Made by a program: the position numbers and the translations under genes | In this document: one piece after another, positions 1-59,052 of the stretch | How positions within the stretch are numbered: position 1 is the stretch's first letter | How the letters are laid out: every line of letters begins with the position of its first letter | Assembly (NCBI RefSeq): GCF_900167465.1 | Contig: NZ_FUWR01000019.1 | Coordinates: 1 to 59,052 of the forward strand | Source of the DNA: Trichlorobacter thiogenes | GTDB taxonomy: Bacteria > Desulfobacterota > Desulfuromonadia > Geobacterales > Pseudopelobacteraceae | Length of the DNA stretch: 59,052 bases | Direction: 5' to 3' | Notes under the pieces: generated by a model | The model's database searches: none | The model's input: only the letters and a program-made list of their open reading frames with translations | Told to the model about the DNA's origin: nothing

Positions 1-12
1 TGACGTTACCCC
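1..12 (+). repeat. Left terminal inverted repeat of the IS
   Basis: TGACGTTACCCC, perfect inverted match to 1199-1210. It starts at base 1, so the window or contig boundary coincides with the element edge. Confidence 0.9.
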
Positions 13-73
13 CTGTAACTGATCCATTGCCAGCTTAGCGATTTCGGTCTAGAACTCCCAGAGGAGACTAGAC

Positions 74-340
74 ATGAAAACGAAGCGTTTTACAGAAGAG
101 CAAATTATCGGCATCCTGAAACAGGCCCAGGCCGGTATGAAGGTGGCTGACCTTTGCCGGATGCACGGTATCAGTGATGTAACCTTCTACAACTGGCGCA
201 GCAAATTTGGTGGCATGGAAGTCTCTGACGCCAAACGCCTGAAACAGCTTGAAGACGAGAACCGGAAACTCAAGCAGATGCTTGCTGACAGCATGCTTGA
301 GAATAAAGCCATCAAGGACGTTCTTTCAAAAAAGTGGTAA
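74..340 (+). CDS. IS3-family transposase OrfA
   Basis: This 88-residue protein is the DNA-binding half of the transposase. Residues 5-45 form a helix-turn-helix (FTEEQIIGILKQAQAG, then LCRMHGISDVTFYNWRSKFG), followed by a leucine-zipper-like stretch (KRLKQLEDENRKLKQML) that mediates oligomerisation in this family. The sequence is very close to the IS407-group consensus. An AGAGGAG ribosome site lies about 6 bases upstream of the ATG. The frame ends in TAA at 338-340, just after the slippery A6G, and overlaps orfB by 7 bases; the family makes the active OrfAB fusion by -1 slippage here. Confidence 0.93.
   Translation: MKTKRFTEEQIIGILKQAQAGMKVADLCRMHGISDVTFYNWRSKFGGMEVSDAKRLKQLEDENRKLKQMLADSMLENKAIKDVLSKKW
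328..334 (+). other. Programmed -1 frameshift site (A AAA AAG)
   Basis: AAAAAAG at the orfA/orfB junction. orfA and orfB differ by -1 frame, and this heptamer is the standard slippage signal of IS3-family elements. Role inferred from position and family knowledge. Confidence 0.8.
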
Positions 341-1206
341 CGCCTGCCGCCCGGCGAAAGGTGGTGGTCTTTCTCATGGAGATCCACCAGCTCAGTGAAC
401 GACGGGCCTGTGTAATAGTCGGGCTGTGCCGGAGCAGTCATCGGTACCAGGCGAAGCCAAAGAACGATGAGGCCATCAGATCACGCCTGCGTGAGCTTGC
501 TGAACAACGTCGCAAGTTTGGCGCTCCCCGTCTGCATACCCTGCTGCGTCGGGAAGGGCACCTGATTAACCACAAGCGCACAGAACGGCTCTATCGCGAG
601 GAAGGCCTCTCACTCAGACTAAAGAAGCGCAGGAAGCGTATCAGCCATCTCCGTGTGGTCTTGGACAAACCAGAACGGATCAACCAGCATTGGTCCATGG
701 ACTTTGTATCTGACAGCCTCTACAACGGCAGACGTTTCCGGGTTCTGACCGTGGTAGACAACTTCAGCCGTGAATGTCCTGTGCTTGAAGCAGACCACTC
801 GCTGACCGGCCAGCGGGTTTCCAGAATCCTTGAACGCATGGCCTTGACCAGAGGTCTGCCGGAAGTCATCACCGTTGATAATGGGCCGGAGTTCATCAGC
901 AAGGCACTGGATTTGTGGGCCTTTGAAAACAACGTCAGGCTCAGATTTATTCAACCGGGGAAACCGGTTCAAAACGCATACATCGAAAGCTTCAATGGAA
1001 AGTTCAGGGACGAATGCCTCAATGACAATGTTTTCGTCAGCCTGAACAGCGCACGACAGATAATCGAGAACTGGCGGCTGGACTACAATTCTGAAAGACC
1101 ACACAAGTCGTTAAACAAAATGACGCCAGAAGAATTTGTTGCAAAACATAATCAGAACCAAAAGGCCGAAAACACTAAGCTAAAACTGGTTCAGTCAATG
1201 GGGTAA
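334..1206 (+). CDS. IS3-family transposase OrfB (DDE integrase catalytic domain)
   Basis: This 290-residue protein is the catalytic half of the transposase. An HTH_21-type segment (RKFGAPRLHTLLRREG) precedes an rve integrase core: first Asp in WSMDFVSD, second Asp in TVDNGPEFIS, Glu in YIESFNGKFRDECL. All three metal-binding acidic residues are present. The frame opens at a GTG inside the slippery site, so it is probably translated mainly as the OrfAB frameshift product. Its stop lies within the right terminal repeat. Length and motifs are normal for the family, so no decay is evident. Confidence 0.94.
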   Translation: MVTPAARRKVVVFLMEIHQLSERRACVIVGLCRSSHRYQAKPKNDEAIRSRLRELAEQRRKFGAPRLHTLLRREGHLINHKRTERLYREEGLSLRLKKRRKRISHLRVVLDKPERINQHWSMDFVSDSLYNGRRFRVLTVVDNFSRECPVLEADHSLTGQRVSRILERMALTRGLPEVITVDNGPEFISKALDLWAFENNVRLRFIQPGKPVQNAYIESFNGKFRDECLNDNVFVSLNSARQIIENWRLDYNSERPHKSLNKMTPEEFVAKHNQNQKAENTKLKLVQSMG

Positions 1207-1842
1207 CGTCATATTTATAATGCAGTCTAATAAGTTATAAACATCAGTGGTTGGATTACCTCTATCATTATCTTCTTCGTGACGACGTTTATTTATTCTA
1301 ATGGCTCTGCACTTGGCAATTTCATAGTTGTCAGCAATTAAATCATAATCTACAGTAGGATTGTCTTCATGGTGGTATTGAGGCATTTCTTTGTTGAGTC
1401 GTCTATGTAGATCATCTCGATGGATATATGCATCATGGTCTTTAAGATGTAAAAATGGCCAAATCTCAAAGCATGGATTGGATATGCAAATATGTATTTT
1501 GTTATTTAAAGCAAGGTTGATAGCGGCTGGTATATTAGGGTGGTCATCTATATCCATAACTGACCATACGCAGAATGCTCTTCTATAACTATCTCCTTTT
1601 TTCCTTGCTTTAATAAGTAATTTTCTTTTTAGTGCAACAGCCTCTTCTACAACAGTCAGCGGGACTCCTACACCTTTAATGGGGAATACCTTAACAAGTT
1701 TATTAATGTGTTTTTTTGAAAACTTTTCTATGTAATCAGGCTCAGTAACCTTTCCTTCACACAGAACATAAATTTCAATTTTAGGCAAAATTATATTTTG
1801 CTTTCTTTTTAGACTTGGTGCTTTAGGCGGCTTACTCATCAT
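1195..1842 (-). CDS. RloB/AbiLii-like TOPRIM protein, 3' end hit by the IS
   Basis: This 215-residue protein matches the RloB family, a TOPRIM-like putative nuclease found with RloA ATPases and in abortive-infection systems such as AbiL. Visible motifs are CEGKVTEPDY (residues 28-37; Glu of the TOPRIM core), VMDIDDHP (about 95-102; acidic pair) and SNPCFEIWPF (121-130). The start overlaps the end of the upstream ATPase gene by 11 bases, indicating coupled translation. The last four residues (TLPH) and the TGA stop are encoded by the inverted repeat of the neighbouring IS, so the native C-terminus is lost. RloB proteins normally end close to the NP(S/T)T motif, present here as NPTTDVYNLL, so the loss is probably short and the protein may still work. 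Composition is strongly A+T-rich, unlike the flanking core genes. Confidence 0.82.
   Translation of the reverse strand: MMSKPPKAPSLKRKQNIILPKIEIYVLCEGKVTEPDYIEKFSKKHINKLVKVFPIKGVGVPLTVVEEAVALKRKLLIKARKKGDSYRRAFCVWSVMDIDDHPNIPAAINLALNNKIHICISNPCFEIWPFLHLKDHDAYIHRDDLHRRLNKEMPQYHHEDNPTVDYDLIADNYEIAKCRAIRINKRRHEEDNDRGNPTTDVYNLLDCIINMTLPH
1199..1210 (-). repeat. Right terminal inverted repeat of the IS
   Basis: GGGGTAACGTCA, reverse complement of bases 1-12. On the minus strand it supplies the last codons read by the rloB-like gene. Confidence 0.9.
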
Positions 1843-3115
1843 AATTTTCCTTATAGAGGGTTTGATCCTTAAAACTACCTAAATATGGTATGCCTCCGTA
1901 TCTGCCTTGTAGGTACCCCTCTTCAAAATTATCATTTTGGCGTGACTTTATTTCAGCTAGAGATATTAATTCGGTGGCTCCAGTAAGGTTCTTTTCAGTA
2001 AACCAAATTTCATCCCTTCTTAAATATTTGTTTGAGAGCAAATTGGTATCATGAGTGGTAAATAATAATTGAGCATACTTTCTATTGATTTCTGGATTGT
2101 TAAATAGTTCTATCAGTTTAATGCAAAGATGTGGATGCATACTAGTATCTATTTCATCTATTACCAGCGTTGCTCCCGCGGCTAGACAGGTTAAAATAGG
2201 CCCAATCATTTTAACCAAAGCTTGGGTTCCTCTGCTTTCATCTCGAATATCGAAATATATTTCTTCTCCTTCTGCTCCCCTGTGTGCGAACTTTACTTGT
2301 TTTTTTTCAACGTTTGACTTCATGTTGAAATTAGAGTGATTACTAACTAATTCTCTTATTTTCTTGTCTAATTCATAAACTTCATCTGGTGGCTTTACCT
2401 CTTCAAATTTCGAATTTACAATGCCAATATCAGCGTCTTTCAAAAACTCTATCATGATATCCTTAGTTTTATCATTAGCTAATAAATCGTATGACATCTC
2501 ATTGTCTTTGAACTGATTAAAACTAAATATGAAGTTATTTTTAAAATATTTATATAAATCTAATAATTTCTCATTATTGTTCTGTGCTGCAACTGATATA
2601 AATAAGCTATTTATTCTGGTCATAGATTCTATTACTCTATTTTTTCCCTTTAAAAACTTGCCAAAATACATAGCTTCGCCGTGCTTTCTATAATACCATA
2701 CTTGTTTAGTGCCATGTGGATATGCATATAACCATTCTTCTATAATCTTTTCATCGTCAATTATATATCCAAAATGATATCTAACTGATTTGTGGATAAA
2801 ATCACAATCGAACCGCGATGGTTCTTTTGAGTATTTGGAGTCGAGCTTAAAAGCATTTCTACTTATACCCCCTTCAATTGATCCTCGCATATGTGAAGAC
2901 AAAATACCGCTAACGAAAAAGTGCAATGCTTTTAAAATATTTGTCTTTCCTGAAGCATTTGCACCATAAATTGATGCAACGGGGAGAACTTTGTTCTTAA
3001 ACCCCTCGATTTCGTACATAAAGCTTATTCTGTCTTTTAGTGATGATGCGATTAGTGATACTTCCTGATATTCACTAATGGATCGATAGTTTGAAATCCC
3101 GTATCGTAGTAGCAT
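1832..3115 (-). CDS. RloA/AbiLi-like AAA ATPase (defence partner of RloB)
   Basis: A 427-residue ABC-type AAA ATPase. Walker A is GANASGKTN (51-59), an ABC-like signature region ESRGTQ sits near 290, Walker B is LVIDEIDTSMHP near 316-327, and a TTHD switch His lies near 352. The N-terminus (RYGISNYRSISEYQEVSL) is typical of the AAA15/AAA21 OLD-like ATPases. In AbiL and Rlo systems such an ATPase is the sensor/regulator of the TOPRIM partner, which follows here with an 11-base overlap. PARIS-type systems pair a similar ATPase with a DUF4435 protein, but the RloB-type partner argues for AbiL/RloAB. The A+T-rich composition suggests horizontal acquisition. Confidence 0.85.
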   Translation of the reverse strand: MLLRYGISNYRSISEYQEVSLIASSLKDRISFMYEIEGFKNKVLPVASIYGANASGKTNILKALHFFVSGILSSHMRGSIEGGISRNAFKLDSKYSKEPSRFDCDFIHKSVRYHFGYIIDDEKIIEEWLYAYPHGTKQVWYYRKHGEAMYFGKFLKGKNRVIESMTRINSLFISVAAQNNNEKLLDLYKYFKNNFIFSFNQFKDNEMSYDLLANDKTKDIMIEFLKDADIGIVNSKFEEVKPPDEVYELDKKIRELVSNHSNFNMKSNVEKKQVKFAHRGAEGEEIYFDIRDESRGTQALVKMIGPILTCLAAGATLVIDEIDTSMHPHLCIKLIELFNNPEINRKYAQLLFTTHDTNLLSNKYLRRDEIWFTEKNLTGATELISLAEIKSRQNDNFEEGYLQGRYGGIPYLGSFKDQTLYKENYDE

Positions 3116-3154
3116 AAAAGCCCCTTAAAGATGACGTTGTGTTATTTTTGCGTT

Positions 3155-3184
3155 TATATATGTGCTTATTTTGCACAAAGTCAA
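3155..3184 (-). promoter_or_regulatory. Probable sigma70 promoter of the rloA-rloB operon
   Basis: On the minus strand TTGACT (3179-3184) is followed after 18 bases by TATATA (3155-3160), about 40 bases upstream of the rloA ATG. Inferred from consensus match and position only. Confidence 0.5.
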
Positions 3185-3310
3185 TATAAAAGACATAAAT
3201 GGCTGCTTTTAAGTCGGTGAATTTGGTTTTGTTAATAAGCTGTCTGGTGAAGAAAATGTGGCTTGCCTGACAAGTGACCATCAAGACTTGTCCATTTTTC
3301 TTCTTGACTG

Positions 3311-3359
3311 TGTCTTGAAAAAAAGATACTTCTTTTTAAGACAACTTATTTCTAAGACA
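3311..3359. promoter_or_regulatory. AAGACA inverted/direct repeat cluster, possible RHH operator
   Basis: TGTCTT (3311-3316) and AAGACA (3338-3343) form the ends of a near-palindrome whose arms continue as poly-A/poly-T, and a second AAGACA occurs at 3354-3359, directly before the ribbon-helix-helix gene at 3370. RHH regulators often bind paired 6-base half-sites in their own promoters. The link is inferred. Confidence 0.45.
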
Positions 3360-3369
3360 TGGGGCCGCC

Positions 3370-3876
3370 ATGACCGCCAAACAAAACGAAATACAGTTCA
3401 CGCTCAACCTGGACACCGAACTGCTTGAACGTCTGAAAGTTATGGCTGAGCATGCCGGACTGTCACGGCACAAATTAATGGTTAACCTTCTGACGACCGG
3501 TGTTGAGGAAATCGAATCGTTGGAATACGTCGGTATTTTCCAGGTAGCTCTGATTATTCGCAATGCGACCGAATCAAAAGAGAAGGCTGAATCTCGGAAA
3601 TCAGACGACATGAAGCCGTCTGAGATGCCGGTTCCCTTGCGTATCAACAAAGCAATTGTTGACCGTCTTGACCGCTTGTCTGTCAAGGTAGATTTGAAAC
3701 GCCAGCGTATGGCACGGAACATTTTAACGGTTGGTTTGGAAGAGTTGGAATCCGCTAGAAAAGTGAAATTAACAAACGTTGCACTTGCCATAAGGGATAT
3801 ACATGATTTGTTCAAAAACGCCCTGGAAGTCGGAAAAAACGCATTTCGGGCGGGAAGGGAGGTGGAAAATAAATGA
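3370..3876 (+). CDS. Duplicated ribbon-helix-helix DNA-binding protein
   Basis: This 168-residue protein contains two copies of the same beta-helix-helix pattern: residues about 9-46 (FTLNLDTELLERLKVMAEHA, then SRHKLMVNLLTTGVEE) and about 88-125 (VPLRINKAIVDRLDRLSVKV, then KRQRMARNILTVGLEELE). Each looks like an Arc/MetJ-type RHH half, so one chain could form the usual intramolecular dimer. Such proteins repress their own operons or control plasmid and ICE replication. The gene lies directly behind an AAGACA repeat cluster and is translationally coupled to the next small gene (ATGA). The DNA-binding role is inferred from fold pattern; the target is unknown. Confidence 0.7.
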   Translation: MTAKQNEIQFTLNLDTELLERLKVMAEHAGLSRHKLMVNLLTTGVEEIESLEYVGIFQVALIIRNATESKEKAESRKSDDMKPSEMPVPLRINKAIVDRLDRLSVKVDLKRQRMARNILTVGLEELESARKVKLTNVALAIRDIHDLFKNALEVGKNAFRAGREVENK

Positions 3877-4025
3877 TTGAGATTGACAGTAATAAACTGC
3901 CGATTCTGGTGAAAGCCAAAGGAAAAGGAGGCCAGTATGTTGATTACATTCTCAAAGCAACGAGAAACGGCATACAACTCATCAAGCCTGATAAGCTTAT
4001 GCTTCAGCTGCTTGAACAAAATTAA
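3873..4025 (+). CDS. Small 50-residue protein of the element
   Basis: The ATG overlaps the stop of the RHH gene (ATGA at 3873-3876) and is preceded by GGGAGGTGG (3857-3865), which supports real translation. The product starts MIEIDSNKLPILVKAKGKGG and ends in LQLLEQN. No family is recognised. It is basic at the N-terminal half, with no signal peptide or membrane segment. Coupling with the RHH gene suggests a joint role, for example as a cofactor or an antitoxin/toxin-like pair, but this is speculation. Confidence 0.55.
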   Translation: MIEIDSNKLPILVKAKGKGGQYVDYILKATRNGIQLIKPDKLMLQLLEQN

Positions 4026-4033
4026 CACGACAT

Positions 4034-4066
4034 GACCGGTGGTATTCCTTGGGAATGCCACCGGTC
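4034..4066. other. Long hairpin between the RHH unit and rep (terminator or replication-origin candidate)
   Basis: GACCGGTGGTATTCC and GGAATGCCACCGGTC form a 15-bp stem (one G-T pair) around a 3-base loop. There is no T-tract, so it is a poor intrinsic terminator. Lying 110 bases before a rolling-circle initiator gene, it could be the double-strand origin or an assembly hairpin. Confidence 0.5.
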
Positions 4067-4176
4067 GCACACAATTTAATTTACTGCCCCGTAAGCCAGC
4101 CAATCGTCACCAAACGTAGTAAGCCAAGCCATGGGCAACTTCCACGCGCTAGAACGCGCAGAAAGGACGTTGTTGT

Positions 4177-5334
4177 ATGGCTAATTTTGTATCTACAGGT
4201 GATGTCTGCATCGAATCCGATGCACTAACTCAAGCAAGCAATAACCCCGGCCGACCGGACGGAGTTGCCGGCCTGTTGGCCGGGACCCTGGCCGGATCGG
4301 CGAGACAGCCGCAGGCTGAGGCAAACCCCAAGCCCCCCTTAACTAACAGGGGGGCAGAATATTCAATCCCACCTGAAAACCGATCACTTCTTGATTGGTG
4401 CGCTTTTACCTTCAAACAGATTGAAGACCCTGCAAAGGTTTCAGAGCTTATCGGCATTGATCCTGCCCTTATGACTGACTGCACCTTTGGCTTTTCTGGC
4501 TATCGAAATTCCCTCAAATACGGAAATGTCAGCATCTACTATAACGGCCGCGAAGGAATGGGCTGTCATGTTGAAATGTCCGGTCAGGGCTGCCGTCAGT
4601 ATGAAGCACTCTTTATTGATTCCCCCTGGAAAGCCCTCTTTGAAACCGTTCTTGCCAATAGCGGTAAATTCACCCGCCTTGATCTTGCAATCGACAATGT
4701 AGATGGCGCTCTCAACATGGACCGGATCATGGCCGCCATACTTGACCATGACTCCCAAATCAGAACCCTCTTTGGTGAGGCTCGTCGGATTCAGAAAGTC
4801 TCATTCAAAACAGGGCAGGCGATCATAGGTGACACCATCTATCTCGGTTCAGCCAAATCACGCTTGATGATCAGAATATACAACAAAGCTCTGGAACTCG
4901 GCCTTGACGGTATCTATCTCCGTGTTGAAATCCAGCTGCGGGATGAACGGGCGCAAGAAGCTGCCAAACTCTTTGTCACTGATATAGATGTTGGTTCTCT
5001 GGCAGTCGGTATTATCAACAACTATTTCGCAATCATCAACGATGATGACTCAAACAAAAGCCGCTGTTCCCTGCAATCCTGGTGGGCTGACTGGCTGCAG
5101 TCAGCTGAAAAGATCAAGCTCTCCACGGAACAGGCAATCAAGCTTGTCTCCGACACCATGGAATTCATCAGAAAACAGTACGCTCCATCCCTGGCAATGA
5201 TCAACAAACACCTGGGCCGGTCTGACTTCAACTCCTTTGTGCAGGAAGTGCTTACAGACGGCTCTGAACGGATGACAGCCAAACATGAGCGGATACTTGC
5301 CGCCTCTGAAGCACAGGGAGGCAGCAATGAGTAA
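4177..5334 (+). CDS. Rolling-circle replication initiator (Rep_trans family)
   Basis: This 385-residue protein resembles the Rep_trans initiators of filamentous-phage, plasmid and ICE origin, which nick the double-strand origin through an active-site Tyr. Residues 1-65 are a low-complexity, poorly conserved tail. The core starts at LLDWCAFTF (71-79) and contains FTRLDLAIDNVDG (165-177), GDTIYLGSAKSRLMIRIYNK (218-237) and YLRVEIQLRDERA (247-259), the block pattern of this family; the Tyr in RIYNK or IYLGS is the likely nucleophile, not proven. The ATG follows AAAGGA. It overlaps the next gene by 8 bases. It implies that the element replicates, at least transiently, as a circle. Confidence 0.75.
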   Translation: MANFVSTGDVCIESDALTQASNNPGRPDGVAGLLAGTLAGSARQPQAEANPKPPLTNRGAEYSIPPENRSLLDWCAFTFKQIEDPAKVSELIGIDPALMTDCTFGFSGYRNSLKYGNVSIYYNGREGMGCHVEMSGQGCRQYEALFIDSPWKALFETVLANSGKFTRLDLAIDNVDGALNMDRIMAAILDHDSQIRTLFGEARRIQKVSFKTGQAIIGDTIYLGSAKSRLMIRIYNKALELGLDGIYLRVEIQLRDERAQEAAKLFVTDIDVGSLAVGIINNYFAIINDDDSNKSRCSLQSWWADWLQSAEKIKLSTEQAIKLVSDTMEFIRKQYAPSLAMINKHLGRSDFNSFVQEVLTDGSERMTAKHERILAASEAQGGSNE

Positions 5335-6838
5335 CACTGAATTTCCCTGTGCCTACCTTGAAGGAATGATAGATGTCTGTGAAGGAGAGGACGGGCAACT
5401 GGTCTTTCTGCTTCTGCGTGATGGTCAACTTGTTGTGGAAGAAAGCATCAAGGTCAACGGCGTGGTGCTGGTTCCACCACCGCCCAGCAAACTGCCATTT
5501 ACCATCCCCCGGCTTGTCGAGGTGCTGAAATACTATGAGCAAGACGACATGCACCTCTACGATGATCTACTTGCCTATTTAAAGCGTTTCTCTGCCCTGG
5601 ATGACCTGCAATGGTCCGTTGTGGCTCACTTTGTGTTTCTGACCTACCTGCATGACCATCACGATATTGATTATTGCCCGTACCTGCTTTTTTATGCGGT
5701 GCCGGAACGAGGCAAGAGCAGAACCGGCAAATCAGTTGCCTGTGTTGCTTTCCGGGGTATGCACATTGTTGAACTGCGGGAAGCTCTCATATTCCGCTAC
5801 AGCGACAACATCCGGGGAACCCTGTTCTTCGACATTATGGACATCTCCAAAAAGGCTGAACAGGGCGGCTGCTCTGATCTGCTGCTCTATCGTGCTGAGA
5901 AAGGAGCAAAAAGCGCCCGTGTGCTCCATGCTGAACGTGGGCCGTTTCACGACACCACCTATTTCGATATCTACGGGCCAACCATCATTGCCAGCAATGA
6001 ACAGGTTCACAAGATTCTGAACACGCGCTGTCTGCCTATCGATATGCCCAACCTGCCGGGAGACTATCAGAACCCCCGGCCTGAACTTGGCCTGGAACTG
6101 AAAGAACGGCTGACCGCATGGCGGGCAAGAAACCTGAACATTAACCTCCCGCAGTTCCCCCAGGTAAGCGGCATATCAGGCCGTCTGTGGGATATCACCA
6201 AGCCGATGCTGCAAATGAATGCCCTGGTAAACCCACAAGCCCGTGATTTGCTGATTACAGCCATTTTGGAAATATCTGAAAAGCGAACTGAATCAAAACA
6301 GGACACCACCGAGGGCCGTCTGGTGGCGGCGATCAAGGAGCTGACCGAAGAAAAAGGCTGTGAAGACTATCTGCGGTGGACCATCAGAACCTTTGAAATC
6401 AGCAACAAGTATTACGAGCATAGACCGGATGACAAACGGTTCCCGGTTAGCTGGTTTGGTAAGAAGCTGGCAAGCATGAGCATCAAGCAGCGAAACGTCA
6501 ACGGCCGATCTGAAATGGTTTTTACTGCTGAAGAATATGAACGACTCCTTGAACAGTATGGATTCACTGGTAGGGGTAACGGGGAAGGAAAAGCTCCCTC
6601 TATCGTCCCTCTACCTGAAAAAGAAGTGGAAAAACAGCTTGTTATTGAAGATGTAGAGGAAGGTAGAGGGAAGTCAGGATATGACGGTTCTCGCCGCAAA
6701 TTCAGCTGCCCTGAAGAAACTGAGATTTACTTTGAACGCTTGCAAATCATGATGATTGACGGCGGGTGCTCACGGCAAGAAGCTGAAAATGGTGCCTGGG
6801 AAGCGGTGTTGCAATGGAGGGAGGATCATGCGGTTTGA
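5327..6838 (+). CDS. Element-encoded P-loop ATPase, possible replicative helicase
   Basis: A 503-residue protein. I chose ATG 5327 because CAGGGAGG lies 7 bases upstream and the start overlaps the rep stop; the longer reading would begin inside rep. A Walker A-like motif GKSRTGKS is at 129-136, a Walker B-like TLFFDIMD at 165-172 and a sensor-like GPTIIASNE near 222-230. This resembles the ATPase core of phage/plasmid primase-helicase proteins, which commonly accompany initiators. The C-terminal third (about 330-503) is charged and includes a winged-helix-like segment (VSWFGKKLASMSIKQ). The precise family is not recognised; helicase function is inferred from its position next to rep. Confidence 0.6.
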   Translation: MSNTEFPCAYLEGMIDVCEGEDGQLVFLLLRDGQLVVEESIKVNGVVLVPPPPSKLPFTIPRLVEVLKYYEQDDMHLYDDLLAYLKRFSALDDLQWSVVAHFVFLTYLHDHHDIDYCPYLLFYAVPERGKSRTGKSVACVAFRGMHIVELREALIFRYSDNIRGTLFFDIMDISKKAEQGGCSDLLLYRAEKGAKSARVLHAERGPFHDTTYFDIYGPTIIASNEQVHKILNTRCLPIDMPNLPGDYQNPRPELGLELKERLTAWRARNLNINLPQFPQVSGISGRLWDITKPMLQMNALVNPQARDLLITAILEISEKRTESKQDTTEGRLVAAIKELTEEKGCEDYLRWTIRTFEISNKYYEHRPDDKRFPVSWFGKKLASMSIKQRNVNGRSEMVFTAEEYERLLEQYGFTGRGNGEGKAPSIVPLPEKEVEKQLVIEDVEEGRGKSGYDGSRRKFSCPEETEIYFERLQIMMIDGGCSRQEAENGAWEAVLQWREDHAV

Positions 6839-7160
6839 ACTCGAGTCTTCTGATATTGAAGCCATTGCAAGCATGGTCGTGGGTAAACTTACTAACAAGT
6901 TTGACGAGCTAAGACAAATAGCTGCGAAGGAGCACCTTGGAAATAAGACGCTTCCTTTGGAGGATGTTAAAAACTTGAAGCCAAAATCCAAAGTGGTCAG
7001 CACAAACGAACTACTTAAACTCACGGGGCTTTCACGGTCAACAATATGGCGGCTTGAAAAAGAAAAAAGTTTTCCCTCACGCCGTAGTCTTTCTGGCAAG
7101 CGTGTAGGCTGGATTCGAACAGAAGTAGATGAGTGGCTGGCAACTCGTAAGCGGTTATAA
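6828..7160 (+). CDS. AlpA/excisionase-like helix-turn-helix protein
   Basis: A 110-residue protein; ATG 6828 is preceded by GGAGGGAGGATC and overlaps the end of the ATPase gene by 11 bases. Residues 58-105 read as a MerR/AlpA-type winged helix: STNELLKLTGLSRSTIWRLE is the HTH, followed by FPSRRSLSGKRVGWIRTEVD, whose GWxxxEVDEW ending is the AlpA/Xis signature. Proteins of this type activate or assist excision of tRNA-integrated elements. The gene is the last before the tRNA-Cys target, as expected for a recombination directionality factor. Residues 1-50 are unrelated, possibly a coiled coil. Confidence 0.72.
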   Translation: MRFELESSDIEAIASMVVGKLTNKFDELRQIAAKEHLGNKTLPLEDVKNLKPKSKVVSTNELLKLTGLSRSTIWRLEKEKSFPSRRSLSGKRVGWIRTEVDEWLATRKRL

Positions 7161-7224
7161 ACACTTTGTGTGTGATTCGCTGAGTTGAGATGGTTGCAGG
7201 AGGTTCCATGAGAGGTTCCATGGA

Positions 7225-7259
7225 TAAAAAGAGGGGCTAGGCTTTGTTGCCTAACCCCT
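7225..7259 (-). terminator. Intrinsic terminator of tRNA-Cys
   Basis: On the minus strand an 11-bp stem (AGGGGTTAGGC / GCCTAGCCCCT, one mismatch) is followed by CTTTTT (7226-7231). It lies about 10 bases beyond the tRNA 3' end, between the element and the tRNA. Confidence 0.75.
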
Positions 7260-7268
7260 TGTTTTCTT

Positions 7269-7343
<75 letters not shown>

Positions 7344-7364
7344 GATGAACTTTGAAGAATTGTC

Positions 7365-7394
7365 TTTATATCTAACTTTTTAGGTGTCTGTCAA
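7365..7394 (-). promoter_or_regulatory. sigma70 promoter of tRNA-Cys
   Basis: TTGACA (7389-7394) and TATAAA (7365-7370) with an 18-base spacer on the minus strand; the -10 ends 22 bases before the tRNA 5' end. Confidence 0.75.
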
Positions 7395-7396
7395 GA

Positions 7397-7777
7397 TTAT
7401 TTGAATTTAATGGCAACACCGGCAGCACGATATTCTGTGGCGGGAAAAGCGGGAAACATGACAATAGTGATCTGGCGACTGGTGACTTCAGGGAAGATAA
7501 GGGCATCAGCTCCCATTTTCTGGGCCTCTTCACGGAGTGACTTTATGCCCCATTCCTGCAGTTTGGGATCGAACTTCAAATCATAATCAGTGAAGTAGAC
7601 CTCTCTGGTGATCTGGATTCTGCCAAGCTTCTCGTAAGGGCGCAAAAGCTCGTCTTGGGCCAGAACAGGCGGCAGGTCTTTGTTGTACGGTTTGGTCGTT
7701 GGTATGGCGGAGCAACCGGTCAATAGCGCCAGCAGGAGTGTCATAACACAGGTTCGCAGAAAGCTGACAGTTGCCAT
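7397..7777 (-). CDS. Small outer-envelope lipoprotein, RcsF/DUF4156-like
   Basis: A 126-residue protein. ATG 7777 is chosen because GGAGGA lies 9 bases upstream and the product then begins with a lipoprotein signal (MATVSFLRTCVMTLLLALL, lipobox LLTGC). The mature part has an alpha/beta pattern with LREEAQKMGADALIFPEVT, the helix-strand element seen in RcsF/DUF4156-type small lipoproteins where a conserved Gly-Ala-Asp/Asn precedes a strand. Function is unknown; surface stress sensing is only an analogy. It is a single gene between tRNA-Cys and yebC, transcribed away from yebC. Confidence 0.72.
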   Translation of the reverse strand: MATVSFLRTCVMTLLLALLTGCSAIPTTKPYNKDLPPVLAQDELLRPYEKLGRIQITREVYFTDYDLKFDPKLQEWGIKSLREEAQKMGADALIFPEVTSRQITIVMFPAFPATEYRAAGVAIKFK

Positions 7778-7947
7778 TACCGGGTTCCTCCATTGTCTTT
7801 GTTTGTAATTTGACACTAGCAGGATGCTTGTTAACTGTCCAGCTTACAGCAGCAGTATTTTCACTCTGGACAGCTAGTATTCACCATGTTAAAAAAACAG
7901 ATTCTGTCATGGAGCAGATATAGATTTCATGGTGAAGGAGTAGGAAT

Positions 7948-8691
7948 ATGTCGGGCCATAATAAATGGAGTACCATCAAGCACAAAAAAGGTGCCGCAGA
8001 TGCCAAGCGTGGTAAGATTTTTACCAAGATTATCAAGGAAATCTCGGTTGCAGCGAAGCTGGGTGGCGGTGATCCGGCAGCTAATCCCCGCCTGAGAACA
8101 GCTATTGATAAAGCCAAGGGCGAAAACATGCCCAAGGATAATATTGAACGGGCCATAAAAAAAGGTACCGGTGGTATGGAGGGGGTTGTCTACGAAGAGA
8201 TCATCTATGAGGGCTACGGCCCAGCCGGTGTTGCGGTACTGGTTGAGGTGATGACCGATAACCGTAACCGTACCGTCTCTGAAGTGCGCAGTATCTTTAC
8301 CAAGTGCAATGGCAATATGGGTGAGGCCGGCTGTGTTGCCTGGATGTTTGATAAAAAAGGGTTGATCAGCTATGACAAGTCGGTTGATTTTGATCAGTTG
8401 TTTGAGGCCGCCCTTGAAGCAGGCGCCGATGATGTGGTTGAAGAAGATGAACAGATTGAGGTGTACACGGAGCCGTCCAGTTTTATAGAAGTGCGGGATG
8501 CGCTTGAGACAAAAGGTTTCAAGTTTCAGAATGCGGAGGTTACCATGATTCCGCAAACCCTGGTAGCGCTTGAGGGTAAGCAGGCAGAAAGTATGCTGAA
8601 GATGATGGACCGGCTTGAAGATTGTGATGATGTCCAGAACGTGTATGCGAATTTTGATATATCAGCGGATGAAATGGAAAAGATGATGTAA
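7948..8691 (+). CDS. yebC: YebC/PmpR family regulator or translation factor
   Basis: A 247-residue protein, full length for the TACO1/YebC family. The N-terminus [20 protein letters not shown] and the segment [17 protein letters not shown] are family hallmarks; the acidic middle ([11 protein letters not shown]) and IPQTLVAL near the C-terminus also fit. YebC proteins were first described as DNA-binding regulators and more recently as ribosome-associated factors that relieve stalling at proline runs. An AAGGAG site precedes the ATG. It is located upstream of ruvC-ruvA as in many bacteria, but here msrA is inserted between and a strong terminator closes yebC. Confidence 0.95.
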
Positions 8692-8695
8692 CCGG

Positions 8696-8720
8696 AAGGG
8701 GGCTTTAAGCCCCCTTTTTT
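8696..8720 (+). terminator. Intrinsic terminator after yebC
   Basis: AAGGGGGCTT/AAGCCCCCTT stem with a very short loop, followed by T6 (8715-8720). It separates yebC from msrA. Confidence 0.9.
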
Positions 8721-8734
8721 GCATGGAGGCGGGC

Positions 8735-9202
8735 ATGGAAAAGGCAACCTTTGCAGCAGGCTGTTTCTGGGGCGTGGAAGAGGCGTTTTACGATGAGCCG
8801 GGTGTTATTGCTACCAGGGTAGGCTATACCGGTGGCACGCTTGAAAATCCGACCTATCAACAGGTTTGCAGTGGTACCACCGGCCATGCTGAGGCGGTGG
8901 AGGTAACCTTTGAGCCTGCCAGAATCAGCTATGAACAGCTGTTAAAGATCTTCTGGCAATCCCATGATCCAACCCAGCTGGACCGTCAGGGGCCGGATGT
9001 TGGTAGTCAGTATCGTTCAGCCATTTTCTACCACACTGATGAGCAAAGAGTTCTGGCTGAGGCATCCCGTGAAGCGCTTGATCTTTCAGGCCGCTATCAA
9101 CGTTCAGTGGTGACTGAGGTTGCCCCGGCAGCTACCTTCTGGCAGGCAGAGGAGTACCACCAAAAATACCACAAGAAAAATGGCGGAGGCTGCGGGTTTT
9201 AG
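8735..9202 (+). CDS. msrA: Peptide methionine sulfoxide reductase A
   Basis: MsrA reduces the S-epimer of methionine sulfoxide in proteins. The catalytic motif [10 protein letters not shown] is at residues 9-18 and the family block [10 protein letters not shown] is present; the C-terminal GGGCGF carries a probable resolving Cys. I place the start at ATG 8735 because TGGAGG (8724-8729) then lies 5 bases upstream; the ATG at 8723 would sit inside that site and adds only four residues. At 155 residues it is the short, single-domain form without MsrB. Its stop overlaps the ruvC GTG by one base, so msrA-ruvC-ruvA is probably one operon. Confidence 0.93.
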
Positions 9203-9738
9203 TGCGGGTTCTTGGCATTGACCCAGGTTCACGCATCACCGGGTATGGTCTGGTGGAGCAGCATGGCAGCCGCCTGGTTCATCTTGATAATGGTGCCATC
9301 TTTACTGATAAGGCCAACGGTTTTCCTGATCGTCTGAAGTTGATTTTCGAAGGACTCAGCCGGGTAATCAGCGAGTTTTCGCCTGATGTGGTGGCGGTTG
9401 AGGATGTCTACGTTTCCGAGAACGTCCGTGCAGCACTTAAGTTAGGGCAGGCTCGGGGGGTAGCCATAGCGGCAGCTGTCCATGCCGGGCTGCCGGTTTT
9501 TGAGTACACGGCTTCACAGGTGAAGCAGGCAGTGGTGGGGCAGGGCAGGGCAGGTAAAGACCAGGTGCAGAAAATGGTCAAAGCGCTTTTAGGCCTGCCT
9601 GAGATTGCCCAGGCTGATGCCTCGGATGCTGTCGCGGTGGCTATCTGCCATATCAATTCGTATCAGTTGCGGCTGCAGGCTGGTCCTGCGGTGGCAATTT
9701 CCCGTCGTGCCAGTTCCTGGAGGAACTATAAACCATGA
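9202..9738 (+). CDS. ruvC: Holliday junction resolvase RuvC
   Basis: A 178-residue endonuclease that resolves Holliday junctions during recombination repair. The RNase H-like fold is shown by [12 protein letters not shown] (5-16; first catalytic Asp), [10 protein letters not shown] (second acidic site) and [10 protein letters not shown] near the C-terminus (last acidic cluster). It starts with GTG overlapping the msrA stop by one base. It overlaps ruvA through ATGA at 9735. Length is normal. ruvB, the partner motor gene that usually follows ruvA, is not here. Confidence 0.96.
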
Positions 9739-10337
9739 TTGCACTGTTAACCGGTCTGATTGCCCATAAATCACCGGACCATGTCATCCTTGATGTCCAT
9801 GGGGTTGGCTATCGGGTCATGATCCCGTTTTCAACCTACTATGAGCTTCCCGAAGAGGGAACCGCCACCCTGCATATTCATACCAGTGTGCGTGAGGATG
9901 CAATTTTGCTCTATGGTTTCCGTACCCGCACAGAGAAATCCTTTTTTCAGCTGCTGATCTCGGTGTCCGGTATCGGCCCCAAGCTGGCGCGGGATATCCT
10001 CTCCAATATCCAGCCACCCCAGTTGGCTGCTGCCTTGCTGCAGGGCGATCTGCACAAGCTGTCTGCCATACCTGGCATCGGCAAGAAGACTGCTGAACGA
10101 CTGGTGCTGGAGTTAAAGGATAAGGCAGGTAAGCTGGATACCGGCAGTGTTTCGGCTGCTGATGCAGTAGGCCGTTCTTTGCCTGAAAGTTCTGTTTTAG
10201 ATGACGTCTCTTCGGCACTATTGAATCTTGGGTATAAGGATATACAGGTGAGAAAAGTGCTGGCTGAACTGGATTGTGCTGGCGGGGCTGCTGTCGAAGA
10301 GGTGTTGAAACAGGCCTTGAAGATCTTGATGAAATAA
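9735..10337 (+). CDS. ruvA: Holliday junction branch-migration protein RuvA
   Basis: A 200-residue RuvA subunit: an N-terminal OB fold ([20 protein letters not shown], then GVGYRV), two helix-hairpin-helix motifs ([13 protein letters not shown] and [19 protein letters not shown]) and a C-terminal RuvB-binding three-helix domain ([18 protein letters not shown]). It forms tetramers on four-way junctions and loads the RuvB motor. Translation is coupled to ruvC by a 4-base overlap. The operon ends here in a long hairpin and the next gene is convergent, so ruvB must be elsewhere. Confidence 0.96.
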
Positions 10338-10365
10338 GTTGGGGAGGCATTGCTGCCTCCCCAAC
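10338..10365. terminator. Bidirectional terminator between ruvA and the lipoprotein operon
   Basis: A perfect 12-bp stem GTTGGGGAGGCA/TGCCTCCCCAAC with a 4-base loop, starting right after the ruvA stop. The minus strand has TTATTT after the stem; the plus strand has only TGTTGT. Placed between convergent units. Confidence 0.7.
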
Positions 10366-10391
10366 TGTTGTCAGTAAGCTGAACCCGATTG

Positions 10392-11228
10392 CTAATCCAA
10401 CAGCATTGCGTTGACCCGGGCCCTGACTTTCATCCCTTCCTTTACCGAAGCGCCACCTTTTTCAAAATAACGCCCCGAGATGCTTCCATCCTCAATCTGT
10501 AACTCTCCCATACTGGCGAGAACCTGATTGTTTTCATCCACCACTTCAATGGCCTGCTGCTTCTTAGGCACTTTACGCAGCTTTGTCGTGTTGATCTGGA
10601 CATAGGCGATTCTGCCGTTAACCCTGCTAATACTTCCCATCTCGTAACTTGGGTTAAAGCCCATGCCCAGGCGGTCGGCTGCAGCCCGGAAACCTACCGT
10701 AACGGCCCGTTTGAAGAACTCCTGCTTCTTCTCGGCCACCATGACCTCACGTTTAGGAATCTTGGTTTCCAGCTTGCGATCATCGCTGTAGGATTTTACC
10801 AGTTCAATCTGGCCCTTGGTGTTCATGAACTTAACGTCAAGCCTGACCCTCGCCTTGAAGGTGACCTGCTTGCGGGTCGGGTCCATGTTCATGGGGGATT
10901 CAAATGCATTAAGACTCTCAATCCGCGGTTCAATGATATAGGTTTCCTGGTCCGAGGCGTTCATCAATACCTTGGTAAACCGTTTGGTGTTGGCAAGCTG
11001 GGCCTGGACATCATTCATCAGCTCATCAGTCATCTCTGATGGCAACTGGCGGCTGAACTTTGAACCAAGATCCTGTTTCAGGCCGATTGAATCAAGGTTG
11101 ACCGGTTCCAATGCCATGGTTGTTACCTGCTGCGCCTCGGTGACATAGACCGTCTGTGGGGCGGTCGCGCAGCCAAAGGGCAACAGGGCCACCAAGCAAA
11201 ACCCTGCGTAACGGAGATAGCGATTCAT
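10392..11228 (-). CDS. Lipoprotein of the FlgT/CsgG-like envelope operon
   Basis: A 278-residue lipoprotein, last gene of the long minus-strand run. The signal peptide ends in the lipobox LPFGCA (Cys 19). The first half has the alternating strand/helix pattern of CsgG/LpoB-like periplasmic domains (VQAQLANTKRFTKVLMNASD, a typical helix before a strand), and the C-terminal part reads like a beta-barrel/OB segment (ISRVNGRIAYVQINTTKLRK then GMKVRARVNAMLLD), as in the C-terminal FlgT module. An AAGGAG site precedes the ATG. No family name can be assigned with certainty; a role at the outer membrane is inferred from the lipid anchor. Confidence 0.62.
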   Translation of the reverse strand: MNRYLRYAGFCLVALLPFGCATAPQTVYVTEAQQVTTMALEPVNLDSIGLKQDLGSKFSRQLPSEMTDELMNDVQAQLANTKRFTKVLMNASDQETYIIEPRIESLNAFESPMNMDPTRKQVTFKARVRLDVKFMNTKGQIELVKSYSDDRKLETKIPKREVMVAEKKQEFFKRAVTVGFRAAADRLGMGFNPSYEMGSISRVNGRIAYVQINTTKLRKVPKKQQAIEVVDENNQVLASMGELQIEDGSISGRYFEKGGASVKEGMKVRARVNAMLLD

Positions 11229-11259
11229 GACATGCTCCTTATAAAAAACTGCGTTGATA

Positions 11260-12522
11260 TTACTTCAGTTGTTCAAGTGCAGCCAGTTGGGGCATGGCGT
11301 CGGTGGCCGGGAACATGGCTGCGATCAGTTCCATCTGCTTCGCTTCCTGATCACTGAACTCGACCGGTTCGCCAGCAAAGGCCAGCAACAGCTTTGGTTC
11401 AAGTTGCTGTAATGCTGCCTCAGCCAGCTCGATTCTAACCAGGGCCTCTTTAGTCCTTTGCTCTGCTGCTGGATTTTCATCCTTGATCTGATACTTGCCT
11501 TTTATCTGTTGGTACATGGTTTTGTAGACCGTGTACTGTAGCCCCAGGTTGTCTTTGTAGATTCCTAGCGAGTTTAGAACCATTTTAATGCGCGGGAACA
11601 GCATGGCTGCATTATACACACCACGCATTCTACGGAACTCATTCTGGATATTGGGGTATGCCCTGATGCCGTTGACAACGGCGCAGCCGATCTTCACCAT
11701 AGAGGCCATGGTGAAGTCTGCCCCAGCAACAGAGGCAGAATAGACCTTGTTGGCCAGTTTGCCATAGGTTTTCTCCATGGTGGCCATATCCTCGGTCTTT
11801 TCTTTGAGGGCGGTAGTAATGGTTTCATCCTTCAAAGCAGGATCCTTGCAGGCTGCCTTTTTAACTTCTTCTGTGCTGTTTGAGCTGGCCGTGCGCAGGA
11901 ATGCATCACACTGGGTGTAGCCATTGGCAGTCAGGTTAATCTCTTCTTCCAGCTGCAGCATCTCTTTTTTATTGTTTGCCACGACACCATAGGCCATAAG
12001 CGGGTTACGATAGACATACTCGTGGGTCGTGTCCGGTTTTTTCCTTGGCCCCAGTTCTCGATAATAGACATCACGTGGCTGAGACTTGAAAAAGGCAGTG
12101 TCTTGTCTGCTGACATGTTTATTCAACAGCTTTTCACGTTCCTTCAGGAAGATGTAGAGCGCACTGGTGGGGCGTGGCCAGCCGGTAGCCGGGTCGATCT
12201 CGGTGGCCAGGGTAATTCCTTGGGACGAGGCAAAAGCTGAAATGCCCATCTTAAAAAGGGCTCCACCTGAGGGGGCACCGTACAGGTCATTAGGCCAGCT
12301 GTCCTGTTCAGATAAAGGTGAGTTAAGTAATACTCGGTTTGATAGCTTGATTGCAATTGCTGCGGACTCAAATGAGTCAAGCGCCGCCATAACGGTCGGG
12401 TTCATGGACTCTGCCCCACACTCTAGGGCGGACATGCCGGTGGCACAACCGGATAGACTGCTGGTTGCCAGTGCCAGTAGAGCAGTCAACACCAATAATT
12501 TTATCTGTTGCAGATGCCTCAT
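11260..12522 (-). CDS. Unrecognised 420-residue lipoprotein of the operon
   Basis: The signal peptide ends in SSLSGCATG (lipobox LSGC, Cys 26), so the mature protein is probably membrane-anchored through lipid. The rest is mostly helical and charged (KEREKLLNKHVSRQ, LQLEEEINLTANG, EKTEDMATMEKTYGKLANKV), with a long C-terminal helical part (VRIELAEAALQQLEPKLLLA) and three scattered Cys (about residues 210-260) that could form a disulfide. No family is recognised. GGAGA lies 9 bases before the ATG. It sits 34 bases after the preceding gene, inside the same apparent operon. Confidence 0.6.
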   Translation of the reverse strand: MRHLQQIKLLVLTALLALATSSLSGCATGMSALECGAESMNPTVMAALDSFESAAIAIKLSNRVLLNSPLSEQDSWPNDLYGAPSGGALFKMGISAFASSQGITLATEIDPATGWPRPTSALYIFLKEREKLLNKHVSRQDTAFFKSQPRDVYYRELGPRKKPDTTHEYVYRNPLMAYGVVANNKKEMLQLEEEINLTANGYTQCDAFLRTASSNSTEEVKKAACKDPALKDETITTALKEKTEDMATMEKTYGKLANKVYSASVAGADFTMASMVKIGCAVVNGIRAYPNIQNEFRRMRGVYNAAMLFPRIKMVLNSLGIYKDNLGLQYTVYKTMYQQIKGKYQIKDENPAAEQRTKEALVRIELAEAALQQLEPKLLLAFAGEPVEFSDQEAKQMELIAAMFPATDAMPQLAALEQLK

Positions 12523-12556
12523 ATAAAAGTCTCCAAAATAGGTTTGTGTGGGGTGT

Positions 12557-13681
12557 TTACTTGAATACGACCTTGTTGCCCTGAATTTCAGGGTTCCAGC
12601 GCTTCAATTGAGCATCTTTTTCAAAATTATCGATTAGCAGGTCAACCAGATCACTGATCTTACCAGCATAGTAGAGGTCTACAACCATATCGCCTTTGCC
12701 ACGGTTTTTCTGGCTGACGTTTTTCAGGCCCTTGATATCCTCACCCAGCATCTTAAGCAGTTTGCGTTCCAACTTGTAGTTACCTGAAGTGGGCATAACC
12801 ACTTCAAAACGGGCACCACGGCGTTCCTGGGTCAGGGTTTTGGTGTTAAGGGCATTAACCACTTCACTGGCGAATTTTTTACCGCCCGCAATGGCAGCCA
12901 ACCGGATGGCTGCTTTTGCTTCGTCTTTAGAGGCACGTGCTGCGCCGTCAGGGTTGCCTTCCCACATCAGGTCACGGCTGGTCAGGCTGACGGTCTTGCC
13001 GGTCATCATGGCGCGGTAAACATAGGCAGAACCACTGGGGGCAACGCTGACATCCACCTTGCCCAGAACCAGCCATTCGCCTTTGTCTGCCAACTGGTCA
13101 GCAATCTTGTTCATATGCTTGACCATCTTATTGTAGTCAGCTTCTTCAGTCAGGGCTTGGTGCACTGCTTCATCGTCAGAGTCGATTACGGTGTACTCGG
13201 CAGCGGTCAGGCTGCGGCGTACTTCAGCACGGACGTTGTCCAGGATCATCGGCGCATCACCGGTATCCATCTTGCCGGGGATGATCATGACTACGATCCG
13301 ACGCTCTTCATTTTTACCGGTGACGGCACCCTGGCGTTTCAGGTAGGCCCGTACCGCTTCTTCGTTAATAGTGATTCTGATCTTGGCCTTCAGCTCCTTG
13401 CCAAACATGCCGCTGACGCTGCTGTCAAGGATTTCAAGGTCTTTGATGTACTTTTCGTCACCGGTCAGGTTCAGGGTTGAAGCCCGATCCGGGTAGACAT
13501 CACGCAGGTAATGTTCCAAGGCCTGCTCACGGCCACGCTGTTCTGCTTTTTTGCGGGCAGTGTACTCATCATCATCCACCTTAACGGTGACTATTTCTGT
13601 GTAGGTGCGCACTTCGGCAGCAGCCAGAAGCGGCAGCAATACCAGCCCCAGGGTAATCATAATCAACAAAATACGTTTCAT
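12557..13681 (-). CDS. Secreted FlgT/CsgG-like protein, divergent fourth member
   Basis: A 374-residue protein with a cleavable signal peptide (cut after about LLAAAEV). It shows the same order as its neighbours: an N-terminal repeat-type domain (KKAEQRGREQALEHYLRDVY, like the FlgT-N/LPP20 helix), a central CsgG/TolB-N-like domain (VVMIIPGKM, VIDSDDEAVHQAL, LVLGKVDVSV, EAKAAIRLAAIAGGKKFASE) and a C-terminal alpha/beta module (RFEVVMPTSGNYKLERKLL). It lacks the S-T-W-K ending of the three paralogues upstream. AGGAGG is 8 bases before the ATG. Periplasmic location is inferred from the signal peptide; function is unknown. Confidence 0.62.
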   Translation of the reverse strand: MKRILLIMITLGLVLLPLLAAAEVRTYTEIVTVKVDDDEYTARKKAEQRGREQALEHYLRDVYPDRASTLNLTGDEKYIKDLEILDSSVSGMFGKELKAKIRITINEEAVRAYLKRQGAVTGKNEERRIVVMIIPGKMDTGDAPMILDNVRAEVRRSLTAAEYTVIDSDDEAVHQALTEEADYNKMVKHMNKIADQLADKGEWLVLGKVDVSVAPSGSAYVYRAMMTGKTVSLTSRDLMWEGNPDGAARASKDEAKAAIRLAAIAGGKKFASEVVNALNTKTLTQERRGARFEVVMPTSGNYKLERKLLKMLGEDIKGLKNVSQKNRGKGDMVVDLYYAGKISDLVDLLIDNFEKDAQLKRWNPEIQGNKVVFK

Positions 13682-13713
13682 GGATAAATCCTCCTATGGG
13701 AAATTAGATAGCG

Positions 13714-14844
13714 TTACTGGCGTTTCCAGGTGCTGCGGGCGCCTTCAGAACGGATTAGCTTCAGCGTCCAGCCCAGTTGTTTGCCGGTTTTGTTGATGGC
13801 GCTCTTGACTGCCTCTGAGCTGCTGCCGGACTTGATTTCCAAGGTGGTTTTACCACCACCTGACTCCCGCTCACGAATGTTTTCCATACCGGGGACTACC
13901 TTAAGGGCATCTTTGAAGCTGGCCACGTCGTCAACTTCAGCAACACCATCCAGAACGATAATAAAGGTGCCTGCTCCTGATTTTTCACGCTTCCAGCTCT
14001 TCTTGATGGAATCGATCATAACGTTTGATATCTTGTGTCCCACATCTTTTGCAGAGCGGTACAGTGCTTCCTGCAGGGTACCGGCATGGGAGGACGATTC
14101 AACATCTTTGCTGGCAACCACCCGTGAGGTGCTGGGATTGATCAGTTGGGCCCGCAGGAAGATCTTGGCGGCCCCGCCGGTGTAGTTCCAGTACCCTTGG
14201 CGACCAACACCTACTGTCTGGTAATAGAGCACCAGATCGGCATGGTATTTCAGGCCGTACAGGGCTGCTTTGTTGGTGTCGAGGTCCATCTCGTGGGTCT
14301 CGGCTACTTGCACAGAGAACTTCTGGGCAGAGGCCTTGTCAATCACATCAAAGCCTTTGTCGGCCAGTACTTCAACAATCGCCCCGTAGGAATTATCAAA
14401 AAAAGCTTCCAGGTCGGCGCGGGTACTGCCCAGTGTGGCCCCTTGGGGCAGATTGGGGTTGTAGAGTACCATGATGCGGGGGTTACCCATGGCATCCTGC
14501 ATCAGTCCCAAAGCGTTAATCTCATTCTCAAGCGCCTTCAGGTTTACGTCTGCGGTCAGTTGCAGTTCGTATCCTGCGCCGGTGAATTCAGGCTCCCCTT
14601 TTTGCACCAGCCGGGCCAGTTTTCTGGTCTTGCCTTTCAGGGCGCCAGCGATTTTTTGCTTGTTCTTCTTGACGGTATCCTCGTCCAGAATCTGTTTTAC
14701 TGCCATGTCAATGGCACTGTTCAGGCCGTTTACTACTGCAGCCTCTTCAGACATACCCCGTCCGGTTGCGGTAAATTGATCTGCACCAGCAAGGCTGCTC
14801 AGTGCCAGAAGGGCGGTCAGTGCAAGTATAATGATCCTTTTCAT
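13714..14844 (-). CDS. Secreted FlgT/CsgG-like paralogue 3
   Basis: A 376-residue exported protein with signal peptide ending near SSLAGADQ. Residues 20-120 resemble the FlgT-N/LPP20 module (ATGRGMSEEAAVVNGLNSAI). The middle is a CsgG/TolB-N-like domain: PRIMVLYNPN, GAIVEVLADKGFDVIDKASA, THEMDLDTNKAALYGLKYHA. The end carries SGGGKTTLEIKS and the terminal signature EGARSTWKRQ. The two genes upstream share these blocks, so the three arose by tandem duplication. It lies 9 bases downstream of paralogue 2, with GGGGAGA before the ATG. Exact function is unknown. Confidence 0.66.
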   Translation of the reverse strand: MKRIIILALTALLALSSLAGADQFTATGRGMSEEAAVVNGLNSAIDMAVKQILDEDTVKKNKQKIAGALKGKTRKLARLVQKGEPEFTGAGYELQLTADVNLKALENEINALGLMQDAMGNPRIMVLYNPNLPQGATLGSTRADLEAFFDNSYGAIVEVLADKGFDVIDKASAQKFSVQVAETHEMDLDTNKAALYGLKYHADLVLYYQTVGVGRQGYWNYTGGAAKIFLRAQLINPSTSRVVASKDVESSSHAGTLQEALYRSAKDVGHKISNVMIDSIKKSWKREKSGAGTFIIVLDGVAEVDDVASFKDALKVVPGMENIRERESGGGKTTLEIKSGSSSEAVKSAINKTGKQLGWTLKLIRSEGARSTWKRQ

Positions 14845-14853
14845 GATCTCCCC

Positions 14854-15963
14854 CTACTGCTTTTTCCAGGTGCTTCTGGCGCCTTCGGCACGGATCTTTT
14901 TCATGGTCCAGCCCAGTTCTTTAGCAACACGGATCACGTCGCGGTCAAGCTGGTCGCGCTTGCCTTTGTAGGTGGCTTCAAAGGTGGTCTTGCCACCACC
15001 GGACTCAACCTCTTTGGCACCGGTTGCCAGGGGGAACTTCTCAAACATCTCGGTGAATTTGGCGATCTGCTCAGGGTCATCAACGCCATCAATAATAATG
15101 GTGTACATGGCACCGTTCTGCTGCTGATCCATCCAGTGTTTTTGCAGTACGTCAATCATCGGATTGACAATCTTCTTGCCACCTTCGCGGGCTGCCTTTT
15201 CAAGGGCCTGCTCTACGGTCTGCCCCATGCCGGCCTGCTCAACCTTTTTGCTGGTGATAACCTGTGAACGGGTGTTGTCAATCAGTTGGGTTTTAACATT
15301 TACCAGTACACTCTTGCCGATTGCGCCTTCGCGGACAACACCACTGACATTGTAAAAGAGGGTGTATTCGGCATGGAATTTGAGACCATAGGCGGCTGCC
15401 TTGTTGAGATCCACATCAATCTCGTGGGTTTCTGCCTGCTGCATGGAAAAACGCTCGGCAGAAGCCTTGTCAACCACCCGGAACTGCTTGTCAGTCAGGG
15501 ATTCAACAATGCCGTTATAGATCTCTTCGGTAAACTCCTTGTCCTTGAAGATCTTGTCCTTGGATTTGTTGCTGAAGGCCACCAGGATACGTGGGTTACC
15601 CACCACGGCGTTTTTGCGCAGGATGGTCAGGGCATCAATGTCGCCTTTGATCAGCTTGTTATCAACATTGGCGGTGATGGTGATAACAACACCATCAGCA
15701 TTTTTCTCTTCTTTGATGATCTTGTAGCTGGTGACATAGCCTTTACTGTGGGAAAGGATCTTGTCATCAATCAGGGCTGAGTCAACTACCGTACTCTCTG
15801 ATTTAACAAAGGTGCCGACCCCTTGCTCAACTGCACGACGCATGGCTGTTGCCAATGCCACATCCTTGGCCGGGCCTTCTCCAGTGGCGGTTACTGTTGC
15901 AGCAAATGCCGCGCTTACGCTGATAAGCATCAATCCAAGTGCCAATACCAGAATTCGTTTCAT
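14854..15963 (-). CDS. Secreted FlgT/CsgG-like paralogue 2
   Basis: A 369-residue exported protein. I use ATG 15963 because AGGAGGAA lies about 7 bases upstream and it yields a clean signal peptide (MKRILVLALGLMLISVSAAF); a longer in-frame reading would overlap the previous gene. Modules: FlgT-N/LPP20-like (ATGEGPAKDVALATAMRRAV, residues about 24-120), CsgG/TolB-N-like (PRILVAFSNK, FRVVDKASAERFSMQQAETH, LNKAAAYGLKFHAEYTLFY) and a C-terminal module (ESGGGKTTFEATYKGKRDQL, ending EGARSTWKKQ). It is close to paralogue 3 over its full length. Thirteen bases separate it from paralogue 1. Confidence 0.68.
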   Translation of the reverse strand: MKRILVLALGLMLISVSAAFAATVTATGEGPAKDVALATAMRRAVEQGVGTFVKSESTVVDSALIDDKILSHSKGYVTSYKIIKEEKNADGVVITITANVDNKLIKGDIDALTILRKNAVVGNPRILVAFSNKSKDKIFKDKEFTEEIYNGIVESLTDKQFRVVDKASAERFSMQQAETHEIDVDLNKAAAYGLKFHAEYTLFYNVSGVVREGAIGKSVLVNVKTQLIDNTRSQVITSKKVEQAGMGQTVEQALEKAAREGGKKIVNPMIDVLQKHWMDQQQNGAMYTIIIDGVDDPEQIAKFTEMFEKFPLATGAKEVESGGGKTTFEATYKGKRDQLDRDVIRVAKELGWTMKKIRAEGARSTWKKQ

Positions 15964-15976
15964 ACGTGAGTTCCTC

Positions 15977-16795
15977 CTATTTGATTTTCCAAGTGCTGCG
16001 GTTACCTTCTGATCTGATTTTCTGAAGCTGTATTTTCTGTTGGGAGGCAAGTTTGAGTAGCTCCCGTTCAATCTGGTCACGTCTTGATTTGCATATAATT
16101 TCTAACGTAGCCTTGCCGCCTCCTGCCTCAACTTCTTTTACTGCAGCGACAAGTGCACTTTTTTCCAGCAGCAGGACAAGGCGTTCAGTCAGTGCTTCGC
16201 GCCCCTCAAACACCATGGTGACCGTGCGTCCTTCGTTGCCACTCTGGATAACGTGTTGTTCCAAACCTTTGCATAGAAGTTCAGTCAGTTTTTTGCCGGC
16301 GCTTCTGGCTGCCTTGTCAATGGCGTCCTCGGTTGTGTGCCCACCTGATGATGCCTCAGCCAGCTTGGCGGCAATAATGCGAGCACCGGTATTGTCAACA
16401 ATCTTGGCGCTGACCCTTACCAGAGCGCCGATCCCTTTTTCCGGGTCCTTTACAATGGTGGAGGTTTTAAAATGGATAGTGTATTCAGCCAAAAAGGTAA
16501 GGCCATAGGAGGCGGCCTTGTTCAGGACCGGGTCAATCTCATGGGTTGCCGCAATCTGTATGGCAGCCTTTTCTGCTGCTGCCCGATCAACGACCCGGTA
16601 GCCGCGGTCAGTCAGATATTCCACCATGCTGTCGTAGATTCCAGCCTGTGCAGCCAGTTCTTTTTCTGAGGTGGCGCCACCTACGGCTCGAATCAGCAGC
16701 AAACGCTCACCGTCGGCAGGCTTAGGTCCGGTTGCCGCAATTACTGCAGTAAGCATTAAAGAAAAGCAGAAAAGGGTTAACAAGATCAAACGCAC
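15977..16795 (-). CDS. Secreted FlgT/CsgG-like paralogue 1 (short form without the N-terminal module)
   Basis: About 272 residues from GTG 16795, which has AAAGGA 8 bases upstream and gives a proper signal peptide (VRLILLTLFCFSLMLTAVIA). An in-frame ATG at 16861 would add 22 residues and overlap the TPM gene by 7 bases. The FlgT-N/LPP20 module of the two following paralogues is missing; the protein begins directly with the central domain (YRVVDRAAAEKAAIQIAATH, LNKAASYGLTFLAEYTIHF) and keeps the C-terminal module (EAGGGKATLEIICKSRRDQI, ending EGNRSTWKIK). Whether it works alone or with the longer paralogues is unknown. Confidence 0.65.
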   Translation of the reverse strand: MRLILLTLFCFSLMLTAVIAATGPKPADGERLLLIRAVGGATSEKELAAQAGIYDSMVEYLTDRGYRVVDRAAAEKAAIQIAATHEIDPVLNKAASYGLTFLAEYTIHFKTSTIVKDPEKGIGALVRVSAKIVDNTGARIIAAKLAEASSGGHTTEDAIDKAARSAGKKLTELLCKGLEQHVIQSGNEGRTVTMVFEGREALTERLVLLLEKSALVAAVKEVEAGGGKATLEIICKSRRDQIERELLKLASQQKIQLQKIRSEGNRSTWKIK

Positions 16796-16854
16796 AATTT
16801 TGGTCCTTTGCTTGGAATAGCGGTCAGCATACCAGAAAATTTCGGCAGTGCAAA

Positions 16855-17763
16855 TTACCAATCATCAGAGGAACCACCGCCATCAAAGTCCCCGCCACCA
16901 CCTGAGAAGCTGTCGTCACTTGATGATGAACCGCCACCGCCGCCACCGTAGAAAATGGTTGGTCCACCCCAGCCCCCGCCGTGTCCGCCTCCACTGCCCC
17001 CACTGGCATTGAAGAGGCGCATGAGCAGGCTGATCAGGAGTCCGGCTGCTCCACCGAGGAGTGCCAGAATGCCAAGTTTCCAGAGTACTGCACCCAGTCC
17101 AATACCGGCAGCAACTGGCAGACTCACACCGCCTGCCAGGACACCGGCAGTGCGGGACGATGATCCTGCAACAGCGGTGATAACCAAGCCAGCTAGTAAC
17201 AGAATGATAAAGAGACCAGAGCCACTGCCTTTTTTCTTTTTGGCTACTTTTTTGTCAGCTGCAGTCGCTTTAAACTCACCCTTGGTAGCATCAATAATTG
17301 CCCCTAGTCCTGCGCTGACAGCCTGATCCGGGTTTCCGGCGCGAAGGCCAGGAGCGATCACATTGCGGATAATCTGACCGGCAGTTATGTCAGGTAGGAC
17401 ACCCTGTAGTCCGGTACCCACCTCAATTCTGATCTTGCGCTCCTTCTTGGCCAGAATCAAAATGACGCCGTTGCTTTTATCTTTTTGACCGATCTTCCAG
17501 GCCTCGGCTACCCGTATCGCAAAACTTTCAATAACATCGCCCTCCAGTGAGGGAACCGTCAGTAGCACGACCTGATTGGTGGTTTCCCGTTCAAAGGCGG
17601 CCAGCTTTTGTTCCAGGGCCTGGACGGCTGCAGGCGACAACATCCCGGCATAGTCATTGATTCTACCTTTAAGATGCGGCGCATCAAGGGCAAAAACGGT
17701 CTGCGTCAGGCATGTCAGCATGACGACAAGCAGTAGTAGTGGTTTGAATATGTTAAAACGCAT
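16855..17763 (-). CDS. TPM-domain membrane protein (YgcG-like)
   Basis: A 302-residue protein: signal peptide (cleaved near VFALDAP), a TPM domain (LKGRINDYAGMLSPAAVQAL, then NQVVLLTVPSLEG, KSNGVILILAKKERKIRIEV, LPDITAGQIIRN; residues about 30-160), a basic linker (KKVAKKKKGS), one or two membrane segments (LFIILLLAGLVITAVA; LGAVLWKLGILALLGGAAGL) and a Gly/Ser-rich tail (FYGGGGGGSSSSDD, end GGGGDFDGGGSSDDW). TPM proteins have been linked to photosystem II repair in plants and to phosphatase-like folds, and in bacteria they commonly accompany LemA, as here 21 bases downstream of it. The bacterial function is not settled. Confidence 0.85.
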   Translation of the reverse strand: MRFNIFKPLLLLVVMLTCLTQTVFALDAPHLKGRINDYAGMLSPAAVQALEQKLAAFERETTNQVVLLTVPSLEGDVIESFAIRVAEAWKIGQKDKSNGVILILAKKERKIRIEVGTGLQGVLPDITAGQIIRNVIAPGLRAGNPDQAVSAGLGAIIDATKGEFKATAADKKVAKKKKGSGSGLFIILLLAGLVITAVAGSSSRTAGVLAGGVSLPVAAGIGLGAVLWKLGILALLGGAAGLLISLLMRLFNASGGSGGGHGGGWGGPTIFYGGGGGGSSSSDDSFSGGGGDFDGGGSSDDW

Positions 17764-17784
17764 ACAGACCTCGTATCTGTCCGG

Positions 17785-18369
17785 TTAAAATTTTACTTTG
17801 GGCGCTACCTTGGCACCTTCTTCAGCTTTAAAGGGTTCTTTGCGCTTCAGGTGTAAAAGCATTGAGTTGGTCATGCTGTTGGGAAAGGTTCTAATGCTGG
17901 TGTTGAACAGTTGAACGGTTTTGTTGTAGCGCTCACGGGCTACATTGATCCGGTTTTCAGTTCCTTCCAGCTGTTTTTGGAGGTCAAGAAAGTTCTGATT
18001 TGCCTTCAGGTCCGGGTATTTCTCTGCCACCACCATCAGACGGGAGAGGGCAGAGGAAAGTTCACCTTGATTCTGTTGAAATTTAGTCAGGGCTGCAGGG
18101 TCATTGATGACCTCTTTACTCAACTGCATGCTGCCCACTTTTGCCCGGGCTTCTGTCACGGCTTTGAGAGTATCTGCCTCATGTTTTGCGTAACCTTTGA
18201 CAACTTCCACCAGATTGGGAATCAGGTCGTTCCGGCGCTGGTAGGAGGATTCAACATTACCCCAGGCAGCGATTACCGCTTCTTCATTGGCCTGCATGGT
18301 GTTGTAACCGCAGCCCGAAAGTGTGGAGATAAGTAACAGTCCAAGCAGATAGATTGAAATCCGTTTCAT
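17785..18369 (-). CDS. lemA: LemA family protein
   Basis: A 194-residue LemA protein. It has a lipobox-like N-terminus (LLISTLSGCGYN, Cys 20) and the typical long helical hairpin (AWGNVESSYQRRNDLIPNLV, EVVKGYAKHEADTLKAVTEA, and NRINVARERYNKTVQLFNTS). LemA proteins are membrane-anchored helical bundles of unknown biochemical role. The start overlaps the SemiSWEET gene by 4 bases and the TPM gene follows after 21 bases, the common lemA-TPM pair. Carrying a lipid anchor instead of a plain transmembrane helix is a common variant in Gram-negative bacteria. Confidence 0.9.
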   Translation of the reverse strand: MKRISIYLLGLLLISTLSGCGYNTMQANEEAVIAAWGNVESSYQRRNDLIPNLVEVVKGYAKHEADTLKAVTEARAKVGSMQLSKEVINDPAALTKFQQNQGELSSALSRLMVVAEKYPDLKANQNFLDLQKQLEGTENRINVARERYNKTVQLFNTSIRTFPNSMTNSMLLHLKRKEPFKAEEGAKVAPKVKF

Positions 18370-18653
18370 GCTGGTGCCTCCTCGTTGTGTTCAGTACCGT
18401 TGTCAGAAAACTTCAACTTCATAATTGTTAACAGCAGGTTGCAGACCAGAGGGGTGATATTGGCCAGAATCAAGGGCATATCACCAATCAGAATACCGTA
18501 GATCAGCCACAATGCAACACCGGCAGATAAAAGAACAGGTTGCCAGATGGATAGATCGCGGGCATGGCGGCTTTTCCAGGTTTTAAAAACCTGTGGTAAT
18601 GAGGCAATACTGGTCAGCAGCCCGGCAATCAGGCCGATCAGGGTGGGGGTCAT
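18366..18653 (-). CDS. SemiSWEET-type three-helix transporter
   Basis: A 95-residue membrane protein with three predicted helices (LIGLIAGLLTSIASLPQVFK, LLSAGVALWLIYGILIG, ILANITPLVCNLLLTIMKLK) and the PQ motif at SLPQVFKTW. This is the bacterial SemiSWEET form, which dimerises to make a sugar uniporter; related PQ-loop proteins carry other small solutes, so the substrate is open. It overlaps trmJ by 4 bases and lemA by 4 bases, so its translation is tightly coupled to both. Confidence 0.85.
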   Translation of the reverse strand: MTPTLIGLIAGLLTSIASLPQVFKTWKSRHARDLSIWQPVLLSAGVALWLIYGILIGDMPLILANITPLVCNLLLTIMKLKFSDNGTEHNEEAPA

Positions 18654-19387
18654 GTGGATTTTTTCCGGTCGCTAAAGTCACCTGCCGCCCAGTCGATCTG
18701 GGATAACATGCCACGCAGGATGGCAACTTCACGGCTGTCAAGCCCGGCTCTGAAGAACACCCGGCGCAGAGAGCGCATAATGTGGTCAGGGTTTTGGGGG
18801 TTCAGGTGTCCAATCCGTAGCAAGGTGCTTTCCATATGGGAAAAAAGTGGTTCAAGTTCACCGGATGGAGCCAGCGTGCGCTGTGCCGCGTCTGTCTCCG
18901 CCGCCGCCGCATTAAACAGCTCATAGCAAAAAATTAGAGTGGCCTGGGCGAGATTAAGTGAGCCATACTCGGAGCTTGAGGGGATGGTCGCCTGCAGGGT
19001 GCAGAGGGAGAGCTCGGCCGTGGAAAGTCCGTGGTCTTCACGGCCCAGTACCAGAGCTGCCTGGCCTGGCGCTTGTAATAACGCTTGTGCAGCTTGCGGG
19101 GGACTGAGCAGTTCCTGGCGGTATTTGCCGCTACGCCGTGTGGTCGCTACCGACACGCTGATATCTGCCAGGGCGTCAGACAGGGAATCAAACAGTTCGG
19201 CCTGTTCCAGCAGATCTTTGGCTGAGACAGCGAATTTGAATGCTTCAGGATGAAGGTGTTCACAGCCTGCGACTAGACGCAGACGTGAAAGCCCCATGTT
19301 TTTCATGGCGCGACAGACCATACCAATGTTGCCCGGTGATTGTGGTCCCACCAGAATGACGCTGACTGCATGTAGAGAACGCTGCAT
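18650..19387 (-). CDS. trmJ: tRNA (cytidine/uridine-2'-O-)-methyltransferase TrmJ
   Basis: A 245-residue SPOUT methyltransferase that 2'-O-methylates position 32 of the tRNA anticodon loop. Motifs of the trefoil-knot fold are VILVGPQSPGNIGMVCRAMK (near the N-terminus), ALVLGREDHGLS and IPSSSEYGSLNLAQA. I use ATG 19387; an in-frame TTG further upstream would add 14 residues and overlap the preceding gene. The C-terminal helical extension (LRIGHLNPQNPDHIMRSLRR) is typical of TrmJ. It is followed by a SemiSWEET gene with a 4-base overlap, an unusual partner for a tRNA enzyme. Confidence 0.88.
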   Translation of the reverse strand: MQRSLHAVSVILVGPQSPGNIGMVCRAMKNMGLSRLRLVAGCEHLHPEAFKFAVSAKDLLEQAELFDSLSDALADISVSVATTRRSGKYRQELLSPPQAAQALLQAPGQAALVLGREDHGLSTAELSLCTLQATIPSSSEYGSLNLAQATLIFCYELFNAAAAETDAAQRTLAPSGELEPLFSHMESTLLRIGHLNPQNPDHIMRSLRRVFFRAGLDSREVAILRGMLSQIDWAAGDFSDRKKST

Positions 19388-19406
19388 AGAAGTTATTGTG
19401 TCTCGG

Positions 19407-20477
19407 CTAGACGGACAGGCGTCCGGCAATTTCAGAGCGCATCAGGTCAACCATTTCTTCAATTTTGGCTTCGGGATCGATGTCAGGAGCCTGTGCTGCC
19501 ATGGCGGCCAGAAAGGCGATGACCTTCTGACTGTCAAGTAGTGCTGATTTGCCCCCAATCAGGTCAATCAGGGCATCAACCAGATCAGCGCCCAGACGAC
19601 CCAGATAGGCCTTGGCAATCTCCTGCAGGTCATCAATTATTTCTGTCAGCTGGGCGTCATGGTCTGCACCCACTTCGGTCTGTAGTGATGTTTCAGGCGT
19701 TTCAGGCGCTGGTGGAGCTGTAGGTGTCGGCGGAACTGCAGGTGTCGGTGAAGCTGCAGGAGTCGGTGAAGCTGCAGGAGTCGGTGAAGCTGCAGGAGTC
19801 GGTGAAATTGCAGGGGGCTGGCTGACCGTGTGACGACTGAGTGAGGCCTGCCAGAGCCGATCAATATTCAGGGTTTCCAGAAAATTATGGTGTATCAGCT
19901 CTTCGGCAGGTGGTGTGCTGCGTATTTCAATGCTGGCGTCAGGCAGTGCTGCGACCCGTTCTGATTCAGTCGGAGATGTTTCGACCTCCTTGGCCGCGTC
20001 GTGGTAAAAGCCGATTGGTGACCCTTCCTTATAAAATATCATGGCACTGCGTTCAGGCGTTGAGAAAAGAACCGTTCCGTTTAATGCTTGAAACTTCATC
20101 TGATTCAAAACGGTCTTAAGATCCAGATTACTGACCTGCTCCGGTTTGAATATCACTGTGCCATGTAGCAGGGCCTGGGTGCAGACCGCAAGATCAGCGG
20201 TCATTCGGTAGACGTTTATGACTCCCCCCTCAAGGAGCGTGTGGCTGAAAAGGCTGGTAAACGCCTCAAAACCGCTTTTTCGGCTGGTTCCTTCAAGCAT
20301 GAGGGCACTGATCAGGGAGCCTTTAATAAATATAAAGTATCCTTCAGAACTGTTTGAACCGTAGCCGAGATACCCTGTAAAGCCGCCTGCGCCCATTTTT
20401 TTCATGGCATCAGGCAGATTGACTTTTTGAACAGGGAGGTTTTCGTAGAGCGGGTTGGAACGTGGCAAGATCAACAT
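19407..20477 (-). CDS. DUF4388-like sensor/output protein with a Pro-Thr-Ala repeat linker
   Basis: A 356-residue cytoplasmic protein starting at ATG 20477. Residues 1-200 have the beta-rich pattern GGFTGYLGYGSNSSEGYFIF...GSLISALM, followed by a second module (LNGTVLFSTPERSAMIFYKE), resembling the DUF4388/PATAN-like domains common in Geobacter signalling. A linker of repeated S-P-T-P-A-A follows, then a C-terminal helical domain (LTEIIDDLQEIAKAYLGRLG...VDLMRSEIAGRL). The N-terminal 210 residues are paralogous to the gene at 22606-23283. First gene of the minus-strand run and divergent from a TPR gene. Function is unknown. Confidence 0.6.
   Translation of the reverse strand: MLILPRSNPLYENLPVQKVNLPDAMKKMGAGGFTGYLGYGSNSSEGYFIFIKGSLISALMLEGTSRKSGFEAFTSLFSHTLLEGGVINVYRMTADLAVCTQALLHGTVIFKPEQVSNLDLKTVLNQMKFQALNGTVLFSTPERSAMIFYKEGSPIGFYHDAAKEVETSPTESERVAALPDASIEIRSTPPAEELIHHNFLETLNIDRLWQASLSRHTVSQPPAISPTPAASPTPAASPTPAASPTPAVPPTPTAPPAPETPETSLQTEVGADHDAQLTEIIDDLQEIAKAYLGRLGADLVDALIDLIGGKSALLDSQKVIAFLAAMAAQAPDIDPEAKIEEMVDLMRSEIAGRLSV
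19705..19812. repeat. 18-bp tandem repeat encoding S-P-T-P-A-A
   Basis: Six consecutive 18-base units; the last four differ at only a few bases (GGAGTCGGTGAAGCTGCA type), the first two are more diverged. The phase of 18 keeps the reading frame, so copy-number change would alter only linker length in the DUF4388-like protein. Confidence 0.85.
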
Positions 20478-20613
20478 GGTACTCTCTCGCTTCAATTGGA
20501 TAATGGAATGTCGTAAAGCGTTTCTAATAGGTACTGTATTTGACGGTCGCTGTCAAAGGATTATCAGAAGGCTGTGTTGCGCTGAACTATACGTGAAATT
20601 AGTCATATACGCC

Positions 20614-20642
20614 TTGACAGGGGGTAGGCTATACATTATGTT
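20614..20642 (+). promoter_or_regulatory. sigma70 promoter of the TPR gene
   Basis: TTGACA (20614-20619), 17-base spacer, TATGTT (20637-20642), about 50 bases before the TTG start of the TPR gene. Confidence 0.65.
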
Positions 20643-20692
20643 TACAAAATTATGGTTATCTTGAAGCTGGTTTAAAGTAAGAGGGATTTTCG

Positions 20693-22516
20693 TTGAGTAA
20701 AAAAGACAAGCTACTTACTGATGCCCAAAAATTACTGCAGAAAGGGCAAACTGACAAGGCCATTTCCTGCTATCAGGATGCCTTGGCGGTGGACCCCGGC
20801 GATCTGCGGGTGCGACAACGCTTTGCAGAACTTCTTGCAAAATCAAGACGTGTTGATGATGCTCGTAAAGAACTGGAAATCATTGGTAGGAATCTGACGG
20901 CAAACGGTTTTTATCTAAAGGCAATTGCTGTCTATAAACAGATTGAAAAGCTGTTTCCGGAAGATATCGGTGTCGCTCTTACCCTGGCGTCACTGAATGA
21001 GAAACATGGTCTTTCCGCTAATGCACTGGCTGAATACAAGCGTGCCTACGACCATTATGAACTGCTGCAAAATCATGCTGAGGCGTTGAAAGCGCTTGAG
21101 GCGATGCAGCGGATAGATGCCCATAATCCAAACATAAAATTAAAATACGCTGAGGTGCTGTTTCAGCAGGGTAAGCTGGAGGAGTCTCAGGATGCATTCA
21201 GGTCGCTGGGATTGCTACTGGTAGAACGTCGGGACGATGCTGCCTTTGGCCGCCTTGCTGAACGAATTTCCCAGCTCTTTCCTGATAAGCAAGACTTTGC
21301 CTGTTCCGTTATTGAGCAAAAGATCAATGATGGCAGCGCAGAACAGGCTGCTGCCGTATTGCAGTCCCTGATCAAGGTTGATCCCAAGCGTTTGCCTGCC
21401 TGGCGCCTGCTTGTTATGGCCTACCGAGCGCTTGGTAATAGCAGTCGTCTTAAGACTATCTGTCAGCATTGTAGTAAGTTGTTCCCTTCAGAATTGTTTC
21501 CACGTGAGCAGTTGATTCGGTGTTTGCTTGAAGAGCAGGACTCTGCAGCTGCCTTAACCATGTTGGACGAGTCTGAACAGCTTTTTCTTGCAGCAGGTGC
21601 TGCCGGAGTCATGCGAGAGTTTTACCTGACGCTGAATGATCTGGTGCCGATTAATATCCGTATTTTGAAGGGATGTGCCCGAATTTGTGAAGCAGCCGGC
21701 AACAGTGAAGAGGCCGCATCCTATGCTGCCAAGATCGGTTCACTTGCCGGACTGGGAGGCCAGGCTGCTGCTGCCCAAAGTGTCGCACCTGAACCGCTCT
21801 CTGCTGAACCGCAGCTTGACATAGAGCTTGAACCACTGGTCCCCGGCCTTTCTGAAGAGGTTGTCGATGAATCAGTTTCTGAAGCCGGACCACGTGAACT
21901 GGATATCAGCGATTTTATTGATACCAGTGTGTCACAGGATGCTGATTTTTACGAGATTGAGGTTGAGCTTGATGATGATCTCGGCGGTCCTGCGCCGGCA
22001 CCTGCTGATACCTGGTTTGAAACCGTTAATGATATCTTTGATAATATCCAGACTCAAACCGGTAAGGTCCGTTTTGGTGAAGGGATGGATAACGGAGATG
22101 CCCAGTCTCAGTATGATCTTGGGTTGGCGTTTCATGAAATGGGTCTGTATGATGAGGCGATTAATTCTTTGCGTCAGGCGGCAGAGGATCCTGAACGCCG
22201 GGTAAGTTGCCTGATTTTGCAGGGGGCATGCCTGCGTGATAAGGGCGAGCTGCAGCTGGCCGAGAATGCTTTGCGTGCGCTGCTTGCTTCGCCAGCGTTG
22301 ACCGTTAAGGATAGTTGTGCGCTCAAATATGAACTGGCATTGACCTGTACTGCTTTAGGCAAAAGTGATGAGGCCTGGATGTTGTTAGGGGAGGTAGAAC
22401 AACTTGATCCTGCCTACCGTGATGTCTCTGCCCGTTTGCATGATGCTTCAGAAGGTAAAACGGTAGGTGGGCTTGATTTTAGCGAGGATGAGCTGCTGGA
22501 TTTTGAGTTGAAATAG
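20693..22516 (+). CDS. Large TPR-repeat scaffold protein
   Basis: A 607-residue cytoplasmic protein starting at TTG with GAGGGA upstream. Repeated 34-residue helical pairs run from residue 1 to about 350 (LLQKGQTDKAISCYQDALAV; LYLKAIAVY-like repeats; YAEVLFQQGKLEESQDAFRS) and again at about 470-600 (YDLGLAFHEMGLYDEAINSL; LALTCTALGKSDEAWMLLGE). Between them is an acidic, low-complexity stretch (ELDISDFIDTSVSQDADFYE). There is no signal peptide. TPR proteins of this layout are assembly scaffolds; the partner is unknown, but paralogous DUF4388-like genes on both sides suggest a shared signalling or motility-type process. Confidence 0.8.
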   Translation: MSKKDKLLTDAQKLLQKGQTDKAISCYQDALAVDPGDLRVRQRFAELLAKSRRVDDARKELEIIGRNLTANGFYLKAIAVYKQIEKLFPEDIGVALTLASLNEKHGLSANALAEYKRAYDHYELLQNHAEALKALEAMQRIDAHNPNIKLKYAEVLFQQGKLEESQDAFRSLGLLLVERRDDAAFGRLAERISQLFPDKQDFACSVIEQKINDGSAEQAAAVLQSLIKVDPKRLPAWRLLVMAYRALGNSSRLKTICQHCSKLFPSELFPREQLIRCLLEEQDSAAALTMLDESEQLFLAAGAAGVMREFYLTLNDLVPINIRILKGCARICEAAGNSEEAASYAAKIGSLAGLGGQAAAAQSVAPEPLSAEPQLDIELEPLVPGLSEEVVDESVSEAGPRELDISDFIDTSVSQDADFYEIEVELDDDLGGPAPAPADTWFETVNDIFDNIQTQTGKVRFGEGMDNGDAQSQYDLGLAFHEMGLYDEAINSLRQAAEDPERRVSCLILQGACLRDKGELQLAENALRALLASPALTVKDSCALKYELALTCTALGKSDEAWMLLGEVEQLDPAYRDVSARLHDASEGKTVGGLDFSEDELLDFELK

Positions 22517-22542
22517 TCCAAAATTTTAAAGATATCTGATTT

Positions 22543-22577
22543 CAAAAGCCCTTTCACATGTCGTGTCAGGGCTTTTG
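22543..22577. terminator. Bidirectional terminator between convergent genes
   Basis: CAAAAGCCCT / AGGGCTTTTG stem with A- and T-tracts at both ends, between the TPR gene (+) and the DUF4388-like gene (-). Confidence 0.75.
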
Positions 22578-22605
22578 CATTTATAGTCTGCTGGATACTG
22601 TTTTA

Positions 22606-23283
22606 TCAGGCGTTTCCAAGGTTGTTTTGGTAGCGGTTGACCGCTGTTTTCCAGACGCTGCCAATATTAATAATGTCCAGTAGATCGTGTGTCATCAGTT
22701 CATCTGCACTGACGGTGGAGTACATATCAAGTTTAGCCGCAGGGTCTTGGGTAAGTTGTTGAGAGTCTCCCGGTGACATCTCGATTTCCTGAGAGCCATC
22801 ATGGAAAAAGCCCAGTGGGTCCCCTTCCTTGTAAAAGATCATGGCAGAGCGTTCCTGGGTATAAATACGCAGACAGCAGTTCATCTGCTCATTTTTGACC
22901 CGTTCAAGCAGTGCCTTGATATCAATCAGTGTAAGGTCTTGGGCGCGATAGCGTGCCTCTCCATGTAACAGGGCATGAATACACATGGTCAGGTCACTGG
23001 AGAGGCGGTAGACGTTCAGTGTACTGCCGGTGCTACCCAGCATTTTCTCTGCCAGTGCGCTCATTCCTTCAAAGTCAATCAGGTGACAACCTTTGTCATT
23101 TTCAAAAATAACACTGATCAGTTTGCCTGACTCAAATACCAGAATGCCGACTGCGTCAGAAAAGGTCAGGCTGGCATACCCGGTAAAGCAGCCGTGGGCA
23201 AGCTTGGTGACAACCGCATCAAGCTGCAGTTCTGAGGCATCAAGGTTTTCAAAAAGGGGGGTGCCTTTCGGGAGACGAAGCAT
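22606..23283 (-). CDS. DUF4388-like protein, paralogue of 19407-20477
   Basis: A 225-residue protein closely similar to the first 210 residues of the gene at 19407-20477: LPKGTPLFENL versus LPRSNPLYENL, FTGYASLTFSDAVGILVFES versus FTGYLGYGSNSSEGYFIFIK, and the shared ERSAMIFYKEG and AxELxxHxxLxxxNIxxxW. It lacks the proline repeat and the C-terminal helical domain. AGGAGGA is 8 bases before the ATG. No enzymatic motif is visible; probably a ligand- or protein-binding domain. Together with its paralogue it brackets the TPR gene. Confidence 0.6.
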   Translation of the reverse strand: MLRLPKGTPLFENLDASELQLDAVVTKLAHGCFTGYASLTFSDAVGILVFESGKLISVIFENDKGCHLIDFEGMSALAEKMLGSTGSTLNVYRLSSDLTMCIHALLHGEARYRAQDLTLIDIKALLERVKNEQMNCCLRIYTQERSAMIFYKEGDPLGFFHDGSQEIEMSPGDSQQLTQDPAAKLDMYSTVSADELMTHDLLDIINIGSVWKTAVNRYQNNLGNA

Positions 23284-23405
23284 GAATTAATCCTCCTGGC
23301 AAATCAACATAACAGATGGTGCATGTGAGTGCTAAACGTACGATACACATTGCTGAATGTCAAAAGATTGTTTGAAAGGAAATGGGAAATCGTGGTGGGA
23401 AAAGG

Positions 23406-23442
23406 CTACCCGTATGGCAGTCTTATGCTGCCATACGGGTAG
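23406..23442 (-). terminator. Intrinsic terminator after maeB
   Basis: A perfect 15-bp stem CTACCCGTATGGCAG/CTGCCATACGGGTAG with a 7-base loop; on the minus strand it is followed by CCTTTTCCC. It lies 10 bases past the maeB stop. Confidence 0.75.
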
Positions 23443-23451
23443 TGAATAAAT

Positions 23452-25713
23452 TTAGCTGTTGTGCCGTCCCTGTGCATCGACGACTGCAATCGCTGCCATG
23501 TTGACAATGTCACTGACATCATCACCACGCTGGAGGACATGTACAGGCTTCTGCATCCCCATCAGGATCGGTCCGATCGCCTCGGCACCGCCAAGACGGG
23601 CCAACAGTTTATAGGCGATGTTGCCAGAGTTAAGATCAGGAAAAATCAACACATTGGCCGTTTGCTGCAGTTTTGAAAACGAGAAGTGATCCAGCAGTTC
23701 CTGTACCACTGCCGTATCGGCCTGCATCTCACCATCAATGATCAGGTCCGGCTCCCGCTCCTTCACAATCTGCACTGCACGGCGCACCTTGTCAGAAAGT
23801 GGATGACGTACTGAGCCGAAGTTAGAGAAGGAAAGCATGGCAACCCGTGGGTCAATGTCGAACACTTTCACGTTCTGGGCAGCTAATATAGCGGTCTCGG
23901 CCAGTTCCTCAGCTGTCGGGTCAATTTCAACAGTGGTGTCGGCCATGAAGTAGACACCCTTTTTGAAGACCATCATGTACATGCCATGGACTGAAGTCAG
24001 GTTTGGCTGCTTTCCAACGACTTCCAGCGCCGGACGAATGGTCTCCGGGTAGTGGGCATCAATACCGGACAGCATGGCATCTGCATCACCCATCCTGACC
24101 ATCATAGCACCGAAATGGTTGCGGGATTTGCGGCGCATGATCCGACGTGCTTCGCTTTCCGTGATCCCCTTGCGCTGGCGCAGGCGGTACAGCTCTTGTG
24201 CATACGGCTCTGTATATTTTGAATTTTCAGTATCCACAATTTGCACGTCGTCCAGGTTAAGTCCCAGCTCATCTATTTTATCACGGATTTTGATGCTGTT
24301 ACCGATCAGGATCGGCTTGGCAATCCCTTCATCCACCAGGATTTGGGCTGCCCGCAGCATTTTTTCGTTGTCACCCTCAGGGAAGGCCACCCGTTTCGGG
24401 TCAGTCTTGGCCTTATTGATGATGTAACGCATGATCTCTTTTGATTTGCCCTGGGTTGACTCGAGGTGTTCAATATATTTTTCCATATCCTCGATCGGCT
24501 GACGGGCAACGCCGCTGTCCATGGCTGCCTGGGCAATTGCCGGAGCAACGTGCAGCAGCACCCTTGGGTCAAACGGTTTAGGGATGATATACTCCCTGCC
24601 GAACGAGAATTTGACATTGCCATAGGCCTTACTGACTGAATCAGGAACTTCTTCACGGGCCAGGCTCGCTAAAGCTTTAACCGCTGCCAGTTTCATATCT
24701 TCATTGATACAGCTGGCCCGTACATCCAGAGCGCCGCGGAAGATGAAGGGGAAACCCAGCACGTTGTTGACCTGGTTGGGATAGTCTGAGCGCCCGGTGG
24801 CAATAATCACATCGCCTCTGGCAGCCCGGGCCTCATCAGGGGTGATCTCCGGGTCAGGGTTGGCCATGGCAAAGATGATCGGGTTGGGGGCCATGCTGCG
24901 TACCATATCAGCAGTAAAGGCACCTTTGGCGGAAAGGCCAAACAGCACGTCAGCGCCTTTGGCGGCTTCTTCAAGGGTACGGAAAGAGGTGTCAGCGGCA
25001 AAGAGTTCTTTGTAAGGGTTCATGCCGATGGTGCGGCCTTTGTAGATGACCCCCTTGGTGTCGCACATGATCATGTTGTTGGGTTTGACCCCCAGGGCAA
25101 TCGCCAGCTTGGCACAGGAGTTGGCTGAGGCGCCGGCACCGTTGACCACGATTCTGATATCCTCAATCTTCTTGCCAACCAGTTCAAGGGCGTTGATCAG
25201 AGCGGCTGATGAGATGATGGCAGTACCATGCTGGTCATCGTGAAAGACCGGAATCTTCATGGTCTTTTTTAATTCTTCCTCGATGTAAAAACACTCAGGT
25301 GCCTTGATATCTTCCAGGTTGATGCCACCAAAAGTCGGTTCCAACAGTTGGCAGGCCTTGATGATCTCGTCAGGATTTTCAGTATCAAGTTCGATGTCAA
25401 AGACATCAATATCGGCAAAACGCTTGAAAAGAACTCCTTTGCCTTCCATAACCGGTTTGCCGGCAAGGGCGCCCAGGTTGCCCAGGCCCAACACCGCCGT
25501 GCCGTTTGAGACAACGGCCACCAGATTTCCTTTGGCTGTGTACTTGTAGGCATCATCCGGGTTCTTCTCAATAGCCAGGCAGGGCTCTGCCACACCGGGT
25601 GAATAGGCCAGCGACAGGTCTGCTGCGGTTTGGCACGGTTTTGTTGAGATAACCTCAATTTTGCCTTTACGACCCATTGAATGATACTCAAGAGCATCCT
25701 TGATCTTTGCCAT
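23452..25713 (-). CDS. maeB: Malic enzyme with phosphotransacetylase-like C-terminal domain (MaeB type)
   Basis: A 753-residue protein, the usual size of the NADP-dependent MaeB type, converting malate to pyruvate and CO2. Residues about 1-430 are the malic enzyme part: [15 protein letters not shown], FDDxxG-like [31 protein letters not shown] (nucleotide fold) and [15 protein letters not shown]. Residues about 430-753 form the PTA-like domain ([20 protein letters not shown], then [10 protein letters not shown] and [18 protein letters not shown]), which lacks proven transacetylase activity in this family and is thought to be regulatory. Single gene with its own terminator. Links the TCA cycle to pyruvate in acetate-using Geobacter. 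Confidence 0.95.
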
Positions 25714-25959
25714 GGTCGACGTTCCTCCACGTAAATTTAGTTACAGTAAAAAAATGGTTGATTTGGTCCTGATTACACTAGTTTGTGTTTATTATGACTA
25801 AAGACATATATGCCCCTTGTCTGGGGCTGTCAAGAGCTATCAATCTCGAATAAAAAAATATTCTATTTATGCATGGTAAGGGTTGAAGATGCCGGATGGA
25901 GTACCGTATTGTAGACAATCAATCTGTCTTTGGTTATTAACAGTGATCAGGAGATGTCC

Positions 25960-26874
25960 GTGCTAAACCATGTGCCTGGCTATATTGGAATTGATATCGG
26001 CGGAACAAACCTTCGGGGGGCGCTGGTACGAGCAAATGGCGAGATCCTTTCCCGTTTTCGTCTGAAGAGTGCTATCTCAAACGGAGCTGACTCTTTTCTG
26101 GAACGTCTGACAGAAGAAGTTGTCAAGCTTACGGAAGATGCGGCTGCTTACGGTCTGCAGGTGCAGGGTGTGGGGCTTGGCATACCTGGCCTGATCGGGA
26201 ATGATGGCACCATTCATTCGTCAGTTAATTTGCGTCCGCTTGAGGGGATGAATCTGTCCAGACTGTTTTCAAACCGTTTTCAGATACCGGTGGTTTCTGC
26301 AAACGATGCAAACCTGATTGCGCTGGGCGAGGTCTGGGCAGGTGCCGGCCAGGGGATGCAATCTGTGGCTGTGATAACCATAGGCACCGGCCTGGGTAGC
26401 GGACTGGTCCTTGATGGGAAACTGTGGACCGGTGCTGGTGGTTTTGCAGCGGAATTTGGCCACCTGACCGTTGAGCCGGAAGGGCTTCCCTGTCCCTGTG
26501 GTAATCGGGGTTGTCTGGAACAGTATGTCTCGGCAGCTGCCCTTTCCCGGTACGGTGGCGGACGCACACCTAAAGAGCTGGCTCTGTTGGCCCAGGCTGG
26601 AGAACCGGTTGCATGTGCTGCCTTTGATGCAATCGGTTACTGGTTGGGAACAGCGCTAGCCGGGCTGCTAAATGTCTTGAATATTGAAGGTGTTATTATT
26701 GGTGGTGGGGTTTCAGGTGGCTTTGATCTGTTTGCGCCAATGTTGCGTAAAACGATTCAGCAACGAGCTTTTTCTCAGATAGCGGAGCAGGTGCTCGTCT
26801 GTCAGGCAGCGTTGGGGGATGATGCCGGCCTGGTCGGCGGAGCATTGCTTGCTGCCGGTAAAAAGATTGGATAA
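25960..26874 (+). CDS. ROK-family sugar kinase (glucokinase-like)
   Basis: About 304 residues. GTG 25960 is chosen because AGGAG (25949-25953) lies 6 bases upstream; an ATG at 25954 would touch the site, and a TTG at 25930 has none. The ATP phosphate loop is GIDIGGTNLRGA (10-21); the catalytic region is ANDANLIALGE; the ROK signature and zinc site are CPCGNRGCLEQYVS with the preceding His of EFGHLTVE; adenosine contacts are in VIIGGGVSGG. The glucose-type E-x-G-H motif (EFGH) fits a glucokinase, but ROK kinases also act on other sugars. Single transcription unit, probably feeding glycogen/glucose metabolism together with the amylase downstream. Confidence 0.88.
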   Translation: MLNHVPGYIGIDIGGTNLRGALVRANGEILSRFRLKSAISNGADSFLERLTEEVVKLTEDAAAYGLQVQGVGLGIPGLIGNDGTIHSSVNLRPLEGMNLSRLFSNRFQIPVVSANDANLIALGEVWAGAGQGMQSVAVITIGTGLGSGLVLDGKLWTGAGGFAAEFGHLTVEPEGLPCPCGNRGCLEQYVSAAALSRYGGGRTPKELALLAQAGEPVACAAFDAIGYWLGTALAGLLNVLNIEGVIIGGGVSGGFDLFAPMLRKTIQQRAFSQIAEQVLVCQAALGDDAGLVGGALLAAGKKIG

Positions 26875-26894
26875 TCGATTTTTTGGATGGGGAG

Positions 26895-26922
26895 TTTACT
26901 TTCAGCTAAATGATGGTATTCT
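26895..26922 (+). promoter_or_regulatory. Possible promoter of the SLH lipoprotein operon
   Basis: TTTACT (26895-26900), 16-base spacer, TATTCT (26917-26922), about 58 bases upstream of the ATG. Weak match; position supports it. Confidence 0.35.
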
Positions 26923-26979
26923 GATAAACACGGTGTTTCGTCCGTAGCTGAAAATTATTGGTCAACTCGGAGGTTGTCT

Positions 26980-28188
26980 ATGAATCGGATCTGGTTGTTT
27001 TTGTTGCTGATTGTGGCTGTACTGGCAGGAGGATGTGCCAAGCAGGTCGCCCGCTGCACTGCACCGGAGGATAATCCTGCTCATCATTACCTGCGTGGCA
27101 TGGAGGCGCTTGAGTCTGGCAAGATTGATCTGGCTCAGGATAAATTTGATCGTGCGCTCTACTGTGAAGAGAATTTTTCAGCTGCCTACGGTGGTAAGGC
27201 GATTGTTGCTGCCTTAAAAGCAAAAGGAATGGCTGATGCCGGGTATCGCGGCATTGAAATAGCTCGCGCAGAAGAGTATCTGGAGAAAGCAAAAAAACTG
27301 GTTGAAACCGATAATGACCGTTTTGAATACCAGCTGGCTGTTTTACGGGTTGCCCCTGCAATAAAAGGGAAAGACTGGTTGGATCGTGCAGAATCCGCCT
27401 ACCGTGCTGCCCAGTCGCTGGAGAGGGTTGATGAACGACGTCTTGACTACTATCAGGGCAAAGAGGCTGCTGCTTACTTCATGGGACTGGCCTATCTTGA
27501 AGGCTATCAGTTTCGCAAGGCTGAGGACAAGTTCCGTGAAACTCTGGACAGCCGCAAAATGGGCAAGTGGAATGAACCAGCTGACAAGGCCTGGAAGAAG
27601 ACTTCCAAAATTGTACGTGCCATGGGCGGCATCACGGTAGGCGATGTGGGCAAAAAGATTGCGGTAAAAGACACAGTGTCACGGGGTGATCTGGCAGCCC
27701 TGCTGGTTGATGAGATGATGATTGATAAGCTGTTTGCTGGCCGGATTCCTGTTAAATCGCAGCTGGCTGCCATGAAAGCAGAGTTTGTGCCTGCCGATCT
27801 GCTTTCGCATCAATTCCGGGAAGAGGTTGATGTTATTATGAAGTGGAAAGTGCGCGGTCTTGAGCCTAAATTTGACCAGACCACCAAGGCCTATCTCTTT
27901 AAACCTGAAGACAAGGTACAGCGGGGGGAAATGGCGTTTATTCTGGAAGATGTCCTGATCAAGCTGACCGGTGACGAAAAGATTGCCACTGCCTACTTCG
28001 GTCAGGAACGGTCTCCTTTCCCGGATGTCAAGACCACCTCTCCTTACTATAATGCCGTCATGAACATGACCAGTCGCGGGATTATGGAAGGTGAGCTGTC
28101 TGGTGAGTTCCGCTTCAATGAACCGGTGGATGGAGCTGAGGCGATCCTTGCCATTCGTATGTTGCAACAAAAAATCAACATCTATTAA
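26980..28188 (+). CDS. TPR and SLH-domain lipoprotein
   Basis: A 402-residue envelope lipoprotein. ATG 26980 follows CGGAGG by 7 bases; the lipobox is LAGGCAK (Cys about 19). Residues 35-215 form TPR-like helices (HHYLRGMEALESGKIDLAQD; YFMGLAYLEGYQFRKAEDKF). The C-terminal half holds S-layer-homology-type segments (ISVGDVGKKI-like region; LFKPEDKVQRGEMAFILEDV; FPDVKTTSPYYNAVMNMTSR, GEFRFNEPVDGAEAILAIRM). In Geobacter, SLH lipoproteins tether to the cell wall or outer envelope. The next gene follows after 48 bases without a terminator, so the two probably work together. Confidence 0.78.
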   Translation: MNRIWLFLLLIVAVLAGGCAKQVARCTAPEDNPAHHYLRGMEALESGKIDLAQDKFDRALYCEENFSAAYGGKAIVAALKAKGMADAGYRGIEIARAEEYLEKAKKLVETDNDRFEYQLAVLRVAPAIKGKDWLDRAESAYRAAQSLERVDERRLDYYQGKEAAAYFMGLAYLEGYQFRKAEDKFRETLDSRKMGKWNEPADKAWKKTSKIVRAMGGITVGDVGKKIAVKDTVSRGDLAALLVDEMMIDKLFAGRIPVKSQLAAMKAEFVPADLLSHQFREEVDVIMKWKVRGLEPKFDQTTKAYLFKPEDKVQRGEMAFILEDVLIKLTGDEKIATAYFGQERSPFPDVKTTSPYYNAVMNMTSRGIMEGELSGEFRFNEPVDGAEAILAIRMLQQKINIY

Positions 28189-28236
28189 GTTTACCGCCTT
28201 TACATGGCACTAATCTGAGACAAGGAGGAAGGTTCA

Positions 28237-29145
28237 ATGAAAAAAAGTATCATACTGGCAGCAGTAGCCCTGATGGGATGTGCAGGACTGGCCCAGGCAG
28301 ATGAGGTGGATCTGAGGCATTACAAGATCGCCCGTGAGTACATCAAAAAAGAAAAGGTTACCGTAACCGTTACCGTTGAACAGGCGTTCAAGCAGGATGC
28401 CATTCTGGTGGTAGGGGAAGGCGTTCCCAAAAAAGGGACCACCGGTGGTCAAAAGCGGTTGACTGCCCTCCGGGCTGCAGAGGTATCTGCCCAGCGTGCC
28501 TTGGCAGAGCTGCTGAAAGGTGTCTCCATTACCGGTCAAACCACCGTGCGGGATGCAGAACTTGAGTCAGATGTGATCAAGTCATCAGTCAATGCCTTTA
28601 TCAAAGGCTTCCAGCCGGTGGTTAAGGATTGGAACGCAGAAGAAGAGACCGCTCTGGTTATTTTGAAGGTGGGGATGAACGGCCCACGCAGCTTTGGCGC
28701 CATGATGTATGAGAAGATCCTGACCGAGCCAAAGATCAAGCAGCAGATTGAGCAGCCTGCCTATGTACCTCCTACTGAACAGTTTACACCGCCTCCGGTT
28801 GCCCGGCCCTATGATGGTCTGATCATTGATGCCACCGCCTACACCTTCCGTCCGGCCCTTATTAACCGGATCTTTAACCCCAAGGGTGAGGTGCTGTATG
28901 ACCCGGCCAAGATCAGCCAGAAGGTGCTGGTTGAGCAAGGCTGCGGCGAGTACACCAACAGTGTTGACAAGGCCCGTGCTGCCCTGCGCAAGCGCGGCGT
29001 CAATAATCCTCTGGTGGTGGCAGCCTCCGGTACGGTCAGCCCTTCTGACCTGCAGGTTTCAGGTGATGTTGCCCTGCAGATCTTCAGCGCCAACCAGAAT
29101 AACGGCTTTATGGCTGATGCGCGGGTTGCCTTTGTGCTGAAGTAA
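28237..29145 (+). CDS. LPP20-family secreted protein
   Basis: A 302-residue exported protein with signal peptide cut near LAQADEV. The first half is an LPP20-type domain: ILVVGEGVPKKG, then KRLTALRAAEVSAQRALAEL (the characteristic Ala-rich helix), SVNAFIKGFQPVVKDWNAEE and TALVILKVGMNG. A proline-rich linker leads to a second alpha/beta part (DGLIIDATAYTFRPALINRI...VNNPLVVAASGTV). LPP20 domains are related to the FlgT N-terminal module, also seen in the operon at 12557-15963. AAGGAGGAAGG precedes the ATG. It is followed by a clear terminator. Function in the envelope is unknown. Confidence 0.78.
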   Translation: MKKSIILAAVALMGCAGLAQADEVDLRHYKIAREYIKKEKVTVTVTVEQAFKQDAILVVGEGVPKKGTTGGQKRLTALRAAEVSAQRALAELLKGVSITGQTTVRDAELESDVIKSSVNAFIKGFQPVVKDWNAEEETALVILKVGMNGPRSFGAMMYEKILTEPKIKQQIEQPAYVPPTEQFTPPPVARPYDGLIIDATAYTFRPALINRIFNPKGEVLYDPAKISQKVLVEQGCGEYTNSVDKARAALRKRGVNNPLVVAASGTVSPSDLQVSGDVALQIFSANQNNGFMADARVAFVLK

Positions 29146-29172
29146 CAGGCTGTTTTCCCAAGCATGTGAACT

Positions 29173-29206
29173 AAAGCCCCGTAACAGAATGTTGCGGGGC
29201 TTTTTT
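29173..29206 (+). terminator. Intrinsic terminator after the LPP20 gene
   Basis: AAAGCCCCG / CGGGGCTTT stem followed by T6; separates the envelope pair from the ECF sigma operon. Confidence 0.88.
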
Positions 29207-29231
29207 GTAGGGAACTTTTTTACAAGGGGAG

Positions 29232-29843
29232 ATGTCATATCCTGTGAGTGCATCTGTGCTGGACACTGCCGATGAGTTAGGCCTACTGGCTGCCTGCCGC
29301 AAAGGTGATACCGCTGCCTTTGAACAGCTGGTGCTGCGCTATCAGCGTGGCCTGTATAATGTCGCTTTCAGGATCAGCAGTAATGAGGCTGATGCAGCAG
29401 ATATTGTTCAGGAAACCTTTCTGGCTGCCTGGCGTAAGATCAAAGAGTTCCGTGGAGAAGCCAAACTTTCCACCTGGTTAACCAGCATTGCCGTTAATCA
29501 GGCCCGGACCCGTTGGCAGCAGAACCGGCAGAAGCAGGGCCGTGAGGAGTCGCTTGACTCTTCTGATGAAACGGGGCAGGGGAGGCCGCTGCAGGTCGCT
29601 TCTGATCAGCCGTCTGCTATGGAACAATTGGAACGCTCTCAGTTGAGAGAGCTACTGGAACGTTGTATCAAGGCTCTGGATCAGGGGTTTCGAGAAGTGC
29701 TGGTGTTACGTGATATGCGGGAGATGCCCTATGACGAAGTGGGGCAGGCGCTGGGATTGCGGGAGGGAACCGTGAAGTCCCGTCTGTTTCGGGCCCGTGA
29801 GTCGGTCAGGGACTGTGTAACCAAAGGTATGGCACAACCATGA
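29232..29843 (+). CDS. ECF-type RNA polymerase sigma factor
   Basis: A 203-residue group 4 sigma factor. Region 2: FEQLVLRYQRGLYNVAFRIS then DADIVQETFLAAWRKI (core binding and -10 recognition), STWLTSIAVNQARTRWQ; a linker of about 45 residues; region 4: FREVLVLRDMREMPYDEVGQ, LGLREGTVKSRLFRARESVR. The ATG is only one base after AAGGGGAG, so GTG 29244 could be the true start. It overlaps the anti-sigma gene by 4 bases (ATGA), so their synthesis is coupled. The sigma-70-like region 4 HTH and zinc-finger partner are typical of RpoE-like envelope-stress systems. Confidence 0.9.
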   Translation: MSYPVSASVLDTADELGLLAACRKGDTAAFEQLVLRYQRGLYNVAFRISSNEADAADIVQETFLAAWRKIKEFRGEAKLSTWLTSIAVNQARTRWQQNRQKQGREESLDSSDETGQGRPLQVASDQPSAMEQLERSQLRELLERCIKALDQGFREVLVLRDMREMPYDEVGQALGLREGTVKSRLFRARESVRDCVTKGMAQP

Positions 29844-30835
29844 AGAGTCATCAAGAGATACGCAGTATGCTTCCAGCCATGGCTGGAGGCGATCTGTCAA
29901 AAACAGACCAGACACTGCTTGAACAGCATCTGGCTGAATGCCCGGCCTGCCGCAGCGAACTGTCACAATTTCATGCAGTGGTGGCTGCGGTGCGCAGTAC
30001 GCCTGAGCTGGAGCCACCTCCCTGGCTGGCAACCCGCATTATGGCACGAGTTAAGGAAGAGCAGGAATCCCGCAGGAGCTGGTTTGCCCGTCTGTTCCGG
30101 CCGCTGCAGATCAAGCTGCCTCTTGAAGCCTTGGCTCTGGTGATGATCTGTGCCACGACCTGGTATGTCATGCAGGATGTGAATCGTTCTCAACAGCGGC
30201 CTTCGGTTCCACCGGCAGCCGAGGCACCTGCTGCTGCCCCTGCCAGAGAGGCTGACAGGGTGTCTGATGCCCAGGCCCCCCGTGTAACTGTTCCGGTTAC
30301 TCCTCCTTCCGTAACGGTAGCCCCAAAGGCGGAATCCCCACCATCTGCTGCTCCGCTAAGGCCGGAGGCTCAGAGGGCACAAGCTGCTCCGGCCTTTGCA
30401 CCGCCATCACAGAAAGTGCCAGAACATATCGAGCAAATGGAACGGTCCAAGTCAGCTTCCGAGTCCGTACCTGCCCCTTCAGCTGCCGGTCGTGAACAAC
30501 GTGCCGGTAGTCCGTCACCCATGGCAGATCATGTCATGGCTACTAAACGTAAGGCAGAAAGCAGCAACAGTGGTCTTGGTGTAACAGGCATGCAAACCCA
30601 GCGTCTACGTCTGGTGGTTGAGGACCGCGCCACGGTTTCAGATGCTCTTGAAATTATTGTGAAGCGTCTGGGTGGGACGATTCTGGAGAGCCGTACTGGC
30701 AGTGCCAAGGTACGGATGCAGGCGGACCGTCTGCCAGATCTGGTGGATCAGCTTGCACGGTTGGGGCGGATAACAGAACGCCCTGTCGTGGATAATGCAG
30801 GTGATAAAGTGACGGAATTGTTGATAATCTGGTAG
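29840..30835 (+). CDS. Membrane anti-sigma factor with zinc-finger domain
   Basis: A 331-residue protein. The N-terminal zf-HC2 anti-sigma domain has the H-x3-C-x2-C motif (EQHLAECPACRSEL, residues 28-41). A single membrane helix (LEALALVMICATTWYVM) lies near residues 95-115. The periplasmic part is a long Pro/Ala-rich linker followed by a C-terminal domain (LRLVVEDRATVSDALEIIVK...GTILESRTGSAKVRMQADRL) that looks like a small ferredoxin-like/DUF4349-type sensing fold. It would hold the ECF sigma at the membrane until an envelope signal releases it. No protease site is recognisable. Confidence 0.85.
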   Translation: MKSHQEIRSMLPAMAGGDLSKTDQTLLEQHLAECPACRSELSQFHAVVAAVRSTPELEPPPWLATRIMARVKEEQESRRSWFARLFRPLQIKLPLEALALVMICATTWYVMQDVNRSQQRPSVPPAAEAPAAAPAREADRVSDAQAPRVTVPVTPPSVTVAPKAESPPSAAPLRPEAQRAQAAPAFAPPSQKVPEHIEQMERSKSASESVPAPSAAGREQRAGSPSPMADHVMATKRKAESSNSGLGVTGMQTQRLRLVVEDRATVSDALEIIVKRLGGTILESRTGSAKVRMQADRLPDLVDQLARLGRITERPVVDNAGDKVTELLIIW

Positions 30836-30939
30836 GTTTAAAAAATAAATGATTTTTTGGGGAACTTTTCCCCCACTCCTCCTGTCTAACAGTGCAAAGG
30901 CTTAATCCAAAAGCCAATCACCCACAACGGGAGGAAGTC

Positions 30940-31767
30940 ATGAAAACTATCGTAACAGTTATTTTGGGCATCATGATCAGCGCAGCTCAGGTATGGGCTG
31001 GCAGCATCGGCGACAGTGTCGAAGTCAGGGTCCTGTCAGAATCAGGTTCAGAACTGCCGTTTTATCCGGTCTCTGCACGCTATCCATCAAAAAAGGTGTA
31101 TGCCGAGGCGATCAAGGGGGATCATTATAAGATTGTGGTCCGCAATAAATTGAACCGTCGGGTAGGGGTGGTGATTGCGGTTGATGGCCGCAATATTGTC
31201 TCAGGCCAGAAGTCATGGCTCAAAAACAGTGAGCGTATGTACATCCTTGAACCGTATGAGCGTTATGAATATGCTGGCTGGCGTAGCGGACAGGACCGGA
31301 TTAACCGTTTTTACTTTACCGAGGTGCCGGATTCCTATGCCGCATCCTTTGGTGACCAGAGTGCCATGGGGGTAATTGCGGTGGCGGTCTATCCTGAAGT
31401 GCAGCGTTATGAACCACCAGTACAGTATCGCAACCAGCTTTCCGGCTCAGCACCTGCACCGGCAGCAGAAGCACCGGCTCCTTCAGCAGCATCTGAGCGT
31501 AAAAGATCTGCTGCAGCTCCGTCAGCAAAATCTGAGGCGATGGACCGGTCTGCCGGTACCGGTTATGGCAGAAGCGAGTACTCACCATCCCAGATCGTAG
31601 CCTTTGAACCTGAGCGCCGCTCTGTGGAAAATATGTACATCAAGTACGAATGGCGCAGAACACTCTGTAAAATGCGGATTGTCAGCTGTGGTCACCCGTA
31701 CCCCAGAAATAACAACCGGCTGTGGGATAATGGTGGCTATGCACCGCCACCTCCGGGCAGGGAATAG
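30940..31767 (+). CDS. Secreted protein of the ECF sigma operon, unrecognised
   Basis: A 275-residue exported protein starting at ATG 30940 (GGGAGGAAG upstream); signal peptide ends at QVWAGS. Residues 20-150 form a predicted beta-sandwich (VEVRVLSESGSELPFYPVSA, YKIVVRNKLNRRVGVVIAVD, RMYILEPYERYEYAGWR). A Pro/Ala/Ser-rich linker and a short C-terminal domain with two Cys (RRTLCKMRIVSCGHP) follow. It lies about 100 bases after the anti-sigma gene with no terminator between, and has its own terminator. A plausible output or signal sensor of the sigma system; not assigned to a known family. Confidence 0.6.
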   Translation: MKTIVTVILGIMISAAQVWAGSIGDSVEVRVLSESGSELPFYPVSARYPSKKVYAEAIKGDHYKIVVRNKLNRRVGVVIAVDGRNIVSGQKSWLKNSERMYILEPYERYEYAGWRSGQDRINRFYFTEVPDSYAASFGDQSAMGVIAVAVYPEVQRYEPPVQYRNQLSGSAPAPAAEAPAPSAASERKRSAAAPSAKSEAMDRSAGTGYGRSEYSPSQIVAFEPERRSVENMYIKYEWRRTLCKMRIVSCGHPYPRNNNRLWDNGGYAPPPPGRE

Positions 31768-31792
31768 GTACAGAAATCAGCGTTGTAAGCAA

Positions 31793-31832
31793 ACGGGGAT
31801 GCTCACCAAATGGGCATCCCCGTACTGTTTTG
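31793..31832 (+). terminator. Intrinsic terminator after the secreted protein
   Basis: ACGGGGATGC / GCATCCCCGT stem with an 11-base loop, followed by ACTGTTTTGG. Ends the ECF operon before the amylase. Confidence 0.8.
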
Positions 31833-31916
31833 GTAGGGCTGATTGCAGGTGCCGGGATCTGTGGTATAGCAACAGGAGGATGTTCGTTGCATAACCTCAG
31901 CAGTTGGGAGAATCCT

Positions 31917-33398
31917 ATGTCAGATCTGAACGGTGTCATGATGCAGTATTTCCACTGGTACATTCCTGCTGACGGTAGCCTCTGGACGCAATTGGCGGAT
32001 ACATCAGAAGAGTTGGCACAAGCAGGGATTACCGCCCTCTGGCTGCCGCCAGCCTACAAGGGGATCGGTGGCGCTGCTGATGTCGGCTATGGTGTGTATG
32101 ATATGTACGACCTGGGTGAGTTTGACCAGAAAGGGTCGGTACCTACCAAATACGGCACCAAAGAACAGTATCTGCAGGCTGTGCAACAACTCCGTAAGGC
32201 AGGTGTCCAAGTCTATGCAGATACGGTACTGAATCATCGTATGGGGGCTGATCAGGCCGAGTCCTGTCGGGCTACCCCCTATCGGCGGGGTGATCGACTG
32301 CATCCCAAAGGCGACTTGCGGGAGATACTGGCCTATACCGGGTTCAGTTTTCCCGGACGGGCTGGCGTACATTCATCATTCCAATGGCACTGGCAGCATT
32401 TTGATGCCGTTGATTATGATCATTCAAATCCCGGTGAGTGGGACACGGTCTATCTGCTGGAAGGCAAGAGCTTTGATGATGAGGTCTCGCAGGAGTTTGG
32501 CAATTTTGCCTATCTGATGGGGTGTGACCTGGACTGTCAGCATCCTGAAGTACGTGAGGAACTGGCTCGTTGGGGCCGCTGGTATCTGGACAACACCGGC
32601 GTGGATGGTTTCAGGCTGGACGCGATCAAGCATATTGCCGCCTGGTTCTTTCCGGAATGGCTTGATGCACTGGAAAAACATGCCGGTAAAGATCTGTTTG
32701 TGGTGGGAGAATACTGGGTTAACAGCCTCTCAACCCTGCTTTGGTATATCGATGATGTGGGCGGAAGGATGGCGGTATTTGATGTGCCGTTGCATTACAA
32801 CTTTCACCGGGCAGGTCTGGCCGGTGGCGAGTATGACCTGCGCCGGATCCTTGATGGCAGTGTGATGCAGGCCCGCCCGACCCATGCTGTCACCTTTGTT
32901 GAAAATCATGACTCCCAGCCGCTTCAGGCCTTGGAATCGGTGGTGGAACCTTGGTTCAAGCCACTGGCCTATGCTTTGATCCTATTGCGCAGCGAAGGAT
33001 ATCCTTGTCTGTTTTATGCTGACTATTATGGTGCAGAATATGATGACAAAGGCAAGGATGGCAACCGGTATCATTGTGTGATGCCGTCCCATCGCTTTTT
33101 ACTGGATTGTTTTCTGGATGCCCGTAAAAGGTATGCCTACGGGCCACAGTACGATTATTTTGACCATCCTGCGGTGATCGGTTGGACCAGGCTGGGAGAT
33201 GATGAACACCCCGGCGGCATGGCGGTATTGATGAGTAACGGTGGTGATGGCTTCAAATGGATGGAGGTGGGGCAGCCAGACACAGTCTACCATGATATCA
33301 CCGGTCATCAAACTGAGGTCGTAACCACCAATGAGCATGGCTGGGGTGAATTTCGTTGCAAGGGGGGCTCTGTATCGGTCTGGGTGAGGGATGCGTAA
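31917..33398 (+). CDS. Cytoplasmic alpha-amylase (GH13)
   Basis: A 493-residue alpha-amylase hydrolysing internal alpha-1,4 bonds of glycogen or starch. ATG 31917 follows TTGGGAG by 6 bases; the product has no signal peptide, so it acts on intracellular glycogen. GH13 motifs: YADTVLNHRMGAD (region I), GFRLDAIKHI near residue 230 (nucleophile Asp), FVVGEYW near 262 (acid Glu) and FVENHDSQ near 329 (transition-state Asp). The start GVMMQYFHWYIPADG and the conserved ALWLPPAYKG match the AmyS/GH13_5 group. C-terminal domain ends in FRCKGGSVSVWV. Single-gene unit between two hairpins. Confidence 0.94.
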   Translation: MSDLNGVMMQYFHWYIPADGSLWTQLADTSEELAQAGITALWLPPAYKGIGGAADVGYGVYDMYDLGEFDQKGSVPTKYGTKEQYLQAVQQLRKAGVQVYADTVLNHRMGADQAESCRATPYRRGDRLHPKGDLREILAYTGFSFPGRAGVHSSFQWHWQHFDAVDYDHSNPGEWDTVYLLEGKSFDDEVSQEFGNFAYLMGCDLDCQHPEVREELARWGRWYLDNTGVDGFRLDAIKHIAAWFFPEWLDALEKHAGKDLFVVGEYWVNSLSTLLWYIDDVGGRMAVFDVPLHYNFHRAGLAGGEYDLRRILDGSVMQARPTHAVTFVENHDSQPLQALESVVEPWFKPLAYALILLRSEGYPCLFYADYYGAEYDDKGKDGNRYHCVMPSHRFLLDCFLDARKRYAYGPQYDYFDHPAVIGWTRLGDDEHPGGMAVLMSNGGDGFKWMEVGQPDTVYHDITGHQTEVVTTNEHGWGEFRCKGGSVSVWVRDA

Positions 33399-33428
33399 GC
33401 GAATCTCAGGAATAGTCAGCTGAAATAA

Positions 33429-33464
33429 CTGAAGCCCTGCTCAGAGAGTAGAGCAGGGCTTCAG
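33429..33464. terminator. Bidirectional terminator between amylase and the GGDEF gene
   Basis: A perfect 14-bp stem CTGAAGCCCTGCTC / GAGCAGGGCTTCAG with an 8-base loop between convergent genes. T-tracts are short on both sides. Confidence 0.65.
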
Positions 33465-33491
33465 AACGTTGATCATGTCTGCAGCTTGTAA

Positions 33492-34205
33492 TCAGGCAGC
33501 AACAATGGCCCGATTTCTGCCCCCCAGTTTTGCCTGGAACAAGGCTTGGTCTGCCCGTGAGATCGCCTCGAAAATATTTTGCTCTGGCTTGTACTCACAT
33601 ACCCCCAGGCTGATGGTAAGCTGAATGCCGGGACGATTGACCTTGAATTCAGTCATGGCTACTGATTCACGGATCTTGTTGGCAACGGCCAGGGCGCCAT
33701 CAAGCTGGGTCTCAGGCAACAGCACCAGGAATTCTTCACCTCCCCAGCGGGAACAGATATCTTCATTGCGCAGACAGCCGCGCAGTACCCTGGAAACTTC
33801 CACCAGTACATCATCACCCGTGTTGAATCCATGGGTGTCGTTAACTTTTTTAAAGTAATCAAGGTCAGCCATGATGATTGAGGCAAAACGCTGGTGCCTG
33901 CTTGCTCTGCTGAATTCCTGTTCGATCATTTCCATGATCGCTCGACGGTTGGCAAGTCCGGTCATCGGGTCAATTCGAGTTGCAAGATCCAGAGAGCGGT
34001 TCATGTTTGCCAGCTGGGTCTGCAGATACGCTTTCTCTTTGATCATTCGTTCCGAGCGTTGGGCCAGGGTGCGATACAACTCATGCAGTTGCTGGAACTC
34101 AGGCAAAAGGGGATTGTCCTTAAAACGATTATCGGCCATAAGTTGTTGAAATCGATCTGACTCAAGCGCTTCAAGGCTGTCGATAAGATCACGGTCTGTA
34201 GCCAT
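33492..34205 (-). CDS. Diguanylate cyclase (GGDEF domain)
   Basis: A 237-residue soluble protein making cyclic di-GMP. An N-terminal helical segment (about 1-70, coiled coil around ELYRTLAQRSERMIKEKAYL) precedes a complete GGDEF domain: DPMTGLANRRAIMEMIEQEF, FASIIMADLDYFKKVND, RWGGEEFLVLLPET. The catalytic motif is GGEEF (near 152), and the product-inhibition I-site RNED lies five residues upstream, so the enzyme is probably active and feedback controlled. It has a leaderless-like short upstream region with its own promoter. No sensory domain is recognised in the N-terminus. Confidence 0.94.
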   Translation of the reverse strand: MATDRDLIDSLEALESDRFQQLMADNRFKDNPLLPEFQQLHELYRTLAQRSERMIKEKAYLQTQLANMNRSLDLATRIDPMTGLANRRAIMEMIEQEFSRASRHQRFASIIMADLDYFKKVNDTHGFNTGDDVLVEVSRVLRGCLRNEDICSRWGGEEFLVLLPETQLDGALAVANKIRESVAMTEFKVNRPGIQLTISLGVCEYKPEQNIFEAISRADQALFQAKLGGRNRAIVAA

Positions 34206-34253
34206 ACGGTGAAACTCCTTTGATGCTCTGAGTGAAAAACACTATACTAAAAC

Positions 34254-34281
34254 ATTGTAGCGTTATTCCTGAATAATTCAA
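34254..34281 (-). promoter_or_regulatory. Possible promoter of the GGDEF gene
   Basis: Minus strand TTGAAT (34276-34281), 16-base spacer, TACAAT (34254-34259), about 50 bases before the ATG. Confidence 0.5.
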
Positions 34282-34327
34282 TGACAAGTCATCTGTTTAC
34301 TGTCTTGATAGGCAAAGGATGTGGAGT

Positions 34328-34684
34328 ATGGTGAACGTTGGCGATCTGTTGGCCGGTATTCCTGATGCATCAGGAGGCGAATTGTTTGAGACACTCTCTG
34401 CTAGTGGCGGGGTACGGGTTGAGAGGATTATTACACAGGGACAGGCCACTGCAGCGGGTGAGTGGTATGATCAAGCCTGGCATGAATGGGTGCTGCTGGT
34501 GAAGGGAGAGGCATTGTTGATGATTGAAGGCGAACTGGAGCCGCATCGACTGTTGCCTGGCCAGTGGATGCTATTGCCAGCCCATTGCCGTCATCGAGTG
34601 GAGTGGACGCTTCCTGGGCAGAACACGATCTGGCTGGCCTTGCACTGGCCTGAACATAACCGCAATGAAGAAGGAGGCAGGTGA
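34328..34684 (+). CDS. Cupin-domain protein
   Basis: About 118 residues forming a single small beta-barrel. Cupin strands are EWVLLVKGEALLMIEGE, then LLPGQWMLLPAHCRHRVEWT; the metal-binding pattern H...H (WHEWVLL; AHCRHRVEW) is partly kept. Single-domain cupins of this type often follow the IPDASGGELFETL start and bind metal or small ligands; the substrate is unknown. Start is uncertain between ATG 34319, ATG 34328 and GTG 34331; GGAG at 34323-34326 favours the later ones. It overlaps the next cupin gene's region and is probably co-translated. Confidence 0.75.
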   Translation: MVNVGDLLAGIPDASGGELFETLSASGGVRVERIITQGQATAAGEWYDQAWHEWVLLVKGEALLMIEGELEPHRLLPGQWMLLPAHCRHRVEWTLPGQNTIWLALHWPEHNRNEEGGR

Positions 34685-34959
34685 TGTTGCCTATTATGGT
34701 TGAACAAAATCCGTCCAAAGAACGACTTGAAGCACTGGGGGTCTTTGACTGGCCGATTTGGAACTGCGAGGTGTCTGATTTTCCCTGGAGCTATGAGCAG
34801 CGTGAGGCCTGCTATCTGCTTGAGGGGAAGGTGGTGGTGACCCCGGAAGACGGTGCCCCGGTTGAGTTGTCTGCAGGCGATCTGGTTGTCTTTCCTGCTG
34901 GTATGAGCTGCCAGTGGGAGGTTGAGAAGCCTGTACGCAAGCATTACCGGTTGGGTTAA
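34684..34959 (+). CDS. Cupin protein (EutQ/DUF861-like)
   Basis: A 91-residue one-domain cupin. Residues 25-88 hold WNCEVSDFPWSYEQREACYL, LEGKVVVTPEDGAPVELSAG and DLVVFPAGMSCQWEVEKPVR, the pattern of cupin_3 (DUF861). AAGGAGG lies 6 bases before ATG 34684 and the gene abuts the stop of the preceding cupin. The two cupins and the downstream hydrolase (5 bases on) look like one operon. Metal ligands are mostly absent, so an enzymatic role is unlikely to be deduced. Confidence 0.8.
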   Translation: MLPIMVEQNPSKERLEALGVFDWPIWNCEVSDFPWSYEQREACYLLEGKVVVTPEDGAPVELSAGDLVVFPAGMSCQWEVEKPVRKHYRLG

Positions 34960-34964
34960 TCGCT

Positions 34965-35801
34965 ATGCCTACCTTTGCTCGTTTAGCTGTGCTCATTATA
35001 GTTGCCTACGCTATCTATGCCCTGTTGCTGGCAACATTTCAGCGGTATCTGATTTATCCAGGGCGCAATCTGGTGCCACCAACTATTCCTTCTGGTGTTG
35101 CTGCAGGTGCTGAACCATTCTGGGTTATCACCAGTTTTGGAAAAGTGGAGGGGCGCTTTGTTGCAGCAAAGGCTGCCGGGCGTCAACCCGTGGTCATTTT
35201 TTTTCATGGCAACGGTGAGCTGGTAGATGATTTGAGTCCTGAGCTTGATCAACTCCATCAACTTGGCTGTGGGATTCTGCTGGTGGAATATCCCGGTTAT
35301 GGCCGATCCTCAGGCCGACCGTATCAGCGCAGTTTGGCTGAGACTGCGCTGGCTGCCTTTGATATGGTGGTTCAGCGTCCAGAGGTTGATCCAAAGCGGG
35401 TCGTGTCCTTTGGTGTTTCGCTGGGCTCTGGTCCGGCGATTGCCCTGGCAGTCCAGCGACCGGTGCGTGCCCTGGTCGTGGCAGCACCTCCGGCTTCATT
35501 GCGGCCCTTTGCCCATAAACGACTGCTTCCTTCCTTTTTGCTGCATGACACGTTTGATAATGCAGAATTGGTTAAGAAATATAGTGGACCAACGCTTGTG
35601 CTCCATGGACAACATGATTCGGTTATGCCTTTTCCCCATGGCCAAAAGGTTGCGGCCGCAGCTGTTCATGGGCAGTTGGTTCCCCTTTCTGCAGATCATA
35701 ATGATCTGCTTGGCGTGCCCGGTTTTTGGAAAGCTGTGGAGAAATTCTTTAATGTCAATGGGGTAACGCCAGCTGTGCTTGTCAGTCCAAGACATTCCTA
35801 A
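34965..35801 (+). CDS. Alpha/beta hydrolase, membrane-anchored
   Basis: A 278-residue serine hydrolase. An N-terminal membrane helix (LAVLIIVAYAIYALLLATF) anchors a domain with VVIFFHGNGE (oxyanion hole), nucleophile elbow GVSLGSG, acid in LHGQHDSVMP and the catalytic His in SADHNDLL. This order matches the ABHD13/BEM46-like hydrolases of unknown substrate. It follows the cupin gene by 5 bases. Lack of a cleavable signal suggests the active domain faces the cytoplasm or periplasm depending on anchor topology, which I cannot settle. Confidence 0.88.
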   Translation: MPTFARLAVLIIVAYAIYALLLATFQRYLIYPGRNLVPPTIPSGVAAGAEPFWVITSFGKVEGRFVAAKAAGRQPVVIFFHGNGELVDDLSPELDQLHQLGCGILLVEYPGYGRSSGRPYQRSLAETALAAFDMVVQRPEVDPKRVVSFGVSLGSGPAIALAVQRPVRALVVAAPPASLRPFAHKRLLPSFLLHDTFDNAELVKKYSGPTLVLHGQHDSVMPFPHGQKVAAAAVHGQLVPLSADHNDLLGVPGFWKAVEKFFNVNGVTPAVLVSPRHS

Positions 35802-35887
35802 TCTGATGATTGAGGTCTGATCTCGCTTGCCAACGACTTGTTCCCTGCTATTCTTACAGAAAGCTGTCTGCTTAGAGGAGACGTACA

Positions 35888-36772
35888 ATGCATCCATTAG
35901 CGTTGCTGTTAAGGGACCATGAAGGATGGCTAATGCGTCGGGTTCGTGATTATGCCATTGAGCGTGACTATACCCGCTATACTTCAACGCTTGAGGAGGC
36001 GTGGCGAGTATCTATTGTGGGGCTTACCGATTCAATCTGTGCAGCATTAGAGTTGTCAGCTGAACCTTGGGAGCTGGGGCCGGACGATGATTTTGTGCAT
36101 GATCCCGTTGCTGCTTTTGGTGTGTTGGAGGCTCAGAAACACCGTACACGAGGCATTACCCTGGAGATGTTTCTAGGGCTTATGAAGTATTACCGTCAGA
36201 GTTATCTGGATTTGCTGGCAGATCAGGAGCTCGAGTCAACGATCATCAGGAAGTACATCCGTTTTATTGAACGGGTATTTGATCGTATTGAGATCGCTTT
36301 CTGTGCCGAATGGAGTCGTAGTAACTTCACGAATACGGCTGCCCATGAGTTGCAGGAGGCAAATCGCAGGATTACCAATGAAAAGAATCAGTTTTTGACC
36401 ATCTTTGAAAGTCTGCCCATTCCGGTTTTTCTGTTAAATGACCGTTTGCGGGTAAATCAAATGAATCAGGCCGCTTCAAAGCTGTTGCTCAGCAAAGGCA
36501 GAGCTGGAAGTTACTACTATTCGGGCAGGGCTGCTGATGCGCCGTTCCCCTGGTTTGGACATGAAGTAGGGGAATTTCTTGCTGCAGATGAGCATGAGAG
36601 AAACTTTTTTGCCACACTTACCGTTGATGGTGGAGAACACCGTTACCGGGTTTCTTTGCGCTGGATGCAGGATATTAGTAAAAAGTTTACCGGTATGATC
36701 GTGAGCATGAATGATATTACTGAACAGTGGCGGCTTGAACAAAAGCAGGCGACAGGTGGTTTGAGTGAGTAA
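35888..36772 (+). CDS. PAS-domain protein without output domain
   Basis: A 294-residue soluble protein; AGAGGAG precedes the ATG. Residues 1-150 are helical and resemble the all-alpha sensory region that precedes PAS domains in Geobacter kinases (VSIVGLTDSICAALELSAEP; FIERVFDRIEIAFCAEWSRS). A coiled coil (AAHELQEANRRITNEKNQFL) leads into one PAS domain (FLTIFESLPIPVFLLNDRLR; YRVSLRWMQDISKKFTGMIV then SMNDITEQ). No kinase, GGDEF or HTH domain follows. It ends 8 bases inside the start of the transporter gene, so the two are co-translated. Confidence 0.8.
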   Translation: MHPLALLLRDHEGWLMRRVRDYAIERDYTRYTSTLEEAWRVSIVGLTDSICAALELSAEPWELGPDDDFVHDPVAAFGVLEAQKHRTRGITLEMFLGLMKYYRQSYLDLLADQELESTIIRKYIRFIERVFDRIEIAFCAEWSRSNFTNTAAHELQEANRRITNEKNQFLTIFESLPIPVFLLNDRLRVNQMNQAASKLLLSKGRAGSYYYSGRAADAPFPWFGHEVGEFLAADEHERNFFATLTVDGGEHRYRVSLRWMQDISKKFTGMIVSMNDITEQWRLEQKQATGGLSE

Positions 36773-37682
36773 TGGCGTATCTGCGGTAAGCTCTCCATCA
36801 TCAGGTAAGGTGCTGTTTTATCTGATCTTAACCACATTTTTCTGGGGAGGTAGTTTTCTCTTTACCAAGATTGGTGTCAGGGAGGTTCCGCCTCCCTTTT
36901 TTGTGCTGCTGCGTTTTTCGTTGGCAGCGGTTTTGATGGGCCTGCTCTGCCTGCCGCGACTTGCGCGACTGGACCGGCAGACGGTTAGGCGGGGAACTAT
37001 TGTTGGACTGGCCTTGGGCGTGACCAACCTGACCTTTGTGGTGGGGGTGCAGGGGACCAGCATCTCCCGTGCTGGCGTGATCAATAATCTGTTTGTACTG
37101 TTTATTCCGCTGATTGCCCGTACGGTCTGGAAGGACCGGATCGGGCGGATCAATATCGCCGGAATCGGACTTGCCTCACTGGGAATCGCTCTGCTGGCAA
37201 GCGGTGGCGGTGAGGGGTTCAATCGTGGAGATATGATTTCTACCCTCTGCGCCTTTTTTATCGCAATCCATATCATTACTGTTTCAAAGGTGTTGAAGGA
37301 TGAAGATGTCTGGCTGGTTTCGCTGGTGCAATTTTGTGTTGTGGCATTAATGGGCGCAGTTACCGTTTTGCTGGTCCCGACTCCTTCATTCTCTCTGGGG
37401 CTTACCTCCCTTGGCACAATCATCTACTGTGCCATTTTCCCTACGGTGGTTTGTTTTACTTTGCAAAACAGGTATCAGCGTTATGTCACCCCAACCCAGG
37501 CCGGTCTGATCTATACGCTTGATCCGGTCTGGAGTCTGCTGGCCGGCTTTGTTGTGTTGGGAGAACGGTTGGCGCCCCGTGAATGGTATGGTTGTGGTCT
37601 GATCTTTCTGGCGGTGTTGATTCCGCTCGGGGTCCGCTTTGTGATCGAACGTCGTCTGGTCGTACGTTACCTGCAGCGATGA
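36765..37682 (+). CDS. EamA/DMT-superfamily transporter
   Basis: A 305-residue membrane protein with about ten helices in two EamA repeats (residues about 16-150 and 160-300): first repeat TFFWGGSFLFTKIGVREVPP and LGVTNLTFVVGVQGTSISRA; second repeat FFIAIHIITVSKVLKDEDVW, TQAGLIYTLDPVWSLLAGFV and VLGERLAPREWYGCGLI. The start is GTG, overlapping the PAS gene by 8 bases. Family members export metabolites or amino acids; no substrate can be assigned. Its coupling to a PAS protein without output is unusual. Confidence 0.9.
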   Translation: MSNGVSAVSSPSSGKVLFYLILTTFFWGGSFLFTKIGVREVPPPFFVLLRFSLAAVLMGLLCLPRLARLDRQTVRRGTIVGLALGVTNLTFVVGVQGTSISRAGVINNLFVLFIPLIARTVWKDRIGRINIAGIGLASLGIALLASGGGEGFNRGDMISTLCAFFIAIHIITVSKVLKDEDVWLVSLVQFCVVALMGAVTVLLVPTPSFSLGLTSLGTIIYCAIFPTVVCFTLQNRYQRYVTPTQAGLIYTLDPVWSLLAGFVVLGERLAPREWYGCGLIFLAVLIPLGVRFVIERRLVVRYLQR

Positions 37683-37705
37683 CGGGTATACTGTTTCTGC
37701 TGTAG

Positions 37706-37733
37706 TTGTTATCGGTTGAAAGGGTGCTATAGT
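37706..37733 (+). promoter_or_regulatory. Possible promoter of the kinase-like/cheD unit
   Basis: TTGTTA (37706-37711), 16-base spacer, TATAGT (37728-37733), about 40 bases before the ATG at 37773. Confidence 0.5.
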
Positions 37734-37772
37734 CGAGAGTGCGATGCTTGACTTTGCGAATAGGGAGAAATC

Positions 37773-38666
37773 ATGCAGAACTTAACTGATGAGCAGTTGG
37801 TTGAGGAGCTGAAATTCAGGCTGGATCAAAGTCGTAAGTCTCTGAATGACCTGTCAGTGGTTAATCGTAAACTTGTTGAGATGAACCGTAAACTGGAAGA
37901 GTCAGAGGCGCTGAAAAGTAATTTTCTCTCCAATATTCGTAATGAAATCAACAATCCCCTTAATGCCATCATCGGCTTGGCTTCTCAGTTGGCCAGTATT
38001 GTGAAAAAACCGGACGTGAGTGAACTGGTTACCATGATTTTTTCAGAGGCATTTCATCTGGACTTTCAGTTGCGTAATATATTTGTCGCTGCAGAACTTG
38101 AGGCTGGCGAGGCGATGCCAAGCATAGAACATGTTGACGTCACCTCTGTTGTGCGGGGGGTGCTGGAAAACTTCAGTGCACATGCCGCTGATAAGCAGGT
38201 TTCAGTTCGTTTGTCACTGGCCGGAGCTGTGTCGGAGAATCCGCTCTACTTTCCTACTGATGCCCAGAAGCTTCAGGTTGTTGTTGCAAATTTGGTGGCC
38301 AATGCCATTGAATTCAGCAGGCCTGGCAGCGAAGTGTTTGTCGTACTTGATCAGGTTAAAGGTGGTCTGATGATACAGGTACAGGATCAGGGGATCGGTA
38401 TTGCTGAGGCGGATTTAAAACGTATCTTTGACCGTTTTGTACAGTTGGATAGTGGTCCCACCCGGGCCCACCTGGGGCATGGATTAGGGTTAAGTGTGGT
38501 TAGGTCGCTGATAGATCTGTTACAGGGAGAGATACAGGTTAGTAGTACTCCTGGTGTTGGGTCACTCTTTACGGTCATGCTTCCAAAAGCCTCTTACGAA
38601 GCTGACGGGATTACCTTTGCTGAAGGGGGGAATCTGTTCCTGTTTGACCAGATGGACGAGAAATAA
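37773..38666 (+). CDS. Histidine-kinase-like protein with phosphoacceptor His replaced by Asn
   Basis: A 297-residue soluble protein. A coiled coil (FRLDQSRKSLNDLSVVNRKL) leads to a dimerisation region FLSNIRNEINNPLNAIIG (51-68). In normal kinases the aligned motif is FLAN-x-SHExRTPLNAI; here residue 57 is Asn instead of the phosphoacceptor His. The ATPase domain is intact: N box ANLVANAIEFSRPG, G1 QDQGIGIAEAD, F box FDRFVQLD, G2 LGHGLGLSVVRSL. So it could bind ATP but not autophosphorylate on that site; a role as phosphatase, allosteric regulator or pseudokinase is inferred. AGGGAGA precedes the ATG. cheD begins one base after its stop. Confidence 0.85.
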   Translation: MQNLTDEQLVEELKFRLDQSRKSLNDLSVVNRKLVEMNRKLEESEALKSNFLSNIRNEINNPLNAIIGLASQLASIVKKPDVSELVTMIFSEAFHLDFQLRNIFVAAELEAGEAMPSIEHVDVTSVVRGVLENFSAHAADKQVSVRLSLAGAVSENPLYFPTDAQKLQVVVANLVANAIEFSRPGSEVFVVLDQVKGGLMIQVQDQGIGIAEADLKRIFDRFVQLDSGPTRAHLGHGLGLSVVRSLIDLLQGEIQVSSTPGVGSLFTVMLPKASYEADGITFAEGGNLFLFDQMDEK

Positions 38667-38667
38667 G

Positions 38668-39150
38668 ATGGCCGAACCTGCTGGAACGAACATACGTAAA
38701 CATTTCCTGTTTCCCGGTGCAACCCATGTTGATGCCGATGAATGTGAAATTACCACCGTATTGGGTTCCTGTGTGGCTGTTTGTTTATGGGATCAGGTGC
38801 ATGGCGGCGGGGGTATGAATCACTTTATGCTGCCACTCTGGAACGGTGAGGGATTGGCAACACCCAAATATGGCAACATAGCCATGGAGCGTTTATTGGA
38901 ACATGTGCTTGCCATTGGTGCCCGTAAGCAACATTTGGTGGCAAAGGTTTTTGGTGGTGCCAACCTGCTGGCCACCAGTAGTGCTGCTTGCCCGATAGGC
39001 GCCCGGAATATTGAATTAGCCATGACGCAACTTGAGGAGTGGCGGATAACGGTGGCGGCCTCTGACCTGGGAGGACATGTCGGACGTAAGGTTATAATGA
39101 ATACGATGACCGGAGTGGTGCTTTTGGGGCGGGGCAGGCCACAAAAATAG
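38668..39150 (+). CDS. cheD: Chemoreceptor glutamine deamidase CheD
   Basis: A 160-residue CheD that deamidates or de-esterifies methyl-accepting receptors and can modulate CheC. Catalytic residues keep family spacing: Thr29, Cys35 in VLGSCVAVCLWD and His52 in GGGMNHFMLPLW, 17 residues apart. Further family blocks are KYGNIAMERLLEHVL, AKVFGGANLL, IGARNIELAM and GGHVGRKVIMNT. ATG 38668 lies just beyond the previous stop, with AGATGG-type weak spacing; the longer in-frame reading is not needed. Standing apart from a che operon but next to a kinase-like gene is of note. Confidence 0.93.
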   Translation: MAEPAGTNIRKHFLFPGATHVDADECEITTVLGSCVAVCLWDQVHGGGGMNHFMLPLWNGEGLATPKYGNIAMERLLEHVLAIGARKQHLVAKVFGGANLLATSSAACPIGARNIELAMTQLEEWRITVAASDLGGHVGRKVIMNTMTGVVLLGRGRPQK

Positions 39151-39171
39151 AGCTTGTTACTAATATGGCGT

Positions 39172-39200
39172 TTGACATTCATCTGCACATTTCCTAGTAT
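39172..39200 (+). promoter_or_regulatory. sigma70 promoter of the 39248 gene
   Basis: TTGACA (39172-39177), 17-base spacer, TAGTAT (39195-39200). Strong match; it starts a new transcript after cheD. Confidence 0.7.
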
Positions 39201-39247
39201 TGTGCCTACTTTACTGTACAGATCGTAAAGGGAGTCTGGTAACGATT

Positions 39248-39586
39248 ATGCAGAAGATACCGCTTAACCTGGCAGCAGCCGAAATGGTGCTGGCCCGGGA
39301 CATCTTTAAAAATGACAGTCCAACCGGTATGCCAATTTGCGGCAAGGGGACTGAGCTGTCAGATTCACTTATCAGCCGCCTGCAACAGATGGGGGTGCAG
39401 TCACTGTATGTGGAGGGACATCCGGTCTGGCAGGAAGGTGATCGTGGCCTGACGGAGCAGCTTGCTGATCTGGAAAAGCGGTTCTCAAAGACCATGGATA
39501 ATCGTTACAATACTACCCTGCTTGAGGTGTATCGTACTCATTTTACTGCGGCAATGGGAGATGACGGTGGACGAACGGAGGAGTGA
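39248..39586 (+). CDS. Small protein paired with the HDOD regulator
   Basis: A 112-residue soluble protein. Start at ATG 39248 is probable (GGGAG 15 bases upstream). The N-terminal pattern IPLNLAAAEMVLARDIFKND, then GKGTELSDSLISRLQQMGVQ and SLYVEGHPV, is the small beta-alpha module that precedes HD-GYP/HDOD domains in many Geobacter proteins (the region before the HD domain that starts AxGMVLARDI). Here it is a separate gene, overlapping the HDOD gene by 20 bases. Its role is therefore probably to form a complex with that protein; unproven. Confidence 0.72.
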   Translation: MQKIPLNLAAAEMVLARDIFKNDSPTGMPICGKGTELSDSLISRLQQMGVQSLYVEGHPVWQEGDRGLTEQLADLEKRFSKTMDNRYNTTLLEVYRTHFTAAMGDDGGRTEE

Positions 39587-40421
39587 TCTTAAGAAGATCA
39601 TCATGGACACCAAGACGCTACCAACGCTGCCTGGTGTCATTAATAAGCTCAATTCCCTTTCCAATGATGACAAATCGTCGGTTCAGGAGATGGCGCGGAT
39701 TGTCTCTGCCGACCAGGTGCTCTCAGCCCGGATCTTGCGGCTGGCCAACTCACCTTCCTATGGATTCTATCGGGTCTCCACCATATCAAATGCCATGATT
39801 TTGCTGGGTGTTAATGTGGTCAAGTCCCTGGCTCTGTCATCGTCAATTTTTGAGATTATGGAGAAGAATAGTGTCGGTTTGTGGGAGCACTCCCTCGGCA
39901 CCGCCACTGCAGCTGGAATTATCGCACGCAAGCTGGCTTTGCCTGAGGTGGAGGAGATTACCACTGCTGGTTTGCTACATGATATCGGCAAGGTAATTAT
40001 CGGCCTTAAATGCGCTGAGCAGATGCCTGAAATCCGTAGCAGAATCAAGCTGGATGAGCTTTACATCAGCGATGCTGAAAGGGCAGTGCTGGATACCGAT
40101 CATGCAGAGGTAGGCGGGTGGCTTTCTAAAAGCTGGTTTCTACCGGATAAACTCTCTGAGCCGATTGCCTACCATCATAATGTTGCTGGTTCCGAGGATC
40201 ATCGGATCAAAACTTCGGTGGTCCACCTGGCTGATGTGCTGATCAAGGCCAGTGGTTTTGGTGATAGTGGCGACTCCTATGTACCGCCGATTCAGCAGCT
40301 TGCCTGGGATCTGTTAAAGCTGGATGAGTCTTTACTGCAGGAAATCGTGGTGGAACTGGAGGATAAGCTGGTGGAAGTAAAGAATTTCAGTCTTGAGCTG
40401 GCCAGTGCCGCAGTTGCCTAG
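39567..40421 (+). CDS. HDOD-domain signalling protein
   Basis: About 284 residues. GTG 39567 has GGGAG 6 bases upstream; an ATG at 39561 would touch it. Residues 10-210 form the HDOD domain: LPTLPGVINKLNSLSND, SARILRLANSPSYGFYRVST, ISNAMILLGVNVVKSLALSS, LLHDIGKVIIG. The HD pair (LLHDIG) is present, which is not the case in every HDOD protein. HDOD proteins are scaffolds in nutrient and c-di-GMP signalling and biofilm control. Its end overlaps the downstream receiver-GGDEF gene by about 17 bases, so they share an operon. Confidence 0.9.
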   Translation: MDERRSDLKKIIMDTKTLPTLPGVINKLNSLSNDDKSSVQEMARIVSADQVLSARILRLANSPSYGFYRVSTISNAMILLGVNVVKSLALSSSIFEIMEKNSVGLWEHSLGTATAAGIIARKLALPEVEEITTAGLLHDIGKVIIGLKCAEQMPEIRSRIKLDELYISDAERAVLDTDHAEVGGWLSKSWFLPDKLSEPIAYHHNVAGSEDHRIKTSVVHLADVLIKASGFGDSGDSYVPPIQQLAWDLLKLDESLLQEIVVELEDKLVEVKNFSLELASAAVA

Positions 40422-41331
40422 GATCGCCCTCATATCAAGCCAGGAAAAACTTTCTTCGCTACTCCAGTTGCGTTTGCAGAGTAAAGGCTATCAGGTCATG
40501 GTGGTGGAAAAGACCGCTGCTGCCTTGGGGGCCTTTTACTCTGACCCACCTGATCTGATCATTGTTGATTTTTCCTCCCCCTGCGTCGGGTGCCACGACA
40601 TGCTCTGCATGGTTCGTAGCGACAGTTTCTTTAGCCCCATCCCGATTATCGGCCTTTTCCCGCCAGGTACGGAGCAGGAATCCTGGGATGACTTTCCCCT
40701 TGATGATTTTGTGGTAACTCCATTGAATTTTACGGAACTGGTCAGTAGAATCACTCTTTCTCTTTCACGTATCAAGCGTATCTTCGACAATAACCCCTTG
40801 ACCCGGCTGCCGGGTAATACCTCAATCCACCGGGCTATTGAGGATTCATTGGGGTTGCCTTTGGCAGTCTGCTACGTCGATATTAATCACTTTAAACCGT
40901 ACAATGATGTATTTGGCTTTTCCCACGGGGACGAAGTGATCAGGATGTTGGCCAGAATCATGTCCAATGCCGTGCGCGAGTCAGGCGGTGGTTTTTGTGG
41001 GCATGTGGGGGGTGATGATTTTGTTTTTATCGTCCCGCGTGAGCGGTCAGAGCAGGTCTGCTCCACGGTTATCAGTCATTTTGATCAAATCGTGCAAACC
41101 CTGTTTGATGAAGATACCAAACAGCGGGGTTATTATCATGCCTTAAACCGCAAGGGTGAAAAAGATCAGATGCCAATTTTAGGGATTTCCATTGCCATTG
41201 TGCCGATGGACTCTCCCAGTATCAGCCACGCTGCCAGGGTAGCTGAGGTCGCGGCTGAGCTGAAGAAACTGGCTAAAGCTAACCATGGCAGTAGTTTTGT
41301 GGTGGACAGGCGGTCGGGGATAAGTGAGTAG
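40405..41331 (+). CDS. Receiver-like/GGDEF protein (diguanylate cyclase)
   Basis: About 308 residues. Start is unclear: GTG 40405 or TTG 40414, both overlapping the HDOD stop. Residues 5-115 resemble a response-regulator receiver (RIALISSQEKLSSLLQLRLQ, LIIVDFSSPC with the phospho-Asp, IPIIGLFPPG), but the usual acidic pair near the N-terminus is missing (SSQ). Then LPGNTSIHRAIEDSLGLPLA, CYVDINHFKPYNDVFGFSHG and GGDDFVFIVPRE form a GGDEF domain with catalytic GGDDF. No RxxD I-site is obvious in front of it. So a c-di-GMP synthase whose receiver may not be phosphorylated normally. Confidence 0.85.
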   Translation: MPQLPRIALISSQEKLSSLLQLRLQSKGYQVMVVEKTAAALGAFYSDPPDLIIVDFSSPCVGCHDMLCMVRSDSFFSPIPIIGLFPPGTEQESWDDFPLDDFVVTPLNFTELVSRITLSLSRIKRIFDNNPLTRLPGNTSIHRAIEDSLGLPLAVCYVDINHFKPYNDVFGFSHGDEVIRMLARIMSNAVRESGGGFCGHVGGDDFVFIVPRERSEQVCSTVISHFDQIVQTLFDEDTKQRGYYHALNRKGEKDQMPILGISIAIVPMDSPSISHAARVAEVAAELKKLAKANHGSSFVVDRRSGISE

Positions 41332-41381
41332 CAGGTTACTGGCTTGGCGACAGTTTGACTAAGCAAAGTTGATAGTTACAC

Positions 41382-41414
41382 AAAAGGCGCTACCCATAAC
41401 GGGCAGCGCCTTTT
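41382..41414. terminator. Bidirectional terminator between GGDEF and cytochrome genes
   Basis: AAAAGGCGCTACCC / GGGCAGCGCCTTTT, a 14-bp stem with one mismatch, T4 on both strands; convergent genes. A near copy of its core (ACACAAAAGGCG...CGCCTTTTGT) terminates the gene at 53618. Confidence 0.85.
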
Positions 41415-41439
41415 GCTTTACAGCTTGTCTTGACGAAGC

Positions 41440-42447
41440 TTAGGACTTCTTATGGCACTTGGCGCAGCTTCCAGAAACCGCGAAGGCGGTCTTGCCATCA
41501 TGGCAGGCGCCACAGGATTTCCCTTTGCCCATATCGGCCATGGTCATCCGCTTACCGCCACCATAGGGGAAGGTCTTGGTGTGGCAATCAGAGCATTTGT
41601 AGGCTGCAGTGTGGAAATCATGGCTGAAGTAACCAACCACGGTGCCACGGCTGTTTTTAAAGGTCAGGTTAGCTGGCTTGTAGCCAACGTGACACTTGTT
41701 ACAATCACCGGTTGAGGCAAAGGCGGTCTTGCCATCGTGACAGCTACCGCATGACTTGCCTTTTGCCATATCGGCCATGGTGGCCTTGCGGGATCCCTGG
41801 CGATAGTCATACTTCTTGGTGTGGCAGTCGCCGCACTTGTAGGCCTGAACGTGGAAGTCATGGCTGAATACGGCGTCGTTAACCGGCTTTGACTTGTACT
41901 TAAGGGTCTTGGTAGCCAGGCCACGGTGGCAGGAACCGCAGTTTGCTGCGGCAGTAAAGGCTGTTTTCCCATTGTGACAGGCACCACAGGATTTGCCTTT
42001 TTCCATTTCGGCCATGCTGACACCCCGGCGGATTGGACCACCTTTGTGGCAGCTCTTACAGCCAAGCCCCTTACCGTTAACGTGGGAGTCGTGGCTGAAC
42101 ATGGCGTTACCAGCGGGGATGCGATAGGTAATAGCGCTGGGGGTGCCGCGGTGACACTTGCTGCAATCTTTTTCAGTGGCAACACTGAAGGCCTTTTTGC
42201 CGTTGTGGCAGGCACCGCAGGAAAGGCCCTTTTCCATTTCAGCCATGGAATAGGAACGCTTCTTGGAAAGATTGAAAATTGCGCTGTGGCAGGTCTTGCA
42301 GTCTTTGTTCTTTGCAAGGTGTGTGTCGTGGCTGAAGACAACGGCTGAGGCGTTCTTGAAACTGAACCTGATGTCCTTGGCCTGCACGGGAACTGTCATT
42401 AGCATGACAATAACCGCTGCAAAGAAGGTGATAATGCGCCCGTTCAT
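41440..42447 (-). CDS. Dodecahaem c7-type cytochrome
   Basis: A 335-residue periplasmic cytochrome with signal peptide (cut after PVQAKD). It has twelve CxxCH sites: CKTCH, CGACH, CSKCH, CKSCH, CGACH, CGSCH, CGDCH, CGSCH, CNKCH, CSDCH, CGACH, CAKCH, arranged as four modules of three haems. Each module carries FSHDxHxx plus a distal-His pattern and M(A)EM/ADM-x-KGxSCGxCHxGKxAF. This equals the polymeric c7 cytochromes of Geobacter (GSU1996-type), elongated periplasmic electron carriers. It is a single gene between a terminator and its own promoter. Role in dissimilatory electron transfer is inferred from family. Confidence 0.95.
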   Translation of the reverse strand: MNGRIITFFAAVIVMLMTVPVQAKDIRFSFKNASAVVFSHDTHLAKNKDCKTCHSAIFNLSKKRSYSMAEMEKGLSCGACHNGKKAFSVATEKDCSKCHRGTPSAITYRIPAGNAMFSHDSHVNGKGLGCKSCHKGGPIRRGVSMAEMEKGKSCGACHNGKTAFTAAANCGSCHRGLATKTLKYKSKPVNDAVFSHDFHVQAYKCGDCHTKKYDYRQGSRKATMADMAKGKSCGSCHDGKTAFASTGDCNKCHVGYKPANLTFKNSRGTVVGYFSHDFHTAAYKCSDCHTKTFPYGGGKRMTMADMGKGKSCGACHDGKTAFAVSGSCAKCHKKS

Positions 42448-42486
42448 CGAAATCCCCCTTGAAGCTGATTAAATTTAAAGCGCCTT

Positions 42487-42515
42487 ACTTTAAGGGCCAC
42501 AGTGTCGATTGTCAA
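42487..42515 (-). promoter_or_regulatory. sigma70 promoter of the cytochrome gene
   Basis: Minus strand TTGACA (42510-42515), 17-base spacer, TAAAGT (42487-42492), about 40 bases upstream of the ATG. Confidence 0.6.
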
Positions 42516-42577
42516 TTGATAATTGTATACAGTTACTATACACCCCGATCACTCATTAAAAACCAGCTTGAATGCGG

Positions 42578-42606
42578 TTGCGGGGGTGGGAGAGGTATGC
42601 TATACA
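42578..42606 (+). promoter_or_regulatory. Possible promoter of nadC
   Basis: TTGCGG (42578-42583), 17-base spacer, TATACA (42601-42606), about 33 bases before the nadC start. It diverges from the cytochrome promoter. Confidence 0.5.
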
Positions 42607-42638
42607 AACTTACATTTTACGCGACGGGATGAGGTGTG

Positions 42639-43463
42639 ATGCTGACTCTTGATGATATCATTCAAAACGCCCTGCGGGAGGATATCCATACCGGTGATCT
42701 GACCACCCAGGCAGTGGTACCGGAACCTCGCGCTGCTACCGCCAGGCTGGTGGCCAAAGAGGCCTTGACGGTTGCCGGCATTAGCGTGGCTGCACGGGTC
42801 TTTAGCCTGCTTGATCCTGCCATTGTCTTTGAAGCTTGCTGCCATGATGGTCAGGTTCTGGAAAAAGGGGCTGTTATGGCCCGTATGTCTGGTGATGCTG
42901 CTCAACTATTGCAGGGGGAGCGGGTTGCCTTGAATCTTCTGCAGCGGATGTCCGGTATTGCGACGCTTACCTCTTGCTATGTGCAGGCTGTTAAAGGGAC
43001 TAAAGCTCGTATTGTTGATACCCGTAAGACAACCCCCGGTTTACGGGTGCTTGAAAAATATGCCGTGCGGGTTGGTGGCGGTATCAACCATCGCACCGGT
43101 CTCTATGATGGCATCCTGATCAAAGAAAACCATATCGCAGCAGCCGGTGGGATTACCGAGGCGATTCGCCGGGCACGTGCCTATATTCCCCACACCCTTA
43201 AGATTGAGATTGAGACGGAGACGGTTGAACAGGTGCAGGAAGCCCTGACAGCTGGTGCGGACATTATTATGCTGGACAATATGGATTGCGACACCATGCG
43301 CCAGTGTGTCGGGTTGATCAGTGGTAAGGCGCTGGTGGAGGCATCAGGCGGCGTTAACCTTGCTACGGTTCGAGCCATTGCCGAGACCGGTGTTGATATC
43401 ATTTCTGTCGGAGCCTTGACCCATTCACCACGGGCAATGGATATCTCCATGTTGCTGGATTAA
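42639..43463 (+). CDS. nadC: Nicotinate-nucleotide pyrophosphorylase (carboxylating)
   Basis: A 274-residue quinolinate phosphoribosyltransferase, converting quinolinate and PRPP to nicotinate mononucleotide in de novo NAD synthesis. Motifs: EDIHTGDLTT, ERVALNLLQRMSGIAT, DTRKTTPGLRVLEKYAVRVG (substrate-binding Arg/Lys), NHRTGLYDGILIKENH and ASGGVNLATVRAIAETGVD. GTG 42636 or ATG 42639 are both possible; I use the ATG. Full length. The next gene (birA) overlaps its stop by one base, so nadC-birA-coaX form a cofactor operon. Confidence 0.96.
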   Translation: MLTLDDIIQNALREDIHTGDLTTQAVVPEPRAATARLVAKEALTVAGISVAARVFSLLDPAIVFEACCHDGQVLEKGAVMARMSGDAAQLLQGERVALNLLQRMSGIATLTSCYVQAVKGTKARIVDTRKTTPGLRVLEKYAVRVGGGINHRTGLYDGILIKENHIAAAGGITEAIRRARAYIPHTLKIEIETETVEQVQEALTAGADIIMLDNMDCDTMRQCVGLISGKALVEASGGVNLATVRAIAETGVDIISVGALTHSPRAMDISMLLD

Positions 43464-44452
43464 TGTCTATGCCCCGGCGTACGGCAGCAGCGGATCTGCT
43501 AAAGCTTTTGAGAGACGCCGAAGGTATGGTTTCCGGAGAGTTGCTGAGCCGCGAACTTGGTGTTTCACGCACCGCCATCTGGAAGCAGATTTCAAGTCTT
43601 CGTGCAGCCGGGTACCGGATTGATGCGGTTCCGTCTCAGGGGTACTGTCTGGCCACAGAGCCTGATCTGCTGGATGAAGCTGTGTTACGCACTTCCCTTG
43701 GAAACGGGTGTCTGATAGGGCGACGGATTGTCTGTTGCGGGGAAACCGGATCTACCAATACGGATGCTTTTTTATTGGCTGAGCAGGGGGCAGAAGAGGG
43801 TACGGTGTTGTTGGCTGAACGTCAGTTGGCTGGCAAGGGACGTCTGGGGCGGCGCTGGGAGTCACCAACCGGAGTAAATCTCTACTGTTCTGTGATATTG
43901 CGCCCCGAGCTTCCCCCCTATGAAGCACCGCAATTGACCTTTCTTTCTGCTGTAGCCGTTGCCCGTGCCATTCAGATAACCACCGGCCTGCAGCCAGCCA
44001 TCAAATGGCCCAATGACCTGCTCATGAACGGTCGTAAGGTCGCCGGGTTGTTGAATGAGATGAATGCAGAGACGGATCGGGTCGGCTTTGTAATTTTAGG
44101 CATCGGGGTCAACCTGAATATGCGGGCTGATCAGTTTCCTGCGGATTTACGTACACCAGCTACTTCTCTGCTGCTTGAGTCTGGCGCACCGGTATCTCGC
44201 CAACTGTTTGCGGTCCACCTGTTACGTGAGCTTGATCGTGAATACCTTCGTTTTCAGCAGGAAGGCTTTGGCCCGGTACGGGAAGAATGGGCACGTTACT
44301 GTAATGCCTTTGGGCGTGAGGTGCAGGTTGATGTCGGCCCTAACTCACTACAAGGGCCTTTTATGGGGGTTGACCATGATGGCGCTTTGTTGATGAAGCT
44401 CTCTGATGGACGGGTTGAGCGGATACTGAGTGGTGATGTTACTGTCATCTAA
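43463..44452 (+). CDS. birA: Biotin-protein ligase / biotin operon repressor BirA
   Basis: A 329-residue bifunctional BirA. The N-terminal HTH (GMVSGELLSRELGVSRTAIW, residues about 18-37, then KQISSLRAAGYRID) binds the bio operator; the ligase core has ETGSTNTDAFLLAE, AERQLAGKGRLGRRWESP (biotinyl-AMP loop), IKWPNDLLMNGRKVAGLL and VILGIGVNLNM; a C-terminal SH3-like domain follows (LQGPFMGVDHDGALLMKL). It makes biotinyl-5'-AMP and attaches it to carboxylase carriers. The start ATG overlaps the nadC stop by one base. Full length and intact. Confidence 0.95.
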   Translation: MSMPRRTAAADLLKLLRDAEGMVSGELLSRELGVSRTAIWKQISSLRAAGYRIDAVPSQGYCLATEPDLLDEAVLRTSLGNGCLIGRRIVCCGETGSTNTDAFLLAEQGAEEGTVLLAERQLAGKGRLGRRWESPTGVNLYCSVILRPELPPYEAPQLTFLSAVAVARAIQITTGLQPAIKWPNDLLMNGRKVAGLLNEMNAETDRVGFVILGIGVNLNMRADQFPADLRTPATSLLLESGAPVSRQLFAVHLLRELDREYLRFQQEGFGPVREEWARYCNAFGREVQVDVGPNSLQGPFMGVDHDGALLMKLSDGRVERILSGDVTVI

Positions 44453-44476
44453 GTTAGTGCCGGGAAGGAGAACCGT

Positions 44477-45241
44477 TTGCTGCTCGTAATCGATGTTGGC
44501 AACAGTAATATTGTGCTTGGTATCTACGATGGTGAAGCGCTGGTGCGCCACTGGCGTATTGCAACCGATAAATCCCGTACCTCGGATGAATACGGGGTGA
44601 TGCTGGATAGTCTTTTCTCCTTGGCATCATTGGTTTTTACACAGGTCAAGGCGATTATCATCTCCTCTGTGGTTCCCCCTTTAACCGGTGTACTTGAATC
44701 ACTCTGCCGTGACTTCTTTGGGTTGCCTCCCTATGTGGTTGGTCCCGGTATCAAGACCGGTATGCAGATCCAGTATGACAATCCCCGTGAAGTGGGGGCA
44801 GACCGGATTGTGAATGCCGTTGCCGGCTATGAAAAGCACCGCTGCCCTCTGATCATTGTTGACTTTGGTACTGCCACTACTTTTGATTATGTGAATGCCA
44901 AGGGTGACTATTGTGGTGGCGCCATTGCGCCGGGGCTGGCTATTTCGCTTGAGGCCCTGTTTCAGCGTGCCAGCAAGCTGCCCCGGGTCGATATCTGTCG
45001 CCCCCCCCAGGCCATAGCCAAAAATACCGTTAACTCGATGCAATCTGGCATTTTTTACGGGTATGTGGGGCTGGTGGATGGTATTGTGGAGCGGATCAAG
45101 CAAGAGAGTCGTGATCAGCCTCGGGTGCTGGCCACCGGTGGCCTGGCAGCCCTGATTGCGCCTGAATCAAAGACTATCGACGAGGTCGATGAATTTCTTA
45201 CTCTGGAGGGATTGAGGATTTTGTACGAGCGGAACCGGTAA
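44477..45241 (+). CDS. coaX: Type III pantothenate kinase
   Basis: A 254-residue kinase that catalyses the first step of coenzyme A synthesis. Acetate/sugar-kinase fold motifs: [20 protein letters not shown] (phosphate 1), [31 protein letters not shown] (pantothenate site), [19 protein letters not shown] (phosphate 2), GGAIAPGL and ATGGLAALI. The start is TTG with GGGAAGGAG 8 bases upstream. It follows birA by 24 bases. CoaX is ATP-dependent, needs a monovalent cation and is not feedback inhibited by CoA. Confidence 0.95.
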
Positions 45242-45289
45242 TTCCTGAAAGTTGTCATGCACCTATCAACGTAGACAAGGAGGCAGCGC

Positions 45290-47374
45290 ATGGGGACGTA
45301 TCCAACGGAAAAGATTCGTAATCTGGGAATTGTGGCACACGGTGGGGCCGGCAAGACATCGTTGGCTGAGGCGATCCTGTTCAATACCGGCATGATTGAT
45401 CGTCTGGGCAGGGTTGATGACGGTACCTCAACCATGGACTTTGAGCCTGAAGAGATTAAGCGTAAGATTTCTATCTCATCAGCCTTTGACCACTGTGAGT
45501 GGAATGGACATTCGATTCATTTTGTTGATACCCCCGGTTACGGCGATTTTATTGGTGATACCCGTGCCTGTATGCGTGCGCTGGATTGTGCCGTGGTGAT
45601 TCTCTCCGCGATTTCAGGGGTTAAAGTCCAGACTGAAGAAGTCTGGGAGTGGGCGAATGAGTTTGAGATCCCCCGCATCGCCTTTGTGAACAAAATGGAC
45701 AAGGAGCGGGCCAACTTCCTGCGGGCCATCGACGATATGGAGAAGAGTCTCAAGGCCCGTGGTGTGGCAATTCAGATGCCGATCGGTGCCGAAGAGTCAT
45801 TTGAAGGCGTGGTTGACCTGATCAGGATGAAGGCCTGCAAGTATGCCAAGGACGGCTCCGGCGGCTGTCAGGAAATTGATATTCCGGCAGACTATCTTGA
45901 TGAAGCCCAGCGTCTGCGGGAGCATATGATTGAGATCGTGGCTGAGGCCTACGATGCCTTGACGGAAAAATACCTGGAAACCGGTGAACTTACCGAAGAG
46001 GAAATTCTGGATGGTTTGCGGGTCGGTACCATGCGTAATACCTTTACTCCGGTGCTGTGCGGCTCTGCCACCCTGAACGTGGGAGTACGCCAACTGTTGG
46101 GTGCTGTTTGTGACTTCCTGCCGTCTCCGCTGGATCGGACCAAGGCGGTTGGTATCAACCCTAAAAACAATGATCTGGTGGAACGTGGGCCGGATGAAAA
46201 GGAGCCGTTCTCCGCACTGGTGTTCAAGACCACTTCAGACCCCTATACCGGAAAAATTACTATTTTCAGAATCTACTCCGGCACCCTTAACTCTGACTCC
46301 ACCATCTATAATGCCAGTAAAGGGGTGGAGGAACGGATCGGTCAGATCTATGAGCTGGAAGGCAAGAAGCAGAAGCCGCTTAAGCAGGCCTTTGCCGGCG
46401 ATATTGTAGCTGTTGCCAAGCTCAAGGAAACCGTCACCGGTGATACGCTTTGTGATCCAACCAATCAGGTTATCTACGAACCGGCCAAGCAGCTGCTGCC
46501 GGTGATTTCATACGCCATTGAGCCAAAGACCAAGGCAGATGAAGATAAGATCCACAACGCCCTGCATCGTTTGATTGAGGAAGAGCCAACACTGGAGTCG
46601 CACCGCGATCCCCAGACCAAGGAGTTTATTATTTCCGGCCTGGGGCAGGTGCATCTGGATGTGATTGTTGAAAAAATGAAGCGTAAGTTTAACGTGGATG
46701 TGGTACTGAAGACTCCCAAGGTGCCGTACTTTGAAACCATTCGTGGAACTGCCAAGGTGCAGGGCAAGTATAAAAAACAGTCCGGCGGTCGTGGCCAGTA
46801 CGGTGATTGCTGGATCGAGATGGGGCCCACCGGACGTGGTGAAGGCTATATTTTTGAAGATAAGGTTGTGGGTGGCGTGGTGCCCCGTCAGTATATTCCG
46901 GCGGTTGATAAAGGGATTCAGGAAGCTGCAATTGAAGGGTTCCTGGCAGGCTACCCGGTGGTTGACTTCAAGGTCGCGTTGTACGATGGTTCATTCCATA
47001 CGGTTGATTCTTCCGAGATGGCCTTTAAGGTTGCCGGTTCACTGGCCTTTAAAAAGGCAATGGAACAGTGCAAGCCGGTACTACTTGAGCCGATTGTTAA
47101 CCTTGCCGTAACGGTGCCGGATGAAAATATGGGGGATGTGATTGGTGACCTTAACTCCCGGCGTGGCAAGGTGGTCGGGGTGGAACCCAAGGCAAACTCC
47201 CAGACCATCAAAGCGGTGGTCCCGATGTCAGAGGTGTTGGCCTACTCCAATGACCTGAAATCAATGACCAGTGACCGTGGCCTGTTCAGTACTGAATTTT
47301 CACACTACGAAGAGGTGCCGACCCATATGGCACAAAAGGTTATCGCTGAAGCGCAGGCAGTAAAGAAAGATTAG
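45290..47374 (+). CDS. Elongation factor G paralogue (EF-G-like)
   Basis: A 694-residue five-domain EF-G-type GTPase. The P-loop reads AHGGAGKTSL instead of the AHIDAGKTT of canonical EF-G; switch regions are FVDTPGYGDFIGD and the G4 motif is FVNKMDKER. Domain III-V blocks are present (SHRDPQTKEFIISGLGQVHL; GGVVPRQYIPAVDKGIQEAA; NLAVTVPDENMGDVIGDLNS). This is the EF-G2/FusA2-like class found beside a canonical fusA, which may act in ribosome recycling or have lost part of translocation. AAGGAGG lies 6 bases before the ATG. Single gene; the name fusA is avoided because the canonical copy normally sits in the str operon. Confidence 0.88.
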   Translation: MGTYPTEKIRNLGIVAHGGAGKTSLAEAILFNTGMIDRLGRVDDGTSTMDFEPEEIKRKISISSAFDHCEWNGHSIHFVDTPGYGDFIGDTRACMRALDCAVVILSAISGVKVQTEEVWEWANEFEIPRIAFVNKMDKERANFLRAIDDMEKSLKARGVAIQMPIGAEESFEGVVDLIRMKACKYAKDGSGGCQEIDIPADYLDEAQRLREHMIEIVAEAYDALTEKYLETGELTEEEILDGLRVGTMRNTFTPVLCGSATLNVGVRQLLGAVCDFLPSPLDRTKAVGINPKNNDLVERGPDEKEPFSALVFKTTSDPYTGKITIFRIYSGTLNSDSTIYNASKGVEERIGQIYELEGKKQKPLKQAFAGDIVAVAKLKETVTGDTLCDPTNQVIYEPAKQLLPVISYAIEPKTKADEDKIHNALHRLIEEEPTLESHRDPQTKEFIISGLGQVHLDVIVEKMKRKFNVDVVLKTPKVPYFETIRGTAKVQGKYKKQSGGRGQYGDCWIEMGPTGRGEGYIFEDKVVGGVVPRQYIPAVDKGIQEAAIEGFLAGYPVVDFKVALYDGSFHTVDSSEMAFKVAGSLAFKKAMEQCKPVLLEPIVNLAVTVPDENMGDVIGDLNSRRGKVVGVEPKANSQTIKAVVPMSEVLAYSNDLKSMTSDRGLFSTEFSHYEEVPTHMAQKVIAEAQAVKKD

Positions 47375-47463
47375 CTGATTAAGAGGGGGTAGAGGTCGAA
47401 TGGCGGTGGTTTCCGCTCTTGGCTTGCAGTCCCACAGATCCAGCATTTACGGAGGTGTAGAGT

Positions 47464-48483
47464 ATGGATTCAAAGTTTAATAACGAGACGACTGAAGGCG
47501 GGGCACAGGCTCAGCCCCAGGAAAAAGGTCGTCAGACCGGTATGGTAGTGCTGTTATTGTTACTGCTGGGTGGGTTTGGGTATCTCTATTTCTTTACCGG
47601 CCTGATCAGACCCCAGGAACAGCCACCGGCTCCCCAGCCGCCGCCACAGGTGGTTAAACAGCCGTTGCCAGCTCGTGATGCGGCCCCGGTTGACGCTGCA
47701 AAACCTGCTGAACAAAAGGCCCAGGTAACACCTCCTCCAGCAGCTCCGGCAGCTCCAGTTGCAGCAGCAGTAAAACCGGTGCAAAAACCAGCTGATGCCA
47801 AAGTTGCTGCTGTTCCTACAGCAAAACCGGAGGAGAAGAAACCAGCTCCTGTCAAGCCAGCTGTGAAACCTGGGCCGGTAAAGGCGGCGGCAGCTCCGGC
47901 AGTAAAGAAGCCGGAATTGGCAAAACCAGCTGCACCGGCCAAGCAACCTGAAAAGGGTGTGGCAGAGGCAAAGCCAGCTCAAGCCAAACAGGTCGAACCA
48001 GTCCGTAAAGCCGTTGCAGCCCCCAAAAAGAATGGCCCCTGGACGGTTGTGGCTGGACTGTATGTTGTGGAAGAAGTCCTGGCAGAAGACCTGTCAAAGG
48101 TGAAAAAGGCCGGTTTTACACCGCTGATGACCAGTGGCCCTAAACGTCCGGTTGCTATGAATCGCTTGTTTTATGCTGAATACACCAATAAGGAAGAGGC
48201 CCAGCAGGCAGTGGAAAAGTTGCAGCGAGCTGCAGGCAGCGGTTTTTCAACCCAGCGCGGTACCAAACATGAGGTGTATGCCGGTTCCTATGCTGTGCAG
48301 AGTGGCGCTCAGGCTGAACAGCAACGCCTGTCTGCTGCCGGTATAAAGGTGTCGATTAAGAAGGCCCAGGTACCGCTTGCCTCCCGCAAGCTGACTGCCG
48401 GCACCTTCACAGACCGCAAGGCTGCTGATGATGCCGTGAAAAAACTGAAGGCTGCCGGTATAGCTGCACCGGTACTTGAGTAG
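47464..48483 (+). CDS. SPOR-domain protein with Lys/Pro/Ala linker
   Basis: A 339-residue bitopic membrane protein. A short cytoplasmic head (1-25) leads to a helix (GMVVLLLLLLGGFGYLYFFT), then a long Pro/Ala/Lys-rich periplasmic linker (residues about 50-190) and a C-terminal SPOR-type repeat region: WTVVAGLYVVEEVLAEDLSK, HEVYAGSYAVQSGAQAEQQR and LTAGTFTDRKAADDAVKKLK. SPOR domains bind denuded peptidoglycan at division sites. The ribosome site GGAGG is 9 bases before the ATG. An additional strand-helix repeat suggests two SPOR copies. The gene at 48496 follows after 12 bases. Confidence 0.82.
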   Translation: MDSKFNNETTEGGAQAQPQEKGRQTGMVVLLLLLLGGFGYLYFFTGLIRPQEQPPAPQPPPQVVKQPLPARDAAPVDAAKPAEQKAQVTPPPAAPAAPVAAAVKPVQKPADAKVAAVPTAKPEEKKPAPVKPAVKPGPVKAAAAPAVKKPELAKPAAPAKQPEKGVAEAKPAQAKQVEPVRKAVAAPKKNGPWTVVAGLYVVEEVLAEDLSKVKKAGFTPLMTSGPKRPVAMNRLFYAEYTNKEEAQQAVEKLQRAAGSGFSTQRGTKHEVYAGSYAVQSGAQAEQQRLSAAGIKVSIKKAQVPLASRKLTAGTFTDRKAADDAVKKLKAAGIAAPVLE

Positions 48484-48495
48484 CGGAGTTTTTGG

Positions 48496-49419
48496 GTGGC
48501 AGAAACAGTTAAGCTGAGCATACCTGCATCGGTGGCAGCCTTTGTTCGGCCTGGTACACCGTTGGAAGAACGGCTGCGGGGGGCAGGGGGCGCTGTAGAC
48601 CTCTCCCCCCGTGAGCAGTTGCTGTTACTTTTTTGTTTGAGCAAGGATAGCCAGCCGGAAGTGCGTAGCCTGGCTGCAGGCACGTTGGCTGCACTGGATC
48701 AAAATCTGGTGGTTAGCGCGTTGGAGGGTGGCGGGTTCCATCCTGCTGTACTGCATTTTATCGCAGGCAGCTGCGGTTCTGATCCGGCTGTCAGGGCTGT
48801 CTTGCTTGCTACTGTGGAACTGGCACAGGTAACCCGAGACCTGTTGTTGACACATTCTTCTGTTGATACAGATCTTAAAAAGGCTGCTGATCTGCCTGCT
48901 CAGGTAGCTGAAGAGGGTACATCCGATCTTGGTGCTGAGGAATTAGACCCAGAGGCTGAAACATCAGAATCCGATTATGAGGTTGAGGCTACTGATGAGG
49001 ATGAAGAATACCTGAGCAAATATCAGCTGGCTATGGAGATGGGTATTAGCGAAAAAATCAAGATGGCGCTGACCGGTGATAAAGAGTGGCGTAAAATCCT
49101 GATCAAGGATGCCAATAAACTGGTGAGTGCCGGTGTTATAAAAAATCCGCGAATGTCCGAGCCAGAAGTGTTAACGCTCCTGAAGTCAGGGGTGCAGAAT
49201 GATGAAATTATGCGCCTGATCTGTGCCAATAAGGAATGGGTGAAAAATTACCAGATCCGTAAGGCGTTGATTGAAAATCCGAAGACCCCTCTGGCTAATG
49301 CGCTGCGTTATCTGGGAACCATGAATGAAAAAGATGTTGCCAGCTATGCCAAAAGCCGAAATATCTCATCCGTGGTTTCGACGCAGGCCAAGCGGATGAT
49401 AATGAACAAAAAGCACTAA
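48496..49419 (+). CDS. Unrecognised helical (HEAT-like) protein
   Basis: A 307-residue soluble protein starting at GTG. Residues 25-130 form HEAT-like helices (LSPREQLLLLFCLSKDSQPE; VRSLAAGTLAALDQNLVVSA; VRAVLLATVELAQVTRDLLL). A very acidic linker (SDYEVEATDEDEEYLSKYQL) follows, then a C-terminal half with a repeated pattern (ALTGDKEWRKILIKDANKLV, ICANKEWVKNYQIRKALIEN) resembling DUF2336-like helical repeats. No family is named with confidence. It is preceded by the SPOR gene (12 bases) and followed by the MglA-like gene (24 bases), so a cell-polarity or division role is possible. Confidence 0.6.
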   Translation: MAETVKLSIPASVAAFVRPGTPLEERLRGAGGAVDLSPREQLLLLFCLSKDSQPEVRSLAAGTLAALDQNLVVSALEGGGFHPAVLHFIAGSCGSDPAVRAVLLATVELAQVTRDLLLTHSSVDTDLKKAADLPAQVAEEGTSDLGAEELDPEAETSESDYEVEATDEDEEYLSKYQLAMEMGISEKIKMALTGDKEWRKILIKDANKLVSAGVIKNPRMSEPEVLTLLKSGVQNDEIMRLICANKEWVKNYQIRKALIENPKTPLANALRYLGTMNEKDVASYAKSRNISSVVSTQAKRMIMNKKH

Positions 49420-49443
49420 ACATCATACTAAGGTTCTTTCTTC

Positions 49444-50259
49444 ATGGCGGTCATTAATCACGCTAAGCGTGAAATCAATGCAAAAATTGTTTATTTTGGT
49501 CCCCCCGGCTGCGGCAAGGGAGAGCTGTTTCGCTTTATCCATCAGAGAATTAAGCCAAGCCTCTGCGGCCCACTCAAGACCATGCCGGCTGGGCAGGATT
49601 CTTTGCTTTTTTTTGACTATATCCCCTTTGAAACATCCAGCCTGGACGGCTATCGTATCCGTTTTCACCTCTATACCATGACCGGACCGGTTACCAATCC
49701 CGGGACCTGGAAGATGACCTTGAAGGGGGTTGACGGGATTGCCCTTGTGACAAATGGCGGGGCATCCGGTGGTGATGAGGCGACAGACAGCCTTCGGGTT
49801 TTAAGGTCAATGTTAACCAGTTACGGCAGAGAACTGCACAGGCTGCCCAGGGTCTGGCTTCCATCTGATTCTGTTGATAATCAGGATACTGCAGCTGAGT
49901 TTGTAGCCTGTTTCGATGCAAGCCGAACTGTGACATGCTCTGCAGGTACCGGTGAAGGGATATTGCAGTCTTTGGCACTGCTTTCCCAAGAGGTGTTGCA
50001 AGAGCTTCGGGATGAGTATGAACCTGCAGATGCAACAGTCACCGATCCGGTCTTACAGGCTGCTTTATCTGATGAGCCGCTTGAGGATGGCAGGCCGGAA
50101 AATGATGGAGAATCTGTTAAATCAGTTACCTTGCCAGAGCTGAAGGTTTCTCTGACCCGTAGTACCTCTGTCACGATTCCTTTAGTTATTCAGAGTGGAG
50201 AAACCGTTAAGCGATGCAATCTCTGTTTTTCTGTGCAACTTAAAGAAGAACTGCCATAA
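49444..50259 (+). CDS. MglA-like GTPase with degenerate nucleotide-binding motifs
   Basis: A 271-residue protein similar to the polarity GTPase MglA over its first 190 residues: NAKIVYFGPPGCGKGELFRF, FHLYTMTGPVTNPGTWKMTL (MglA: LYTVPGQ...), KGVDGIALVTNG. The P-loop GPPGCGKG (19-26) has Gly where the Mg-coordinating Ser/Thr should be, the switch-II DxxG is lost, and the N/TKxD guanine motif reads LPSDSVD. So normal GTP hydrolysis is doubtful. An extra C-terminal region (190-271, PELKVSLTRSTSVTIPLVIQ) is predicted beta-rich. ATG has AAGGTTCTTTCTTC upstream, a weak site. It probably functions as a pseudo-GTPase. Confidence 0.72.
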   Translation: MAVINHAKREINAKIVYFGPPGCGKGELFRFIHQRIKPSLCGPLKTMPAGQDSLLFFDYIPFETSSLDGYRIRFHLYTMTGPVTNPGTWKMTLKGVDGIALVTNGGASGGDEATDSLRVLRSMLTSYGRELHRLPRVWLPSDSVDNQDTAAEFVACFDASRTVTCSAGTGEGILQSLALLSQEVLQELRDEYEPADATVTDPVLQAALSDEPLEDGRPENDGESVKSVTLPELKVSLTRSTSVTIPLVIQSGETVKRCNLCFSVQLKEELP

Positions 50260-50350
50260 CGCTTTTCGCACGCTCGCGTCAGGGTAATCAGCGGGATTGT
50301 AACCTGCACGCTGGTTGATCTCCTGTCTGGAGTTGAAGGGGGGAAGCGGG

Positions 50351-50941
50351 TTAGTCTGCACTGATCTGGCGGTTTAAGCGGGGGATCAGAAAGGGAACGT
50401 CCCGCTGATACTGCCGATAGGTTTCGCCAAACAGGCGGATCATGCGGCGTTCTTCAAGCAGTGCGCCAAAGATAAAATACGGGATACTAAACAGGGTCAA
50501 GGCAATCCAGCGGGTTGTGATAACCGGGTTTAGCAGTAGAAACAGGCTACCAAGCAGATACAGCGGATGTCTGACAACAGCGTAACAGCCGGTGGTAATC
50601 AGGTTAGGCCGCTCATCCTCAAGAGCCAGGTTTGTACCCAGGAAGTCTGCCAGGCCGGTTTGGCGAAGGCAGACGAGGCTTATCCATAGAATGATAAACT
50701 GTAGTCCGTGGAGTACAAGACTCCAGATGCCCGGGGGGACGTAGAGGACACTGGTTGATTGCCAGGCCAACATGACCCAGCCGAAGAGCAGCATTGAAAG
50801 CAGATTGTAGATAAGTCGATATCCAGGCAGGGGACGTCCGATAAATAGCTGTATGCGGCTCTTGATGCGTGGTGCCGCAAGCAGTGAGTGGATGATACAA
50901 AAAACGGTAAGTCGTAGTATGAAGTCCAGGCTGTCCGGCAT
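50351..50941 (-). CDS. Isoprenylcysteine/phospholipid methyltransferase-like membrane protein
   Basis: A 196-residue integral membrane protein with about five helices. I use ATG 50941 (upstream GGGTAACC is poor; a TTG further up would give 214 residues). The C-terminal PEMT/ICMT-type segment is LITTGCYAVVRHPLYLLGSL (HPxY) and FIFGALLEERRMIRLFGETY (EE pair near the SAM site). This family includes isoprenylcysteine carboxylmethyltransferases, PEMT and NnrU-like proteins; the substrate is not clear in bacteria. Single gene, divergent from the kinase-BON gene. Confidence 0.8.
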   Translation of the reverse strand: MPDSLDFILRLTVFCIIHSLLAAPRIKSRIQLFIGRPLPGYRLIYNLLSMLLFGWVMLAWQSTSVLYVPPGIWSLVLHGLQFIILWISLVCLRQTGLADFLGTNLALEDERPNLITTGCYAVVRHPLYLLGSLFLLLNPVITTRWIALTLFSIPYFIFGALLEERRMIRLFGETYRQYQRDVPFLIPRLNRQISAD

Positions 50942-51054
50942 GGTTACCCCCTGTGTCAGAGCAGTTACCCTAGCATTGCCGACTTGTGCAGACAAGCGGA
51001 ACGTGTTAGGTTTTAGTTGTATACACTAAGTTTGAACTGGAGGAGTACGTTCAG

Positions 51055-51882
51055 ATGCCGATCATTACAATTTCCCGTGAAATGGGAACCGGTGCCTATG
51101 GTGTAGCCAAGGAACTGGCAAAAAAATTGAAGTACACCCTGGTTGATGGGCCCAAACTTGCCAGCTGTGCGGCAGAATACGGGCTTCCTCTTGAAATGCT
51201 GCAGGCTGTGGATGAGAAACCGCCGTCATATAATACGGTTGAAGATCGAGCGCGAGCTGCTTCATTAAACTCGATTGAACTGATTCTGCTGGATCTGGCC
51301 AAGAAAGGTAATGTTATCCTGTATGGTCGTGGTGGGCAGGACCTCGTGCAAGGGTGTGGCAATGTTCTTCGCTTGCGTTTTGTCGCTGATTTTGAGGAGC
51401 GGGTAGAACGTTTTGCCGAGCGGGAGTGGATCGACCCGGACCTTGCACAGGAGTTAATCCGGCGCAGTGATCATCAACGGGGTGGATTTATTCACTTCTA
51501 TTTTGATCGTGACTGGAATGACCCTCTTGGCTATGATCTGACCTTTAACACCTCCCGGCTCTCTCCCAGCGCCATCATTGATATCATTGTGGCAGCCGTG
51601 AAGGATCCGCAGCTGAAAGAGGCGGACTCCTGGTCTACAGCAGAAATAGAAAATACCATCCTGGTTAAAAAGATTGAAACTGCCCTGTTACGTTCTGAAG
51701 AACTGGAGTATCGTCCTTTCCGGATTGAAGTGGAGGATGGACAGGTAACGTTATCCGGCTATATCGGCTCGGGGCAGGAGAAAAAAGCTGCTCTGAAGGT
51801 GGCTGCAGGCATTACTGGCGTTACTGGTGTTAATGATAACCTGCATGTTGTTAACTACCGAGAGTATAAGGAAAAATGCTGA
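51055..51882 (+). CDS. Cytidylate-kinase-like domain fused to a BON domain
   Basis: A 275-residue protein. Residues 1-190 resemble the cytidylate_kin2 family (MPIITISREMGTGAYGVAKE: P-loop-type start, GNVILYGRGGQDLVQ, RLRFVADFEERVERFAEREW), which has an incomplete P-loop compared with Cmk (no GKS/GKG). Residues 200-268 form a BON domain (ILVKKIETALLRSEEL, VEDGQVTLSGYIGSGQEKKA, VTGVNDNLHVVN), normally found in secreted or membrane-associated proteins. There is no signal peptide, so the fusion probably acts in the cytoplasm. GGAGGA is 12 bases before the ATG. Function unknown. Confidence 0.82.
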   Translation: MPIITISREMGTGAYGVAKELAKKLKYTLVDGPKLASCAAEYGLPLEMLQAVDEKPPSYNTVEDRARAASLNSIELILLDLAKKGNVILYGRGGQDLVQGCGNVLRLRFVADFEERVERFAEREWIDPDLAQELIRRSDHQRGGFIHFYFDRDWNDPLGYDLTFNTSRLSPSAIIDIIVAAVKDPQLKEADSWSTAEIENTILVKKIETALLRSEELEYRPFRIEVEDGQVTLSGYIGSGQEKKAALKVAAGITGVTGVNDNLHVVNYREYKEKC

Positions 51883-52743
51883 TCAGGCAGCTATTGTTGA
51901 TCGTTCAGTAGCTCGTTTGCGCAGGGGCGGGAGTAGGGCATCGGAAAAGCGGGTGCCTCCCCGCCCTTTTCCTATCAGATCATGTTCTTCAATGCCGTGG
52001 AAATCAGATCCTCCGGTAGGCAGCAGGTTTAAACGGTTGGCAAGAGTTTGAAGAAACATAATTTCATGTTCCGCTGCCAGGGTGTTGTAAACCTCAAGAC
52101 CGTCCAATCCAAGTTCCTTCAGTTCGGTAACCAGTTCTGTCAGTATGCGTTGGTCGCGGGTGATGCTGGTGGGGTGGGCTAATACTGCTACACCGCCAAC
52201 GCGCTGAATCGTTGTCAGGGCATCCTCCATGGGCCAGTAAGTCTTGGGAACATCGCACGGCACCAGATAACGGCTAAAGGCATCCTCCATACCAGTCACA
52301 TAGCCACGTTGCAAAAGGGCACGAGCGATATGCGGGCGTCCCATAACACCATCTGCAAGTGCCTCAACTTCTTCTATGGTCAATGGTTCTTTTTGTTCCT
52401 GCTGCAGCACCTGATTAACTGCCATGATAATTTCACGATTTCTGTTGCTTCTGCGAAAGGCAAACGTATCCAGCCGTTCGGTCAGTTTGACGGCATGAAT
52501 GTCTATCCAGTAGCCCAGCAGATGAACATCGGTATATCCTTTAAAACAGACAGAAAGCTCAACACCTGGAATGACTTCTATCCCCAGCTTTTCCCCGGCC
52601 AGGATGGCGGCCTCAACCCCAGAAACGGTATCATGGTCGCACAGGGCAATGGTGCTGAGTCCGGCGAGTTGAGCTGCAGTAATGAGTTGTGCGGGTGGCA
52701 GGATGCCATCGGAGCAGCTGGAATGCATATGAAGGTCAATCAT
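51883..52743 (-). CDS. PHP-domain phosphoesterase (RNase AM/TrpH-like)
   Basis: A 286-residue metal-dependent phosphoesterase. PHP motifs: DLHMHSSCSDG (metal site I), LCDHDTVSGV (site II), VIPGVELSVCFKG (Glu), AVLAHPTS (His) and GGSDFHGIEEHDLIGKG (C-terminal metal site). The order and length match the 5'-3' nuclease/3',5'-nucleotide bisphosphate phosphatase YciV/TrpH. AAAGGA precedes the ATG. It is convergent with the kinase-BON gene, abutting its stop directly, and divergent from nth. Annotated trpH in some genomes without a proven link to tryptophan synthesis. Confidence 0.9.
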   Translation of the reverse strand: MIDLHMHSSCSDGILPPAQLITAAQLAGLSTIALCDHDTVSGVEAAILAGEKLGIEVIPGVELSVCFKGYTDVHLLGYWIDIHAVKLTERLDTFAFRRSNRNREIIMAVNQVLQQEQKEPLTIEEVEALADGVMGRPHIARALLQRGYVTGMEDAFSRYLVPCDVPKTYWPMEDALTTIQRVGGVAVLAHPTSITRDQRILTELVTELKELGLDGLEVYNTLAAEHEIMFLQTLANRLNLLPTGGSDFHGIEEHDLIGKGRGGTRFSDALLPPLRKRATERSTIAA

Positions 52744-52833
52744 GGGGAAATCCTTTCAATCAACAGGAAACAGTTGCGTAACAAACTGAGCTACAGGTTG
52801 TCAGCTGCAGATGCATCGGTTACTATAGCTACT

Positions 52834-53490
52834 ATGCACGATAGTCAAATACACCATGTTATGGCTGTTCTTGAGCAAGAATGTCAACAGTGGGAAACTC
52901 CTTCAGTGACGGTTATCTCGGAACAGCATCGTTCAGCCTTCCATGTTCTGGTCTCCTGTATCATTTCATTGCGTACCAAGGATGCTGTTACTGCTGCGGC
53001 ATCAGCCCGATTGTTTGATCGGGCAGGTTCTCCTCAGGAAATGGTTCGTCTGAAAACCTCTGAAATTGCCGATCTGATCTACCCTGCAGGTTTTTATCGT
53101 ACAAAAGCCGAACAGATCTATGAGATCTGCAAGAAGCTGCTGGCCGAGTATAACGGGATTGTGCCGGATAGCATTGAGGAACTGCTCCGCTTTAAGGGGG
53201 TAGGGCGTAAAACGGCAAATCTCGTTATGACGCTTGGGCACGGTCGGCAAGGGATCTGTGTTGATATCCATGTACATCGCATAACCAATCGGTGGGGGTA
53301 TGTTGCTGCTAAAACGCCAGACCAGACCGAGCAACTCCTACGTGGAAAATTGCCAGATGAATATTGGATAAAAATTAATGATCTTTTGGTCTGCTATGGC
53401 CAGAATTTGTGTTACCCCGTCTCGCCAGCCTGTAGCCGATGTAGGCTGACTGATTGTTGTGATCAGGTTGGGGTGCAACGCAGTCGCTAG
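52834..53490 (+). CDS. nth: Endonuclease III
   Basis: A 218-residue DNA glycosylase/AP lyase removing oxidised pyrimidines. The helix-hairpin-helix is LRFKGVGRKTANLVM with the catalytic Lys, the catalytic Asp is in GICVDIHVHRITNRW, and the [4Fe-4S] cluster motif C-x6-C-x2-C-x5-C is complete at the C-terminus (CYPVSPACSRCRLTDCC). The ATG at 52834 is preferred; the long open frame upstream overlaps the opposite gene. No good ribosome site is visible, and ATG 52861 is an alternative. Standard length for the family. Confidence 0.94.
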   Translation: MHDSQIHHVMAVLEQECQQWETPSVTVISEQHRSAFHVLVSCIISLRTKDAVTAAASARLFDRAGSPQEMVRLKTSEIADLIYPAGFYRTKAEQIYEICKKLLAEYNGIVPDSIEELLRFKGVGRKTANLVMTLGHGRQGICVDIHVHRITNRWGYVAAKTPDQTEQLLRGKLPDEYWIKINDLLVCYGQNLCYPVSPACSRCRLTDCCDQVGVQRSR

Positions 53491-53617
53491 GGGGGCAATA
53501 TTTTAAACCGCAGTTGTAGGTGAAAATCATGGTTGCCACAGTACCACTTTCGGTGTAATAAATGCAAAGCTGCTTTTTGATAACATTATTTTATTTTATA
53601 AATAGGAGGAATGTAAG

Positions 53618-54484
53618 ATGCTACATAAGATCGGTTTTATCGGTTTAGGGACCGTAGGACGGCATATGGCAGCCAACTTGGTCAAGGGGGGGTATGAGCT
53701 TACTGTCTTTGATACGGATAGTGAAAAAATAAATGAGTTGGTTGCTATTGGAGCAACAGGCGCGGCAACAGCAGCAGAAGCTGCCCGTGGTCGTGAACTG
53801 GTTATCTCTATTGTGTCTGAAGGGGATGAACAAGGTCCGTTGTTTTGTGGTGAAACCGGCATTATGGCCGGTATTGAGCCGGGGACTATTTTTGCTGATA
53901 TGGGAACCACCTCCCTTGAAACAACGCTTAAAATGGCTGAAGAAACATCGAAAAAGCGTTGCTTCTATCTTGATGCCCCGGTATGGGGTAACAAAGACCA
54001 TGCTGCAAACGGTCTGCTGACCATTATCGTTGGTGGAGATCCGGCAATCATTGGCAAGTGTCGTGAGCCATTCAGTATTTTTGGCCTTAATACTATTACG
54101 GTCGGCGAAGTTGGTGATGCCACCAAGATGAAGTTTATTGTGAACATGGTGCAGGGTACCTTGGTTCAGGTGCTTGCCGAAGGCCTGGTGTTTGGGGAAA
54201 AGATGGGCTTCAGTGCCGACAAGATCCTGGAGGTGCTGGATACCCGTGGGGTTGCCTCACCGATCTTCCACCTGAAGGGGCGTGCCATGTCCCGCAATGA
54301 ATTCGCCCGCAGTCTGGCAATGAAATATGTGAATGATGGTATGCATCTGGTGCTGAATGCCGCTCGTTTGGTTGGATTGCATCTGCCTGCTGCCGAGGCG
54401 GCCAGCAAGATGTATGAAAAAGGGGTTGAGGCGGGTTACGGTGAAGAGGACTTCTCGGCGGTCATTAAAGTCCTGCGAAAGTAA
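53618..54484 (+). CDS. Beta-hydroxyacid dehydrogenase (glyoxylate/succinic-semialdehyde reductase-like)
   Basis: A 288-residue NAD(P)-dependent dehydrogenase of the 3-hydroxyisobutyrate dehydrogenase family. The Rossmann motif is KIGFIGLGTVGRHMAANLVK (4-23); the substrate motif is APVWGNKDHAANGLLTIIVG (family D-A-P-V-S-G replaced by DAPVWGN); the catalytic Lys lies in GDATKMKFIVNM. The Geobacter enzyme of this type (GSU1372-like) reduces glyoxylate and succinic semialdehyde with NADPH; the substrate here is inferred from family. AGGAGGAA precedes the ATG. Ends in a clear terminator. Confidence 0.88.
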   Translation: MLHKIGFIGLGTVGRHMAANLVKGGYELTVFDTDSEKINELVAIGATGAATAAEAARGRELVISIVSEGDEQGPLFCGETGIMAGIEPGTIFADMGTTSLETTLKMAEETSKKRCFYLDAPVWGNKDHAANGLLTIIVGGDPAIIGKCREPFSIFGLNTITVGEVGDATKMKFIVNMVQGTLVQVLAEGLVFGEKMGFSADKILEVLDTRGVASPIFHLKGRAMSRNEFARSLAMKYVNDGMHLVLNAARLVGLHLPAAEAASKMYEKGVEAGYGEEDFSAVIKVLRK

Positions 54485-54512
54485 ATTCCATTTGTAGCTG
54501 ATTAAGACTTAC

Positions 54513-54542
54513 ACAAAAGGCGTTCTTCGGAGCGCCTTTTGT
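54513..54542 (+). terminator. Intrinsic terminator after the dehydrogenase
   Basis: ACAAAAGGCG / CGCCTTTTGT stem with a short loop around TTCG. Its core resembles the terminator at 41382-41414. Confidence 0.85.
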
Positions 54543-54566
54543 ACGTGGTGGAGAGGAGGTTGTGTC

Positions 54567-56165
54567 ATGGGAGTGGATTTTAGAGCGCGTCCTGTGTATC
54601 TGGCCGCTTCATGGATGGGGCCGGTTGGACGCTATACCGGTAAAGACCGTGAAGAACTGACGTTTCTTGAGATGGCTGAACAGTGCGGGCAGGTTTTTAC
54701 GGGAAGCCCGGTGCGGCGTCGGCATATTGATGCTGTTGTGGTCGGTAGTCAGAACCCTGCGGCGTTTTCCGGGGTAGATAATACTGCTGCAAAAATCGCC
54801 GGTATTCTGGGGATCTCCGGTGTCAAATCGGTGCTGATCGATACGGCTTCCTCTTCCGGCGCCTCAGCCTTTGAAAATGCCTATCTTGAGGTTGCCTCAG
54901 GTCGCCATGATCACGTGTTGGCCATCGGTATCCAGAAAATGAGTGACGCCTCAACTCTGGAGGCAACCCGTATTATTGCCGGTGTGATTGATCGTAACGA
55001 GGCTGAATACGGCTTAACCATGCCGGCCTGTGGTGCGCTGGTGGCTCGTTCACTTCAGCTGCGGCTCGGGCTGTCTGATCTGGAATGGTCGGCCTATTCA
55101 GCTCTTCTCTCCCAGCGCAGCCATCGCTTTTTGAGCCAGAATCCGGATGCTCATTTGCGCCAGCCATTACCGGTTGAGGAGTACTTCAGGCAGGTGGATT
55201 CTGGAGAGAACTACCGTTACTGGTCTCCGCTGCGTTATCATGACTACTGCCCCATGTCTGACGGTATGGCAGCTGTGATCCTTACCTCCCGTCCGCAGGA
55301 TGTGCTGGTGGCAGGACTTGGCAGCGCAACAGATATTCCTACCATTGCAGACCGCCATTATTTTCATTCCTTTCCTGCTACGGTAACGGCTGCCGGATAT
55401 GCCTATGGTATGGCTGGTCTGCGGGATGTCAGGACGTTGGAAGGCGTACTGCATGTCAATATGCATGATCCCTTTAACGGCTTTGGCCCGATTAACCTGG
55501 TTGATCTGGGAATAGTGAGCCGTAACCGGCTTTTCGATGCCTTGCTTGATGATCAGCTGACCGGTCCAGAGGGGCTTTTCCCCACTAACCTAACAGGAGG
55601 GCTGAAGGGGCGTGGCCATCCTCTGGGGGCGACCGGCATGATCCAGGTGGTTGAAAACCATCGACTGATCCAGGAAGCCGGCTTTGAGGCCGGTCTTTCC
55701 CACTCCATTGGTGGCCCCATTAATAATAACGTGGTGATTCTGTTGGAGCGCAGTGAACATTATCATCAGCGCCCCCATGAACCGTACCGCCCCTGGGGGC
55801 TACCGTCATTAGGACGTCCAAAGCCCAAGCAGGTGACCATTGATGCACTGTTGGGTGAGACGGGAAGCTGTACCGGGCAGTTTGTCTGCTCAACTACTCG
55901 ATACCACCACAAAACTGGGCTGCCTGAGGTGATGCTGGTTGTTGTCGCCTGCCGGTTCCATGGAACAACCTATCGCTTTCTGTTCGGTCTTGATGGTAGC
56001 TCTGCTGCTCACCTGACCGGTCTGTCGGCCGGAGATGAGTTGTCGCTTGAACGTCAGACAACCGGCATTACGCTGAACCGTTTGCCGGTGCGGCGTTTAT
56101 ACCAGCGTACCTTGCAGGGGATGCGGGAGCTTGCCGAATCTGGCTGGCGGAGGCTGAAGGGATAA
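54567..56165 (+). CDS. Thiolase-superfamily protein lacking the nucleophilic Cys, with C-terminal extension
   Basis: A 532-residue protein. Residues 1-385 follow the SCP2-type thiolase fold (AARPVYLAAS-like start, DAVVVGSQNP, VLIDTASSSGASAFENAY, CPMSDGMAAVILTS, GLKGRGHPLGATGMIQVVEN, GLSHSIGGPINNNVVILLE). The Cys of the usual A-C-A-S-G is Ser (residue 95), and the second catalytic Cys near the C-terminus of the domain is also missing (SHSIGG), while the His of GRGHP is kept. Residues about 410-532 add an OB-like module of the DUF35 type seen with such thiolases. AGGAGG precedes the ATG. Role unknown; perhaps a non-condensing acyl-CoA-binding scaffold. Confidence 0.72.
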   Translation: MGVDFRARPVYLAASWMGPVGRYTGKDREELTFLEMAEQCGQVFTGSPVRRRHIDAVVVGSQNPAAFSGVDNTAAKIAGILGISGVKSVLIDTASSSGASAFENAYLEVASGRHDHVLAIGIQKMSDASTLEATRIIAGVIDRNEAEYGLTMPACGALVARSLQLRLGLSDLEWSAYSALLSQRSHRFLSQNPDAHLRQPLPVEEYFRQVDSGENYRYWSPLRYHDYCPMSDGMAAVILTSRPQDVLVAGLGSATDIPTIADRHYFHSFPATVTAAGYAYGMAGLRDVRTLEGVLHVNMHDPFNGFGPINLVDLGIVSRNRLFDALLDDQLTGPEGLFPTNLTGGLKGRGHPLGATGMIQVVENHRLIQEAGFEAGLSHSIGGPINNNVVILLERSEHYHQRPHEPYRPWGLPSLGRPKPKQVTIDALLGETGSCTGQFVCSTTRYHHKTGLPEVMLVVVACRFHGTTYRFLFGLDGSSAAHLTGLSAGDELSLERQTTGITLNRLPVRRLYQRTLQGMRELAESGWRRLKG

Positions 56166-56179
56166 GTTGTTCAGGGGGG

Positions 56180-56208
56180 TTGCTTTTTGTCAGATGGGTT
56201 GTTATAGT
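56180..56208 (+). promoter_or_regulatory. sigma70 promoter of rpoH
   Basis: TTGCTT (56180-56185), 17-base spacer, TATAGT (56203-56208), immediately before the CIRCE-like repeat. Confidence 0.6.
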
Positions 56209-56209
56209 T

Positions 56210-56236
56210 TTAGCAGTCGTTAGGTGTGAGTGCTAA
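56210..56236. promoter_or_regulatory. CIRCE-type operator (HrcA site) upstream of rpoH
   Basis: TTAGCAGTC - 9 bases - GAGTGCTAA matches the CIRCE consensus TTAGCACTC-N9-GAGTGCTAA at all but one base. It lies directly downstream of the -10 and 26 bases before the rpoH ATG, where HrcA would block transcription. Confidence 0.88.
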
Positions 56237-56261
56237 AATATGGAAGCGAGGTAATCTGACA

Positions 56262-57119
56262 ATGCATACCACCATTCCAATTACAACAGATAGCTTCTCC
56301 CGGTATTTGTCTGAAATACGGTCATTCCCGCTGCTGGATGAACAGGAAGAACATCGCCTTGCAGTCCGGCTGTTTGAAGAAAATGATCTGAGTGCTGCAC
56401 AGGCTTTGATCACATCAAACCTGCGCTTTGTTGTGAAGGTCGCTGCCGAGTACCGTAATTATGGTATGAAAATGCTTGACCTGATTCAGGAAGGCAACAT
56501 CGGCCTGATGCTGGCGGTACGAAAATTTAACCCCTATCGCGGATTTCGGTTGATTACCTATGCGGTCTGGTGGATCAGGGCGCAGATTCAAAGCTATATC
56601 GTCTCTTCATGGAGTCTGCTTAAAATCGGTACAACCCAGGCTCAGCGCAAACTCTTCTTTAAACTTAAGCAGGCTAAAAATGCCATCCGTAGCATGACGG
56701 GTAGCGATGACAGTGATCTGCCCGCTACTGCCTTGTCGCTTGATGTACGTGAGACGGATGTTGAAGAGATGGAGCTGCGGTTGATGGGTGAGGTCTCTTT
56801 GGATGCAGAGTTGACTCCCGGTGAGGGGGGCAGTTTGCTGGAAGAGCTGGTCGATGATCGTCCAAATCAGGAAAGTCAGCTTGGAGACCTGCAGGAGCAG
56901 CAGGAATTACGGCAGATTGTTGCAGGCGCCATTTCTCGCCTTGGAGAGAAAGAGCAGTTTGTTGTGAAAGAGCGTATTGTAGCAGACGACCCAATGACGT
57001 TACAGGAAATAGCTGACCATTTTGCTATTTCCCGTGAGCGGGTTCGCCAGATAGAAGAAAATGCGCTTAGGAAAATCAAGACCTTTTTAGGGGCAACCTT
57101 GAATCCTCAGTTTGCGTAG
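56262..57119 (+). CDS. rpoH: Heat-shock sigma factor RpoH
   Basis: A 285-residue sigma-70-family factor of the heat-shock type. Region 2: NLRFVVKVAAEYRNYGMKML, DLIQEGNIGLMLAVRKFNPY, GFRLITYAVWWIRAQIQSYI; the RpoH box QRKLFFKL is at 128-135; region 4: EQFVVKERIVADDPMTLQEI, FAISRERVRQIEENALRKI. ATG 56262 is used; GAGG lies 10 bases upstream, and an earlier GTG would start inside the CIRCE element. The CIRCE operator joins the two major heat-shock regulators HrcA and RpoH in one circuit, as reported for Geobacter sulfurreducens. No clear terminator follows. Confidence 0.95.
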   Translation: MHTTIPITTDSFSRYLSEIRSFPLLDEQEEHRLAVRLFEENDLSAAQALITSNLRFVVKVAAEYRNYGMKMLDLIQEGNIGLMLAVRKFNPYRGFRLITYAVWWIRAQIQSYIVSSWSLLKIGTTQAQRKLFFKLKQAKNAIRSMTGSDDSDLPATALSLDVRETDVEEMELRLMGEVSLDAELTPGEGGSLLEELVDDRPNQESQLGDLQEQQELRQIVAGAISRLGEKEQFVVKERIVADDPMTLQEIADHFAISRERVRQIEENALRKIKTFLGATLNPQFA

Positions 57120-57186
57120 CTAGTGGCTTAAGGTGCTGTATCATATGGGTGATAAAGGTGTGGATATAAAAATATCCAAAAAAAAC

Positions 57187-57215
57187 TTGACAATCTTTGG
57201 CCACTGCAGTAAAAG
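57187..57215 (+). promoter_or_regulatory. sigma70 promoter of the tRNA-tuf operon
   Basis: TTGACA (57187-57192), 17-base spacer, TAAAAG (57210-57215), about 27 bases before tRNA-Thr. Perfect -35. Confidence 0.6.
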
Positions 57216-57242
57216 CACAAATTCCACGCTTTGCCGAGAATT

Positions 57243-57318
57243 GCTGGCGTAGCTCAATTGGTAGAGCAGCTGACTTGTAATCAGCAGGTTGCGGGTTCGA
57301 GTCCCATCGCCAGCTCCA
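57243..57318 (+). tRNA. tRNA-Thr (TGT)
   Basis: A 76-base tRNA: acceptor stem GCTGGCG/CGCCAGC, anticodon loop ACTTGTAAT with TGT, T-arm GGGTTCGAGTCCC, discriminator U and encoded CCA. First tRNA before tuf. Confidence 0.96.
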
Positions 57319-57345
57319 GTTAAGTGAAAATGTAGCATCATCCCT

Positions 57346-57430
57346 GGAGGGATTCCCGAGCGGCCAAAGGGAACAGACTGTAAATCTGTCGTCGTAGACT
57401 TCGGAGGTTCGAATCCTCCTCCCTCCACCA
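57346..57430 (+). tRNA. tRNA-Tyr (GTA)
   Basis: An 85-base class II tRNA with a long variable arm: acceptor GGAGGGA/TCCCTCC, anticodon loop ACTGTAAAT with GTA, T arm GGTTCGAATCC, discriminator A and encoded CCA. Twenty-seven bases after tRNA-Thr. Confidence 0.96.
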
Positions 57431-57540
57431 TATTAGTCACCGGTCGAATCGGGTGGTGCCCAGATCCAGGAGACGGAATTTCTGTCGTATGAACTGGTTA
57501 GGGGGGTTGTCTGGTCGGCCAAAGCAGTGCATGCCGTTGT

Positions 57541-57617
57541 GCGGGAGTAGCTCAGTTGGCTAGAGCATCAGCCTTCCAAGCTGAGGGTCGCGGGTTCGAG
57601 TCCCGTTTCCCGCTCCA
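57541..57617 (+). tRNA. tRNA-Gly (TCC)
   Basis: A 77-base tRNA: acceptor GCGGGAG/TTCCCGC (G-T pair at the base), anticodon loop CCTTCCAAG with TCC, T arm GGGTTCGAGTCCC, discriminator U and encoded CCA. Confidence 0.95.
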
Positions 57618-57638
57618 ATCTCATGATATTCGTGAAAT

Positions 57639-57714
<76 letters not shown>

Positions 57715-57806
57715 TTTCTTTTGACGAATCCGTGTAGATGTAGGGAGCGAATGCGCAAGCATTAACAAGATCAGGCAACCAATGTACAAACAGGAGGAAC
57801 CAGTCG

Positions 57807-58997
57807 ATGGCCAAGGCTAAATTTGAGCGTAATAAGACGCACGTAAACATCGGAACAATTGGTCACGTTGACCATGGTAAGACCACATTGACCGCAGCAA
57901 TCACGAAAGTGCTTGCCGGCAAAGGTCAGGCCGAATACAAGGCGTTTGACCAGATTGACAACGCCCCTGAAGAGCGTGAGCGTGGTATCACCATTGCAAC
58001 CGCCCACGTAGAATACGAAACCGACAAGCGTCACTACGCCCACGTCGACTGCCCTGGTCACGCTGACTACGTCAAGAACATGATCACCGGTGCAGCCCAG
58101 ATGGACGGCGCAATCCTGGTTGTATCAGCAGCAGACGGTCCAATGCCCCAGACCCGTGAGCACATCCTGCTTGCCCGTCAGGTAGGCGTACCCTACATCG
58201 TAGTCTTCCTGAACAAGGCAGACATGGTAGACGACGCAGAACTGCTTGAACTGGTAGAACTGGAAATTCGTGAACTTCTTTCCAGCTACGACTTCCCCGG
58301 CGACGATATTCCAATCATCAAAGGTTCAGCTCTGAAAGCCCTTAACGGCGACAAAGACGAACTGGGTGAAGACTCTGTAAACGCCCTGATGGACGCAGTA
58401 GATAGCTACATTCCAGATCCAGAGCGTGCCATTGACCGTCCTTTCCTGATGCCTGTAGAAGACGTCTTCTCCATCTCCGGTCGTGGAACAGTAGCCACCG
58501 GTCGTGTAGAGCGCGGTATCGTGAAAGTTGGCGAAGAAATCGAAATCGTCGGCATCAAAGCAACCGCCAAAACCACCGTAACCGGTGTTGAAATGTTCCG
58601 TAAACTGCTTGACCAAGGTCAGGCCGGCGACAACATCGGCGCCCTGCTTCGTGGTGTAAAGCGTGAAGACATCGAGCGTGGCCAAGTACTTGCCAAGCCC
58701 GGCAGCATCACCCCGCACACCAAGTTCAAGGCAGAAGCCTATATCCTCACCAAAGAAGAAGGTGGTCGTCACACCCCATTCTTTAACGGCTACCGTCCTC
58801 AGTTCTACTTCCGCACCACAGACGTAACCGGTGTTGCAGAACTGCCAGCAGGCACTGAAATGGTAATGCCTGGTGACAACGTAGCTATGACCGTAAACCT
58901 GATCACCCCTATCGCAATGGACGAAGGTCTTCGCTTCGCCATCCGTGAAGGTGGTCGTACCGTAGGCGCCGGCGTCGTCAGCGCAATTATCGAGTAA
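57807..58997 (+). CDS. tuf: Elongation factor Tu
   Basis: A 396-residue EF-Tu that delivers aminoacyl-tRNA to the ribosome. G motifs: [10 protein letters not shown] (18-27), [14 protein letters not shown] (switch I), [12 protein letters not shown] (switch II) and LNKADMVDD. The C-terminal barrel ends in [25 protein letters not shown] precedes the ATG. The codon choice is markedly biased (GTA Val, GAC, CGT), unlike nearby genes, as expected for very high expression. The order tRNA-Thr-Tyr-Gly-Thr-tuf equals the tufB locus, after which tRNA-Trp, secE and nusG normally follow outside this window. Confidence 0.98.
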
Positions 58998-59012
58998 GAT
59001 ACAGGATGTGCC

Positions 59013-59052
59013 AGCAGGCGCTGTCAGCCGTAAAGGTTGCCAGCGCCTTGCT
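59013..59052 (+). terminator. Start of the terminator or attenuator after tuf (cut by window end)
   Basis: AGGCGCTG (59016-59023) and CAGCGCCT (59041-59048) pair around a 17-base loop containing GCC/GGT; the following T-tract, if any, lies beyond the window. Confidence 0.55.

Follow-up and report, generated by a model that had tools for sequence, protein, structure and literature searches.

The cell envelope of Geobacter-related bacteria matters for respiring outside electron acceptors, and FlgT-type folds are known chiefly from flagellar rings. In the stretch of Trichlorobacter thiogenes DNA analysed here (59,052 nucleotides; henceforth the window), an initial annotation described a run of eleven genes (10392–20477) that includes FlgT/CsgG-like exported proteins, and proposed that the run is a single operon. 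We asked whether these eleven genes belong together, and what their FlgT-like products might do.

Gene order across related loci

The run was found where it had been described: its eleven genes are all on the minus strand, are separated by gaps of 19, -4, -4, 21, 59, 13, 9, 32, 34 and 31 bases, and include no recognised curli or flagellar gene. Among the upstream genes, the TrmJ-family and SemiSWEET assignments exceeded NCBIfam cut-offs and those of LemA and TPM exceeded Pfam cut-offs, as annotated; the DUF4388-like assignment is a sub-threshold hint (Pfam, E 0.014, 15.9 bits against 25). The two annotated lipoproteins (L1 and L2) are joined by lemA, which is also a predicted lipoprotein (LSGC), bringing the number in the run to three.

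Of 27 loci with D, 26 showed the order B-(C)-D (L110 breaks off within D) and 24 the order D-L1-L2 (L100 breaks off in L1; L104 and L105 are without L1-L2), and orthologues were not found scattered singly in other genomes. B-D-L1-L2 was present in L141 (labelled Syntrophaceae) and in its near relative L140 (a delta MAG, family unstated). The lemA-TPM pair lay directly upstream in 13 of the 27 loci (window included), was absent in 11 and, owing to a contig end, could not be judged in three. Hence the conserved neighbourhood that had been claimed exists for the lower six genes and not for the eleven as one unit; nor did the single operon hold up, lemA-TPM being missing this often and a promoter-like motif lying between TPM and A. 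Judged by comparison of loci, the run is a separable head plus the six genes A-B-C-D-L1-L2, which are a predicted envelope module of their own (Table 1). A literature search (open-access, titles and abstracts) found no description of this module.

Table 1. Features of the window discussed in the text.
Feature	Position	Strand	Description	Remark
Separable head	16855..20477	-	DUF4388-like, trmJ, SemiSWEET, lemA, TPM	outside the module (Pfam/NCBIfam scans, locus comparison)
Promoter-like motif	16826..16853	-	TTGCAC-N16-TATGCT	TPM-A gap, 30 bases before GTG of A
A	15977..16795	-	exported, 272 aa; middle (TolB_N/CsgG-like) and C-terminal domain only; paralogue of B and C	GTG start inferred
B	14854..15963	-	exported, 369 aa; FlgT_N-like, TolB_N/CsgG/LpoB-like and C-terminal beta-alpha-beta-beta-alpha-beta domains	core subunit
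C	13714..14844	-	exported, 376 aa; B paralogue, full-length alignment	
D	12557..13681	-	exported, 374 aa; remote B homologue	module marker
L1	11260..12522	-	predicted lipoprotein (LSGC, +2 Ala), 420 aa	no known family
L2	10392..11228	-	predicted lipoprotein (PFGC, +2 Ala), 278 aa	model like FlgT middle and C-terminal domains
Terminator-like hairpin	10337..10366	-	13 pairs, after L2	abuts end of convergent ruvA
f18	26974..28188	+	predicted lipoprotein (AGGC), one SLH domain	candidate distant system member
f19	28237..29145	+	exported, 302 aa; short FlgT_N-like stretch	candidate distant system member

Of the 16 loci with A, six carry the promoter-like motif ahead of that gene. Across 505,687 bases (i.e., the window, L085-L111, L140 and L141) the motif had 14 matches, six before A and eight inside the SemiSWEET coding sequence, the latter not counted as promoters. 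A sigma-70 scan returned 8 sites against 7.4 expected, the motif before A not among them (its first hexamer equals TTGACA in 3 of 6 places), so the case for the motif is its conservation. The terminator-like hairpin is weak, with 12 such sites found and 12.0 expected.

Relationships of the exported proteins

The sequence blocks reported for three of the exported proteins (V-[VI]-D-[KR]-A-x-A, T-H-E-[IM]-D, N-K-A-A-x-Y-G-L, G-G-G-K-[TA]-T-[LF]-E and E-G-x-R-S-T-W-K) were confirmed in A, B and C. A search of the same genome with B recovered C at E 7.2e-68 and A at E 3.9e-51, far beyond chance, and in a tree A, B and C form one group each; on this evidence they are paralogues kept as separate lineages. 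These blocks are absent from D, which aligned with A/B/C nearly full-length in an HMM-HMM comparison (hhalign E 1.3e-9, probability 96, 317 columns; E 3.8e-4 and probability 36 with thinner alignments), and which by profile similarity is a remote, nearly full-length homologue of the three. The architecture said to be common to all four was borne out for B, C and D; A is shortened and is without the N-terminal domain, and its start is probably the GTG at 16795 rather than the TTG at 16861.

Matches to domain families were mostly weak. B matched FlgT_N (PF16548) at E 0.0061 and 17.5 bits, below the Pfam cut-off of 28.8. Across the 33 rows of the A/B/C family, six of them A proteins, which have no N domain, the threshold of E<=0.01 was passed by 11 rows for FlgT_N (best 1.3e-7) and by 15 for LpoB (PF13036; best 3e-6), the commonest Pfam match of the family; B itself scored 20.0 bits against an LpoB cut-off of 22.3. 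Residues 31-172 of B matched Leptospira LipL46 (NF033164; E 3.1e-6, 26.1 bits against a cut-off of 400). For D, DUF5048 was found in 5 of 18 rows (best E 0.0017), and families D, L1, L2 and f19 gave no convincing Pfam match. No lipobox pattern was detected in A, B, C or D.

Lipoproteins and predicted folds

Both lipoprotein families carry invariant residues in 19 aligned rows: Cys 205 and Cys 225 in L1, and in L2 the Gly-Cys of an atypical lipobox (PFGC) that the lipobox pattern missed. Several apparent relationships were dismissed. Alignments of L1 with L2 (hhalign E 3.3e-4, 43 columns) and with f18 (E 3.5e-4, 46 columns) are confined to N-terminal regions, in which signal sequences are located, and Pfam matches of the L1/L2 families (TACC_C and DUF6482 in 2 of 19 rows each, LptE and others in 1 of 19 each) were judged to be chance hits. 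The same holds for a PDB sequence search with family profiles (E up to 1), which returned one row for B (E 0.35), one for D (0.42), two for L1 (0.42 and 0.8; designed helical proteins) and none for L2. The L2 profile showed no relation to B, D or the FlgT_N-type relatives in hhalign.

Structure models were made for B (pLDDT 80.5) and L2 (pLDDT 78.9), and their comparison with known structures supports the FlgT/CsgG-type folds initially proposed. The first Foldseek rows for B were an LPHT-ring chain (8z5n_0, E 1.9e-10) and FlgT (3w1e, E 1.2e-9). In VIA, residues 20..280 of the model matched 3w1e with Z 13.3 and an rmsd of 10.8 over 218 aligned residues, meaning that the domains match and their mutual placing does not. 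As modelled, B has the FlgT fold of the N-terminal and middle domains; after 3w1e, the middle domain further matched the LPHT chain, PelC, TolB and CsgG, and residues 285-368, predicted as beta-alpha-beta-beta-alpha-beta, lie outside the 3w1e match. For L2, Foldseek again listed 8z5n_0 (5.5e-9) and 3w1e (1.3e-8) first, and in VIA both 8z5n_0 (Z 10.1) and 3w1e (9.6) came after other structures, CsgG among them (Z up to 11.9); VIA tables cover only folds already found by Foldseek, so that absence from them carries no meaning. The matches of both models extend over several domains, their whole-chain TM scores are low (0.27-0.38), and the middle-domain fold also occurs in many lipoproteins with other functions (e.g., LptE, PqiC and HpaA).

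Candidate partners outside the run

Gene content places f18 and f19, encoded elsewhere in the window, in a Geobacterales neighbourhood of transglutaminase-like, FecR, CHASE2 cyclase and FlgT-like genes. In L103 the module is directly joined by FecR, f18, f19 and the transglutaminase; in L104 the same genes, together with CHASE2, join B-D directly. f19 (E<=1e-40) was found in 23 of 25 genomes with D and in 30 of 116 without it (Fisher p 6.8e-10, shared ancestry ignored); within the family and outside the source genus the counts were 11 of 11 and 13 of 50 (p 6e-6, shared ancestry likewise ignored). Either f19 or the transglutaminase was present in 24 of the 25 D genomes. Within 10 kb of f19, FecR occurred in 13 and CHASE2 in 10 of 31 loci. 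In the stretches retrieved from four genomes of the source genus (L206-L209), f19 had no transglutaminase, FecR or CHASE2 nearby, and three of the four were also without f18 there. The idea that this genus is missing the transglutaminase was rejected: a divergent copy, 44 percent to its L103 counterpart, adjoins guaA on another contig of the T. thiogenes genome, the neighbouring guaA/guaB having been identified by eye.

Possible functions of the module

The reading we tentatively favour, at somewhat under even odds, is that the module encodes a hetero-oligomeric scaffold akin to the H ring, anchored to the outer membrane and belonging to an envelope system other than the flagellum. On this view, the exported proteins A-D would be set free in the periplasm, and L1 and L2 would receive a lipid anchor and, as neither has Asp at +2, be directed to the outer membrane. 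In domain make-up, B and C (and D by homology) would run from an FlgT_N-like domain through a TolB_N/CsgG-type middle domain to a small alpha/beta domain at the C-terminus, and L2 would have an FlgT-like middle and C-terminal domain. Co-assembly through the middle domains, as in PelC, CsgG and TraT, could then give a periplasmic ring or scaffold similar to the H ring of Vibrio, in which B-D-L1-L2 would form the usual core and A and C would be additional, specialised subunits. What the analysis establishes is gene order, homology, the predicted B and L2 folds and co-occurrence, whereas localisation, assembly, stoichiometry and any cargo are inferred. The scaffold would serve a structure of the envelope or cell surface; further components of that structure may be encoded elsewhere in the genome or in relatives, namely f18, f19, the transglutaminase-like protein and, in certain genomes, FecR and a CHASE2 cyclase.

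An unlikely alternative is that the proteins form a collar or channel for export of a polysaccharide, adhesin or amyloid across the outer membrane. The middle domain does match PelC, CsgG and TraT, a few loci have CsgG-like genes no more than 10 kb from f19 (2 and 3 of 31, with two queries), and in L105 a pore for two-partner secretion (ShlB type) is encoded near B-D. However, nine scanned window proteins (A-D, L1 and L2 included) gave no match to CsgG (PF03783) at E up to 1, all four places with PF03783 in the genome are outside the window, and neither a beta-barrel, synthase or amyloid subunit in the module nor a conserved cargo gene was recognised.

It seems rather improbable that the module regulates or senses the state of the cell wall or envelope, its LpoB-like middle domains touching the peptidoglycan machinery and the SLH (f18), FecR and CHASE2 partners relaying a signal. 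The LpoB matches of the A/B/C family, the SLH domain of f18 and the FecR and CHASE2 genes near f19 fit such a role, and a link to biofilm is described for a Burkholderia contaminans operon that combines FecR, a CHASE2 kinase and a DUF4136 gene (PMC5192318); B, however, is without the lipobox of LpoB, and FecR and CHASE2 are not near f19 in L206-L209.

Less probable still is an accessory flagellar-motor ring (an H-ring analogue) encoded away from flagellar genes. FlgT and the LPHT ring head the Foldseek results, and FlgH is present in 23 of the 25 D genomes, the two without it being 53 and 76 percent complete. This link is not specific, FlgH being common in the order whether or not the module is present: D is absent from 91 of 114 FlgH-bearing genomes. 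Moreover, of the 23 genomes with both, 21 have FlgH and D on separate contigs and two (G125 and G126) have them about 2.2 Mb from each other, and in some genomes B-D adjoin FecR, CHASE2 and transglutaminase genes instead (flagellar genes other than FlgH were sought by eye in gene lists). Finally, a single functional operon joining trmJ, SemiSWEET, lemA and TPM to the module in one machine is very improbable, since the short gaps, the unbroken run in this window and the 13 loci with lemA-TPM are set against 11 loci without that pair and against a promoter-like motif that precedes A also in L091 and L094, both without lemA-TPM.

The non-flagellar scaffold can be extended to a more specific proposal, which we consider possible though doubtful: that Geobacterales and a few relatives have an undescribed H-ring-like machine, with a FlgT-type ring (B, D and sometimes A/C) and L1/L2, to which the SLH lipoprotein, f19 and the transglutaminase-like protein belong, under FecR/CHASE2-cyclase control in some genomes. 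If true, FlgT architecture would not be restricted to flagella, and a conserved non-flagellar set with FlgT domains split among proteins would show how such rings come to be reused. The module would give partners to families D, L1, L2 and f19, and would be a testable gene set in Geobacter-related bacteria.

Comparison with known systems

The BiofilmReg operon of Burkholderia contaminans resembles the wider neighbourhood in that FecR adjoins a CHASE2 sensor, with a small DUF4136 gene in some; it differs, as far as the accessible part of the source goes (PMC5192318), in having a histidine kinase where L106 has a cyclase and in having no FlgT-like protein. LipL46, matched by the N-terminal part of B, is called a lipoprotein, and the score of B is far under its cut-off. 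LpoB is likewise matched weakly or below threshold by the middle domain of B, which is without a lipid anchor.

Proteins of the PelC/CsgG/TraT/TolB_N fold share the middle domain, and some form rings: CsgG is a nonamer, and by structure entry titles PelC is a dodecamer and TraT a decamer. Unlike them, the module proteins have extra N- and C-terminal domains, and are without a CsgG family match or known cargo. Closer in sequence are FlgT_N-type proteins beside CsgG genes in Geobacterales (e.g., on contig 31 of the same genome and in L112), whose profile matches the A/B/C family over nearly its full length (E 5e-20, 314 columns, extending into the C-terminal domain) and D weakly (E 0.0043, probability 8); they form a separate tree group and, in this genome, accompany CsgG-domain proteins rather than D-L1-L2.

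The Vibrio H ring (FlgT, FlgO and FlgP) differs in that the module is never near FlgH in the genomes checked, that the C-terminal domain of B is predicted as beta-alpha-beta-beta-alpha-beta, and that FlgT-like domains are split over several proteins, with three paralogues and D. The likeness lies in the predicted N-terminal and middle fold of B, in the middle and C-terminal fold of L2, and in exported proteins adjoining predicted outer-membrane lipoproteins.

Conservation of a six-gene module

Eleven minus-strand genes lie in one run (gaps of -4 to 59 bases), as the initial annotation had described; its reading of them as a single eleven-gene envelope operon at 10392-20477 did not hold, given that 11 of 27 loci lacked lemA-TPM. 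The conserved unit is instead the lower six genes, i.e., four exported FlgT-like proteins (A, B, C and D) and two predicted lipoproteins (L1 and L2), henceforth the module, which is real and conserved. We compared 27 D-bearing loci, i.e., contig stretches in the genomes compared (the window, L085-L105, L107, L108, L110, L140 and L141). The order B-(C)-D was found in 26 (in the exception, L110, the contig ends inside D), and 24 have L1 and L2 after D. Of the remaining three, L100 breaks off within L1, and L1-L2 are absent from L104 and L105, with no L2 detected by genome-wide search in G109 and G110, their respective genomes. C was present in 18 loci and A in 16, L110 being unjudgeable for both and L100 and L141 not safely judged for A; in L107 the A and B genes are in pieces. 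Immediately upstream of the module, lemA-TPM was found in 13 loci (window counted), absent from L085, L091-L094, L102-L105, L108 and L140, and unjudgeable in L100, L110 and L141, while the module surroundings were unlike the window's in L085, L092, L102, L103, L108 and L140. Because surroundings and lemA-TPM vary between loci, we took the lower six genes as the conserved unit; trmJ, SemiSWEET, lemA and TPM are, as judged from gene order, neighbours outside it.

Within the order, D was found in 25 and L2 in 24 of 141 genomes; D occurred in 14 of 15 genomes of the same genus (Trichlorobacter) and in 4 of 395 genomes sampled evenly across the phylum. A scan of named-species genomes gave 23 loci, a yield limited by the peptide patterns used. 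Record titles were mostly Geobacter, Geobacteraceae or Trichlorobacter, and the atypical ones (four Deltaproteobacteria or Desulfuromonadaceae; L140, delta proteobacterium; L141, Syntrophaceae) were all MAGs, possibly mis-binned.

A promoter-like motif, TTGCAC-N16-TATGCT, lies upstream of A, just past the TPM stop. A search of the window and the loci, 505,687 bases in total, for TTGCA[CT]-N16/17-TAT[GT]CT gave 14 matches, 6 before A (window, L087, L091, L094, L095 and L097) and 8 inside SemiSWEET genes. The strict motif thus marks 6 of 16 A-bearing loci and is missing from the other ten; L091 and L094 have it but no lemA-TPM, so it goes with A. A general promoter scan performed no better than chance.

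Paralogues and their relation to FlgT-like proteins

The motifs initially quoted for three of the four exported proteins proved common to A, B and C, and B retrieved C (E 7.2e-68) and A (E 3.9e-51) from its own genome. A lacks the N-terminal domain; B is 98 percent identical to its counterpart in L121 (a Trichlorobacter sp. MAG). A quick maximum-likelihood tree was built from 54 proteins of the three kinds, rooted against 10 FlgT_N-type rows as outgroup; each kind came out as one group (SH-aLRT 100 for A, 83 for B and 100 for C). Separate retention of the lineage across genera is clear for A and C and likely for B. The program warned of long branches where A, C and the outgroup join, which leaves the duplication order unsure.

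The A/B/C family had no CsgG match. It matched FlgT_N-type proteins adjoining CsgG genes over nearly the full length (E 5e-20), which makes it a new branch within a wider FlgT-like family. D carries none of the A/B/C motif blocks and is remotely homologous to that family: aligning the two with hhalign gave E 1.3e-9 (probability 96, 317 columns), and E 3.8e-4 (probability 36) with thinner alignments. The match of D to FlgT_N-type proteins was weak (E 0.0043, probability 8). For L1, sequence comparison gave nothing convincing; Cys 205 and Cys 225 are invariant in 19 rows, L140 and L141 among them. L1 in L127, L128, L129 and L132 has a mid-protein low-complexity insertion of roughly 100 residues; three of these four loci lack A.

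Predicted folds of B and L2

The B model (pLDDT 80.5, pTM 0.58) has N, middle and C domains. Its top Foldseek matches were an LPHT ring chain (8z5n, E 1.9e-10) and FlgT (3w1e, E 1.2e-9), with PelC, CsgG and LpoB ranking lower. In VIA, B matched FlgT at Z 13.3 over 20..280 with an rmsd of 10.8 over 218 aligned residues, meaning that the domains match and their mutual placing does not. Its middle domain tied between 8z5n_0 (Z 12.6, rmsd 2.5, 144 aligned), PelC (12.4, 2.6, 126) and TolB (12.3, 2.8, 124); the C domain falls outside most structural matches. For the L2 model (pLDDT 78.9), 8z5n and 3w1e again headed the Foldseek list; in VIA, CsgG was top (Z 11.9, rmsd 3.3, 139 aligned), and over 34..272 8z5n_0 scored Z 10.1 (rmsd 10.4, 209 aligned) and 3w1e 9.6 (9.8, 208). 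From these models, FlgT-like domains therefore seem distributed over the two proteins, N plus middle in B and middle plus C in L2.

A wider neighbourhood

f19 reached E<=1e-40 in 53 genomes, from which we took 31 loci around strong matches. Within 10 kb of f19 we found f18 in 25, transglutaminase in 19, FecR in 13 and CHASE2 in 10; FlgT_N-type relatives were as close in 13, a count biased by the choice of many loci whose contig had already shown a FlgT-like match. In L103 the module is preceded by FecR, f18, f19 and a transglutaminase-like gene (neighbour clustering); B-D in L104 lies after a CHASE2 gene and FecR and before f18, f19 and transglutaminase (domains assigned by clustering). G110 has two B copies: that in L105, with D, adjoins DUF4384 and a ShlB-type pore, and that in L106, without D, adjoins CHASE2, DUF1425, FecR, f18 and f19.

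Among the 141 genomes, f19 was present in 42 of 43 with transglutaminase (E<=1e-60) and 11 of 98 others. D genomes carried f19 in 23 of 25 cases (p 6.8e-10), transglutaminase in 20 (p 1.9e-8) and either in 24 (p 3.4e-11); within the family, own genus excluded, p was 6e-6 for D-f19 and 3.5e-4 for D-transglutaminase, all values ignoring shared ancestry. f19 is more widespread than D (81 of 395 phylum genomes at E<=0.001, many weak). In Trichlorobacter the parts are dispersed: D and f19 are some 16 kb apart in G000 (the window's genome), G126 and G130, and transglutaminase is on a different contig or far off. Co-occurrence despite this dispersal, with linkage elsewhere, is the best indication of shared function, at the level of a hint. 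The sigma/anti-sigma-like pair beside f19 is a possible regulator of f18-f19.

Features of the window and of compared loci
Feature	Location	Strand	Remark
f18-f19 pair (predicted SLH-domain lipoprotein, exported protein)	window 26974-29145	+	belong to a larger neighbourhood in Geobacterales that includes transglutaminase-like, FecR and CHASE2 genes
ECF sigma factor-like and anti-sigma factor-like genes	window 29232-30835	+	straight after f19; by eye
Two related DUF4388-like genes	window 22606-23283, 19407-20477	-	flank TPR gene 20693-22516
GTG, likely start codon of A	window 16795		
Zot-like gene (filamentous-phage type)	L085 5126-6511		just upstream of relocated module; by eye
FecR-like gene and sensor histidine kinase	L098 1241-5357		between SemiSWEET and lemA; FecR and the kinase's CHASE2 by eye
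Further FlgT_N-type protein	L112 8742-12708		own genome, contig 31; adjoins two CsgG-domain proteins

Interpretation and known systems

The module was undescribed in the titles and abstracts matched by our literature searches. We tentatively favour an outer-membrane-anchored, H-ring-like scaffold as its most likely identity; alternatively, it may be an export collar or a wall/envelope regulator. A flagellar accessory would fit FlgH being present in 23 of 25 D genomes, but FlgH (114 of 141 genomes of the order) also occurs in 91 without D and is never near D in the 23 with both (separate contigs in 21; about 2.2 Mb apart in the finished G125 and G126). For the scaffold, the named counterpart is the Vibrio H ring, composed of FlgT, FlgO and FlgP as tomography suggests (PMC7693769). 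For the wider neighbourhood, a published parallel is the biofilm-linked operon of Burkholderia contaminans, where FecR likewise occurs with CHASE2 (PMC5192318).
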